Of a DNA stretch of 64,000 bases, positions 1-64,000 are shown piece after piece. A program made the translations under genes and the position numbers. Location: contig NC_057921.1 of the NCBI RefSeq assembly GCF_018873765.1, positions 66,701,557 to 66,765,556 of the forward strand, written 5' to 3'. The DNA is from Telopea speciosissima (lineage: Eukaryota > Streptophyta > Magnoliopsida > Proteales > Proteaceae). Under the pieces are notes generated by a model. That model saw nothing but the letters and a program-made list of their open reading frames with translations. It was not told the origin of the DNA and searched no databases. The number at the start of each line of letters is the position of its first letter. Position 1 is the stretch's first letter.

Positions 1-2
1 CA

Positions 3-263
3 GAAATTGTGGATTTCCCATGGTCATCATCTGGTCTCAACGATGGTGGTGATTGCTGTGGTGTTCTTGTTGGTTATGATGTTGGATGTGAATCTCATGA
101 ACTGCCCACAAGGGAGAACATGTTCGAGAGGCTGTATGAGGAGTATCTGCAACTATTAAAGAAAGAAGAACAGAAAAAGGAAGAAGAAGAAGAAGAAGAG
201 GAGAAAGAGGTGGAGGAAGATGAGGTTAAGTTAGATTCCTTTGCTGAATCTTTATGGGTCTGA
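3..263 (+). CDS. 3' end of an unrecognised acidic-tail protein gene (partial)
   Basis: The reading frame is open from the left edge of the window to a TGA at 261-263, so this is probably the last exon of a gene that starts outside the window. The 86 visible residues begin with an ordinary globular-looking stretch rich in Gly, Cys and Ser. A short amphipathic segment follows (ENMFERLYEEYLQLLKKEEQ), and then a run of about 20 mostly Glu and Lys residues that is probably coiled coil or disordered. The end is FAESLWV. I do not recognise the family. A Glu-rich tail alone is not diagnostic of function. AT-rich sequence with a poly-T tract follows, as expected of a 3' UTR and spacer. Confidence 0.5.
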   Translation, partial: EIVDFPWSSSGLNDGGDCCGVLVGYDVGCESHELPTRENMFERLYEEYLQLLKKEEQKKEEEEEEEEKEVEEDEVKLDSFAESLWV

Positions 264-918
264 CAAAGTCAAAGAGACAGAACTAAGAAGTGGAACGAAG
301 AAAGTTCAAACTTTTGGAGCGCTTTAGGAAGATTTGGAAGTCGATCACGTGCTCACCTTCTCTTCTCGAGTTGCCAATTTGCCATTAAAGCTGCAATTTT
401 TTTTTTTTTTTATTTTATTTTATATAATGCTGTAATTAGCAGGTGTACGTATAAGTGTTTAACTATTAACTACTACAACTACACTAGTGTAGGGATTAGG
501 GACATTGCCATTGCCAAATTACCTTGCTCCTTTTTCTCATTGTATTATATGTCAGAAGTAGAAGAAGCTTAAGTTTGTACCTACATTTACTTGTGGTTTT
601 TTGTTTTGGTTTTCTATGGACAAGACATAAAGTTGATGGCATATAGTTTCCACAATCTAGAAATCAATCTTGATAGGGTGGAACCCAAAATAAAATTGTG
701 TTCAATCATGTTTACATGGCAAAAGGTTACATGTCTAAAGTGTACGTACACGGTTGTGTCTTCAATAGTCAAACGGGAATATATAATTACAATATTACTA
801 TGAAAGGAGAAGAACGAGAAGAAGAAAAAAAAAAATAAAAAAATTCGATTTTCATCTCTTACTCACCACTCCAGGGAAAAGTCTCTCCTCCACTTCCCTG
901 CCCAGCTTGGTTTCCCAA
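264..918. other. 3' flank and spacer without a visible gene
   Basis: The stretch holds a poly-T run near 397-410 and AT-rich sequence that may include the 3' UTR of the gene ending at 263. The open frames in it are short and have no recognisable domain. Confidence 0.5.
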
Positions 919-1004
919 TGCCTGTAATAAGGGGAGTGGATCCCACTCGAGCAGAGTGTTCGGGTAAGGGTACGGTGGTCATTACGCTCCCCTTATTACA
1001 GGCA
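919..1004. repeat. short inverted repeat (foldback), 18-bp arms
   Basis: TGCCTGTAATAAGGGGAG at 919-936 is the exact reverse complement of 987-1004. The 50-bp loop contains a sequence of the type seen in other foldback repeats of this window (a run ending in GGTGGTCATTACG). It is probably the core of a small MITE; I cannot fix its outer ends. Confidence 0.6.
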
Positions 1005-2162
1005 CTGGTGGAATTGGAGCCTGGAAGGGACAAAAATCCCCACTCTAGCCAAATCAATACAACCCCATAAATTGTCGCTCAATGTATGTCTATCTCTCAT
1101 AGTGTACAAGGATTGTTAATTTTACTATTTTTTTGGGATCGATAAACTTAAATATCGTATGTGTGAGGTCTGATTCGACAGTCCGCTAGGGCTGTTAAGC
1201 TCTTCCTCTTTGGTGCACTCTAAGAAAAGTGAACAATAGATGTGGTTTTCATTTATTATCATTAAATCTATTTGGCTCTAGCAAGTTACTGTTGTAGGAT
1301 TTTCATAAGGTGGGTTGGCATAGTCCCACTTTATTTTAACAAAATCGATTTAGTTGTGTTGATGAGAATTGCCTTAATGGTATGAGTCCAGTTACTATAT
1401 GTGGTCATAAGATATTGTTTCCTTAATGGGAAGAAAACCCTAGTTTCTATGCATGGTTGGTTCCTACCCTCACCACTATAAATAGTTGTCACTGGTCCAT
1501 TAAGTGATTAACCTAAGAAAATCTAAAGTTGAGTGGACGAGGGTAGACCAGACCAACGCAGTTCGTGTGCGACAGAGATCTTCAAGAATTCGGCTTCCAC
1601 AACCATGGATCCAGATATGCCAAGAACACTCCTGTAATTTATTGTTTGCTCATTGATCTCCATAAGTGTTCCGCTTGAATTATTCTATCAACTATTTCTA
1701 AAGGTGTAGCAAAAGAAGTAGCTTCATAAGTTACTAATGTGAATGGCCTGGAGGACCTTGGACAGTACTTGTACAAGGACAAGATCCGTGCACTTGCTTA
1801 AGGAGGTTGTATTTGCTCCGGTGATCAGTAAATTTCACCATAAGAAAAGCTTCTCCTATAAACGATGCACACCAATCCTTTTGGGGTCAATCCAATCTGA
1901 TCGATTCACACCTAAAAAAACCCAAGAAATTTCCTTTTTTTGTATCTAAGGATCGATTATAGAGTTGATGGAGGAGTGGAGAATGATGTAGGCGCACAGC
2001 AATGTCCCCGTTCCGCATTTAAGAACCCACACATGAATATTAAAGCCAACTATACTTTGTCACATTGTGTTGCCTTGCCAGCATACTAGTACTGGTGACA
2101 ACTGAGTGAGAACAAATCCAGCTATTCTCTCATGGTAATATGCAATCACCATGGCTCTTATG
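1005..2162. other. spacer, partly LTR-like (about 1289-1690)
   Basis: No gene is seen. From about 1289 to 1690 the sequence looks like a retrotransposon LTR: it starts TGTTG, has a TATA-like ACTATAAATAG near 1480, and then a stretch typical of plant copia LTR 3' parts. I found no matching CA end or target duplication, so this is a weak call. Confidence 0.3.
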
Positions 2163-2355
2163 GGAGCGTATTCTGTGGGGGAGCACAGGGCCACGTTCGT
2201 GCCGTAGTCAATGAGAGTGCATACAATGGCATGTTGGGAAACAAAATTTCTATCTTTCATGGTGAGTGGGGCGATCATTTTGCCCCATTGTGTCTGGCAT
2301 GGCCTGCTTCCCCCAGACCCCACCCCCACAGAGAACATTTTAGAGAGAGAAAAAG
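2163..2355. repeat. foldback MITE-like repeat, family B copy
   Basis: The copy runs from a segment with TTCTGTGGGGGAGCACAGGG to a right end whose reverse complement also begins TTCTCTGTGGGGG. In the middle is the family signature CTTTCATGG...GGG(C/T)GATCATTTTGCCCC. Related copies lie at 6641-6800 (inverted), 37480-37640 and 42592-42723 continuing after 43413. Confidence 0.5.
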
Positions 2356-2727
2356 GCTTGTGCATCAGAGAATTTCACCACTTAGACTGCCAGACAGGAC
2401 TGGTTGGCTCTTGTAATTAGTATCTCAATAAATGTTGGGAAAACGACCCAAGTTTCTCTTGTTTATGAGGGGTCGGATTTCCTTTGATGAATAATAAGTA
2501 CTCTTTCTGCAAAGTTTCTCAATTCGAAACGTTTGATTAGTTTTCTAATGGATTTAGTTTTTGTCAACCAATTTTTTGAATACGGATTCCTTTAAATGAA
2601 TATGAACATGAATCAAATACGGATTTTAGATTATCCATTTACATTTCTAATGGAGATTCCTGAGAGTCTACAGAGAGCAGTGCTATGGTGTTATGGTCGA
2701 ATTTTTATCTGTTGCTGTAACTGAAAC

Positions 2728-2790
2728 GCTGCTGTGTGCATCGTGCGGTGCAGCATGGCCGCTGCTGCACCACACGATGCACATAGCAGC
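2728..2790. repeat. near-perfect 63-bp hairpin
   Basis: The left arm reads GCTGCTGTGTGCATCGTG followed by CGGTGCAGC. The right arm is its near-exact reverse complement, ending CACGATGCACATAGCAGC. Only a few mismatches interrupt about 28 paired bases around a loop of a few bases. Flanking sequence extends the pairing imperfectly. It may be a foldback repeat or the stem of a small-RNA hairpin. Confidence 0.6.
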
Positions 2791-3219
2791 GGATAAAGGT
2801 CCGTTACTGTCTATGTTGATTGATGGAGAACTGGAAAAGATAAAAATTCAAGAAGATAAGAAGGTAAAAGGCTGAATTCATTACCCCATTAAGGTTGATG
2901 TTGAAATGTCATATATGAAATTATATACATGTCCTTCTGAATCTGTTTTTTTTCATTTAATTTATTGTTTAATTATTTTTAATATATCATGAATTGATCA
3001 TAAGGGTATTTTAGTATCACAAATTATTATGGCAAAATGTTATATATAGTGTGTGATGGAGACAATAGGGGGTTGAAATTACCAAAATGCACCCCTTGAT
3101 TTGACGAATCATCGATGTACTAAAATTCCTATGCATCAATTCCTATCCCAAATATTATTATTTAATTAAATTTTTATTAGAGGGATTAAGCAGACCGGAT
3201 AATTATCCGGTTTGAAATT

Positions 3220-3992
3220 TGATACATCCAAGATTCACCGAACCAGTCAGCGGCTGCCATGTGTCACAAAGTGACCCGCTCCAGAACCAAGGAGAACCAA
3301 TCGGGGGTCCCACCCGGGCGCGACCTGCACCCAGGCTCCGGCCTCACCCAGGCGCTGCCTCACCCAGGCGCGGCCTCACCCAGGCGTGGCCTCACACCCA
3401 AGCGCGGCCTCTCACCTAGGCGCAGCCTCTCACCTAGGCGCCGGCCTCACCCAGGCATGGCCTCACACCCAGGCGCGGCATCGTGGACGCAGACGTGATG
3501 TACACGGACACTGAGGCCGCTCATCTAGGACCCAATCGTGTCACTGCAGACTTATGCCACCACCAGGACTCTGAGCCACCGCTTAGAAATCACGTCACTC
3601 AGACGGATTCAAGCACCAATGACATTATCACCACACGCGAGTATCTATCCGCCAAGGATTTTGATACCATCAGGACACTCCCTCCCTCAGGGAGATGACC
3701 AATCAGGATAGAGCCCTACTACCCAAGGCCTTTATCCACTCAACGGTACATTCGCCATCAAACTGGGACTCTCCACACCGCCATACACTACTATAAAAGA
3801 AAAGATACACCACCCTCAGGGGGACATCTAAACTCATATTGAATAATCACTATTCATCTATTTGCTCAGGAGATCTAACTTTGACATCAGAGAGCCCCAG
3901 GCCGGAACCACACTGGTTCTCTCTGTTGACCCCTTGGTCCACTTGCACGTGACAGCACTCGCAGAACCGCTCGATGATTTCTTGGCGCAACA
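3220..3992. mobile_element. solo LTR, probably Ty3/gypsy type, with 5-bp target duplication
   Basis: The element starts TGATACATCC and ends GGCGCAACA, giving the canonical TG...CA ends. It is flanked on both sides by AAATT (3215-3219 and 3993-3997), a perfect 5-bp duplication as expected of LTR-retrotransposon integration. A TATA-like ACTATAAAAG lies near 3790. The 3' part (ATCAGAGAGCCCCAGG and following) resembles the end of plant gypsy LTRs of the Tat group; that assignment is from memory. No internal region is present, so this is a solo LTR left by recombination between the two LTRs. A GC-rich minisatellite sits inside (3311-3481). Confidence 0.85.
3311..3481. repeat. GC-rich minisatellite inside the solo LTR
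   Basis: About nine imperfect copies of a 17-19-bp unit close to CCTCACCCAGGCGCGGC run in tandem. They create long proline/arginine-rich open frames that are not genes. The base composition contrasts sharply with the AT-rich flanks. Confidence 0.8.
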
Positions 3993-3997
3993 AAATT

Positions 3998-5170
3998 GAA
4001 GCACATGTATTTGCATCTGATTAGTTTTCTTGGATAGTTTCTAAAAACAAAATTTTCAAATACGAGTTCCCTTAAATAGATACAAGTCATACAAGTGAAC
4101 AACATGAATCAAACATGAATTCGATTATCCATTTACATCCCTACTTGCCAATTCAGGAACACCAAAAGACCTTCAAATCTCACTTGTGCTGGATTAGATT
4201 ACACGCATCAAAAAACTAATAGTGATACTTAAAAAAAAAAAAACTAAAAAACAAAATAGTGAGACCTTGGAATGGACCAATTGTGATATTTTTCTAATTT
4301 TGTCATTTTGACCTTGATTTGATGGTTACTAAAATCAAACTTAATTATAATCAGCCAGTGCAGCACGTCAATGTTTTTTTTTTACACGCTACCATGTGTT
4401 AAGTATGCATTGATTCCTTAATCAATGAACGGTGTATAATTACCCAACTTAATTAGAATTTCTATTTTGGTATAAGTTGCTAAAATCATATTGGACCATA
4501 GACCATCAGATACATGAAAACCCGTGACCAACTAACTAAAATTCCTACTTGCCAGTCCCTTCCTTCCCTTTCCTTTCCTTTTCCATACTTTGGGGATTAG
4601 CAATTTACTTACATAACACTATATTAGCTGACCCTCCTCTGTCTCTCTGGTCCTTGAGAGATAGAGACCCTAGCAAATACTAATGGACAATGGTAATTCA
4701 AATGTTTTGGTGCTTAATTATATGAATGAATAATTGTGCATCAGTTTCAACCCTCAAGGTTGGGATGTCAAACGATTGGTTCGGCCTGATTTCGATCTTT
4801 TTCTTTTTCGGGGGTATAATCGGGGCAAGATCGAAACTAGACTAATAAGGTATTTAGTATACAAAAGTCAATTGTAACTGATAGCTATTGATTCAATCGG
4901 TTTTGGTCTATTATTGATTTCTTTTAACGGTTCCTTATCGGCCTATTATCGGTCCGGTCTCAATCTTAAGCTTTGACAAGCAAACGGTGATGGGCACGAA
5001 GCAGAGTAGGAAAAAAATCCAAATAGATAGTTGCCATTCATCCCCTTTTCGGTGGGTCTAGCGAATTTTTGTTCCCATGGATTCTACATTCCAAGGATAT
5101 TCTTGCATGCATCAATCACGGCGTGGAAAATGGTTGTCTAAATAAGAGACTTAAATGTTCAGGGAGGAGA
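3998..5170. other. spacer with diverged interspersed repeats
   Basis: No gene is seen. About 4018-4135 shares a recognisable pattern with about 2540-2650: both end in a stretch close to ATTATCCATTTACATTCCTA. A third copy of the same type is near 34140-34300. These are probably fragments of one repeat family. Confidence 0.35.
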
Positions 5171-5336
5171 GAGAGAGAGTATTAGTCAGAACTTACATTG
5201 TTAGATGTCAGTGAATAGGAAAGAATCCCCACATTTTCGGCCTGGGGATCTTCATCCCGTATTAATTTCAACGTGGAGATTCTTTCCCACACTATCTCAC
5301 ATTCTAACAATGTGGATTTGCACTGATACTCTCTCC
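5171..5336. repeat. foldback MITE with about 60-bp imperfect terminal inverted repeats
   Basis: The left arm begins GAGAGTATTAGTCAGAACTTACATTG. The right arm, read in reverse complement, begins GAGAGTATCAGTGCAAATCC and continues ACATTGTTAGA; further in, both arms share GAAAGAATC(C/T)CCAC. Total length is about 166 bp. No transposase frame is present, so it is non-autonomous. Confidence 0.6.
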
Positions 5337-5764
5337 TTTTTAATCATGTGGGTCTCTATATATTGACAAAACCATATCTCGCACCATGATTTGTATGGTC
5401 TGGAGATCCATTCTACATTGACAGTGTGGGGAGCCCTCTCCCTCTACATATATATCATACATGTGGGAAGAGGTTTCCCATGATGCTTTAGTGGGAAGGG
5501 GTTTCATGTCACACCAATGAATGGGCATTGATCGGTTTCATCGTGTGGGTCAAAGTAGTTGTCATGGAGGAGAGAGACTACGAGAGATTATGAGAAGAGA
5601 GAAATTGCATCATAGAAGGTCTTGAGCAATTCACAGTTTAAAAAAGAAACAGTATTGAAAGTCAGTGACTAAAAATACCCTCTAGTTGTACTTCCTTCTT
5701 CTCCGGATGATTATTTTTCCCAATTTTCTAACAGTTTCCCTGTGATTAATTTTCCTGTGTTAAT

Positions 5765-6166
5765 ATGTGCAGATACAATAGTTCTGAACTAACCTTAGCA
5801 GGCTGGGCCTTTATAATAATATTAGACGGGTGCATGTTGTTTTTTGAAGCAGGACAAGTAACTCCTAAGAACGTTTTGGAACCGGATCTCATTAGTATTA
5901 AAAAGGGCTTAATATGTGCCAAGAGCATGGGGTTGAATATTAAGGAAGTGTGGTGCTCCAATCATCTAATCACCGAGGTTTTGCCATCCCCAACCAAAAA
6001 ACCGTGGCCATGGGAACTTCTTAGAGACCTCCTGTTTATCGTAGATAATGCTTCTAATATAAGCTTTTATTGTAAAGATACTGAATGTATACAACTAACC
6101 ATATATCTAGCAAAAGCCGGGCAATATAAAAACGTTGATAAACATGTATATGTCCATAATGTTTAA
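5765..6166 (+). pseudogene. RNase H-like (RVT_3 type) relic of a retroelement
   Basis: This 133-codon frame shows a pattern seen at the C-terminus of plant non-LTR reverse transcriptases. It has GLICAKSMGLNIKEVWCSN, where the Asp of the usual VESD position is replaced by Asn, then ITEVLPSPTKKPWPWELL. A second relic at 23954-24307 shares IT(E/D)(V/S)LP(S/I)PT..(P/S)PWPW.LL in the same relative place. The expected N-terminal catalytic Asp strand is not visible, and no host-gene structure surrounds it. I read it as a decayed domain fragment and not an active gene. Confidence 0.4.
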
Positions 6167-6640
6167 TATATAAAGTTTTTGGATCTTCATCAAAAAACAA
6201 AAAAAAAAAAACCCTCTAGCATTTTCTAGGAGGTTGTTTGCTGTCCGGTAGCGAAGGCTACATGGGCAAGAAGCAACCAATAGGGGTCTCCAATATTGGT
6301 TCAATTAGAGAGATATAATGCGAGGGGCTGGCAGAGGCTATGACCCCAGACAGCAATCATTATTTGCTCTACAATGAATCAAAAAGTCAAACACATGTGA
6401 ACCATAAGATGGAGTTGTATGACAAAATTACCATGTGGATCCAGCTGAAAAGTTCATTAGATGGATGACCACATCACCTTTCCTTGTAATTCAAATAAAA
6501 GGTCAGTGACAAGCTTGGGTACATAGTCCACCCCCAGGCCCCAATCACAAGGTTTCTTACTTAGCTAAATAAATAAGTAAAAAACAAAAATTAATTAAAT
6601 ACTTGTTTTGTGATCTCTCTTTTATTTTGGAAAAAATGAC

Positions 6641-6800
6641 AGTTCGAGAGCGTAACTTTTGCCTCAGACACATGATGGGGGCAAAATGATTAGCCCACCC
6701 CCAATAGAAGGCAGAAATCCCACCCGGTAATGTTTTCATGGATACTCCCATTTGTCCTTGCACTAGTGTGAGGGCCACGCTTCCAGAGAACTCTTCCCCT
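6641..6800. repeat. foldback MITE-like repeat, family B copy (inverted orientation)
   Basis: Read on the minus strand it shows GAGTTCTCTGGAAGCGTGGCCC, then a middle part with GGGATTTCTGCCTTCTATTG and AATCATTTTGCCCCC, matching the copies at 2163 and 37480 in order. Confidence 0.45.
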
Positions 6801-7449
6801 GTATATTTTTTTTTACCCTTAACCCTAATAACCGTGGATAAGTCTCAAAGATGAGGGGAGACTAGAGAGTGCGACAACAATTTTTCCCAGTGGGTATAAC
6901 CAATTGACCATTTAAAAGTTTGGGAGAGGTTTCTCTAAGCAATTCATATAGATGAGCATACCAACCAGCTGTGTCAAAACGGTATCATGCATTGAAAGAC
7001 AGCAAAGTCATTTCATATGAGAAAGAGAAAGGGATGATATGCTTGGAACGCAAATAGGGAATGAATAAACCAGAGTGAAAAAAAAACAGGGATGACACAA
7101 ACTATTGTTGGAGGGGGGGGGGGGGGAGATTTGGAGATGAATAAACCAAAGAACTAGAGAAGGATATGTTTGTTACCACTTTTTTCATGTTTTAATCTAA
7201 AATATTTTTCTGTGTAAGTATTTCCCATTCTGTATCCAGTCATTGCTCCAAGAGCCGCTAACATAAACCAAGCCAATTCACCAGAACTCTAAGGAATTTC
7301 AACACCAACACCCCCCCCCCCCCCCCAAAAAAAAAAAAGAAAAGAAAAATTGTTATATGTTTTTTCCCCCTTTCTCTCCTACCAGTTTAAGCACTTTTAC
7401 ACCCAAAAAAAAGGGGGGGGGGGTGGTCTTGATCTGATTAGAGGCATCT
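6801..7449. other. spacer and laccase 3' flank
   Basis: No gene is seen. The stretch has several homopolymer tracts (G-run near 7112-7127, C-run near 7311-7327, A- and G-runs near 7405-7425), which are risky for sequencing accuracy. The laccase 3' UTR should lie in its right part. Confidence 0.5.
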
Positions 7450-10400
7450 TTAGCAATTGGGTGTATCATCTGGGGGATGAGGAAGGGTCTCCATATCCCC
7501 TTGTCCATTCTTCACTATAAAAGCCATGGCTAGACCCCAAGAAGTATGAATCTCTAGGTGACAGTGCATGAACCAGACCCCTACAGAAACAAATAGAAAT
7601 ATATTGTTATCCAACACATATGATCTGCTAATTGTAGGTTTCAAAACAGTAATTTCTAAGGCCAAGAAAACCCCAAAGGCTTACCCGGATTGTCTGCAAC
7701 AAATCTTATTGCAGCCCATCCACCCACTGGAACTGCTACTGTATTCATGTATGGTGGATCAACCAGGTTGAGCTTCACTGAGTGAGGATTGTAGTTGCCA
7801 CTCCCATAGCCCACAACATAAAAGCTATATCCATGGAGATGAATGGGGTGGTTCTCAGTACTTACTGTCCCTGTGTCCTGCAAGATGAGTTGCACCTTGG
7901 ATCCATATTCAAGGACCTTAGTCTTAGTCCCAACCAATGACTGGGTGTTATTAGGAATATTATTAGGTGCCCCATTAACATAATCATATGAATTAAGGGG
8001 CACATCAGGGAAATCCTCACTGAAGTAACCATTAATCTTGTTGTAATAGGCTTGCAGAAGTGAGATATTGGGCATAACAAAAGAGATATTGTTCATGGAA
8101 GCTGCCAAGACCCCACCATTGGTGGCTTTGCAATTCTTACTGGGTTCTGGTGATTTGCATTTTTGGATATTTAGTCCAATGGTGAAGAAGAGGTCAGTGT
8201 CTATATCCAAAGGGACAGCAACTGGGTTTAGGCTCCTGAGACCATCCATTATTGTCTTGACAGCAAGGTCATCAGTGAAACTAGGAAGCTTAGCTGATAT
8301 AGCTAAGCTATTAACTGCTGCATTTGTGTACTGGAAGTAAGCTATGGCTGACACATTCAAGAAGGTGATATTCCGAGCAGACATGTAGGCTCCCATGGCC
8401 ATAGAGTATCTGCCATTGGGTTGATCAGCGGTGACGAGCACATTCATCGTCTGTCCCGGCGCAATCATCAGGCGATCAACCGTGAAGGGCTTTGTGTACT
8501 CAGCATCAGCTTCAACAATGGTTAGCTTGTGGTTAGCAATGGCAAAGAAGTGTTCCATGTTCAAGGCTGCGTTTATAATCCTCAATAAGTATGTCTTCCC
8601 TTGGACAACATCAATCTTATACACATCTGAAATAGATTTATGGAAATGATATTAAAAAAAAAAATTCTGTTTTGATACAGAGAAAAAAAAAGAAGGGGAA
8701 AAAAAATCATATGAATGGATACTTTGGCTGGGTGATCTAATGTCTTTGGCTAGCTAATGACTATGGAGGACACTGTGTCTATTCCATCATCAATAGTCTT
8801 CTTTACTTTTATCTTGCTTCCCCTTGAACACCATGATTTTAATCAAATAAAGCTCTGCAATCTGCATCATTGAAGTTGAATTTGCTTTTCTTTTTTGTTT
8901 CAAAAGGAAATGTAAATTTTTAAAGAAATAATCAAGAACAAAATCCATGACACGATGAACTTGCAAGACCTCTACCTGGCCGATGAACATTTTGATTGTC
9001 TAAATGACATCTCTATAGGTATAATTAGAACTTGAAACATTCATTTGATTGTCCTTTGTCTTATTCCCAAAAGTTTTTTAATTAAAGGGATAAAAAGAAC
9101 GTTTCAAAATAATTTAAAAAGAACTTATTATTATGTGATTATCAAAAGATGTCATTTTTATGCATATTTTTCAATTACATAAGTGAAATTATAGGATTTA
9201 CCTTCGTTGAAAAAGAAAAGTTTATTATAGTAAAGTGTGCGGTTTTCATGCACGGCGGTATAAGGGCGTGGTTTATGATATGTTGAATTAGTGGTGGTGG
9301 GAGGGGGGGTTGGTCATCATTTCAACCCACCATTCTCTCATCCCACGGTCCGTATTTGACCGTGCACAAAACATTTTGTTCATACTAAAAGAAAAAAAAA
9401 ATAAGGTTACAAATTATTTAATACCTTAAGGAATGTCAATAGGAAAAACCCTTCTTAATTTACATTGCAGCTAAGAAGGGTTGGTCAATATAATTTAATT
9501 TGAGTAGTACTAGGCCAGTTATTACCATTAGCGGAGCAATTGTAATTGGGACCAGGGTGGCCATTGATAAGGAAAGCATCCGCTGGAGGAGGACCTCCAC
9601 CGCTCGCTAGAACCTCCTTCTCCATGGGTATTACATCCCTCATCCAATGCTCCCCTGCCAAGAAAAATTCATTTTTAGCCATTATATCAAAAAGGGCAAC
9701 TTTAAATTAACTTGAAATTGAAGAGCTTTACATGAATGGCAAAGGTTATTATAACAAGTAATAATTTCGCAAGCCAAGTAGGTATCAACAAGAACCAGTG
9801 AACTACCACTTCTCTTTAGTTACAGTACTGTATATTAATCAGAATTAAGCTAAAGAAAACATATAAATTGGATTACCTAGTATGACAATGTGCTCCTCAT
9901 AAGGATGTTTAAAGGGGTAAGGGATGCCGGTTTTGGGATAGACGACGATGGCGCCATAGACGGTTGCTCGGAGCCAAGAGGTGTGAGCATGCCAAAACAA
10001 AGTACCCTTCTGTTGTCCCAGAGTGAACTCATAGGTGAAGCTTTGCCCTCCTTGGATTGGGCACTGTGTTATGTACGCTGGTCCATCGAACCAGCAAGAC
10101 AGCCTCTGCCGGACTCCATGCCTGAAAAAAATGAAGATGGTCATTATTGGTTTTATTGGAGAGGGAGAGAGGGAGAGAGAGAGAGAGAGAGAGAGAATTA
10201 AGTTATAAACTCTTACTACTCATCCCAATTCCCTATGGTGTTAGTATGAATGAATGAGCCATAATGCATGAATCATGAAAGAGTAAATATTAATTAAGTA
10301 AGAGACACTTTTGAAGTTTTTACACTTAAATTACCAGTGGATGGTAACATTGTGGGGTGTCTCATTAGTGACATTGACTATCAGTCTATCGTCTTCTTGG

Positions 10401-10732
10401 GCGTAAACCACAGGTCCTGGGAACATCCCATTAATAGTGACGATGTCTTTGCTCTCACATAGCTTTGTAATTCTCTTTGTTTGTACCTATGAGTAATATT
10501 TAATACACAAAAATAAAACTTCATGAGTTACGTAGACAACACTTATATAGATAAAACAAAAAAAAAGAGGACACAAACCAGAAACAGAGAGAGAGTGAGA
10601 AACCTTGAAGTCATAGAACCGTGTAGTAATGGTAGAACTTCGCAGAGGCCATTGTTTTGCTATAGCATGAAGAGTATAAGCATTGGATATGAAGGCTAAG
10701 CAGAGGAGAAATAAAGCAACCAAATTCGCCAT
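7450..10732 (-). CDS. laccase (multicopper oxidase, benzenediol:oxygen oxidoreductase)
   Basis: Laccases oxidise phenolics such as monolignols with O2 in the cell wall. Six exons join in frame with GT/AG borders: 10604-10732, 10335-10486, 9877-10121, 9526-9654, 7685-8626 and 7450-7580, giving 575 residues, normal for plant laccases. Residues 1-21 form a signal peptide ([20 protein letters not shown]). All four copper-binding segments are present: HWHG at 93-96, HAH at 138-140, HPIHLHG near 478-484 and HCHLEIH near 538-544. A Leu ten residues after the type-1 copper Cys is the axial position. Domains run Cu-oxidase_3, Cu-oxidase, Cu-oxidase_2. Many N-x-S/T sites fit a secreted glycoprotein. 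The ATG follows a GA/CT tract in the presumed 5' UTR. I see no disruption. I cannot assign it to one LAC paralogue. Confidence 0.93.
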
Positions 10733-11050
10733 TACTCTTTTGGAAAGAGAGAGAGAGAGAGAGAGTTCAAGTGGAAGGAATGAGAAAGTTGAGAAGGGAG
10801 GAGGGGCTTTTTAATAGGATTATGAAGCTGAAGAAATGAAGCCTTTGAAATAGTTGTAGAGAGAGGGGGAGAGTGAAGAAAAGGAAAGAGGGTTAGTCCA
10901 GTTGTATCATGTTTGTCAGCTTTCATGATTCACTAACATGGATTCGTGATAATATGGTGTTGGGGGCGTGAGTTTTACAATTCATATGTGTTTGATCCCA
11001 AATAATAATAATAATAATCATATTTAACCACCCCCTACCCCCACCCCCAT

Positions 11051-11115
<65 letters not shown>

Positions 11116-11870
11116 TTTTCCCTTTCTATGTTTGCTTCACAACCTTTTAACACTTAACTCCATGCAATATTCTCTCTCTCTCTCTCTCTCCCCTTCCTTT
11201 CTATGTTTGGTTCACAACCTGTTAACACTTACCCCATGCAATTATATCGTTAGACTGAGAACTTGAACCCACCTGCTCCCTTAACTCCTCCTTCCAACCC
11301 CACCCTCCCCCCACAACGCAACCAACGCCTCCTCCCACTTTTGGCTCACAGCAAACACCCTACGTATAAGTGATACAGTAATCCACTCTTCTCTATTACG
11401 AATCAAAACAATTGACTTCTATGTGGAAGGAAGCTCATCCAATCTGAACTTTTAACAATCGTCGAGACTATACCACTTTACTCGGTCATTGGCGAGGGTT
11501 ATACTGAAGTACGCTCATATATCATTACCTCCTCTACTCCTCAAAGAAGAGAATGAAAGGAGAGAGAGAGAGAGAAATAGAAAAAGGATCATGAGAAACT
11601 TTCTTAGAAATGAAGTTTTGTTGTCCTACAGGCTACAGCCAATACCCGCACACATGGCAGACCAAAGTCATTTGACTTGTACCTTGCTTCAATTAGTAGA
11701 CTACCTCTTGGGTGGACCCTTTGTTTCCAAAGTCCAAATAAGGAGGACCTAAACCAATGTCTCTAGCCTTTCAGGTTCTAACCATGACTCACAGATCATC
11801 TTTCCCGACCAAATTTATAAATTTGAATGAAAAAGAAAAGAAGACTACAGCTGAGAATTTGGGAATTCAT
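10733..11870. promoter_or_regulatory. laccase upstream region with CT/CA microsatellite
   Basis: The laccase start codon at 10730-10732 is preceded on the minus strand by a CT tract (GA on plus, 10747-10764), a common feature of plant 5' UTRs. Further upstream lies a long (TC)n tract at 11055-11098 joined to (AC)n at 11099-11115, with another TC run near 11172-11190. No second gene is visible, and I cannot place a TATA box with confidence. Confidence 0.45.
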
Positions 11871-12025
11871 AAAAAAGCGTACCCAGTGCACGAGACTCCC
11901 ACCATTGTGGAGTTTGAAGAGGTCAAATGTATGCTGTTTTACCCCTGCTTTTGCAAAAAGACTATTTTTAAACCCGTGACCACTTGATCACACAGAACAA
12001 CCTTATCGTTACACCAAGGCCCACC
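11871..12025 (-). mobile_element. Au-like tRNA-derived SINE
   Basis: Read on the minus strand, it starts GTGGGCCTTGGTGTAACG and has a promoter B-box-like segment in GTGGTCACGGGTTTAAA. It continues with GCAAAAGCAGGGGTAA and ends GTGCACTGGGTACGC plus a short T tail. This order and wording match the plant Au SINE family as I know it. Two more copies are at 36540-36650 and 47500-47654. Confidence 0.75.
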
Positions 12026-13775
12026 CTCTTGAGCTAGGGGAGGAAATTCATAATAATGTCCAAATATACAAACAGAATCCAACCTTTTGAGATCAGGGTT
12101 TAAAAACACAGAATCAGATCCAGATCGAAATCTGATGTTTTGGGTTGGCCCTAGAATCGGTGTTTTAATACCTTTTAGGGTTTTTCTGTGATATCCAATC
12201 TCAATTCTAGAAAGCCTGCTTGAGATAGAAGTATGGGGGTCACATTTACGATGATCTGAAAATTGGGAGTCTTGCTAGGCGGAAAAACTGTCATTTTTAC
12301 ACCATACATTCAATTTGCAATACAATTCAAACCATTAGATAAATTCGCAACGATGTAGATCATTACGTTTTGTTGGGCAAATGTCTAATAAAAAACCCAC
12401 CAAATATTTCAGGTTTCCCATCAATAAAACCAAGTAAAATGATAAAAGGCCCTTCAGAGAATGTGTAAACTGTCCAACTAGCACTACAATCATGATGTCG
12501 CAAGAGCTGGATGGATTGTGAAAGGTCCAAATTGTGTAAACTCTTGCAGGTGTGGGCCATGGGTTCCCTCACAATTTAGGGTCCAGATCTCCTAGAAAAA
12601 GTGTGACCTGTGTAAAGGACAGAGAGGGCAACTCATAAACCATACAGAAGTGATACTAAAGTAAGCATAAAGGCATTGAACGTGTGATGGTCCAGATGAT
12701 CGCAAGCGCATCATGTACCAAGGAAAGGAAATTGATGTTACACAAAACCAATCCAAAACCCAGAATTTTTTTGGGGGTACGTAGCCCGAAACCCAGAGAT
12801 ACAACTTACAATAAAAAGGATAAACATTAAAGGAAAAATCTTGTTGCAACCAAGACTGGTGGAAAAAAAAAAAGTAACATTAAAACATTGGCTATTTACA
12901 TTTCTTTCACTAACACACTTTAATTATCTCAATGAATAGTGAAGATGGAATAAACCTCAGAAGGGCCACAAGGTCCCCAAGAGGGACCTATGTGCCTTTC
13001 TGTGTAGGGTAAGGTTCTTAGTTTGTGTGATGACCACACGCTCAAAAGAGCCCTCTGATCAATCACCTTTAATTGATAGATAGGCATACATCCATGGCTA
13101 CTTGCTTACCTCTCCGAACAGGTGCGAAGATAATCCAACCCCAACCACTTCCTAGATTGGCATGAGCTTCTCCCTCTTCTTCATGCTCAGTCACGGTATC
13201 TGTCTCCGTAATATCGGAGTTGTATGAAACTGGATCCTATTCATATGGAATAATCCTCATCATCGGACCAAAATTGGTCCTTTGTCATCGATCAAACCAT
13301 AAATTCCCAATTACTACACTAATAATTCACAAACAAGCCAAAACTGTGGTTCCAAATTAAAAATTCTAGTTGGTCTATGAAGTATTGGTCTATCTCGATT
13401 GTTCATGTTTATCATAGTACCTGTGGATCTTAGCCAGGTAACTAAGTGATTAATGCTAACTTCTTGATATAGAACATGACATTGCTATGGAAGAGAAAGA
13501 CAACATTGCCTAACAGATCATCGGAACTTGGTGAAACTAACTCATTGATCATACAAAAAAAATGAAAGTATAAAACCAGAGTTTAGAAAGACAGTTTGCG
13601 TATTGCAAAAACTTCATCATGTCCCCCAAGGTAGGCCAACTCCTATCATATCATGAGATCAGTCTCCATTAAAAAAAGAAGTATTAACCATTGTTTGAGA
13701 ACCAGACCAGACCACCTAGTTCAACCACCAGATTTTTGCAGTGGTCCCTTTCGCATAGTATAAAACCTCAGTCAT
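12026..13775. other. spacer, repeats only
   Basis: No coding pattern is seen on either strand. The open frames at 12363-12572 and 12592-12849 lack domains and look like chance. Simple A-runs and diverged interspersed sequence occur throughout. Confidence 0.45.
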
Positions 13776-13778
13776 TAG

Positions 13779-14403
13779 GGGCCTGCATGATAACATTTCT
13801 GTTTCTGGGCCATGTTTCTATCCAGAAACAGCTTTTTGTATTTCTAGTACTGGGCCAAATTTCTTGACAAAAAAACATGTTTGGTAGCGGATAGTAAATC
13901 CTATTTCTAGGCCAGAAAAGAAACATAAATGTGTTTGTTATGCACAGTAATTTTCTGTTTCTGGAATTTACCCAAAAATTTGGTGGTGGTGGTTGCGATG
14001 GCGGTGACAGCGGTGGTGGTGGTGGTGGTTGAGGTGGTGATGGTGGCGGCAGTAGTGGTGGTGGTGGCAGCAGTAGTGGTGGAGGTGGAAATGGTGGTGG
14101 TGGTGGCGGTGGTGGTGGCAGTGGTGGTGGCGCTAGAGATTGTTGTAGCAGTGGTAGAGGTGGTGGTGGTGGAGTCTCACAAAGATGAGAATCGTGGTGA
14201 TAGGTCGAACAACCCACTCCCCTTATTTCTCCGTTTTATTTCTGAAATAGAGAAGTTCCAAATTGGAGCTTCTTTTTTTCTATTTCTCAGCTACATTTTT
14301 CTCCTAGTTCATTCCCAAGAACAAAAAAATGAACCGGTGTTAACAAACAGATTTCTGCATTAAACAGAGAAATAGAAAAGCAGAAGTGTTATCATGCAGG
14401 CCC
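13779..14403. mobile_element. 625-bp MITE with GGT-repeat core, TAG target duplication
   Basis: The ends GGGCCTGCATGATAACA (13779) and its reverse complement (to 14403) are exact for 17 bp. Similarity then continues through TTCTG(T/C)TT. TAG flanks both ends (13776-13778 and 14404-14406), a 3-bp duplication that fits PIF/Harbinger-like elements, although those prefer TTA/TAA. The core (13982-14185) is a compound GGT/GGC/GCA repeat that opens long poly-Val and poly-Pro frames with no gene meaning. The insertion split one of two tandem copies of a roughly 100-bp host segment: the unsplit copy is near 14470-14550 (AGTATAAAACC..TAGTCATTAGG, then GCCAAAGCT). Confidence 0.75.
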
Positions 14404-17400
14404 TAGGTGAGTAGATGGCCAAAGCTAGCATGTGGACTGAAGAGTTGGATCATTTGTACACACACTGGTCCCCTTTGCAGTAGTATAAAACCCCTAGTCA
14501 TTAGGCAGCCAAAGCTGTTGATATGGTCACGAAGCACGTGGACTGAAGCGAATAATGATTAGGGCACACCCATGACCTGGCAACCTGATCATCCAGTTCT
14601 ATGATTCAACCAGATGGTCCTAATAATTGTTGGTTGACATGATTTGTACAACCATAGTTTTTAAAACCAGCACAACCAGTGGTTGAACCAGAACCACCGG
14701 AACCACTTTACTTTTTTTTTTGGTTTGCATATATTTTTGGCATTGGCCGGTTTCTCTTCAAACTGGTAAAAACTGGAATGGGAGCATTTAGTGGTTGGAC
14801 CTCCAGTACGGTTTTAAAACCTATGCATAGAACTGCAGAAGGGACTGGATCACCATCCAGTCAAGTCCAGTTTTCAAACATTGATACTGACAATAAAAGT
14901 AACTAAAAGTCCAAAACTCCATTGAAAGCAAACATATGATCAAATTACACAACTCACCTTGTATGCACGTGTGAAGAAGTCCTCTCCAAACGTTGAACAA
15001 AATGGCAAAATTTCCAGCTCCAATGGACAAGGTCCATCATGAGGGCACTGCAACAAGAAAAATGTAATATAATTAATATCAAAGACAGTAAAATGTTGGA
15101 AAAGAAATGAAACAAACTTACAGGAGCAACCACAAATGCATCGCTTTTGAAAGTCTATTATATTCTTCAAAGCCTCATCTGATCCATCACAGTATCGACA
15201 TTTCTTAATAAACATACAATCAGTTGGATATCCCTAAAACATTTATCAATAAATATCCCCATCAGAGGATTTGAAAGCATAATATATGGGAAACAATCAG
15301 CTTACCGTCTTTGCCATCCGGAGGTTATGAGATTGCATTTGAGATGTGATGTTACATTCATGTGGTGTCCCGGGCTCAACCAAAACCTACCCCAAATATG
15401 TCATCAGTTTAGAAGAAATTAATAACACAAAGATCATTCGATAAAAGAGTTGTCAACATGACGAACAACCACCTTAACACCGACACAATGAATTAAACCA
15501 ACTTTAACATAAACATATACAAAGAGTTCCAGAGATATTTTAAAATCATATTCTAGAAACTGAAAGACACTATAGGTTCTTCGAACAAGCTGTGCTTGAA
15601 GAAATTTGAGGAAAGATTAGCGAGCAGGGTAAACTTTTAGTTACTAATCAAAAGTAATCCAGCATTGATGCAAGACAATTTCAAGTAAGTTACAAAAACC
15701 CTTGTGTGAATTTTGGAGTTCTTCCATTTCAAAACAAGGTCATCACGAAGTCCATAGAGAATTTCAATTTCTGCCATCGCATCTAAACCAAGGTTAGAAC
15801 TTCAATTTCAGCATAAACGTGGCTCCCCATGGAAGTTTAATGAATCCACATAAACTTATCAAATATTTATGTAATTAAAATTTTATGAAAAATGTTGGAA
15901 ATTTTAGATGAAACTTTTGTATGTGATAAATGAGCATAAAATTATATCTAGAAATTATTGTATAGTGAAGTACAACATCCATAATGGTTTAAGAAGATTA
16001 ATATCTTCTAAAGTATGTAAATGCCCATAACTAGATCACTGAGGTAGATACATGGAACTAAATTTCGGTTTCAACACTTTCTAAGACGAAACTTAAGGTT
16101 GATACTGGATCGTACCATATTTCACATATTTCCACACAAAAAATACCGAGTTTTGACCAGCCCAGTTTCGACCAGTTTCACCCAGTCCATGACATTTCGA
16201 GTTTGACCCATAAAAATACCAGGTTTCAATCAAAACCTGGGAAATCTCGGTTTGGGCAAGGGTCAAAACCGGCCTCGAAACCGAGATTTAGAACCTTGGG
16301 TAGATATCATCATCACGTAATATAATGATTCCATAATATGATAATTTGGGTACAGATAAGAGGATCTCATAACCATAATATGATGTGATTTTAGCTTGAT
16401 ATCATAACACAATTTCTTGTCAAGTGGCATACATGGGTGGGTCTATGTGATAAGAGGATCTCACAACCATTCATTGGTTAAATTTCAGCTCAAAACAGTA
16501 AGGGGAAGTGCTTGAAAAGTCAATGTGAAGTTTCACAAAATTACAAGCATGACATTTTACATAGTGGCATGTTCATAATCTTGTCACCTTAGACTCATTT
16601 TTTAGGCATTTCAGTTGCTTGTTTAGGGCTGAAATTTGACGAGTGGGATGGGTACGTGTCCCCTATCACATGGATCCACCAATGTCTACTGCTTGGCAAT
16701 TTGGTTCCCATTCAAACAACACCATCCATGGAATCATCTAGACAAGCCTCGCAAAAAAAATTCACAACTTCGAATCATATGAGAATTTCACAAACTTCCC
16801 AAAAAATTCATTTAAAACTATGACATTGTAAAATAAATTCAAATCAAACATGAATTCGATCCAGTAAATGAGAAGATCATACCAGGACATCTCGCGTAAG
16901 ATCCCAAAGCTGGCAAACTATGGTGATTCTGTCCCTAAGTGAAGGCACCTCGCCAAGTGCATAAGACTTCATTGATAGTACAAAAGACAAAAACTAATTA
17001 GCACCAGCTGAAAGCCAAATTCACTCTTAGTCTAACAAGGGAGAAAACCATAAGTAGCAATAAAAGAAAATTTTAGCATAAGTGAGGTCCATAAAATGGG
17101 AAATGTACTTTGGTTCTATAGTCAATATCCTCTCTGATTAAATTTTCTTGTCACAGAGTACCAGTTGTCATTTAGTTCTTTTCTGTCACACAACATCATA
17201 AGAGAGAGAGCAGGTGGGTGGATGCATTAGCTCTATATTTTGCAAACCTTTCTTTCCCAAGGGGCAAATGTTGCACTGTAAAATCACAAGTTCTGAAAGT
17301 TTTTCTGTCTGACTTTGCTATGTGATAGTTTTTAGACTGCTTTACACACCAGTTTGAAAGGGTAAAATCATCAGCGGAAACCAGAAGTTGAAGCTTAACT

Positions 17401-18004
17401 CCTTTTTTCCTTTTCTTTTTTTTTAAATTGACTCGGGGGCGTACAATTTGTAGAAAGATGAATTTTTGCTTAAGTGCATCTTGTGATTGGTTTAATATCA
17501 AGTGAACTTAGTCTTTCCCTTCGAAGGAATTATAGTTTTTGATACCCTATCATGCATTTTTCTCATCATGTAATTAGTGGGTCAGGAAAATGCCAACAGG
17601 GCCTTCAGTAAGGCTGTTCCATGGTCTTTAAGAACATGTAATGCAATCTCAAAATCCAGATTTGGATCTCAGATGCAATTAGACCCAATAATCAAATCTA
17701 TGATCAGATTTGAGATAAAGGAAGCAACTGCATTGTTAAGGGAAGAAATCAGATCAATGAAGGGGAGGGAAGAGAAATGAGATAGATCCTCTTTGGAGGA
17801 AGAAAAGAAGAAATTAGGTTTGGAATACCAATCCTATATGCACTACTCAACAGCACCAAAATTCTTAGAAAAAACTAATATTCTTTACTCAATTCATCTC
17901 TAATTGATAGGGGATGTATTACATATATATAGACCTTTTAAAATTCCTAATTTGACTCATTAAAGGACTCCTTTACATATATTTATTTTATTATTTTGTC
18001 TTTG

Positions 18005-18071
18005 CAAGGATCCATGTAGCCGACCCCATTTTGTTGAGATAAGGCTGAATTGTTGTTGTTGTTGTTGTTGT
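18005..18071 (+). mobile_element. RTE-type LINE 3' end with (TTG)n tail
   Basis: The segment reads GGATCCATGTAGCCGACCCC, then ATTTTGTTGAGATAAGGCTG and a (TTG)n tail. This is the well-known plant RTE 3' terminus. It lies in an intron of the decayed Rsm22-like gene. The same terminus occurs inverted at 29465-29535 and 44915-44960. Confidence 0.7.
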
Positions 18072-18626
18072 ATTCTCAACATTGGACTTTAATTACCTCA
18101 AAGCAATCATGAACAACCCCAATTCGAAGAAGCAAGTCACAATATCAGAAGGTCTAATACAACTGATTACCCAGTAAAAGGCTCTGGCCAGCCCTTTGCA
18201 TCAATTTTGATGGCTATACTAAATTGGTTCTCTCCAATGTACCAGGCCAGCATTCTCACACCTGCAATGTTATTAATCAAGAAAAACTTTTAAACGCTAA
18301 GAGGGGAAGGAAAGCAATCAAATTCAGTATTCAAAATGTACCCTAGGTAAGAAAAAAATCCATATTGAGATAATCATCAGAACCAGCTTCTCACCACAGA
18401 ACCGAACCGGTCCCAAAGCCAAAATCCAACACCCTAGATGGAGAAAAGCCTGGTAACCTTCTCTGAATCTACAACAAGAAATTGATGCCATAAGAAATAT
18501 CGAATTGGAAACCCTAAAGAGAGAGAACTGATATATTCCATTAACCTCTTTGAGAACTCTCTGACAAACAGAGTATACGGCAGGCATGCGAGAAGCAACG
18601 TAAGCGACAGTTTCATCGTCTCTGTA

Positions 18627-18833
18627 CATAATAAAGAAGAAGAAAAAAAAAAAAAACGAGAGCCTATCCCTACAGCTGATTCAAGCTATAAGGGAATTCC
18701 GAAGAGGATACAAAAGGATAGAGAGAACACAAAGCCACTACGCACAAGGCCAACTCTGAGAAGATCAACATTACTAACCCACCCCTTGACCAACGGAATA
18801 CCCTGCCGACAGAGGGAGACAACACACGACCTA
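18627..18833 (-). mobile_element. 207-bp retroposon inserted in an exon, 13-bp target duplication
   Basis: CATCGTCTCTGTA occurs at 18614-18626 and again at 18834-18846. Removing one copy plus the 207 bp between them rejoins the Rsm22-like reading frame (..LNYRDD to DETVAYVAS..). On the minus strand the insert begins TAGGTCGTGTG, carries a stretch matching the Pol III A-box consensus (TGGTCAAGGGG) and ends in a T-rich tail. A 13-bp duplication plus a homopolymer tail indicates LINE-machinery retroposition, most likely of a SINE. I see no convincing B box, so the class is uncertain. Confidence 0.75.
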
Positions 18834-19526
18834 CATCGTCTCTGTAATTAAGATCAATGTCTCCGTAAGAAGTCATGATTTCCATCGCTTCGACCGTTCC
18901 CTTGGACTTAAGAGGATCGTCAACTAGCTCCTTCGAAGTGGAAGTGCATAGCTGGGGTAATACTTCCTAAATTTCGCTGAATGATTCAGATAGGCTCAAC
19001 ACTTTTCTCTTCATATTAGGTTTCTTTTGCTCTGGTCCGAATTTATATTCTCAAAAACAAAAGATGTAACAATGGCGGGAATCATGATAAATGAAAGAAC
19101 ATAATTATGATCAAAGAAAAACACTACACACAGATTTCGAATCGTAGATATGAAGAACCTCTTACCTCTTAAGGAATTTTTTGATGGCTCGTCGAAGTCG
19201 GTCAGAGACTATGCGAATCCGCTCTGCTTCGCTGCGTACCGAATGGTTTCTCCCGTCAAAACCTTCGGAGCTGTTTCAGGTAACAGAGATGCCTTAATAG
19301 ATTTCCGCATGTTCAGTGTTCACTTTGCCTTCCCCATGAACTTGAGAGTTGAGATAGCCTTCTTAGCACGCGCGCGCGCGCGACGCGAGTTCGTGTTTTA
19401 GGCATCAGGGGTTTAAGCCCTAGGATGGATTTGGCTGGCAAGGAAGGTAAAGAAACATTTTGACAAAATGAAAAGACTGAAAACACCCTAGGATTTGGTT
19501 TTCCTTCTCCAGCCTATTTGGCTAAA

Positions 19527-19693
19527 GGGAAGTAGTTTTCTGTCTAAGAGTGGGGCCTACGCCAACACTCCTATGTGTCTATCTCTCTTCCTCAAAACAA
19601 GGGGGCAGAGGTGTCTTTTCATATGGGGAGGAGAGAGATAGACTCATGCGAGTGTTGGTGTACGCCACACTCCCGGACAAAAAACTTTCTCCC
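19527..19693. repeat. foldback MITE, family A copy 1
   Basis: About 65 bp at each end are inverted repeats: GGGAAGTAGTTTTCTGTC... with CCAACACTCC and GTCTATCTCTCT, against the reverse complement of the right half. A loop near CAAAACAAGGGGGCAG joins them. Other copies are at 49760-49925 and 51488-51659. Confidence 0.75.
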
Positions 19694-22578
19694 TTGGCTA
19701 AAATGGGAGGATTGTTTTTCTCTCGTCCCCAATAGATGGACGGAACGTAATTGACACTCAAGGGTCCAACATACAACAAGGTCATTTCATCCATGGATTT
19801 CTTTTTGGACTAAGTTTTCCTCCACCCATAGAGGACAGTTTACTTACCACCCTAAGATTCACAAACCCCTTCTAGGATTTTAGTATATTCCAAAATACCT
19901 TCCTAATACCTTTTAATGTTCTGCGGTTAATGGGATTCGTGGGTCGAGGGAAACTCGATCCTTTCTTTTTTATAGGTGAAAGAAAACTTTTACTTAAACT
20001 CATCATTGATTTCATTATTTTTTATTCAACATTTGCCAAACAACCACACCCTAAAGCCATCCATTTCTTTGGTGATCGGGTTTAGTTCCTTTATAGGGCT
20101 AAGTTTTAGGGCCATGACACCAACCCAGCAGATGAAGAGTGTAGAAATGCTTTAGTGGCTTATTTCAAACTATATAATCCATTTGTCTATCATCTATAGC
20201 TTTTTTTTCAATGGTTCCTCTTGATATTTTATTTATTTATTTTTTGGTGGTAAACAATGGTTCCTCTTTTACCCCCAAAAAAAAAAAAAAACAATGGTTC
20301 TTCTTGAACTCACTTCGTTACACTTTCAATGTTTTATAAAGCTGTATAACCCATTAGAGATTGGTCATTATCAAAAAATTTTATAATCAATAGATAATGA
20401 TATGGATACTATGCTGACAAATTTTGAGCCCAATTTACTAAGCTACCACATGAGCGGGTGGCATTAATGTATTATTTTTCCTAGGTTTGGGATGCTTTCT
20501 TTTCAAAGGAGTTCATCTCTTTTGTTCAAATATTTTTGTCCTTAATGGAGCAAGTTGGTACAAAACAAAACAAAGAATTTTTGAAAAGCCTACATTTCTC
20601 CTGGCGTTTTTAAAACTTGACACCTTTTATTAATTATACATTGTCTTATTCTCAAAAAGTTTTTAACATAAGGGTATAAAAGAGTTTTCAAAAATAAATT
20701 GAAAATGATGTTTTGATCTAAAATCGGATTGATGCAGCCTTGACACACACACACACACACACACACATGGTATGTACCTCCATGCTTTACCTAAAAATAA
20801 CTTGATGAGAACCAGCCTCACGCCTCTATTTTTCAAAAGGAACACTTCTATCGCCATGGGCTATCTTTAGTCTTTACAAGACCCAATGGTATGCAAGGCA
20901 TTGATGGCCAAAGGATACTAGTTCTATCAACTATGTTTCTAAGTATTACTATCATATCGATGTTAGTACCTCATACTACTAATACAATATCAATACTGAT
21001 TGGAAGTATCAATTTAATTATTTTCGACAATAAGTCAGTAATCGACATGACCACTGGTATCAATACCTATAATTGTGCTCTCAATCGAACAAAATCTTTG
21101 TCAAGTGTATCCTTGGAGTAAAGGACGAAAAAGAATGAAAATTGGATACAAAATCAAGATTGTACTCTACCAATTTGGACTATAATCGATGAAGACAAAA
21201 ATTATTGTTACATCAAAAAATTCTTCAACCCAAAATGGAAGCAAAGGATAATTTTTTTAATAATTAATTAATAGAACTATCTAAATGACACCTTCACACA
21301 TGTATTTAGAACTTATAACCTTCTTTTGATTGCTCGTGTATTCCTTAACAATTCTTAAAGTCAGAGATAAAAAAAAACAGATTTTTTAAAATATTTGGAA
21401 ATGACTTATCATTATGTCATTATCAATAGATATTATTGTTTTGTACAATTTTTAAATACATATGTGAAATGATAGGAAGCTAAAAATAAAAGCTACCATG
21501 CCAATACATGAGATTAATATTACTGAATTTGTTAATGAAATAATTTTGCATATAGTAAAATGTGGGGTTCATTTTTTCATTTCAATCTAATTAATAGAAA
21601 CTCTTACCTCCCTTTGTTTTCTATCTCTATATCCCCAGAAAAAAAAAACAATTTCTCTCTCTCTCTCTCTCTCTCTCCACTCCGGTCCCTTTCACTCTGT
21701 GTTGCTTTGCCCCTAATCTTTCTCCCTCATTTTCCCTGTTACCATCACTTTTTTTTTCTTTCTTGTCCCTTCTTCTAGTGTCCCTTTCTCTTTGATCTGT
21801 TTCATATCTCTTTTGACTCTTTCTTGAGCCAACTTTTCAATTCTTTCTCTCCAATCGTAATCATAAAACCCCTACATCCCTTTTTTTGAGTCATAAGCGG
21901 GGAATCTTGACATACGTGAGTGTACGTAAATAATTCACAGTCTTTCAAATGAAATCCAATCTGTGAGAATATTCCATCTGAACGACTGTAAATCGTTCAC
22001 GTACGTGAAGATTCACCAGACTCGAGTCATGAGCATCTCTACCTCCCAAAACATTTATGCTAAGTGCCTCCTCTCTTTCTTGATCTGGACTAAGCCCATA
22101 TTGAATCCGAATTCGAGCACTGAAATCCCAGTCCAAGAATGAATCAAGTTGGGTTTGATCTAAGAATTATCTATTTTATTACAGAATTGAGTTTCTAAAT
22201 TCTGATCGAACTATTTTCCAAAAATTTTCTTACGATAAACCCAAAAAAAAAAAAATCAAAACAGTTTTTCTATGTATGTGAGGATTGAATCTTCCAAAGC
22301 GTTTTGAGTGTCTCAATAATAACAAATCATTGAGAAATGCTGGTGAAAGATGAACAACATGTGTTGGGCTTTCATAAGACTTTTTCAGCATTGTAGAATC
22401 AGCATGTGGCATTGCCATCTTAATTAAAAAGAAAGAGTGCTGGACGACTCACTGACTATCCAAAACCAAAAGTCCAAATCTCATGGTCCACTTCATTATG
22501 TACTTCTGTTTTAGGATCATACCTTTTAGTATGCTTCAAGTTTTTCCTAAATTGAAAAGACTCTAAAGCATGGCAATT
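19694..22578. other. spacer with microsatellites
   Basis: No gene is seen. An (AC)n tract lies at 20742-20766 and a (TC)n tract at about 21655-21676. Open frames at 20891-21121 and 21560-21778 have no domain and sit in low-complexity or AT-rich sequence. Confidence 0.45.
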
Positions 22579-22758
22579 CAGATCGTCTACGGCGGAGCTG
22601 CCCGTAGCGACCTGTGTGGCGTAGACTGGTCGTGCGTGCAATAATCGTTTTATACCCATTCAGGCAAGGTGTTTGAGGAGGGGTAAGGCGGTCTTTGTGC
22701 TCGTGGCTTAGTCTGCGTCGTACAAGCCGCTACGGGCAATGCACCGTGGAGGATCTGG
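22579..22758. repeat. foldback MITE, family C copy 1 (180 bp)
   Basis: The left end CAGATCGTCTACGGCGGAGC then TGCCCGTAGCGACC pairs with the right end. The reverse complement of the right end reads CCAGATCCTCCACGGTGCA then TTGCCCGTAGCGGC. A second copy of equal length is at 53191-53370. Confidence 0.65.
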
Positions 22759-23492
22759 TGTTAGATTAAAATATACAGTGATAAATCCTATCACTATCAT
22801 GCCCATATGAACCTTAGAACATAACAGTAATGAAAATAGAAAGGAAGGGATTGTACCTTTCACTTTCGTATGTTAATGAAGAATAATAATAGAATCATAA
22901 TAATGATAATGCCCAGTACAATCTCCTTCTTTAATCTGCAGCCTTAGACCAATAAATCTTGAAGGGATCTTCTGCAGTCTTCCGTGTTCACACTAAGCAT
23001 TATCATTATTATTATTCTATTATTATTCTTCATCAACATACGAAGGTGAAAGGTACAATCCCTTCTTTTTTATTTCCATTACTGTTGTACTTTAAAGTTC
23101 ACATGGACATGATACTGATAAGGTTTATCACTGTATATTTTAATCTAACATCTAAATCTAAAGCATGGTTTCAAAAATCGAAATCGACCGTAATTAATCC
23201 TATCAATCTTTGTAGAATTTGTTCTCATCAATCCCAATTACTTAGTTCTGAATGGAATAGGCACTAATCGATTTGATCCCCCAAACCCAATTTTTGAAAC
23301 CTTATTCTCAAGTATGTTATTTGCGTAAAATGAGAGATATTTTAATTTGGCTCAATTAAACTCAGTTTTATCCCAATAAAATGAGTTCGCTAAATAAATC
23401 ATTATTCTCCAATTAATCGGCTCTATTTAAAATCATCTCTTTTTATATACTTAAAGCCATACATATATCTTTTCATCATTTTTTCTGATTCG

Positions 23493-23745
23493 TTTTAGGC
23501 CTTGACCTTTTTAGCTCTTTCAATCAGAATCAAATCATATCGTTGCACATTTCCATACCATCTCAAACGATTTTCTCATAACTTATCATGTATCAATGTT
23601 AATCTTAAATTAGATCTAATTTGTTCATTTATTACCATATCTCAACATCTTTATTTCAAATACATTCAGTTTGTTAATATATTGTTATTTCACTACACAA
23701 TTTTCGGCTTCTTACATCAATATTAGTCATATAATTGTTTAATAA
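23493..23745 (-). mobile_element. strongly decayed RTE-type LINE fragment
   Basis: The segment aligns by eye with 45045-45345, the C-terminal part of the RTE reverse-transcriptase frame. Shared blocks include TTTTAGGCCT, ACTTATCATGTAT, TTAGATCTAATTTGTTCATT, TCTCAACATC and GTTTGTT(A)ATAT. Many substitutions and stops make it non-coding. Confidence 0.6.
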
Positions 23746-23953
23746 AATTATATACCATATACATCGAGGTATATCATAGCCCAAATTTGCTATTCCATCG
23801 TACGATTGTGATAGGCTGCGTTTATATCACATTTAGATGATACGGGTAACAAAAATTCCAATCCAAATGCGGAAATGCCATTATTCTTGGTAACAAGAGT
23901 ACTGCTCACTCAGTTCCCCTGGCCTGACCGAGGTTGTATGGGCCTATCTCTTT

Positions 23954-24307
23954 TTGGTTGATAGCAAGTTTAAGTTTTTTGATGCAGGAAAGCTGCTTGT
24001 AAAGGATGACTTAGTCTCTTGCATTTTTGCGATCCGCAAGGGTCTGGATCCTGCTGCCAGTATCGGGTTGCAATTTAAAGAAATTTGGTATGACAATCAA
24101 CAGATCACTGATTCTCTTCCAATTCCAACCAACTCTCCATGGCCATGGCACCTACTTACTAAGTTTCTTCAAATTTCGGACTTAACTCAGCATGTATATT
24201 TTAGGTTTAGTGTACAAAACTTTGGTATAGTAGTAGCTAAGAATCTGGCAAAGAATGCTTGTTCAAACTGCCTTTTTGTAAGTATGTTTTTCGTTGTTTT
24301 CTCATAA
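23954..24307 (+). pseudogene. RNase H-like relic, second copy
   Basis: The frame contains GLQFKEIWYDNQQITDSL and then PIPTNSPWPWHLLTKFLQ, the counterpart of the relic at 5765-6166, followed by VVAKNLAKNA. That order resembles the RNase H-like domain of plant LINEs, where VxVESDS..V is followed further on by N.xAD.LA. It has no start context and no intron structure. Treat it as a retroelement relic. Confidence 0.4.
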
Positions 24308-24536
24308 AAAAAAATAAAAAAAAGTACTGCTCACCCTTGGCGTAGTTTATCAAGCCTCGATCCATTTCCTAAATACGCATGCGTAAGTCCCTCATGGCGC
24401 ATGTTAGTGGGGCCCATACAACATCAACATATATTTTTCCTCTCTTTTTTATAAGAACATTTAAAAAATAAAAAAAAAAACCCCTCTTCAAACAAATATA
24501 ATATGTAGTACCTAAAAACAAAAATAAAAAATATAA

Positions 24537-25593
24537 GGGAAAATTTCACTGGACACCCTCCTAAAAATATCCAATATCTCATAAATTTACCAGACTTGGT
24601 CAAAATGTCACAGACACCCTCTATTTTTCTGAATGTATTTCAATTTAGTCCACTCTGTTAGTCTTGCAGTTAAGTGTCTGTTAACTCATTTTAAATGGCG
24701 AAATTACCCTTACCACAGTGAAATCCCCATAATACCCTTAATGATGAATTAATGATGTTAAAAGTTAGTTTTTAGAAAAAGACAATTTTGCCCTTATTTT
24801 TATTCCTTTTTTCTCCCTTTCTTCTTCTCCTTCCCCTTCTGCTGTTTCTTCCGCCGCTGCCACCACCACCACCACCGCCACCCCCTCCAGCCCTCCTTCT
24901 ATGTCCGCACAATTTCCTCCCCATCTCCTTCTTCTCTGCCTGGGTTTCCTCTTCTTCTTCCTAATCTTCTTCTATTTTTTCTGCTCCACATTTCTTTGCA
25001 CCACAACCGACAATGGATTCCAAAGAGCTTGAAAAAAACATGATGGCAGCCAATGGATTCTGATTCTGTGTTGGGTTTGGAAAAATGGGAATAAAAGAAA
25101 AGAAATAGAGATCCGATGGTTATTGGGAGGGAAAATGGAAAATGAAATCAAAGACATGATGGGATCAGAAATAATAAATTAGTTGAGGATGGGTGTGGTC
25201 ATGGCTGGAATTTAGATTGGGGTTTTGTTTAGACAAGGATGTGGATTAGATTAGACGTGAAAAGAGATGGAGAGGAGAATCGGTGACGATGGGATGAGGG
25301 TTTTTAAAATGAAAATGATAAAAAACATAAAGAGAAAAGAATAGGGATGAAAGGAGAAATAGGGGTTGAGATGATGGCGGTTTTAGCAGAGATGGGTTTT
25401 GAGAGAGGGTCGGTGATGGGGTTTCGGAAATGGAAGATGTATTTGCCTCATTTTGTCGCCCTTCTACAGTTCGCTTTCAGCCATGGGTGGAAATGGAAGT
25501 CCGGTCATCTTCTCGTTTTGTCGCCCTTCTTCAGTTCGCTTTCTCCTTGCCTTGCCTCTGGTAATGGTCGTCGTAGCCGGAGCAGGTGATGGT

Positions 25594-25628
<35 letters not shown>

Positions 25629-25882
25629 AAGCCATAGAGGGAAGAAGATGAAATGATAGTTTTGTCCTTTTATTTAAATAACTAAGGGGTAAAATGAATA
25701 TTTAGGGAAGAAGATAAAATGATAGTTTTGTCCTTTTATTTAAATAACTAAGGGGTAAAATGGATATTTCACCTTTGGGTACTAACTGTGCTTAACGTTT
25801 GGAGTGTCTGTGACATTTTGACCAAGTATGATAAGTTTCTGAGATATTGGATACTTTTAGGGGGTGTGCGTGAAATTTTCCC
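24537..25882. mobile_element. non-autonomous Mutator-like element, 9-bp target duplication
   Basis: Terminal inverted repeats of about 90 bp start GGGAAAATTTCAC at both ends. They share TATCCAATATCTCA and ACTTGGTCAAAATGTCACAG. AAAATATAA flanks both sides (24528-24536 and 25883-25891), a perfect 9-bp duplication that is the hallmark of MULEs. The core has a pyrimidine-rich CCACCACC segment near 24845-24890, a (CCGGAG)n hexanucleotide run near 25585-25632 and a 66-bp tandem duplication near 25645-25770. No transposase frame is visible. The GC-richer core could be captured host sequence (Pack-MULE) but I cannot identify a source gene. Confidence 0.9.
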
Positions 25883-25891
25883 AAAATATAA

Positions 25892-26401
25892 ATAATATGC
25901 AAGAATAAATAAAACCATAGATCACATGGAATCTAATGATGCTCCACTCATTTAAACATGATAGTCCATCACCATATTCTAAACTGTCTCACAAATCTTG
26001 ACTACATTAATTTAATAACAACAGAAGGAACGATTTCCAACAACTTTACTATCTATAGTCTTTTTATATATATATTTTTACATCACAACCATATCTAATA
26101 TTTATATCTCTTTATATATATATATGTAAAAATAACCTAAAAAGCCTAACAAAATACTGTATTGTACTTGTACGGCCTACCATCTGGATACCCTACGTAC
26201 GTATACGGTATACGGTATGCGGTATAGAGTATACTCTCTTTGTTCTACACATTTTTCCCGCGATCTCTTCTTGAGTTCTTTCATCGGCCGCATCTGATCT
26301 CCGCGGGAGCATTCAGAGGAGAAGAAGTAAGACTTGTTATCTCTATTTACTTGCTCTTTCCCACTATCCCAATCCATCTGCTTTGTTTGTTGGATCGATA
26401 T
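25892..26401. other. spacer downstream of the dehydrogenase gene
   Basis: AT-rich sequence with TATATA runs near 26070-26125 and a tandem TATACGG(TA) stretch near 26200-26235. The 3' UTR of the minus-strand dehydrogenase should reach into its right end. Confidence 0.4.
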
Positions 26402-28201
26402 TCAAAATAGGAGATGATTCTGAAATCTGAATCTCTCAGCAGTAATTGCTTCAGAAGCTAACCAAAGTCGAGCTGCTTCTTGTGAGTTGGATGCCAGTTT
26501 TGACGCAGTCACTTCGTTGCAGTCTGCGAAATACTTTCCTGACACGTCTTTGAGTCTTGGATGTGCTGCGACGTAGCAAGTAGTTGCAGCAGCCTGAAAA
26601 AGCACACTCAGGATTTAAGGTATCGGCTCTCACTTCGAAGAGTTTTCATTAATGGAAGTTAACAAGTGAGATTAATGTTACCTGAGGAATTGTTTTCAAC
26701 AGTTTGGAAGCCAAGAAGAACATCAGATCTGAAAATTTCAAGATTGAAACTTCTTATTATCCGGAATACTAAAGCATGGAAACAATTTGATTCTCAGCAG
26801 CAGCGAAATCCGAACTTCTGATGATCTATTTGATCCAACCAACTAACCTGTGATGAAGCCTTCTCGATCTCTGGTGAGTCTCGTTCTAACTATCCCTGGA
26901 TGAACACAATTTGCAGTTACGTTTGCCCCCAATTCCTGCGTTCAACAAGTACACAAATTGTTTATTTCGTATATTCTCAGGTTAAAAAAAAACAGGAAAG
27001 AGAGAAACTAGTAAGAAATCTCCGTTATGATCTTATAATAATAATCACCTTTAGTTTCACTGCAAGCTCCTTGGTATGCAAAACGTTAGCGAGCTTCGAG
27101 AGAGCGTAGGCACGTGTAGCATCGTAAGATCTGAAGATCAAGACAAATTTTCAGAAAAGTTAGATTTATTTATTTATTTATTTGGATTTCAGAATCAGTC
27201 CAGCTGAGAAATCTACACTTATACAATTTCCTAATTTTCTTATCCGGTTTTTCGATATCGAACCTTTTCTTTCTAGTAATCAATTCGAGATAACGGATTG
27301 TATCACCGGAAAACCAGCTGTGAACACTCGATGATACGTTTACTATCCGTCCCTGAATGCCGGTAAGCTCCGCCGTTTCGATCATCTTCTTTAGCAGCAG
27401 TTTTGTTAACAGAAAATGTCCTGTATTTTGTTCCAAAAAAGAAATCTTCCATTAACTAGAATATTCTGAACAGTGAAAAGTGGTTACTTCTGTCATCTAT
27501 TTTAGTAAATTTATCAGTAGCTATTAGTATATTGTTTACCTAAGTAATTAGTTGCAAAAGTCATCTCGATTCCGTCTTCAGAGACACAGTGCTCGTGCGA
27601 GAACTTTCCAGCGTTGTTTCTGAGAAGAAATGAAAAACAAATCGAACCAGACTATCAGAGAAGAATGAAAACAAATTCCAACTTTTCCTTTCTCTGTTTG
27701 GACTTTACACAGAGAGAGAGAGAGAGAGAGATTTTGGCTCACATACATAAGGAGATTGAGAGGCAAATTCAAGGCCTCGAACTCAGAAACGAAGGTTCGA
27801 ACGGAGGAGAGAGAACTAAGATCGAGAGCCATGACGATGATATCTGAATCTGGAAACTCAGTCACGATACGAGCCTTCGTTTCCTCGGCAGCTTTTGGGC
27901 TCCGGGCCGGAAGGACTAGCCGCGCTCCACGTTTGGCTAAAATCCGGGCAGTCTGAGCACCGATTCCTGACGTGGCGCCTACCAGCCAAACACAGGATTT
28001 TAGTTTAGAAGAGGAAGAGAGAGAGAGAGAGATTCTTTAGAGTTAGACGAAAGATTGAGAAAATTATTCAAGCTAACCTGTGATGATAGCGGTTACGGAG
28101 CGGAGATCAGGACAGGCTTCGGTTACCTGCTCGGCTGTTGACTTGGAACTAAAGCCGCTTGCGCCGGCGGCTCCGATCAGGTATTTTACTGCGTCAAGCA
28201 T
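26402..28201 (-). CDS. TIC32-like short-chain dehydrogenase/reductase, frameshifted in exon 6
   Basis: This family uses NADP(H); its named plant member TIC32 sits at the chloroplast inner envelope. Eight exons with GT/AG borders are seen: 28078-28201, 27747-27978, 27540-27619, 27264-27420, 27049-27130, 26846-26935, 26682-26728 and 26402-26593. TGATSGIG (41-48) binds the cofactor, NNAG is at 120-123, the catalytic Ser lies in VNVSSS near 175-177, and YALSK (206-210) holds the catalytic Tyr and Lys. The intended length is 333 residues, ending FQNHLLF. In exon 6 the expected VRTRL is followed by two extra bases (GTCTCTCG for GTCTCG, 26876-26883). The frame then meets TGA at the second codon of exon 7, giving a 256-residue product. 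The later exons stay intact in the original frame, so this is either a recent null allele or an assembly error. Confidence 0.88.
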
Positions 28202-28651
28202 TTTCCCTCCCTTTCCTCCCTTCTCTGGGCGATTCTTTTTCTTTTCAAAATATATGTATGCCGCCTCTTCTGCTCTTTTCTTCACTCTTTCCTCTCTTAG
28301 ATTGTGCTGCGTTGAAGGGTTTGTTCTTTAAACGGGACGAGAATCACGAGATGGGTTCGTTAAAGAGAGAGAGAAAAGGAGAGGTGAGCGAGGTGGAGTT
28401 ATCACTTGTCAGTTCTGCAAGTTAGGCGCCGCACAGCATTTACTTGGGATGCAGAGAGACAGAGAGAGAGAGAGAGATGTCGGTGACTTTATTTGGCATA
28501 GGACGGAGGGAAGAGAATGGTTCCGAGCGGACGAGAGAAATGTGTTTGTCTGGTAAAGAACGAAGCAATGTGAGTATGGATTGCAGCTTTGGATAGGTGA
28601 TCTATATAAAGAAAGGTGTGGAGGGGAATCCATGAAATAGCGGAGACTAAG

Positions 28652-28690
<39 letters not shown>

Positions 28691-31265
28691 ACGGAGAGAA
28701 AAATATATAGAGAAAGGATTACTTGTTTGTCACTGATTATTGATGGGAGATGAAGATTTAAACATGATTAATATATTATTTTATTTTATGATTGAGATTA
28801 CTATTTAGGTTGCTATGATTATTATTATGAAAGTAACCAATTAGAGCACAGAGTGACACACAAGAGAGATGAAAGAAAGGAGGAGGGCATTGGTTTACTG
28901 TGTAGATACTAGGTAATAGGTAATGAAGGATTGAACGGCGACTGAGTATAGATGGGCAGCGAGGAAAGACCGGGAGAATCTTTTGGGCAATTTCTCTCTC
29001 TCAGCTGAGGGGCTTTTTAAAAAAAGCTGCTTTGCCCAGTGTCCAGTGGTGGTGGGACCTTGGTAGATCGTAGTAAAGGGGGCTGAGAATTGAAAGTCCC
29101 ATGGTACATCAAGTCAACAACTGCTGCTGGCTATAACTGTTTTAGTGTAACACCAAACCGTAGCAGTACGACCCACATCATAGCCATATCATCCTCATCA
29201 TAGGCCTCTGTGTTCCTGCTCATCCTTTTATTCTGCTTCACCGATTAAAGTTTTATATATGCAGAGGATCCGTCCGCATGTCTGTCAGAGTCATGGTCTT
29301 AGGTATTGGTATTCTGATGCCGATCTGGATCACATGAATCTCGTTATATCGAATCAGACCATTTTATTGTGTCCATACCATCATACTGTATCGGTCGATA
29401 TCTATACGAATCGGTCAAGGTTTTTTAACAAAAGATTGGGATGTCAATCAGATCCATTCCAACATAACAATAACAACAACAACAATAACAATTACTTAGC
29501 ATATCCCAACTAAATGGGATCAGCTACATGCATTCAATCAAAAAAATTAGATCAAATTCGATTGGGAATAGGTTGACATCGGATCATTCATTCTAGAATG
29601 ACATGAATTGAGATTAGACTCGATCAATTTCAATTTAAATCGACCAATTTGCTTGATTTTATTTTGATTCTAATTGTTAAACCCTTGATGGCAGTCCAAG
29701 ACAATTTTTTGATGTAGAATTCTTAGAATGTTATCTGCTGTCGTAAGTGTGGTGAAACAGTTGGCCTTGTTTATACAAAGTTTTTCAACATAAATAAATA
29801 AAAAAAAAATTATGCCTTTGTGGGGATGTTTTTCTTCAACGAAGGTTGAGGGAATCGAGGCCTTCTGATGGGTGGGAGAGAGTATCACCTCCATGATATG
29901 CGGTTATTATCAACTTCATCCAGTAAAGAGATATTTAAGGACCATATGATGGTGGTTTCAACTTTCAACCACTGGTTTAGGAAAACTTTCTCCTATCTTT
30001 ATTGCAATTGGATGGGATTTTAATGACTGGACTTTGTATAATAGGGATTGATTGACGACTTTTGGTGGGAGTGTTAAGAAATTTTCTCTTTTTTTTTTAT
30101 TTATTTTTTAAATTCAATTTCTTTTAACCCATGCTGAAGTGAGAATATCTTCATCCACATATCAGATCCTCTTATTAGACTGTGCAAGGGCATTTTTAAC
30201 AAAAACTAAATCTTTCATTTTATCCATCTCACCTCTCAAAATTAAACCAAAGTATTATCACTTAATAAGAGTCAAAAAAAAAATAAATGACCCAAATCCT
30301 CATAATCCCTCAAACCAATGGTTAAATGCTCTAACCATGAGTCTACAATCTACATATCATAAATAGAACAAATGGCTGCCTCGATCTTTTACATGGTTTC
30401 CCTCTTTCATTGAAATGAGAACTCGAAAACTCAAAACAGTCTATTAATAGACTAGTAGATTTATCAAAATATAAAGAATTAACAATTTGTAGCATCCTTC
30501 AAAATACCCTAGATCAGCAAATTTACCAAAAATAAAAAGAATCAACAATTTGTAGCATCTTTGACTAACCTTTTTAAGTAAAAAAAAATCATAAAAAATC
30601 AAAGAAAAAAGAACACTACCTGGTTGCATGGATTCTGTTTCCAAACATAGGAGCGAGTGAAATTACCATCTGACCTTTCGTGAAATAAAAAAATCTTATC
30701 CATATTAATGCCTTTACATGTATTCTCATTGGTCCATAATGCAAAGACCACTCAATCTAGAGCTATCTTTCCCTCAAAATTAAAATGCTAATACTTCTTA
30801 AGAAATGAAGACTTAAGAGTCCTATTTATCCAAAAAAAAAAGAAGACTAAAAGAGTCCTGAAGGTAGAGAGTAGGGTCTCAGTGATTAATAATATAAAAA
30901 GGAAATGCACAAGTGTCGAGTAAAAAAAACAGAAGAAGAAGAAGTGGAGGCTCTACTGTCAATATTTTACATTTGTCTGAGTAAGAATCACACGTGAGGA
31001 TTTCCATTTTGGAGAAGCTTGGTCAATTCCACGGCCTCGGATTTGGCACTTCCGGCTGGGCTTTTGGATTAAAAATGTTACGCTCAATCATTCTCTTTTA
31101 AGCACTCTCTTTGCCTTTTTCTCTCTTTTCCCTTCTTCGAAGATCCAGTTACAGAAAAGTGTCTAGATTCTCTCTCTCTCTCTATATATAAAATCCGAAA
31201 TGCCAAACATATCCATGTTCTTTGTACAAAAGCTTCTCTACTTCTTATTGTAAATTTGTAACTAA
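28202..31265. other. upstream region of the dehydrogenase gene, then spacer
   Basis: The first few hundred bases hold GA-rich tracts (28448-28475, 28665-28690) that are likely part of the promoter and 5' UTR of the minus-strand dehydrogenase. Further right only AT-rich spacer is seen, apart from the RTE fragment at 29465-29535. Confidence 0.4.
29465..29535 (-). mobile_element. RTE-type LINE 3' end with (CAA)n tail
   Basis: (AAC)n repeats followed by TATCCCAACTAAATGGGATC then AGCTACATGCATTC are the inverted version of the RTE terminus seen at 18005-18071. Only this terminal piece is present. Confidence 0.65.
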
Positions 31266-31390
31266 AGCTGTGTTTGATATGCATTTTAGGTTAATTTCGT
31301 ATTCTCAGATGATAAAAATAGTTGTTTTTATTGACTAAAAATGCGAAATCAGCTTAGAATGCATTCGAAGAATGCATATCAAACATAGTC
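31266..31390. mobile_element. 125-bp Tourist-like MITE, TAA target duplication
   Basis: The left end AGCTGTGTTTGATATGCATT and the reverse-complemented right end GACTATGTTTGATATGCATT match at 16 of 20 bases or better. TAA flanks both sides (31263-31265 and 31391-31393), as expected of PIF/Harbinger MITEs. Confidence 0.7.
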
Positions 31391-31952
31391 TAAATAATTA
31401 ATTTCATTTACCAAAAATAAACTAAAGAATTAGTTTCTTCCTCTTTTCATACTCTGGATATTATCTCGGGCAGAAAGTTTCTTCTCATCACGGGTGAAAA
31501 GAATCCTATCAACAAATAGTCAAAACCTACAATGTCCTAAAACTGCCCTTGAGTGTCGTCCAAAGAGAAACTCAATCTTTTTTTATTTATAATTTTCTCT
31601 TGGTTGAGGATAAAAAAATATATATACTCATAAAATAAAATAAAAAGATATAAAATTTAACGTCCAGGCATACTTAGACAATTACAAAAACGAAACAAAT
31701 GCAATTGATTAATACCTCACCTTTGACATTGCCATCAGTAAGACAAACCTCTGCAACAAACAAATGAAGTCAAGAAAACCTACAATGATGATGAATACTG
31801 ATAGTTTGGTAAAAAATACATGATAAATTTGACATGCTGGGAATCTTTCCTACATATCCACTTTAAGAAAAATAACAAATGCCACTTGATAGTTGAGATG
31901 AGTCAAGTGGAAGACAATCAAGATCACCATACTATAACCATCCTTTCACATA

Positions 31953-32105
31953 GGCTCCGTTTGTTTCGACATAAAATTTTACCTGCAAAAATTTTCTACT
32001 ATGTAAATTTTACTTAAAAAAACCAAGCATTGGAAAATTTTATAAATCAAATTTTTTGAAATAAAAAATTTTCAAGTAAAATTTTACGCCAAAACAAAGA
32101 GAGCC
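31953..32105. mobile_element. 153-bp MITE with inverted ends
   Basis: The ends GGCTCCGTTTGTTTCGACAT then AAAATTTTAC and, from the right, GGCTCTCTTTGTTTTGGCGT then AAAATTTTAC are inverted repeats of about 30 bp. I could not settle the target duplication, so the superfamily is open (hAT or Harbinger). Confidence 0.6.
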
Positions 32106-35100
32106 ATAGCAAAAAATGTTTCATCATAGAGATGCTCTAGAGTTTAATTTATTGAAGTAAGAACACTTTTGTCTTATTTAAAATTGAGAAATTACTTAAA
32201 AAATAATAAAATTAAAAAAATCTCGACCCCCTATAGTCATTTCTTTTGCTAGTTTACCATCCGCACATAACAAAGACTAATAAATTTATTATCTTTTTTG
32301 TTATCCAATTATTTTGTCCCATTGGTTTAGGCAAAAGTACAATGGATTTGACCAAAACTTTCATTAGCACCACATGTGATAAGTTTGACCTTCATTTCCA
32401 AACATTAAACCCTTCCATCCTCACACAGATCCGGATCCTCTATTTTCGCCCTTTCCCTATTGCGGTGCGCCCTACACATAGTAAGGTAGAAAAGATCACC
32501 ACATGGTTTTTTCTTTTTAACAAAAAATAAAATAAAATCATGGTTTTAACAATTGTTATGTGTAATATCTTCATGTCATTATGGTATATTTAAAAAAAAA
32601 AAAAAATCTAAACAATCAATTCAATTGAAATTTGAAACTTATGAGAAATTGGAAAAAATTTTTATTTTGATGAAAAAAGTTACCAAGTACAGATGTGATG
32701 AAACCTTTCTCCTTCTAATTATATATATGATGTGTATCTTTTGAGTACTTCAAAATTTTAATACCTCAATAAACTGCTGGTCCCCTGCTTCTACTCCACT
32801 ACTACCCCAACGCCCTCTATTTACTCTCTGTTATTGTTTCCATCATGAATTTAAAGAGGACAATAGATCTTTCACTCTAATTCAACAAAGTTGGATCGAG
32901 ACTTTGAGACCTCTCATGTTGGGACCAGGGATTGAGATATCGGTATTAGTATTGGTATCGGTCTTTGTTAATAGATTTGGATCGATCAGTATCATCTTAG
33001 ATTGGCCAATTTTACCCTTGATACGATACGGACCCTTGATCGGCTAGGTATCGGGATCCGGTTGATTTGATACCAAAACCCCAATTCATTGGGGCCATGA
33101 ACGAATTTGAGACTTTATCTCACCATGACTATCAGTGTTTGTATCCACTATATTTTATACAAGGATTTAGTTCACAACATTGACATCAGAGTATCGATTG
33201 TCGACGAAGTGGATTCCATCTGAGCAGCTGGGAACCGTAGTTTATCCTTCTTCCATAAAATTTGGGTCCATCAATATAAAATAATTATAATAGGTCTTAA
33301 ACATCAATAATGGTTTTAAGCTCCACCCAAGAAGGATAAACAACTGAAATATTGACAAACTCTTCAGAAACTTTACTTTTTTCACTTCCGTTGTTGTTTG
33401 GGTAATTAAAGAACTGGAGACCCCAATTTCAGGAACAATGGTTTTTCTAATTTGACTTTAATTGTCGAAGTGTTCGAAGAACTTGAACGTTGGTAGTTTC
33501 GTTTGAATCATCAGTCACAGAAATAGTTTAAAAACGATTCCCGTAGACATAATAGTTTTCAGACATTATTTATGTTTCGCTGAGATTGTCTTGTGCTTGA
33601 GGTAAGTTTGACTAATTAAACAAGAACTAAAAGATTTGACTAATTAAATTAAGCAAGAACTATATATAGGTTTTCCGTTTATCAGTTTCAAGACCTATTT
33701 GACTCACATTGGGAAAGACGAACATTGAAAGACCTCATTTTAAGCACCACAACTCATTTACTATTAAGTCCCAACTCCCAAGCAATGGTAAATATGTAAA
33801 GGAGTTAAAGTTATCTCACCCCAATCCCAATGATGCAAACCTCGCCCCATGTGTTTGGGCACAGCATGTGATCAGATGCGTTTTTAGGCAGAGAAGGTGA
33901 ACCCATATATCAATTAGGGTCTACTAGAGATGTTGCAGTTCAGAATTTAGAATATGTTTTTGGGAATTGGTTCTTTGAACTGGGAGGGTTCTCACATGAA
34001 ATGACCTCTTTGCCCTTTTATGCACAAAAAAAATTGTTCTAGAGTTTACAATTCTGGATTCCCTTATTCTCTTTCCACAGATCTTATGTGGGTAAGTCAT
34101 TCCCTCAATGATCCCAATGATCCAAAACACAAAAACAAGTACACGTATACATTAGGGTTGTAAACGGATCGGATTCGGCTCGTATAGTGCTATATTCGCA
34201 TCCGCATCTGATTAGCTATCGGACGAATTCAGATAGTGCTAAACGAATACGAACACGGATATGGATCGAATATTTTATCCATTTACATGTAAATATAACT
34301 TTTCGATTTTTTACTATTCATTTAGAACATCTTGGATTCATGAATCCACAGTTTGTAGTCTAAAAGACCAATTTTATGTGTTTATATGTTCAATGATCCT
34401 GGTTAACCTCAAAGAAACGAAAACAGATAAATAAGAACCCATTACAGAAATACCTTATTAACACCCAAAAACAAATCTTTAAGCAAATCTAGAGAGAGAG
34501 AGAGAGAAAGAGAGAGAGTTGGGTTATGGGAGGCTTTCCTCAGATACACCGATGGCCAAAAGTCTCTTTCCATCTGATTTGTTGATTTGTCTCATATATA
34601 GATACACTGGATTCGTCCCAACTAATCTGATTTTCTGATTTACTTAAAGCCTTTGATTCTGGATGCTCACCCAACTTCCATTTTGACTATTAAGAAATTA
34701 AAAGGAAGAAAAAGCTTGGAATCCCACATGGCTCAATGAAAGATTTTTGTTCTACGTGGTCACGACTCTACCCAGTCTCCACTCCCTCCCTCCCTCAAAT
34801 GCTTCCTCTCCACCCATTTATTATGAAAAAACAAACCTTAATTGAATTGAATTACACTACACAGTTCTTTCAATCATTGCTTCACTATTCTGTGGGAACC
34901 CCAAATCTGGGGGTGGGGCTCTTCCCCTTAAAATTAGGCTTATCGTTTTCCTTCTCTTTAATTAGGGATTTCTAAATGTTGGAGCTGGTGAGATAAGGAA
35001 CTAATCATCCTCCACTCCTTAATTATTAGTCTAATAACAATCCTCTAAGATTGGTTGATGGGTTTCTTTCTTATAGTCTAATATCAAATTCACACTCATT

Positions 35101-36539
35101 CTCTCTCTTCAAGTCTTGAGGTACCTTTATTTAATTACCCTTTTTTTTTTTTTTTAAATCCTTTCGGTGGTGGATGTCCTTCTTAAGGAGAGCTCTAAAG
35201 CCAAAAGTATTGGAAGTGGAAATTGAGTGGGAATTTTTGTTGGCGTTTCTCTTGCCTTTCACTGTCAAAAACCCACAAACCAGTCATCTTAGTTCCCCTA
35301 CACACAAAGCTTTTGCTGGATTGGAGGGGTTTCTTCATCAATCTTATTCATTTGAGAAAGACCCATTATCTCAATTCTCAACTAAGTATAAGATCCATAA
35401 TTATCTTGGGAACTCTTCAGATTCTTATGCTATATAATCATACAACCACCAACAAACTAACACATTAAAATTGTGATAGATTTTAATTTCTCTAGGGGTT
35501 ATGGAGATTCTTCTACTTAATTGTCTGTGAGACATAGAAGACAATAAGATACCACTAACTCCACTGGGTCATAACAGAACCAGCAATCAATGGTGTTTTC
35601 TAGCTTTCTTGTTTCAATCACATCAAAAGAAGTAGCATTGAAACTGATTAAAACTGATCTTTAATTTCTTCTCAAGAATGTTGGTGCCATGGAGACATAC
35701 ACATAACACACCATAGGAACCTTGATTTTTAACCTCCTTGGTTTGGACATTTTGTCACCAAAGCAAGAGACAAGTATAGGTGCAGGTGCAACCACTGCAA
35801 GAACATTTTACATAATAATGGATAGATTTGGATTTGAAGCATCAAATCCACCAAACCACCGGATATATCAAGAACAATCATAGACAACAGTCAACGAAGG
35901 AAGGCACTTGGGACCAGTTAATCACATGATATGAATTAATTATCTAATAATGAACCTTGTTTTTAAGCTAATAATTTAGTTTATATTACTAAACCTAACC
36001 CATAGGGGCACCCCACATATCTAACTGTATAAGTGGAACGACCACCCATTTGCAATGACTAGAATTACAATACCCGTTTAGAGATGTGGGGTTTACACTG
36101 ACACTCTTTTTTCGTTTCTAAACCATAAGAATTCATGTGGATGATACCATTCTTTGCATTACCATTGGTGTAGCGTATAGATTCCTCCCCACTTATTGAA
36201 AACCATATCCCAGTCCCAAATGCTCAAACAGATCATGTATATATTTTTGATGGATTATATGTTATGAAATAAAATCACTACTACGATTAGAAAATGCATT
36301 AAAATTCCAAACTTTCCTCTAAGCCAATCAATAGACTGGTCCCCCTTCCCCCCAATCTTTTTGGGATCCGACCTAAATCGGGTAGGATTAGGATTGGATG
36401 TGGATATTTCAAACTTCCACTACTGATTGTATCACAAATTATGAGAAAGGCATATCTCATGCTATACATATGTCCAAACGCATCCAGTTTGATTAAGATC
36501 CCACTAGTACTCACATACAAGTGGAAATCATTTTTCAAT
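32106..36539. other. spacer with diverged repeats, no supported gene
   Basis: AT-rich sequence with homopolymers. Near 32935-33085 lies an interspersed repeat built of TATCGGTAT-like words, also seen near 51235-51480 and 29280-29440. The open frames at 34736-34975 and 35174-35468 have no domain or splice support. Confidence 0.4.
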
Positions 36540-36650
36540 TAAAAAAAAAAAATATGTACCTAGTGCACAAGGCTCCCGCGTTTAGTAGGGTCTGCGGAAG
36601 GTCAAATGTACACAGCCTTACCCCTGTTTCTAGAGAGGTTGTTTCCAACA
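36540..36650 (-). mobile_element. Au-like SINE, 5'-truncated
   Basis: From a T tail (A-run on plus, 36541-36552) the minus-strand element matches the 3' half of the SINE at 11871-12025: GGAAACA..CTCT near the top, then AGGGGTAAGGCTGTG, CATTTGACC and GGGAGCCTTGTGCACTAGGT. The tRNA-like head is missing or beyond recognition. Confidence 0.65.
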
Positions 36651-38613
36651 AATTAATGTTTTCTACCCAATGGTTAAAATTTTCATACCAATCTTTTATT
36701 ATTTGATGATGGATGAAAATATATTGAGAGAAAGCTCTTTGGGTAACTGAAATTATCTACCATGTAATATTCATAAAAGGTTCACCCAAAACAAAAAAAT
36801 TACAAAGGGGATTTTCGTGTCGACACCCGTTAATGTGTCAAATAAATCTCAACCTAGTTTTATTTACCACTGGTTCATGAAAAAAATAATCCCATCTTAA
36901 TAAAGGCAAAACTTGTGAAAACATATTTGCTAGAAGGCTGGGAGGTTCATTCAAATTCTAGTTGCCTTTGGCCAAATAACCACGTTTGCCCGACATATAT
37001 TTGAAACAAATTTGAATAACCTATAGCATGAATAAATTTAGGTTCCAGACAACAAAGTTATTCCATAGAGGTGCTATTTGAAACAACGATTGAGTTTTCA
37101 CCCATGGTGAAGGAAGAATCCCTTACCCAAAGCCATGTCAAGTGACCAAAAGGAAAGGTACAATTTTGTTGATGGGTCAAGTGGGCTTGGATATTTTTCC
37201 TCTCCACCGGACAAAGAAAACTTTTGCTTTTAAACATCCCACTAGATTGCAACATTCATAATTTGGGTAGGCCATCCCATTGGGCTTGTCTAAAATAACC
37301 CCAATCCTGGTCTTCATAAATACTACTCTAAAAAGGTTTAAGGAAGCAGAAACGGGAAAGAGATCAACCTCCACTGATTCGGATCTGAAACTGGCCAGAA
37401 TAAATAAATAAATAAATAAACTCGATAATTTAAATTGAAAAATAGAAGCAAAGATTTCCCAAAATCTGTAAACTTTTTTGAGAGCGTTCTATGTGGGGGA
37501 GCACAAGGGCCATACATACACGGCATCCATTGAGAGCACGCATTCTAGCATCTAAGGGATGGAATTTCTGCCTTTCATGAGACGGGGCAGTCATTTTGCC
37601 TCCATTATTTGAGTGTGGCCTACACCTCCCGTTTCCTTTTTTTCAAATGATTCAATATACTTGGGATTAGAGGTACATTTATTTACTTTTGTCATTATAT
37701 TGACTAATAAAATAAGCATAGTCTGTGCCCAGATAAATGGGTGGGTAAAATGACCACCCTACTCTTCTGAATGACAGGCCTATGTGTTTAGGTGCAGACT
37801 GCGCTGCTGCACAAAGAACATCAGCACAAAAACAAACAACAAAAAAAGAAAAAATCAAACATTAAATGATTAAAACATAGGCGTAGGAGTGGAATAAATT
37901 TCTAGCAATTACAATCCAATTCTGATTCCTTTGGAAGTGCTCCTGAATACTTTCGCTTTATGGAGCTGCTCAGCCATGTCTGTGTCCTTCAACCCATGTG
38001 AAATGAAACTCTTGAGCAGTCCAACCCGCAATCCCATTTAAGAAATGCAACTAGCTGGCAAAATGCAGCGTGCCCAATCTTCGCCCTACACACTCTAACA
38101 ACCAGTCCCGATCGGCCGGATCCTAGGACTCGTAATAATAAAAAATTTCTCCCTCGAGAGACCATCAAAACTAGTATAGTTGTCACGGTTTAGGTTTCTG
38201 TAGTCCACTTTGAAACAGTGAAGTAATTTTTATCAATTTGATTACCAGATTTAAGGAGTGACTAAATGAGAAAACAGCCATTGTCATGCACAACCCCCCT
38301 GATAGAGGAACAGCACAGCAACACTTCTCCTTACATTGAGACCAAGTCTCTCATCCTCAAGTGTCAAAAATGCTAGCATTACCACAACCAAGTCAATTAG
38401 AAGAAAATCCTGTATGGGCTCGCTCAAGGTGCTTGGTGAGAAACTAAATTACAACCTTTTTGGGAAGAAAAAAAAAATTCAAGTTTTGAGGTGTTAAAAA
38501 AAACTGAAGCCTCAGAAAACCTATGATTCTTGCGCCGGGAAACTACCGCCATAAAAATTTGCTACCACAACTCCCCCAGATTGAAGTCACCAAACAAAAC
38601 CGTCGTAGAAGAC
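36651..38613. repeat. spacer with family B foldback repeat at 37480-37640
   Basis: The family B copy has GTTCTATGTGGGGGAGCACA at its left, TTTCTGCCTTTCATGAGACG and GGGGCAGTCATTTTGCC in the middle, and GGCCTACACCTCCC at its right. The rest is spacer; the RPL10A 3' UTR should lie in the right few hundred bases. Confidence 0.45.
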
Positions 38614-40201
38614 TCAGAAAATTCTGATTGTCTTTCCCATTGTACTCTTTAGATATAAGCACCGTACCTGATTCAGGTAACAAACAAGGGTGAGAACTCA
38701 ACAAGAAATACACCGATATCGTACGCAAGTTGAAAAGAAACAAGACAAGGAAGTTGACACTGAGCTATACTTACATTTTGCCAATTCTTTTTCAACAGGG
38801 AGACAAGGAAGTTGACACTGAGCTGCACATTCTGGAAGACTTGCTTCTCTTCCATGCCACAGTTCCCCACAGCAACTCCCATGCAGAGCACTTTCTTAAG
38901 CTGGAACTTAACCATGGCCATGGTCTCATTCACCTTTGACTCCAGAGACTCCTGGTGGGAAACCAGTGTAGGAAACTTACCAGCCTTGTTCAGACCTGGA
39001 CCAAGAAGCCTAGGGATCTGCTTGATAATTGCCTCTGAAGCAAGAAAGGCATGGTACTTCTTTGCTAGCTTCTTCACCAGCTTCTTATTCTTGTTCATCT
39101 TCTTCAAAGCCTCGACATCCATGGACTCCAATCCCATCCTCTCTGCCTACACATCCAAAAAGAATAAAATGTATATCAATTGGGTTTATGAATCCTGTGT
39201 GTCTAAATAATATTTAAGTTGGGAGTACAGGTCACACCTCCTCGACATGCTGGGCATCTCCAAGCATGCATATCTTCATTTTGGGGCGAGGGATATGAGG
39301 CAATTTCACAGCACCACTGAAACGCTTATCCTTTTGTGGGTCATAGTTCTTCAGCCCAATTTGAAGCTCTATTGTCTCAGTGAATTTGCGGTTCTTATCC
39401 TTTGCAGCACCCATGACCTGGCCAATGGCCTCCCTCAGAACATCACTCTGAAGTTTACTGCAAGTAGGAACAAAAACAAAGAACCCAAATAATTGACTAC
39501 AATGTATAGGTAAGTTCAAAAGCATCCCAAAAAACCCACTCAGTACAGAGAAAGACACATTCACAGAGATAATCAGGCATCATGCATAACCTGTGTAATG
39601 CTTCATCGTCAGAATAAGACGGGGCAAAGAAATGCCCAGTGCATTACAAGTTCACAACTAGGGTGGACGTGGGAAACACAATTAAATTTGGTTCAAGGCA
39701 TAAATAATCTGTTCAATGGAATATTATGAAGAAAATGGTTGCCAGGCTCACGCTCTCCACTTAAGAAAGGGTAAGTACAACAAAACCTTGAGAGGGAGGA
39801 GAAGGCGCAGCCTGATGAGAGTAGGATAGCATATTCCCAACTGATTTGATTTGATTTGATTTCATAGTTGTCATGGGGCCTACACAAACCAAGGCGATCG
39901 AGGGGGGGCAAAAATTAAGGCAACACCAGCAAGGTGCCAGGGCGTCATTCCAGACAAAGCTGTCTCCACACTCTGACTACTATGTTTGATTTAAAATTCA
40001 AAAAGGACTTGCATCTTTCATCGAACAAATAATGGTCACGAAGCACAGCTTAAAATATTTATGCCCTGACATTGGATGCACATATTTTGTACGACTCATG
40101 CTTTGAAGTTCATGTTACATGAAAGCATCTGCCTAACACTTTAATAATCCTTATATTCTAAATCCTCAAGAAAAAAGGCAACCATGAGCACAGACATAGA
40201 C

Positions 40202-40238
<37 letters not shown>

Positions 40239-40244
40239 GACAGA

Positions 40245-40279
<35 letters not shown>

Positions 40280-41727
40280 ACAGAGACAGAGACAGAGACA
40301 CAGACACAGACACACAAAGGGGAGGATAAGGGGAACTATCACCAAGCATCATCGAAAAAGGCGACCATGAGCAAACTCTGTCTCACGGCAGGATCCGTTG
40401 CTCAAACCGAATCACGCCAGCGTTATGGAAGTTCCTGGATCGTGTGAAATAAGAATAGTACCAAAGGCACCCTCTGATTTCATTCCTTACCACTCCGTGG
40501 GCCCCGAAACACTCCCACTCCAAGCTACGCCTGCGAGCAAAATGCATTGTGATTTCCTCTTCTGTGGACACACCAGAGTATGACCCAGGGAGGGATTTAA
40601 TGAAGCATATATCCCATAAGGGGGAAAGGATAGCTTTGTCAATCAAGGGGGGGGGGTTCATTCAGAACTTGCTCACGCGCTACATCTTTTACCACCGGCT
40701 AGGCCCACCTGGACCTTTTCCCTTCAAATGAATCAATACTAAGCTATCCGCTTTCAGAAGCAAGCCAGAGTAGCACGCTAGCCTTTTTCTGCAGGCTGCT
40801 CCGCTAGTTGTAGCGCGCTAGCACGCGGAAGATGAGTTGAGCATTGATTAGTGCTTGTTCGCGAAGTGCCCTAACTACGGGAAGTGAAGGTGGAATGATC
40901 ATAGGAACACCTAATTAATGAGGAAGGTTAGCTTGAGCGATCGAAGACGCTAATGCTTGACAGTTCAAGTGCAACACCGAAGAAAGAGTGAATGACGCAC
41001 GCATGCAGGCATAGACACACACACACACGCACACAAAATTACCGCTTAGGAGCGCAGTAAAGCTCAAAGTCTCAGTCAACTAGAATATTTATAATCATGG
41101 CATTGACATTGCAGAACCTTGTTATACACAGAAAACTCAAACACTGACCTACATGATATGATGCACCAAATGTAAGCATATTCTCGCCACTAGCCATAAT
41201 CAATTCACCGTAGTCTCAATTTTATCAAAACACCAAGAATAACGACAACCTAAAAAAAGAATTCATGTGCATGTATTTCATGGTACTTCTAAGTTACTGA
41301 TGTGCATCCTAATATTAATCATAATTCAAGGTTTTATCTCCACAGAAGAATCACATTTTCAGTATTTATTTCATCGCACCAGAGTAGCCCTTCATTTTGA
41401 CTTCCACTAAACAGTATCACATTCATCCTACACAGTAATGTGGGAAGACCAGCGGAGTTCACAGTCATGTATGCAATTTAAAAAAAATATATAGTAAAAT
41501 AATGCAGTGGAGGACCTAATCTAAGTCTCTTAGTTGTTTCTAAGCTTCAGAGTTACTCTCATAAAACTTAAACTTGATCAGGGCATCGAGAAATCCAAAT
41601 GTTTAAGCAAAAAAAATACCAAGAAACGATTGGTTTTGTGTCAATGAAATCAGAAAGATCTGAATCACCTAGCAAATGGAGGCGGAAGAGCGAAAAATTA
41701 ACGAAAAAACAAATAAAATTACCTCAT
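38614..41727 (-). CDS. RPL10A: 60S ribosomal protein L10a (uL1 family)
   Basis: This large-subunit protein of the L1 stalk acts in cytosolic translation. Four coding exons join in frame: ATGAG at 41723-41727, then 39238-39457, 38775-39146 and 38614-38667, giving 216 residues, exactly the family length. Hallmarks include [66 protein letters not shown] and the end [15 protein letters not shown]. The first intron (39458-41722, about 2.3 kb) splits the second codon, so the start exon carries only five coding bases; the acceptor TTGCAG|TAAACTTCAG confirms this. Upstream are TATATAAA, a telo box and a site II motif, typical of plant ribosomal-protein promoters. No disruption is seen, so it is probably functional. 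Confidence 0.95.
40203..40316. repeat. compound (GACA)n/(CA)n microsatellite in RPL10A intron 1
   Basis: About seven GACA units, a CA run at about 40245-40275 and alternating GACAGA/CACAGA units follow each other. It directly precedes the GC-richer block at 40370-41010. Confidence 0.85.
40370..41010. other. GC-richer block of possible mitochondrial origin (NUMT) in RPL10A intron 1
   Basis: The base composition and word use change abruptly from AT-rich intron to about 50 percent GC with strings such as GCGCGCTAGCACGCGGAAG, GAGCGATCGAAGACGC and TTCGCGAAGTGCCC, which resemble plant mitochondrial spacer DNA. The minus strand has a 92-codon frame (40383-40661) that I do not recognise as a nuclear protein. 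The organellar origin is inferred from style alone; no mitochondrial gene is identified. Confidence 0.35.
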
Positions 41728-42016
41728 TGCCGCTGCCTTCTCTTTCTTCTACAACCAAGACCAAAACCTAATTCAGAGAGTGAAAGGAAAAGAAAAAACA
41801 AATATATAAACGAATCAGAAAGAGCAGAGACTAAAGCGAGCAAACAGAACTACAAATGGTACATATTGCATGAAATGGATCAAATAAGATCACTGTTATC
41901 GTCTAAGAACTCGCGCTGAAATCCGCAATGAAATATAAGATTAGTCCATTTAGAAACTCACAGGATTTCTGCCAGAGAAAGAGTTATGAACTCCACCTCG
42001 CTTAAAGCTCGGCTTA

Positions 42017-42184
42017 AAACCCTAAAATGTTAGTTCGAAAGAGGCATTTATATATCCCAAGTCCCAACTTCCCCATCGGTTTGCACCACAGTGGACATAA
42101 GGGACAATACCCATTGGGTCGGGTCGGACTCCAGTGTCATAAGACGTAAAAAGTTTTTTTTTTTTTTTCCTCTTGCTAGGCCCA
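42017..42184 (-). promoter_or_regulatory. RPL10A core promoter: TATA box, telo box, site II motif
   Basis: On the minus strand, TATATAAA (42047-42054) lies about 30 bp upstream of a probable transcription start. A telo box (AAACCCTAA on plus, 42017-42025) is next to that start, and a site II element TGGGCC is at 42179-42184. Telo box plus site II motifs are the known signature of plant ribosomal-protein genes. Confidence 0.6.
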
Positions 42185-42591
42185 CATAGGAGCAGGGTAT
42201 CTACGGCACCACACAGGGACCCACTAGGGGCAGCAAAATGGGATTGGGCTCCTCTCCTTGTAGGGCTTCGCCCAATGAGTGTCCAATGAAGCATCTGACG
42301 AGATTTCCAGCATAAGATAAAAAACCAAGATTTCCAAATAGCAAGTTTAGATTGTACATTTTTCACAATGTAATCCAGATCTTTAACTTTAGAACGAGAA
42401 TGACAAAGTCTTGATCCCAATGGGCAGATTTTGAGGACATTTCACAAATACCTAGGATTGAACAAAGTTTTTTCCTCAGTGGAATGAGAATATTTTTGCT
42501 AAAGAAAATTTTCCTTTTTCTTTTAAACATATTTGATGGGATTTTCTTGGATGTAGAAAAACACCAAAAGCTCTGATTCGATTATGGGGAA

Positions 42592-42723
42592 GAGTTTTTT
42601 GTGGGGAGTGTACCCCTTATACGTATACAAGGGCCATTGGGAGCATACATTGAGCATCAATAATAGGGTAAGTATTTTCACCTTTCATGGGGGGTAGAAC
42701 GGTCATTTTGTCCCCTTCTTGTC
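42592..42723. repeat. family B foldback repeat, split by the L1 insertion
   Basis: GTGGGGAGTGTACCCC, then CCTTTCATGGGGGGTAG and AACGGTCATTTTGTCCCC, match the family order. The repeat resumes after 43413 with TAGCTGCAGCACTGCACG, so the LINE landed inside it. Confidence 0.5.
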
Positions 42724-43413
42724 TTTTTTTTTTGGTACAATAAAGATTTATTGATGAGAATCATGTGTATAGCCAATGGCTTCAGATAAACAAAGATCAT
42801 CAAGCCACGGAGTGCTAATCGACCAATCTGTCATACACATGATAAACAGGGCCTTCCTTGCTACGGCATCTGCAATTACATTCATAGCCCTTGGAACAAA
42901 AAGAAAAGAAACAGATACAAAAGTAGAACATAGCTCACGAACATCTTCAACGACAACTGCAACATCAAGCGGCGGAACACGATTAGGATCTTCAATAAAG
43001 CTAATAATCTCCTTGTTATCTGATTCAACAAGGAGATTTGTGATTCCTAATTCACGAGCTTGCATTAGTGCTTCTCTAATGGCTAGAGCTTCTCCTGGGA
43101 TTGCAGAGGATACGACCTGGGAAATAGAGAGTGCCTTTAGAGGACGTCCATTGTGATCCCTAAAAATAATTCCTAGTCCGCCAGCAGTATCTCCTTGAGT
43201 ATTTGCAGCATCACAATTCACCTTTATAAAACCCAACGGTGGTGCTGACTGGAACTCAAGAAATGCTCTTTCAGCTGTAGAGATAACCTCAATTGGACTC
43301 CAATCCTTTGTTTTGAATACTCTGTTATTTCTAGAACGCCACAAATACCAACATATAAAAGAAGCCCGAGAGAGAGATTCTCGAGCAACCTTCTCATCTT
43401 GGCGTATCAATAG
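42724..43413 (-). mobile_element. 5'-truncated L1-type LINE with RNase H domain, polyA and target duplication
   Basis: CCCCTTCTTGTC (42712-42723) and CCCCTTTCTTGTC (43414-43426) flank the element as a target duplication differing by one base. The minus-strand sequence ends in a poly-A (T-run at 42724-42733). The frame 42748-43410 is open from the truncation point and encodes the plant L1 C-terminus. It has FICWYLWRSRNNRVF, then an RNase H-like domain with Asp in IKVNCDAA, Glu in GEALAIREAL, Asp in LLVESDNKEI and the RAMNVIADAVA segment. Truncation at the 5' end is usual for LINEs, so this copy is dead. The open frame and clear flanks suggest a fairly young insertion. Confidence 0.88.
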
Positions 43414-43738
43414 CCCCTTTCTTGTCTAGCTGCAGCACTGCACGTTCGTTCCCCATACAACTTGCTAACATAACCCTCTCCTAATATTAAAGAGTGGGTG
43501 GGTCGTTTAGTAAAACCGAAAACCCGTTTTTAGGTAATTTGATAAATAATTAAAAAAAATCTGCTCTCCACGCGCTTTTCTTCACGTTTTCCTGTTCCGT
43601 TCGATCCTTTTGGTTTTCTCAGCTTGCTTGTGGTTTTGTATATCATAGGGTTCGAAAGTCTTCCCCCAACCCAGAAAACCTCTATTTAGGTTGCGAAAAA
43701 TCCTTACAGAAGAAAATTTTCAAATAAAATCTTTGATC

Positions 43739-43978
43739 ATGGAGAATTCCAGCTTCATTTCGTGCGAAAAGCTTGATCGGATGGCGAATTGGGTTGGCAC
43801 GAATGTGGCGTCGGCGTTTTTTGCATCGCTGGAGCGGTGTTCTTGCATTAACCTCAGCACCCATGACAACAATGATATGGAAGATGAGGAAGAAGCCAAG
43901 GATCGCCCGCTGATGCTCACGAAGCCGATCGTTCACGATGGTCCCGAGATCAACGATGTCGATAAGCTGCCCGTTTGA
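43739..43978 (+). CDS. small conserved plant protein of unknown function, 79 residues
   Basis: The frame starts at an ATG after a pyrimidine-rich leader and stops at TGA 43976-43978. It begins MENSSFISCEKLDRMANWVG, continues TNVASAFFASLERCSCINL, then has an acidic stretch (MEDEEEAKDRPLML) and ends NDVDKLPV. It has no signal peptide or clear membrane span; the central VASAFFASLERCSC could be a short amphipathic helix. From memory it resembles a family of about 80-90-residue unannotated plant proteins with the same EKLDR..NWVG and FFASLERCSC blocks, which I cannot verify here. An ATG 48 bases upstream (43691) is in frame but has a poorer leader position. No regulatory motif is clear. Confidence 0.55.
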   Translation: MENSSFISCEKLDRMANWVGTNVASAFFASLERCSCINLSTHDNNDMEDEEEAKDRPLMLTKPIVHDGPEINDVDKLPV

Positions 43979-44907
43979 TCTTTTTAATTCTCTGATTGGT
44001 GTTGGTACTCCTCCCCCGTCTCCCGTATAAAGTCGATGTGTTTTATTCTATAACATGTTTTTTTGATTTTTAAGGAGAGAGATTATTTTTTTTTTAATTT
44101 GATCGTACTTATACTGTGTGGATATTGGCCCCCCTCCGCCACTGTAGAAATTTGGGCTGTTAGTGTTTCTTAATCGTCTGTTTGAATGCAATTCCTCTCT
44201 TTGAATTTTGGGGTCCGAAGAATTTTTCTGTTTCTTTTTTGTTTTCTTTAATTCAACTTTGTGGAGTAACAGGGGACTGGGTAGCCGTGTTTGAAGCTAA
44301 TGTGCTACACAGAAGAGCTCTGTATCAAATTGGTTTCGTGTTTTTTAATTGATTATGTATACCCAGAACTTTAAGCAGATCAAGTTACCTTTTGTTGTTT
44401 GGTTGTTGTTTTGCGTAGCAAAGTGTCATATGATTCCCTGATTTTAAGTGCGTGCATTGAGCATTCAATGATTCGGTTAAATTTAGGTCATTCTGAAATC
44501 CTTCATGGTCATGTTCTTTTTTTGTCATCGGGAGCGAAAAATCCTGTTTTTTTTATGGTTTGTATGAGAAGCGGTGGAGATCATGTTATGCTTTTTGGAT
44601 GCTGTTTTTTATATTTAGTGATCATGGTTTGGCTTCATTACATGTTTGGGGTGTGCATTTGTGTGTATTTTTCCCCTGTTGGATGGGGTTTATTCATTCT
44701 CATTGACCCATTACATGTTTGGGGAGGTTGGGTGGGAGAGATGGCGTAGTTCTTGTATTTTTCCCCTGTTGGATGGTGCATTTGTGTGTATTTTTCCTTT
44801 AATTTTTATTCAAAATAAGCATGCTTAATTTGAGCTGGAACTAACAAAGCCAACTTGAAGTTTCTTAAGTTTCTTTCTGACACATATTTGAAGTATACTG
44901 ATATTAC
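43979..44907. other. 3' region of the small gene and spacer
   Basis: T-rich sequence, possibly the 3' UTR with or without an intron. The frame at 44399-44749 is open but shows no domain. A short imperfect direct repeat around TATTTTTCCCCTGTTGGATGG occurs at about 44665 and 44757. Confidence 0.4.
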
Positions 44908-45990
44908 AACTCAACTCAGCCTTATCCCAACTAAATAGGGTTGGCTGCATTGATCTTTTTTCTCCAATCTTCTCAATTCAAAGCCATAATTGTTTCTAGT
45001 CCTAAGGTATGCATGTCTTTCTTCACCACTTTTCCTAGAATCATTTTAGGCCTACCCCTGGCTCTCTTAGCACTTTCAATTTGGATCAAGTCACCCCTCA
45101 GCATTCAAAGCCTCTGTTGCACATGTTGATGCCACCTTAATCGACTTTCACTCAACTTATCATGTATTGGAACTACTCCTAAATTAGCTCTAATTTGTTC
45201 ATTCCTTCTTTATCATTTCAAGTTTTGTCATTCATCCATCTCAACTTCATCATTTCAGCCACACTAAGTTTGTTTATATGTTGTTTCTTCACTGCCAACA
45301 TTCAGCTCCACACATCATTGCTGGTTGTATAACTGTCTCATAAAAATTTCTTTTGAATTTTAAAGGAATACGTTGATCACACAACACTCTTGATGGACCC
45401 CTTCACTCCATCCATTCCATTCTAATTCTTTGTGCAACATCGTCATCTATTTCTCCTCCTTTATTTATGATTGAATCTAGGTACCTAAAATTTTCACTTT
45501 GCAGCCTATCATCAATTTTCACCACCTCACTTTCATTCCTATTGTAACTAACATTACATACTGTAAGTGTTAGAAGAAAGAAGATGAGAAGAGGAGAAGA
45601 ATTAGAACTCGGTAGCTTTGGAGTATCTCACATAATGTGTGAGCTCCACATTCATTCACTATAGATAATGACTTAAGAGACACAATAGGAAATAAGAAAA
45701 CTGAAAAATACCTAAACTACCCCTGAACATACCGAGACATAAAACAGTCCCTACTAACACCATGTATTTTGGTTTTGTTCTTTTGATCTTAAAACCTTTG
45801 GATTCCAAGGTTGATATCCATAAGTACGACTATGTATTTATTCCTATTATTGTTTCATCCACCAAAACAATCATCAACAAATAGCTTACACCATGGGATT
45901 TGATCTTGAATGTCTGTAGTCAACTCATATATGATTAGGGCAAACAAAAAGGGGCTTCGAGCTGGTCAATATTGGTAATCTTGGATTTGG
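44908..45990 (-). mobile_element. RTE-type LINE fragment, interrupted by an LTR
   Basis: The plus-strand left edge CAGCCTTATCCCAACTAAAT is the RTE 3' terminus. Read on the minus strand, the sequence then gives pieces of the reverse-transcriptase C-terminus: ESAKRARGRPKMILGKV, SRLRWHQHV, RWMDD, MCGAECWAVKK and SENFRYLDSIINK..GEIDDDV. Stops and shifts break the frame. Right of the nested LTR (45568-45759) the fragment continues with degraded sequence around the catalytic motif (a GTTTCATCCACCAAAACAAT on plus, about 45852). Confidence 0.8.
45568..45759. mobile_element. solo LTR-like insertion nested in the RTE LINE
   Basis: It starts TGTTAGAAGAAAG and ends CCCTACTAACA, so the ends form a TGTTAG/CTAACA inverted pair, and it interrupts the RTE frame. 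Its minus strand resembles the copia LTR at 59508-59733 in general design (TGTTA start, CTTCTCC-rich end, TAACA). I see no matching 5-bp duplication, so the exact borders may be off. Confidence 0.5.
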
Positions 45991-47499
45991 TTATTTGATG
46001 GGCTATGGAACAAGGTGCTACATTTCGGAAATTGGCCTTCTCGGATGTTCAACCACGGTCATTTGTTAGACGTATGCTGCCACTTTCAGTTGACAGATCT
46101 TAATTCGTTTTACACCCTTTGTTTCTAGGTAAATGTTAAATTATTTATGGTAAAGTAAATGCATATGTCACTTTAACTAAAATTTTGTTTGCTATCCTAA
46201 TGAATTATATTAATCAATGTGTTACATGCATCCCATAGAGTGTGATATATAGTATTACTGTGTCTTGTCTCTATGAATATGGAGATCATTGTCTCTACTT
46301 GTATATAGGTCCAACTGCAACATGTGTGTTGGTCTTTAATATCACTGATAGAGAACTATGTCTTAGATTCTTAGTTACATGACAGGTAAAACTCATATGA
46401 GGAACCCACTTGTTTGGGTTAGTAGATGTTAATTGTTTTTCTATCTTTTGCTCCTGTGGATTGTTGGTATGTCTTTCTATTAGTTGTTTCAACATTTTCC
46501 AAAATTTAAAATCATTCGATAAAGGCATTGATCGTGGTCTTTTTGCTTGAGTTGTGCTGAGAAAGCTTTTCATTGTCGTGAAACTTTAATTCTTTCAGCG
46601 GCAGGTGGTTGAAATAGGTTTTGCATATGTTTTCTGCCTCATTTTGCTTAACATATATTTTTTTAGTATGATTCATTCTTTTGCTTCTTTTGGATATTCA
46701 AGTTAAAATGTGTTTTTCATTTTTATTATTTCACTTGTCAGAAATATAGGAAGTTGCTATTAGTGGATGAGAAAATGACTGTCTACCGTTTACCAACTGG
46801 TATTGTTATCTGAGTCATTTACTTTTTGGGCTGTATGTTTCCTTCCCAAGCCTCTGGGCCTTGGGCCTTGAATCTTGGCCAATATAGTGAATGAGAAAAT
46901 GCAATGCAAATTCTAAGTGTCCAGAAGTGCCATTTTTTCATAATTTCATACTTTTGGTTTTGGTCCGTAATTCTTAAATATGATAGCCATCCGAATGTTT
47001 TGTGAGAAATCCCAATCCGATTGTAGGATTTGTTTACCTTGTCCGTCCAACACTGGCAGTTTATTAATGGGGTAATGCAGGAGCATGATCACCACCATTG
47101 GATGTGGTTTGGTCTTTTATTTTGAGCATATTTTGATAGTATTTGGTTATGGGCTTTTCTTTTAAGGAGTTTTATTTGTAATAGGTTGCACAAATTTAAT
47201 CTTTTAATTTAGTATTAGTAGTGGGGCCATTGGTTCCAAGGATTCCTAGATGGGGATCTTATCTATAGCTGGAGATTTCTGGTGTCCTTATAAATAGGTC
47301 GTTTGGGGCTTAACCAACATATATGGACGATACCTTGAGGAGATCAGCCAGAATATTTTGAGATCTTCCATGATCTAGATGAGATTTGCGTGGTAAATAT
47401 TTTATTGAGATCTTCCAGCTACTTGATGGGGCCGTGGGTTTTAATTTGTGGCATCTTTATTACTTATTTGGTTACCTTAGTCTATAAGAGTTTAGAGGG
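45991..47499. other. spacer without a supported gene
   Basis: No domain-bearing frame is seen. Near 47140-47400 a TATA-like TTATAAATAGG and LTR-like composition occur, but no element ends could be found. Confidence 0.35.
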
Positions 47500-47654
47500 C
47501 AGACCTCGGCACGTTTGTAAGGTTGCGATCTTGCGATCTTGTGGTCGCGGGTTTGAGTTGGGAAACAGCATTTCCGCAAAACAGGGGTAAGGCTCATACA
47601 TTATGATCCTTCCCTAACCCCGCGGTGGCGGGAGTCTCGTGTACCATGCTTTTT
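47500..47654 (+). mobile_element. Au-like SINE
   Basis: On the plus strand GACCTCGGCACGTTTGTAAGG stands at the head and a B-box-like TCGCGGGTTTGAGTTGGG follows. Then come GCAAAACAGGGGTAAGGCTC and GCGGTGGCGGGAGTCTCGTG, ending in a short T tail. Order and wording match the copies at 11871 and 36540. Confidence 0.7.
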
Positions 47655-49759
47655 AGTCTATGAGAGTTTAGTTGTCATTTCTTGTAAGCTTCTACTTTCT
47701 ATTTTGATAACTATTACTTAGTTACGAAGAGTTTCTTGTTATGTAATGTTGCTTCATTATTATAAATAAAGAGGGTTACCACCTAGGCATGATTTGATGA
47801 ATGAAAATTAGTTGATTTAGTTATTTTGAGGCAGTTGCCTATCATATTTCTCTCCCTTATCGAGAGAAATAGCAGCCAAATTATCTTGATTCTTATTATC
47901 CTCTCCTAGAAATGAAATGAAATGAAGGGTGGTGGAAGGTGAAGACACTGGCCAAAAGTTTGGAACTTGCGAGATATTAAGGATTGTTGATGAATGTTGT
48001 GGGAGGTTAGTAAGACAGCCCACATGCTGTGTATGGTCAATGATGCTGATGCTGGACAGCTGGGCTTTGGTACAGAATTAATGTAGGACATAGGAATGTT
48101 CTATTACATTACCTCATCTGAGTGTAGTGTTTTGGCTTACTTAATGTCCAAGGTTTTCAATTGAGAATTAATGATGACTTGGTTCATGTTGTAAATAAAT
48201 CTGGATGAAATTCTTGGATTTAAAACCTTCTTTGATGTCAGAAATGTTAAATGTTTACTGCCGACTTTGTATGTTGCATAAGTAACTGATATCCTTGTTG
48301 CTATGATAATGAATGTTAGTTGTATCATCCATGGACATTCTGGTTCTAGGGTTATATGAAAATTTTCAACCAAGCATCTTTCTCCATGGAGAGTGGTGAG
48401 GTTCTGAAGTTAGTTGAGACAGTAAAATGTTGGTTATGAAAAAGGAGTTAGAGGAGGGCAGTAGAAAGGACAATGTTGTTTGAAAGCAGTGTATTAATTT
48501 TTGGGAATGATTGGGTCAGTTTCTAGGACACAATCTGTTCAAGTGGGGCAATAAGCTAGGTGACACTTTGTGGAAAATCATGACAGTAAGTATTAGTGGT
48601 ATGGTAAAGCTTTCAGGCATATCTGGATTATATATTACTCAAATCATCTCTGCTTTTTTGACATGGAATTATTGCAAACTGATTCAAAATTGCAAACTTA
48701 ATTTGCTGATGGAAATCATACTAGTGAGTTGATTATGTGAGAGGGCCTGAGGGAAAGTTCCTTTCATGTTCACAAGCCTCTAATGCCATTCTAGTGTGTT
48801 TTTGGAGTTATATAATTTCTTTCTAAGACACTTCCTTTAATATTATTCATTGAATTAATAGGAGCCCTAAGGAGACAAAGGAACAAGAATTGAATTTAGA
48901 TTGCTCATGTACTTTTTTCTCTCAGGGGATTGAGAGTGAGAATGCCATTCCTCTCAAGCCTTGGTTGTACTGAGAGATGGAGGAGGCTGAACCAGATGCC
49001 CATGGCATCATTTTGAGATTGAGAATGCCACTGCGTGTATATTTTTATGCCCTGCGAGGGCATCATTATGATCGGACCATGACTGACCAATAGTGTCCTG
49101 GCCCTACTTGTTGGGTTAACCGGTTGACCAGTTGGATCGTCTGCAGCCTTTAGAGTTTAGACCACTAAAGGTTGGGTACAATCGGACCAAAGCACACTGG
49201 CTTGGATGGTCCAACAAGATTAGGAACTCTCACAAACCTTGGATTAATCAATCAATTGGATTAGATGGATATCAACCGACTCTAAAATAAACAGTATTAT
49301 AAAAATAAAATTGGTATTTTATTACTTTCAAATGGTTTTTAGTAAGAGATAACTTGGTTTCTTAATAAATTAATTTTTTCCTACTTTAAATTAAGGTACG
49401 TGTTTTTTTTCTGCTGATTTTAAAAGTATTATTAAACCTTAAATCCGATTAATTCTTGAATGTATTCACATCTTCCTTTTTTGTTTTTTTCCCTCCTCCT
49501 TATGCCCGTATCTACTAACTATGGCCTTTTTCCCCATCAATTTATTAGGTAGGCCTTTTCGTCAGATTATTAACGAGAGACTATTAGGTGGGCCTAGATT
49601 GGATCCAGAATTTAGAATTGGTGAGGTCTGACACCCTGGACCATCTACCTTTCCTGGTTGACCCACTCAAACCCAACTAAAAATCTAAAATTGTTTAGTC
49701 TTTTATATTCTTTATTATTATTACTAATTTTTTTTTTAGGTAAAGGGTCATTATTATTA
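47655..49759. other. spacer without a supported gene
   Basis: Moderately AT-rich sequence with no recognisable domain on either strand. (ATT)n runs border the MITE that begins at 49760. Confidence 0.4.
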
Positions 49760-49925
49760 GGGAAGCAGTTTTCTGTACGGGGAGTGTGGCCTCTACTTGA
49801 ACTCCCATGAGTCTATCTCTCTCCTCTTTAAAACAAGGTGGTAGATGTGTTTTTTCACATGGGGAGGAGAGAGATAGACTCGTGGGAGTGTTGGCGTAGG
49901 TTATACTCCCAGATCTTTTTTCCTT
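49760..49925. repeat. foldback MITE, family A copy 2
   Basis: GGGAAGCAGTTTTCTGTACG opens the element. The right half, reversed, repeats CGCCAACACTCCCA(C/T)GAGT and CTATCTCTCTCCTC. (ATT)n tracts lie at both borders, suggesting insertion into a microsatellite. Confidence 0.7.
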
Positions 49926-51487
49926 ATTATTATTATTAGGGAGAGGGATATGAAGCATGCCGTCTTATGCTAGTGAGGGCACAGTGTGTGTGGGATGGAG
50001 CATCATGTAGGAAGGGCAGGGGTCATTTCAAATGGGAAAGAGAGAGAAACATTATGTGTCAATGCTTGTTAGTTTGTGTCATGCAAGTGATGTGTCCAAC
50101 CTTTTTTCTTAGGCCCCGTTTGTTTGATGGATAAAAATGCAAAATTTGTGAGGGTGGGTTCTATATGTTGTGGGTTAGATTGACAAGAAAAGGAAAGGAA
50201 AGGAAATAATGGAATATGCATTTTGTAATGGGGTGGGATTTAATGGGAGAGCGAGGAAATGGACATGGGGTGGAATTCCATGGGAAAGAAATGAAATAAG
50301 AAGAGAATGGAAATTAAGTCAACACAGACTTCACTTCCCATCTTTTGAGTCTCTGAGCTGCCATTCTTTCAATACCTACAATTCATCCATTTCTACAATT
50401 GGAGGATAGAATGGAAATTAAGTCAACACAGACTTCACTTCCCATCTCCATGTTAACCAACCGGTATCATGTTCATGGGGATTAATAATCTTAGTTCCTA
50501 AAATACCCTTAATTGTCATTGGTAAACCCTAGTACTTGGTGTTTGAGCCAAACTTTTTGGTAAAAAAACATATGAAAATATGACTTGTATGTCTGGAAGT
50601 TTCAAGCCAAGTATGATTCAACATTAAAAAAAGATTTTTTTGAAAAGCAAACAAATATGGAAAAAGTTTTCGTCTATAAGTCACCGGATGTTGATGATGA
50701 TCGTGTTACCTTTGCAAATTAAGCCACCCAAAGAAAAAATAATTTAATATAAAGATGGGGAGCTGTTCTTGTGTCGCAGCGCAGCTTGCGCCTAGACACA
50801 TTGGGGTGGGCGCAATGATCACCCTGCCCCCTGCACAGGCTGTGCTGTGGTACAACGAACATTCTCCCTATAAAGATTTACATGATTCGATAAGATAAGA
50901 TTTCCAATGTTGATTGTGAGATGACAGGTTTTACTAACAATGGAGAATAGGGTCACAATCACTCGTCTTCAAGCTTCCTTGTTAAGAGAAAATTCCCTTA
51001 CTATGTGTTAAAGGATCCGATTCTTCTCCAATGAGCCCATCACCTAGGGAGTGCCCAATGAACATCTGACGGCTGGGCTGCAGGCTGTCGAATGCCTCAT
51101 TGGGCACTCATTGTGTGGATTCCTCGTTCGAAAGAAGTCCAACACGTTGTTAACGATCTTTCAGAATCATCCCACAAACCCATGTTATAGAATCAAGCAT
51201 TATACGACCAATAAGAAGCACTAGTTATGGTAAAAGGTATCAGATCGGATATATTGGTCAATCCATATCGATATTGATCGTGCCTGATATCAATACATGT
51301 CTGATCCTATCATTGTGAAATGATTTTAACTAAAGGAAATTATGTTCAAAAAATAATTTTTAATCAAAATTGAGAGCCAAACCATCCGATACAACTGATC
51401 CATATCAGTATCAGTATCCCAATACTGTTTTTAAAACCTTGCCATCGAGACCAATAGCGATACGAATCCCAATACTCTTTTTTTTTT
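49926..51487. other. spacer with foldback and direct repeats
   Basis: A direct repeat of about 40 bp (GGAAATTAAGTCAACACAGAC, then TTCACTTCCCATC) occurs at 50307-50346 and 50411-50448. Near 50770-50870 lies a palindromic repeat built around GCGCAGCTTGCGCC. No gene is seen. Confidence 0.45.
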
Positions 51488-51659
51488 GGAAGTAGTTTTC
51501 TATCCGAGAGTACAGCCTATGCCAGCATTCTGATGAGTCTATCTCTCTCCTCCTCAAAACAAGGGACAGAGATATCTTTTCATATGAGAAGGAGAGAGAT
51601 AGACTCATGGGAGTTTAGGTATAGACCACACTCTCGGAGAGAGTTCTATTTTCACTTCT
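51488..51659. repeat. foldback MITE, family A copy 3
   Basis: GGAAGTAGTTTTCTATCCGA opens it and the right half is its imperfect reverse complement, with the family words GATGAGTCTATCTCTCTCCT and CATATGAGAAGGAGAGAGAT. Confidence 0.7.
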
Positions 51660-51951
51660 TTTTGTTTTTATTTTTTTTAAAATCAAACAATGCTTCTCTG
51701 TACCTCTCTACCCATAGGCCATAGGCCCACCCTTATTGATGCTAGTGCAGCATGCTTCAAGCATTCAAGGAAAAGAAAAGCTGGATTTTAGTATGGGGGG
51801 GACCTTTTGGACACTCTCTACACTTGACAGTGATGGTCTCAGGTCTATTTACTTCTACGAGAGAGAACGAACGAACGAATGAACGAGAAGTAGGGTTCGT
51901 TGAGTCAAAAGAGGGAGAAGAGCTGAAGTCATAGCTGAGAAACCTTTTGGC

Positions 51952-51958
51952 TATAAAG
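51952..51958 (+). promoter_or_regulatory. putative TATA box of the MIR828 transcript
   Basis: TATAAAG stands 109 bp upstream of the mature miR828 sequence, which would place the transcription start near 51985. Plant MIR genes are Pol II units with TATA boxes, so spacing and motif fit; the start itself is inferred. Confidence 0.45.
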
Positions 51959-52053
51959 GAGGGTTCCAGTTCCAGACTTCCAGTTCCAGGGGGCAAGTGC
52001 AGCAGGCAGGCACAGTAGTATGGGGTTTTATTTCTTTAAATTCCTCCTTTTTT

Positions 52054-52170
52054 TAATGTTTCTTGCTCAAATGAGTATTCCAATGGTCGCAGCCATTCAA
52101 TTCATTCACTTCTCATGTTTCCAAATTTTTGTCTCCACCTGCTGCGATACTCATTTGATCAAGCAACGTT
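52054..52170 (+). ncRNA. MIR828: microRNA precursor miR828
   Basis: The 22-nt mature sequence at 52061-52082 (TCTTGCTCAAATGAGTATTC followed by CA) is identical, as I remember it, to the known plant miR828. The opposite arm, 52145-52166, pairs with it over the whole duplex with three mismatches (t61-c164, c66-t159, c80-c145 in window minus 52000) and one G-U pair, leaving the 2-nt 3' overhangs expected of Dicer-like products. The arms are separated by a loop region of about 62 nt, and pairing extends past the duplex base (GTT/AAC). miR828 is a 22-nt trigger that cleaves R2R3-MYB mRNAs and TAS4 RNA and starts phased siRNA production, restraining anthocyanin and trichome pathways. No protein gene overlaps it. 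Confidence 0.93.
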
Positions 52171-52559
52171 AGACAGGAGGTGTTCCTCTACTCTGATTCA
52201 TCACCGGCCACCTCCCTCATCAGATCTCTCTCTTTCTGTGTAGAATATTTGTATCTGTAATTTTTCTATTAATACTGCTAGCTGTAGCTAACACTATTAA
52301 TGTTTCTTTTAAAGCTTCCAGTTTTCTTCATGCAGGATTGGTTTTGAGGTAGTATCTCAGCAAGTCCAGGAGACAGGAGTGGGTGAGCCTAGGCTTGCGC
52401 GCCCATCTTCTTGTTCTCCTCAAGAATGATAGATTTGGAGATTAATTTGATGGGGTTCTCTCTATCATCATCATCATCATCTTAACCACCGGAGGATATA
52501 AAACCGTACCAATATAGATCTCTGGCCCAGAATCGAGATATTATATTGGTGAATGGTGA

Positions 52560-52918
52560 GTAGCTTAAAGAGATTTGTGCTTTAAGAATTGATCACAAAA
52601 ATGATGTGACCTATTATGGGGGTTGGGTGTTGTGCGGGTATAGTGTCTGTCTTGAGGGTTATATGGGTATTTTAGTAAATTATCTCTGTATAGGGTTTCG
52701 TTACAAATTTGTGATGGGTGTTCTTTATCTGTAAGTAATCTGGATAAGCGGCTGTAATCCTATTCTCCATTGATTGTAAAGAAGATTTCATTTCACCCTG
52801 GATGTAGATAATTTTATCGAACCACATAAATCATTATGTGCTTTGTGTGATTATTTGTTTGTTATTTCCATTGGTTTTCTGCATCGTTTTAGGTTTTTGT
52901 TTTCTACAATGGTATCTG
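52560..52918 (+). mobile_element. copia-type LTR relic with primer-binding-site-like end
   Basis: The stretch TTGATTGTAAAGAAGATTTC, then CACCCTGGATGTAG, CGAACCACATAAAT and TTTCTGCATCGTTTTAGG, is the 3' part of a common plant copia LTR. It is followed by TGGTATCTG at 52910, close to the TGGTATCAGAGC primer-binding site. A related but diverged stretch is at 53840-54125. The left border is not defined. Confidence 0.5.
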
Positions 52919-53190
52919 TCTACCTACCTTCATTCTAACCATGTTATCTCCTTCCCTAAAACAGCATACCTCTTCTTTACTATCATGATGGAGTTTCCAT
53001 TAATCCTTGATTATCTATCATTATTGGGAACGATCGAATACCGGCCCTAACCCTTACGGCTTACCTCAAAGCAACTGTGCCCTAGCCAACACTGAATATG
53101 CATTAGTTTTGAAGGATACTGACATATATGGTCAAGACCTGACATTTTGGCAACTCCAAAGTGTGTTCTTGGGTCCCATCCGATAGGGAT

Positions 53191-53370
53191 CCAGATCTTC
53201 TACGGTGCAGCTTCCCGTCCGGCCTATGCTGTGGAGACATAGGGTCATGCATAATGACCGTCTTGCTCCTGCTCGGGTAAGAGGCTAAGGCAGGGGTAAA
53301 GCGGTCATTACGTGCATAGGCAGGACTGGACACTGCATAGGCCGGATGGGACACACCATAGAGGATCTGT
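53191..53370. repeat. foldback MITE, family C copy 2 (180 bp)
   Basis: CCAGATCTTCTACGGTGCAG followed by CTTCCCGTCC, and the reverse complement of ACCATAGAGGATCTG, form the inverted ends. The length equals that of the copy at 22579-22758. Confidence 0.65.
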
Positions 53371-53590
53371 TTCCCATCCAACATGTACAGCCTTGTTGAT
53401 CTTCGGCACAAGAATGTTTGATTAGTGAGCTATTACACACTCTTTCAAGGGTGGTTGCTTTGATTATCTCTCTGAACCCTTCTTCCTTTATCATTGAGCG
53501 GTCATTTAAGGATAAAATTTTGCTAAACTGAACAACAAGAATTTTCGTAGTCCTCGTACATGGTCCAATCATAGCCCACCAAGTGTACCC

Positions 53591-53656
53591 CAATTTATTG
53601 CAGCGCACGGGTGAATGCCCAACATATGGTGAGCATTCATGCGCTGCAATAAATTG
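53591..53656. repeat. 66-bp hairpin with 17-bp perfect arms
   Basis: CAATTTATTGCAGCGCA (53591-53607) is the exact reverse complement of 53640-53656. Inside, GTGAATGC pairs with GCATTCAT across an ACATATGG loop. The stem is short for a MITE and of microRNA-hairpin size, but it resembles no microRNA I know. Confidence 0.7.
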
Positions 53657-53839
53657 CTCAACACATATGATGAACTAGCTCTGAATTCAAGAGGCATTTC
53701 ACCAGTGTATGAAAATCGGCGGATTCTACAGTCTGTTCCCAAATTTCAAAACAGTACATTTCATCCCTAACCACCACTAATCCGTCGTTGAACCTACCTA
53801 CCTGCAAGCAAATGGGCATTTTTTATTTTTCCAATTAGT

Positions 53840-54125
53840 TTAAAGTTTGAGCAGCTTTGTCTTGTGTGGTTGAAGAGTCACCATCCTCCTTGTTGGGGGT
53901 ACAACGTTTTGTATTCAGTTCGCTTGAATTAGTGAGTTGAATGCGAAGGGCCATTTATAGGTCGCGACTGTAAATTCATTTTCCGTTGATAGTGAAGCAG
54001 ATCTAATCTCACCGTGGACATAGCAATCTTGTCAAATCACTTAAATCCTTGTATGCATTATATGATTGTTTGTTTGTTTGTGATTTCCATTCTTTTCTGC
54101 ATTGTTTTAGGTTCATGTTTTTCTT
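53840..54125 (+). mobile_element. second copia-type LTR relic
   Basis: TTCCGTTGATAGTGAAGCAG, then TCTCACCGTGGACATAGCAAT, AAATCCTTGTATGCATTATA and TTCTGCATTGTTTTAGGTTC, parallel the relic at 52560-52918 in the same order. The two could be the LTRs of one collapsed element or separate insertions. Confidence 0.5.
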
Positions 54126-54895
54126 CACATTTGTCCACCATACAGATAAGCGCAGAGTAGTCTAAGGTTGAGTATGAACCTCATGCCCTTCTGCATGAGG
54201 ATCTGATCCCATTTGCTTTGGTACAAGACCTCAGAAGTATAATCCACCAGAATCCCTATTGCACACCCTATTGAAACTTGCAATGCTTATGCTTTCTCCA
54301 AGAGTGAAAGTTGTCGACCTGCTTGCTTCTCTCAGCCTTGGAGGTGGAGGAGGGTCTTTGTCAAGATCAAATTTATAGATTTGAAAAAGAGGAAACCCAA
54401 AACCTCCTGGTCGAGTGGCCTTTTACACTCCACGCGTTTACCAACTGCCAGTTTATGGGGTTGAATTCTCCCAAGATCCTTAGCTCTGTATCTTTGGCCA
54501 GTTTAAGCCACTTCTCTTGCGAAGTGCCACATTGAAGCCCCCCTAAGAAAAGGTTACATGTCGCCATTGAACATTACTTCTACACAAAATTTATGGTCAT
54601 TACACGGTGTCGACATCGGCCCACCCGATTTGATTAAATAGCCCCATACTTCTGAGAGTAACAACTGAGGAGTATAACTTCTTTCAGGTAGTTTGTTCAA
54701 ATCGCTAAGCAACTAATGAAGTGCCTAAATGATCAAAACCAAGGACCAATTTCTCTTATTCCATGGTGAGGAGAGATTCTCTTCATTCACACATCTCACT
54801 CTGATTGGACTGGGAAAAGATATTTCAGAACCATCAACAATATAAGACTCTTCAACAATACAAGGCAGGAGTTAATGATGTCTTTCATTCTTTCC
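54126..54895. other. spacer without a supported gene
   Basis: No domain is visible in the frame at 54311-54535 or its antisense. The stretch separates the LTR relic from the SINE. Confidence 0.4.
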
Positions 54896-55104
54896 TTTTT
54901 TTTTTTTTGGATATATTCTACTCAAGGGTCCACAAGCCAACTACAAGCTAAGGGGAAGGTTAAGACAAGCGCACAATCTACAACTAAGGGGTGCCTTTTT
55001 TGGCACAATATGCAATCCAGAAGAATCGATCCCTTGACCTCCTGGGGGGCATGTACTCAACTAACAATGCCCCCAACCAACCGAGCTAACGGTTGTTTGC
55101 CTTT
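54896..55104 (-). mobile_element. tRNA-derived SINE with poly-A tail
   Basis: On the minus strand a Pol III A box (TTAGCTCGGTTGG, plus 55077-55089) and a B box (GGGATCGATTC, plus 55023-55033) lie about 45 bp apart, as in tRNA genes. The body continues about 115 bp to a poly-A tail (T-run 54896-54908). It is a different family from the Au-like copies. Confidence 0.65.
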
Positions 55105-56378
55105 GTCCACAGTTCAATCACAAGAAAACAACATTACCAAAAAAAAAAAAAATCACAAGAAAACAACAAATGATACTCAAATCGGATCCAACCTATCTCG
55201 ATTACTACCTCTATTAATCTGATCAAAATCTATCAAACCCAAATAGGATTCCAACCGATTAGTATAGGATTACAAAATCTATCCCTTTTCATCCTTAACT
55301 TGTCTAACCCAGACCTTATCCATCCCTTTACATCCCTAACTTGTCTAACTCAGACCTTCATTCACTGTCAATCCATCTCTCTCAATTGTCTTAATTCTTT
55401 GTCATTCTCTAGAACATGTGAAATCTTCAAAGGACCCTCAAAACGTTAGCTCTTTAATTTTTTATTATTACTTAGATATGCATTCCAACACCCCCCCCCC
55501 CAAAAAAAAAAAGAAAAAGAAAACCTGCACCTCATCGTATTTTTTTCCTTTGTTCATTTATCATATTGTCTTTTTAGGGAAAAAAAAAAAAAACAGGGAC
55601 TACCTAGGCACGTGGCTCCTGCAACTAGACACAGGAGCACGATACAACACCATCCTGCCCCAAGGAAATAAAGATAAAAAAGGCATCTTTGTTGAAGCCA
55701 CTGTGTGCACTCTCATTGGTGCCTGCGATGGTGCACGCGCTATCAGACCAGACAGCACCATCATTTTACTTCAAAGCGGACCCTTTCCATATAAACAGAC
55801 GTGAAGGTTCAATATGTCAGATTAAGCGCATTTGCACCTTGCATCTAAGGCTTGTACCACCAGCTGAATGCATGCCATGAGCCAAATGGCACTTGACCGT
55901 ATCCTTCTCTAATGATAAAAAACCTGTAATTCGAAGATGTTGGATGTCCCTTACGGCTTCACCATAATCCTCAAGCAAGGGCTTCTCCCCAACTCTTAAC
56001 CCAGACTAACACTATATTTATGAGACATGGATTGCGATGGAATTAAGAGCGAAGACGCAGTCTTTTGGACCCTAAGTATCTATGCAGGAATTACTACAAT
56101 TCAAAGGGTACCAAGGCCTCGGGCCTTCCGGGAAATGGGCCCGTGAAATCTATTATCTATAACATACTTACACAATGAAATGTGCATACCAAATGCCATA
56201 GTACATCAGATAACCCTCGCTCCCCAATCCTCAATTTTTTGCTTCTCAGAGAAATTTGTTCCCAAACACAAAGCAACCAAGCCAACAATGGAATGAATTC
56301 TCTTTCTTGTCCATCTTGTTGGCCCTGAAAACTGATATAACAGCCTCCAATATATAACATAATCCCTGCGAGTTAAAA
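55105..56378. other. spacer and ABCF 3' flank
   Basis: No gene is seen. C-, A- and AC-rich homopolymer tracts lie near 55491-55520 and 55578-55594. The ABCF 3' UTR should occupy the right end. Confidence 0.45.
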
Positions 56379-58736
56379 CTAAGATGATGCCTTGAGTATC
56401 TTCTTGTAATCCTGGAAATTCCCATGGAATGGTGAGATGCTGCCTTGCGATACCACCCATAGTTCGTCCACACTTCCAGATATTAGATGCTCATCATGGC
56501 TCACCTGGAAGAATTAATAAGTGGGAATCGAAGTTAGGAGCATATACACGATTCATACAAATCAAGGGGAGGAATGATTCGTAACAGCGAAGAGCATGAC
56601 TCAATGCTTCCAACAAGTAGGAATACAAAAAAGATAAGGGCATATTGTAATACCATGAGTACACCTCCTTGGAAAAGAACGAGACCTTGGATAAGTGCCT
56701 CCACAGCATCCAAATCCTGCACTCCGAGGTGAAAAAAAATATGAAAACCATCACAAGTTTTCTGGCTACTAGGAATAATTTCACACGATGTAATTAGTTT
56801 CCCAACCAGAAGTAATTTCTACGGATGCCAACATAAAGAACCATGCAGAATAAGATCTCATCGTTTCCCTCCAACCAATAGGACCTAAATAGAGCATCAC
56901 CCAGTCCCAGAATTATTACAAATGAGCATTCCTAACCATGACAATTAAAGAACCCATCCAGATCCATACAAGTTTTTCTATTGCAGTTCTCGATGAATAA
57001 AATCATCTGCAACCAACCATAAGCACACAATCTGGACAGCAGATGGTGAACCCCTGAAAGTTTGAACAATTCTTTTACAAAAGAATTTCAAACATCCAAA
57101 TCCAGGAATCCAGAATTTAGGGTGGACCAGCACCAAAATGGCATGAGCTCAGAATTGAATCAATCTTAATTGTTGCAAGACCACACCTCTTGGCAATGTA
57201 TTTGATCATGTCTCCAGTTCTCATGTATTTACATTAGCATTCATACTGCAGTTGTGGACATATCATCCATTGAATTAAAAATCTCTTATTTTTTCTCACT
57301 TTTTTTTGGGTACTTTCTCAGTACAACCCAAATCAATTTTGCCCTTTCTACTTTTAACGTACCAAAGTGCTCCCCCTGGTACAATCATTGGTCCCCATTG
57401 CACATATGAACCAGTGAATGCTTTAAAATCCATTTATTCAGTTTGAGTACTCATAATTTACTCATATTCAAATGGATCAAGCTTGTGTTACAAAACTTTT
57501 GATTCAACGAGCCAACTAGCACTAAAATCCGACTTGTATCAGTCAACATCAAGAAAGTGAACACTGATCAATACAGACATCAATTTGTTAGGATTTGTTC
57601 TCATAAGTCCCATGTGATCCTTTCCCTACTTAAGTTGAGATGCAATGGATTATGCAATATTAAGATTGAACACATGTAGCTAGTATCAGACATAAAACAT
57701 ATGGAGGGGGGGGGGGGGAAGGAAAATAAAGTACATACAAGATGGTTTGATGGCTCATCAAGCAGAATAATATGTGGTTTTTTGAAGGTTATCTTGGCAA
57801 ATGCAACTCTGCTTTTCTGTCCACCTGAAAGAGCAGTAAAATTCACCAATAAAATACAACTGGGAATATTAAAAAGAACATAGTATAGCTTAATATCAAC
57901 ATAAATATACCGATGTAATCTGACTAAACCGAAGCCCAAGAACGAACTCATCAACTATATAACTAATGCAAGTCCACTTAATTTAGTAAATAATTCATTT
58001 TCAGTAATTGCACTTAATTTTCTGCAGTTTTCATTATTAATATTTAGCTATAGACTTCTTCATCCATGGACCAATTAAAAAAGGAGTTCAGTTTTAAAAA
58101 CTTTCTACAACCAAACTCTGCTCTTGTTAGAACTCCAGTGCTTCCCCCAGTTGCTGTCTCCCCACCCAATTAAGTGAGCCAGCTTCATGGGAGTAATTAT
58201 TATCTAATTAAACTTCTGCATCATACCATTACTATCAGCAAGGAAAATCATCAACTTCCCAAAAGCACCATCACCCATCTCATTTTTACGGGTAGAAACC
58301 ATTGGCATTTAAGTTCATTTGTTTCCTCGAAGCGAAGAGGACACTAAACTTGATAACCAAGTTACAAATAACACTGCATTAGGAAAATCCTGATGCATCC
58401 AAAACAACAACCAAGGATATTCTGGTGAAGACACCATTCACGATAATGCTACATGTGAAAACCAAGATATAGGAGTCAAGTGTAATTATCTAAATAACAA
58501 AAGACTTGTGTAATTGATACAAAAACTAGGTACTCTAACCCCAAAAGACTACTTCCGTTCTAAATCAAAATTGAATTCTTGCTAATTGATTGGTCCAAAT
58601 TCACCCTCCAAACACATCAGAAATAGATGAAGTTTTAGCAATAGTCACCTGACAAAGTGTACATAGGTTGAAGAGCCAGATTGCCCGTAACACCAAAAGA
58701 ACCCAGATGACCTCGGAGCTTCTGTTCAGGCACTCC
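56379..58736 (-). CDS. ABCF-family ATPase, last four exons (GCN20/ABCF3-like), partial
   Basis: ABCF proteins carry two ATPase domains and no membrane span, and act with ribosomes or in stress signalling through GCN2. Four exons join in frame with GT/AG borders: 58649-58736, 57739-57824, 56654-56716 and 56379-56504, giving the last 120 residues. They hold the ABC signature LSGGQKSRVAFAK, Walker B with D-loop HIILLDEPSNHLDLDA and the switch His in LMVSHDEHLISGS, then WVVSQG..PFHGNFQDYKKIL and the stop. The opening GVPEQKLRGHLGSFGVTGNL matches the second nucleotide-binding domain of ABCF3. The first half must lie beyond the copia element starting at 59508, or is missing. All visible exons are intact. 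Confidence 0.9.
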
Positions 58737-59507
58737 CTGCAAGAAGAAAAATAACTTTGCATATGATCTCATATAATAAAACGATCAATATTAACATTCA
58801 TGAGAATCAGTATATAAGAGTCTTGATGAAAATAGCAAAACGCTTTTCAAACTCTCTTAAAACAATTCATAGCAAAAGCACACAATTTAATGTTTTGGTA
58901 AGTTTCTTCCCATAGAATTTAGCTGACTAGGCATGTGAGTGGACAGGTAGCAGTCAAGTCTTTAAATTTTGCAAAGTATAGCCGCTATAACACTGGATTA
59001 GGATAATTTCCCACGATCTTAACTAAGTGATAGTAATAATAGATAACACACATTCTTTAAAGGCTAAGAACAAAAGATTATCATACAAAATCCAATTGCC
59101 TAGGGTGCATAGTGGTGGAGGGCTGGTCAGGAGAAGAGGATGACTCTAGGAAGAGATTTTGCAGGGGGAGAGGAAGGACATAACCACACGCTCACGTAGG
59201 CAAAAAACCCAATATTTTCTATTCAATCTTCACTGTGTCCATCAATGGGTACATGCAAGTATTTAAAGAGAAAACAAACTCCTAGTTAGACTCTAAAACT
59301 GAATTAACTTGTAACCAAACTCTATCTATGTCCCAAGTATTCAACTCAGAATAAATAAATAAATTACTTCCAACCCTTAGTGGACCAAAAATCCGGGTTG
59401 GACTGGTTCCGTCTGGGTTTGGGTTTCCAAACTTGGTCATGCTGGTCCAACCAATCAAGTGCTACTGCCTCACACAGTCCAGAGTCCAGACTACAGAGCC
59501 AACTCTG

Positions 59508-59733
59508 TGTTAGATTTTAGGTTGAAGAAGGAGAAGAGAAGAAAGAGAAGAGAGCAGCTACGGTTTTGGTGTTCAAGTGTTATGTCTCTAACCTAGAGAC
59601 TAACATGCTTATATTGAAAAGAATAGTAAATTACACCTAGGCCCTTGGCCTTATACAAATGACAAAAAATAAGAAAATAATACAAGGGGATATTTACACA
59701 TATACCCCTGATACAATACAGCCATTCTTAACA
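59508..59733 (-). repeat. 3' LTR of the copia element, 226 bp
   Basis: On the minus strand it begins TGTTAAGAATGGCTGTATTG and ends AACCTAAAATCTAACA, with a TGTTA/TAACA inverted terminal pair. A CT-rich stretch (CTCTTCTCTTTCTTCTC) lies near its end. The polypurine tract adjoins it directly. Confidence 0.85.
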
Positions 59734-59740
59734 CTCCCCC

Positions 59741-62700
59741 TCAAGCTGGGTGGTATATGTCATACATACCCAGCTTGTCTAACATAAAACTAAAGTGATT
59801 GGAGCCAAGTCCTTTGGTGAAGATATCAGCCACTTGTTCATTCGTCTTCACAAAGGGAGTACAAATACCCTTAGAGTCTCTCTCCTTAATAAAGTGTCTA
59901 TCAACCTCAACATGCTTCGTCCTGTCATGTTGAACTGGGTTGTGAGCAATACTAATGGCTGCCTTGTTGTCGCAATATAGACTCATAGGTTCAGTTGTCT
60001 CAAACCCCAATTCTTGGACAAGCTTCTTCAACCACAAGACTTCACACACACCATGAGCCATGGCTCTAAATTCTGCTTCAGCACTTGACCTGGCTACCAC
60101 TGGTTGTTTCTTACTGCTCCAGGTGACCAAATTGCCTCCAATAAAGGTACAATATCCAGATGTGGATCTCCTATCAGAGATAGACCCAGCCCAATCAGCA
60201 TCTATATATACTTCAATTCTCAAGTGACCATTCCTAGAGAAGAGAAGACCTTTTCCAGGGCATGACTTCAAATACCTGAGGATCCTATAAACTGCATCAA
60301 GATGTCCCATTTTTGGTGCATGCATAAACTGACTCACTACTCCAACAGCATAGGTGATGTCAGGTCGGGTGAGTGAGAGGTAGATAAGTTTACCTACTAG
60401 CCTCTGATACTTTTCAACATCCACCAAAGGTTCACCACAATCTTCCCCTAGTTTGTGGTTTTGCTCAATAGGGGAGGAGATTGGTTTGCATCCTAAGTAG
60501 CCTGTCTCTTTAAGTAGATCAAGAACAAACTTCCTTTGGCAAACATTGATCCCTTGCTTAGATCTTGAAACTTCAATCCCCAGAAAATACTTCAATAGAC
60601 CAAGATCTTTGATCTCAAACTGCCGAGCCAAATAAAGCTTAAGCTTTAAGATTTCAGGTTCACTGTTTCCCGTGACCACAATGTCATCAACATAAACAAT
60701 GAGAGCTGTAATAGTGCTGCCCTTCCTCTGTATAAACAATGTGTGGTCAGCTTGACTTTGAGTGTAGCCATTCTGTAGGAGGGCTTGTCTGAACCTCTCA
60801 AACCAAGCCTTAGGAGACTGTTTGAGTCCATAGAGAGCCTTCCTAAGTCGACACACTTTCCCATTATCACCCGGATGCTTGAACCCAGGAGGAGAGTATA
60901 TATATACTTCTTCTTCTAGGTCACCATGTAAGAATGCATTCTTCACATCAAGTTGGTACAATGGCCAATCAAGATTTGCAGCCATTGAGAGAAGTACACG
61001 AATGGAGTTATGCTTGGCCACTGGAGCAAAGGTTTCCTGATAGTCAATGTCATACACCTGTTTATACCCCTTGGCGACAAGTCTTGCCTTATACCTTTCC
61101 ACAGTACCATCAGACTTGAACTTGACTGTGAATACCCATCTGCACCCAACCGGGATTCTCCCTTTAGGGAGTTCAACAAGATCCCAAGTGTGATTCTTCT
61201 AAAGAGCCAACATCTCTGTGTTCATTGCTTCTCTCCATTTTGGATCTGCCATAGCCTCTGTTACATTCTTGGGAATAGAGATGGATGAGATAGCCACAGT
61301 AAAGGCTTTACCTGTAAGGGAGATAGAATCATAGGAAACAAACTTGGCAATAAGATTAGTGCATGCCCGAGTTTCCTTTCGGTGAGCAATAGGAAGATCT
61401 AAGTCTGAGAATGGAGAATTAGAGGAAGGTATACCTGTCTTAACTGATGAAGGCTCAGGATGAGGAGACGAAGAAAGATTTTGGCAGGTCTTCTTTATAG
61501 GAAGCCATGAAGGAGGATTTCTCCTATCCTTCGTATACACCAATAACTCCCCCTGTTCTCTGTTTTCCTGTGCACTAGGAGGCTCCCCCTCAACAACAAT
61601 ATCCATAGAATTTTTCTTCCCTTTGTCAAGCTGGAAAGGAGAAATAGGAACAAGAGAGGAGAAAGGAAATGACACAAACTCAGGAACCTCTTCACCTTTA
61701 ACACCACCACCACACTCCCCCTGAAGAGGGGACTGAAAATACGAAATGTTTTCAAAGAAATGAACATCCTTGGAGAGGAGCCACCGATGGGTAGGAAGAT
61801 GATAGCATTTATACCCCTTTGAGGTGGAGGAATACCCAAGAAAGATGCACTTCAGATTTGCTAATATGGACATAGCAAATACACCCAAACACCTTTGGAG
61901 GGAGAGAAAAAGAAGAGGACCTTGAAGGCAAGAGAGCAAGAGGAACCTGGAAGTTCAAGACACTAGAAGGCATGTGATTAATAAGAAAGACAGCAGTGAG
62001 TAAAGCATCAGACCAAAAAGTTTTTGGAACATGCATGGTAAACCAAAGTGATCTAGCCACTTCAAGGAGATGGCGATTTTTTCTTTCAGCCACCCCATTT
62101 TGTTGAGGGGTATCAACACAAGCCACCTGATGAATAATGCCATGGTCAGAAAAAAAGGTTTCCAAACCACTATACATATACTCCCCACCTTTGTCTGCGC
62201 GGACAATTTGGATCCGAGTTTGAAATTGGGTATACACTAACTCATAAAAGTTGGTAAATGCAACATGGACATCACTCTTATGTTTCAAAAGAACAACCCA
62301 AGTAACTTGAGAAAAGCCATCAATAAAAGAAACAAAATAGCGGAAGCCACGCAAAGAAGTAACAGGGGAGGGCCCCCAAACATCAGTATGGATAAGATGA
62401 AAAGGTGAAGTAGATATATTACCATTAGATGCATAAACTGTTTTACAACTTTTGGCAAATAGACAAGGTTCACAATGAAAAACATGCGAGACAGGAAAAG
62501 AAGTAAACAAATGTGGCAACTGTTTCCTCATAACAAAAAAGGAGGGGTACCCCAAGCGACGGTGCCATAGCAGAATATCCTCCTGAGTACGTCCACTTTC
62601 TTGCCCACAAACATAGGACTGAGCTTGCAGAACAGGGGAAGTACCAGTCTCCAAAACATACAAGCCATTAGCTTCACAACCACTGCCAATCACCCTCTTC

Positions 62701-63494
62701 GTCACCAAATCCTGAAAAAGACAATGGGTAGGAAAGAAGGTGACAAAGCAGTTCAAAGATCTAGTCAATTGACTAACAGAAAGAAGGTTAGTGGCAAAGT
62801 TGGGAACATGAAAAACAGACTTCAAGGGTAAAAAAGGTGCAACCTGGATATCTCCCTTACCAGAAATAGAAAAGAAGGTGCCATCAGCAATTTTTACCTT
62901 ATCTTTCCCAGAACAAACAGAATAGGAATTATATAGCTGTGACCTACCAGTCATATGATCTGTGGCACCTGAGTCAATGACCCAAGAGGTGAGGCCGGAG
63001 GAGGAAGCCTGCAGTGCAGTGGAAGAACCGGTGGCAGAGGAACCTGAGGAAGTGGCAGAGGAACCATCCAAATGAGCCACAATCCGGCGAAATGCAGCAA
63101 TGTCCTCCTTGGAAAGAGAGGATTCATCAGATTCAACAACTCCAACATGAGCCTTAGGCCCTTTCTTCCGCTGTCCTCGCCCTCCAGATGAACCAGCAGG
63201 GGGCTTCCCATGGAGATCCCAGCAAAAATCCTTAGTATGCCCATTCTTGCCACAATGGTCACATAGGAATCGACCCTTCATAGCTCCCTTAGCAACCTCC
63301 TTATCGGCCCCCTTGGTGGAGTCCTGAGGGATGGAAGAAACAAGTGCAAAATACTCAACAATGGGGGCAGTCCCTATAGCACCCCTACGGGTCTCCTCGT
63401 TGTAGATATCCACACACCTCCTCCAGTGAGGGAAGACTTGGACGGCCAAGGATTTGCACCCTAAGAGGCTCAAAATCAGCATTAAGACCTCCAA
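59741..63494 (-). pseudogene. copia pol polyprotein: zinc knuckle, protease, integrase, RT, RNase H (broken)
   Basis: The frame 61809-63494 carries the nucleocapsid zinc knuckle (CX2CX4HX4C in CDHCGKNGHTKDFC), protease DSGATDH, the pre-integrase zinc segment and an integrase core with HTDVWGP and PQQNGVAERKN. In that core the usual DNGGEY reads DKGGEY. The frame ends near 61809, and the downstream part is in another frame (61199-61939), so one or more bases were gained or lost near 61875. A TAG at 61199-61201 then precedes the reverse transcriptase, which has YVDDIV and FLGIEV. RNase H with DADWAG, SSAEAEFRAM and YCDNKAA extends to the stop at 59741-59743. The RT/RNase H half is open for 450 codons. 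Confidence 0.88.
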
Positions 63495-64000
63495 GAAGAA
63501 ATAAGACCCTCTCTCTCTCTCTCAAACAATCGATGCACCTTGACCTCATCAGCAGGGCATAACTGGAGATCTCTATAATGGTCATACTCTTCCCACAGGC
63601 CCACAACAAGGCTATAGTATTCAGAGATACTTCTCTCACCCTGGCGCAAGCTGACAATCTATTGAAGAAGTTGGTACACCTTAGTAGAGTCCCCAACCCG
63701 ATCAAAAATACGGGCCACACTATCCCAAATGTCCTTGGCAGTCTCCTTGCCCATAAACCTTCTTCCAATTTCAGGCTTCTTGGAGAAAAGAAGCTAGGCC
63801 ATAACCAGGGAATTCTCAGAGTCCCACTTGGGATACCCTTGCTCAGTCGGAAGAGGGGCCTGTATATTACCATTGATGTAACCGATCTTTCCCTTACACC
63901 GGAGAATCAATTTCATGGACCGGGACCAATCCAAATAGTTGTGGTTCTCAAGTTTGGCAATAGGGAGTTGGATATTGGGACTCTCAAAGGAGGAAGGAAG
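63495..64000 (-). pseudogene. copia gag region, broken by two stops and a frameshift
   Basis: The minus strand gives the gag N-terminal pattern (LENHNYLDWSRSMKLILRC, then KGKIGYINGN, WDSENSLVMA, KDIWDSVARIF). In-frame TAG codons stand at 63794-63796 and 63659-63661, and a GA-run (63510-63525) shifts the frame. A further shift lies where the frame passes into the zinc-knuckle part near 63440. The start codon is outside the window. Confidence 0.8.

Follow-up and report, generated by a model that had tools for sequence, protein, structure and literature searches.

An apparently intact MIR828 locus in the genome of the waratah, Telopea speciosissima

In other plants, MIR828 tunes the regulators of red pigment. 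It is reported that miR828 cuts R2R3-MYB mRNA and TAS4 RNA, setting off phased siRNAs, and that its sites in MYBs lie in the R3 end region (PMC3446319). The lily MYB12 is one such target (PMC7661471). In Nelumbo, which belongs to the same order as Telopea (Proteales), miR828 sites were reported on MYB PHAS loci together with a putative TAS4 locus (PMC4254747). In grapevine, miR828 was found to be highly active even though it hardly ever turns up in libraries (PMC6404619), so its absence from a small library would not be decisive. An earlier view held that miR828 arose in dicots only (PMC3446319), which was contradicted by the later report of the family in gymnosperms, Amborella, monocots, and dicots (PMC7194464). 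The excerpted literature on MIR828 and inverted duplication does not give a MYB-derived origin of MIR828. Searches of open-licence literature, judged by title for Telopea, turned up no account of MIR828 in Proteaceae, Macadamia and Telopea included.

Here an apparently intact MIR828 is placed in the genome of the waratah (Telopea speciosissima, Proteaceae), in a window (the whole stretch of DNA that was analysed) of 64 kb. Judged by its sequence, the locus is apparently an intact copy of a family that is already well known; it is an added member of that family and a finding of low surprise, and it very probably represents a conventional MIR828 gene. The waratah is a red-flowered Proteaceae, and some Proteaceae grow on phosphorus-poor soils. 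Because of these features of the host and the phosphate link of the miR828-TAS4-MYB loop, the annotation is a useful one and offers pigment studies a locus that can be tested. The loop has been reported to be active under phosphate deficiency (PMC8877309).

Mature sequence and precursor hairpin

The precursor and its mature product were located as follows:

52053 to 52172, plus strand: MIR828 precursor hairpin (RF01026 match; fold z of −6.99 over 52040–52180)
52061 to 52082, plus strand: mature miR828, 22 nt, on the 5' arm (0 mismatches to the canonical sequence; letters as in grapevine MIR828A)

All 22 letters at 52061–52082 agreed with the canonical 22-nt miR828, and a search of both strands allowing up to three mismatches returned this single site in the window. 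The mature sequence that the sequence-only reading had recognized is therefore present exactly, at one place. One close described form is grapevine MIR828A, which was predicted without reads in that study and whose 22-mer, as printed, is letter-identical to that of the waratah locus (PMC2831844). The 22-mer also turns up in 15 papers of the literature searched. Grapevine MIR828B belongs to the same family, but its mature form as printed there is one letter off, and the window carries the MIR828A form. The exact 22-mer occurred in 0 viral contigs and 0 prokaryote genome contigs.

The Rfam model of MIR828 (RF01026) matched 52053–52172 on the plus strand over its full length (1–115 of 115) with a score of 77.4 bits, above the gathering score of 69, and an E-value of 9.3e-14. 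When 4227 Rfam families were compared with the whole 64 kb, MIR828 alone reached its gathering score. The locus resembles the Rfam family in its 5' arm, its unpaired 5' U, its stem pairing, and its full-length model match, and differs from the consensus in its loop, which carries insertions of 3 nt and 2 nt. The fold of 52040–52180, which had been proposed as a check, gave a minimum free energy of −43.2 kcal/mol compared with a shuffle mean of −20.7 kcal/mol (sd 3.2, n = 200; z −6.99), and 0 of 200 shuffles folded as well. The earlier description of a complete MIR828 locus is thus borne out, as the Rfam match, the exact mature 22-mer, the arm, the unpaired first U, and the hairpin all agree. 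Neither the Rfam scan nor the 22-mer search (up to three mismatches) indicated a second MIR828 in the window.

Two weaker Rfam hits were rejected. On the minus strand MIR828 reached 51.4 bits and thereby missed its gathering score of 69. A match to mir-4429 at 51912–51988, with 18.6 bits where 97 is the gathering score, was put down to chance. A tRNA search of the window returned none.

The miRNA/star duplex and a competing loop-side helix

The following segments bear on the pairing of the mature sequence:

52145 to 52166, plus strand: predicted miR828 star, 22 nt, in the family register (from duplex pairing; 19/22 letters as in the Rfam consensus)
52086 to 52093, plus strand: loop segment rivalling the 3' end of miR828 for 52141–52148 (from pair probabilities)

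In the family register, the duplex contained 20 opposed positions, with mismatches at miRNA positions 1, 6, and 20, a G-U pair at position 19, and no bulge. The Rfam consensus structure is likewise unpaired at position 1 (the 5' U) and position 20. The mismatch at position 6 is extra in the waratah locus: the star carries U at 52159 in place of the G of the Rfam consensus, which results in a C-U mismatch with C 52066. The base of the duplex was firm, with a pair probability of at least 0.98 for 52062–52163 in every parameter and temperature run.

The loop-side end differed from the family register, as a helix on the loop side of the waratah locus competes with the distal pairs. In the minimum-energy fold at 37 °C, 52086–52093 were paired with 52141–52148, which left the last 6 nt of miR828 free and made 52077–52085 bulge out of the miRNA strand as 9 nt with nothing opposite. 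The centroid fold left the last 5 nt of miR828 unpaired. A 9-nt bulge alone would exceed the usual limit on asymmetric bulges in miRNA duplexes. Under the Turner 2004 parameters at 37 °C, 52088–52093 had pair probabilities of 0.92–0.95, and the loop-side overhang pairs (52079–52146, 52081–52144, and 52082–52143) had probabilities of 0.03–0.06 because 52086–52093 paired with 52141–52148 instead. At 22 °C, with the same parameters, the overhang pairs rose to 0.55–0.59. Across four parameter sets and two temperatures (22 and 37 °C; 52040–52180), 52088–52146 beat 52079–52146 in seven of eight combinations. The exception was Turner 2004 at 22 °C, where the family pair 52079–52146 prevailed (0.587 vs. 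0.383 for 52088–52146). The printed pair values were unchanged when the stretches 51980–52340 and 52052–52173 were folded. Forcing five family-register pairs cost 2.9 kcal/mol. Consequently, the full star arm with correct 2-nt overhangs described in the sequence-only reading holds in the family register, with three mismatches, and fails in the 37 °C minimum-energy fold.

These probabilities could indicate that the locus is a misdiced MIR828 relic, in which the loop-side helix separates the 3' end of miR828 from the star, dicing is misplaced or inefficient, and miR828 is made from another copy. The low probability of the family-register pairs at 37 °C and the lead of the competing pair in seven of eight combinations are what such a relic would predict. 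We nevertheless regard it as improbable, given that the mature letters are unchanged (22/22), the duplex base is firm in every run, Turner 2004 at 22 °C favours the family register, and the five family pairs can be forced at a cost of 2.9 kcal/mol. Base-to-loop dicing is common in plants and would not need the distal pairs, so for a conventional MIR828 gene the competing helix is a caveat and not a refutation.

An open reading frame also runs across both arms of the hairpin:

52020 to 52172, plus strand: 50-codon ATG frame, probably chance

Position 52020 is the first ATG past 51980, and the frame opens with a hydrophobic, signal-like stretch. An ATG frame at least as long arose in 93 of 2000 shuffles of 51981–52200, and when the plus strand of the window was cut into 1160 overlapping tiles of 220 nt, 41 contained one as long. 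No candidate in a large protein set shared three 5-residue words with the 50-aa product. The frame, a candidate for a microRNA-encoded peptide (miPEP), is probably due to chance. We consider it improbable that the primary transcript of MIR828 doubles as a short mRNA whose translation or product influences dicing, or that the loop-side helix acts as a temperature switch on distal dicing.

Predicted working and targets

As a conventional MIR828 gene, the locus would be transcribed by RNA polymerase II into a pri-miRNA that starts near 51980, and DCL1 would cut the stem to release the duplex of 52061–52082 and 52145–52166. The 22-nt guide would then be loaded into AGO1 and slice R2R3-MYB mRNAs within the R3-coding sequence, along with TAS4 RNA if the species has TAS4. 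Slicing would lead, via RDR6 and DCL4, to phased 21-nt siRNAs, which may damp anthocyanin and related MYB programmes. For the waratah, we infer these steps, from the pri-miRNA and the DCL1 cut to AGO1 slicing and the siRNAs, by analogy, and the role of the 22-nt form as a trigger of phased siRNAs is a family property taken from the literature. Translated in one frame, the complement of the 5' arm gives WNTHLSKKH, which resembles the end of the R3 repeat in R2R3-MYBs. An origin of MIR828 by inverted duplication of a MYB was considered from this reading, which covers the 22 nt, and is not claimed. A search of the 64-kb window at up to three mismatches returned no miR828 target site.

Upstream region and genomic surroundings

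Upstream of the hairpin, a candidate promoter element and a foldback MITE were present:

51952 to 51957, plus strand: TATAAA, candidate TATA box (the sole TATAWA in 51660–52060)
51488 to 51654, unstranded: foldback MITE copy (inverted arms 51487–51556 and 51585–51654, 74% complementary)
19525 to 19695 and 49759 to 49914: other foldback MITE copies (82% to the upstream copy over 19528–19677 and 78% over 49761–49889)

The upstream TATA box that had been pointed out is present as TATAAA at 51952, though by itself it is weak evidence, since the plus strand of the whole window contains 92 TATAWA motifs. Eleven promoter patterns (MYB, bHLH, phosphate, and other) were sought in 51660–51950; nine were absent and none was tellingly above shuffles. 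A single E-box and a single GTAC occurred, which many shuffles contained too. PAP1 feedback on MIR828 has been reported elsewhere, and with no pattern above shuffles it is without sequence support in 51660–51950. The MITE, described earlier as lying about 290 bp from the TATA box, proved real: 292 nt separate 51659 from the box, and the element occurs in three copies in the window (~150–170 bp, pairs 78–82% alike), each with inverted arms. The upstream copy was self-complementary over 51499–51642 (71%, 144 columns). An effect of this copy on the promoter, as raised in the sequence-only reading, is conceivable.

A Pfam scan of 17 of the 28 stop-to-stop frames listed at ≥110 aa, supplemented by alignment for the laccase, identified the following neighbours:

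7656 to 10219, minus strand: laccase exons (Pfam and alignment)
38673 to 39579, minus strand: ribosomal-L1-type gene (Pfam)
42748 to 43425, minus strand: RNase-H-type reading frame (Pfam)
57601 to 57954, minus strand: short ABC-transporter match (Pfam)
59741 to 63521, minus strand: Ty1/copia-type frames (reverse transcriptase and GAG-pre-integrase; integrase core just below the curated score)

The spacer that holds MIR828 is thus flanked by the ribosomal-L1-type gene and the RNase-H-type frame on its lower-coordinate side, and by the ABC-transporter match and the Ty1/copia-type frames on its higher-coordinate side. Direct repeats longer than 71 nt were not reported in 45000–64000. With MITEs, Ty1/copia frames, and an RNase-H-type frame in the region, a chance or repeat-derived hairpin that merely resembles MIR828 might be imagined, but we give it almost no credence in view of the exact 22-mer, which was found in 0 of 100 shuffles, the Rfam E-value, and the lack of a second hairpin copy in the window self-comparison at E 1e-8.

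Elsewhere in the window, the laccase exon at 7656–8648 (minus strand) was identical to Telopea speciosissima laccase-6 at 316 of 321 residues. All five differences fell within the first six aligned residues, which is probably an intron read through. Separately, the 392 bp of 22759–23150 matched their own inverted copy at 79.5% in 400 aligned columns and are perhaps another foldback element.
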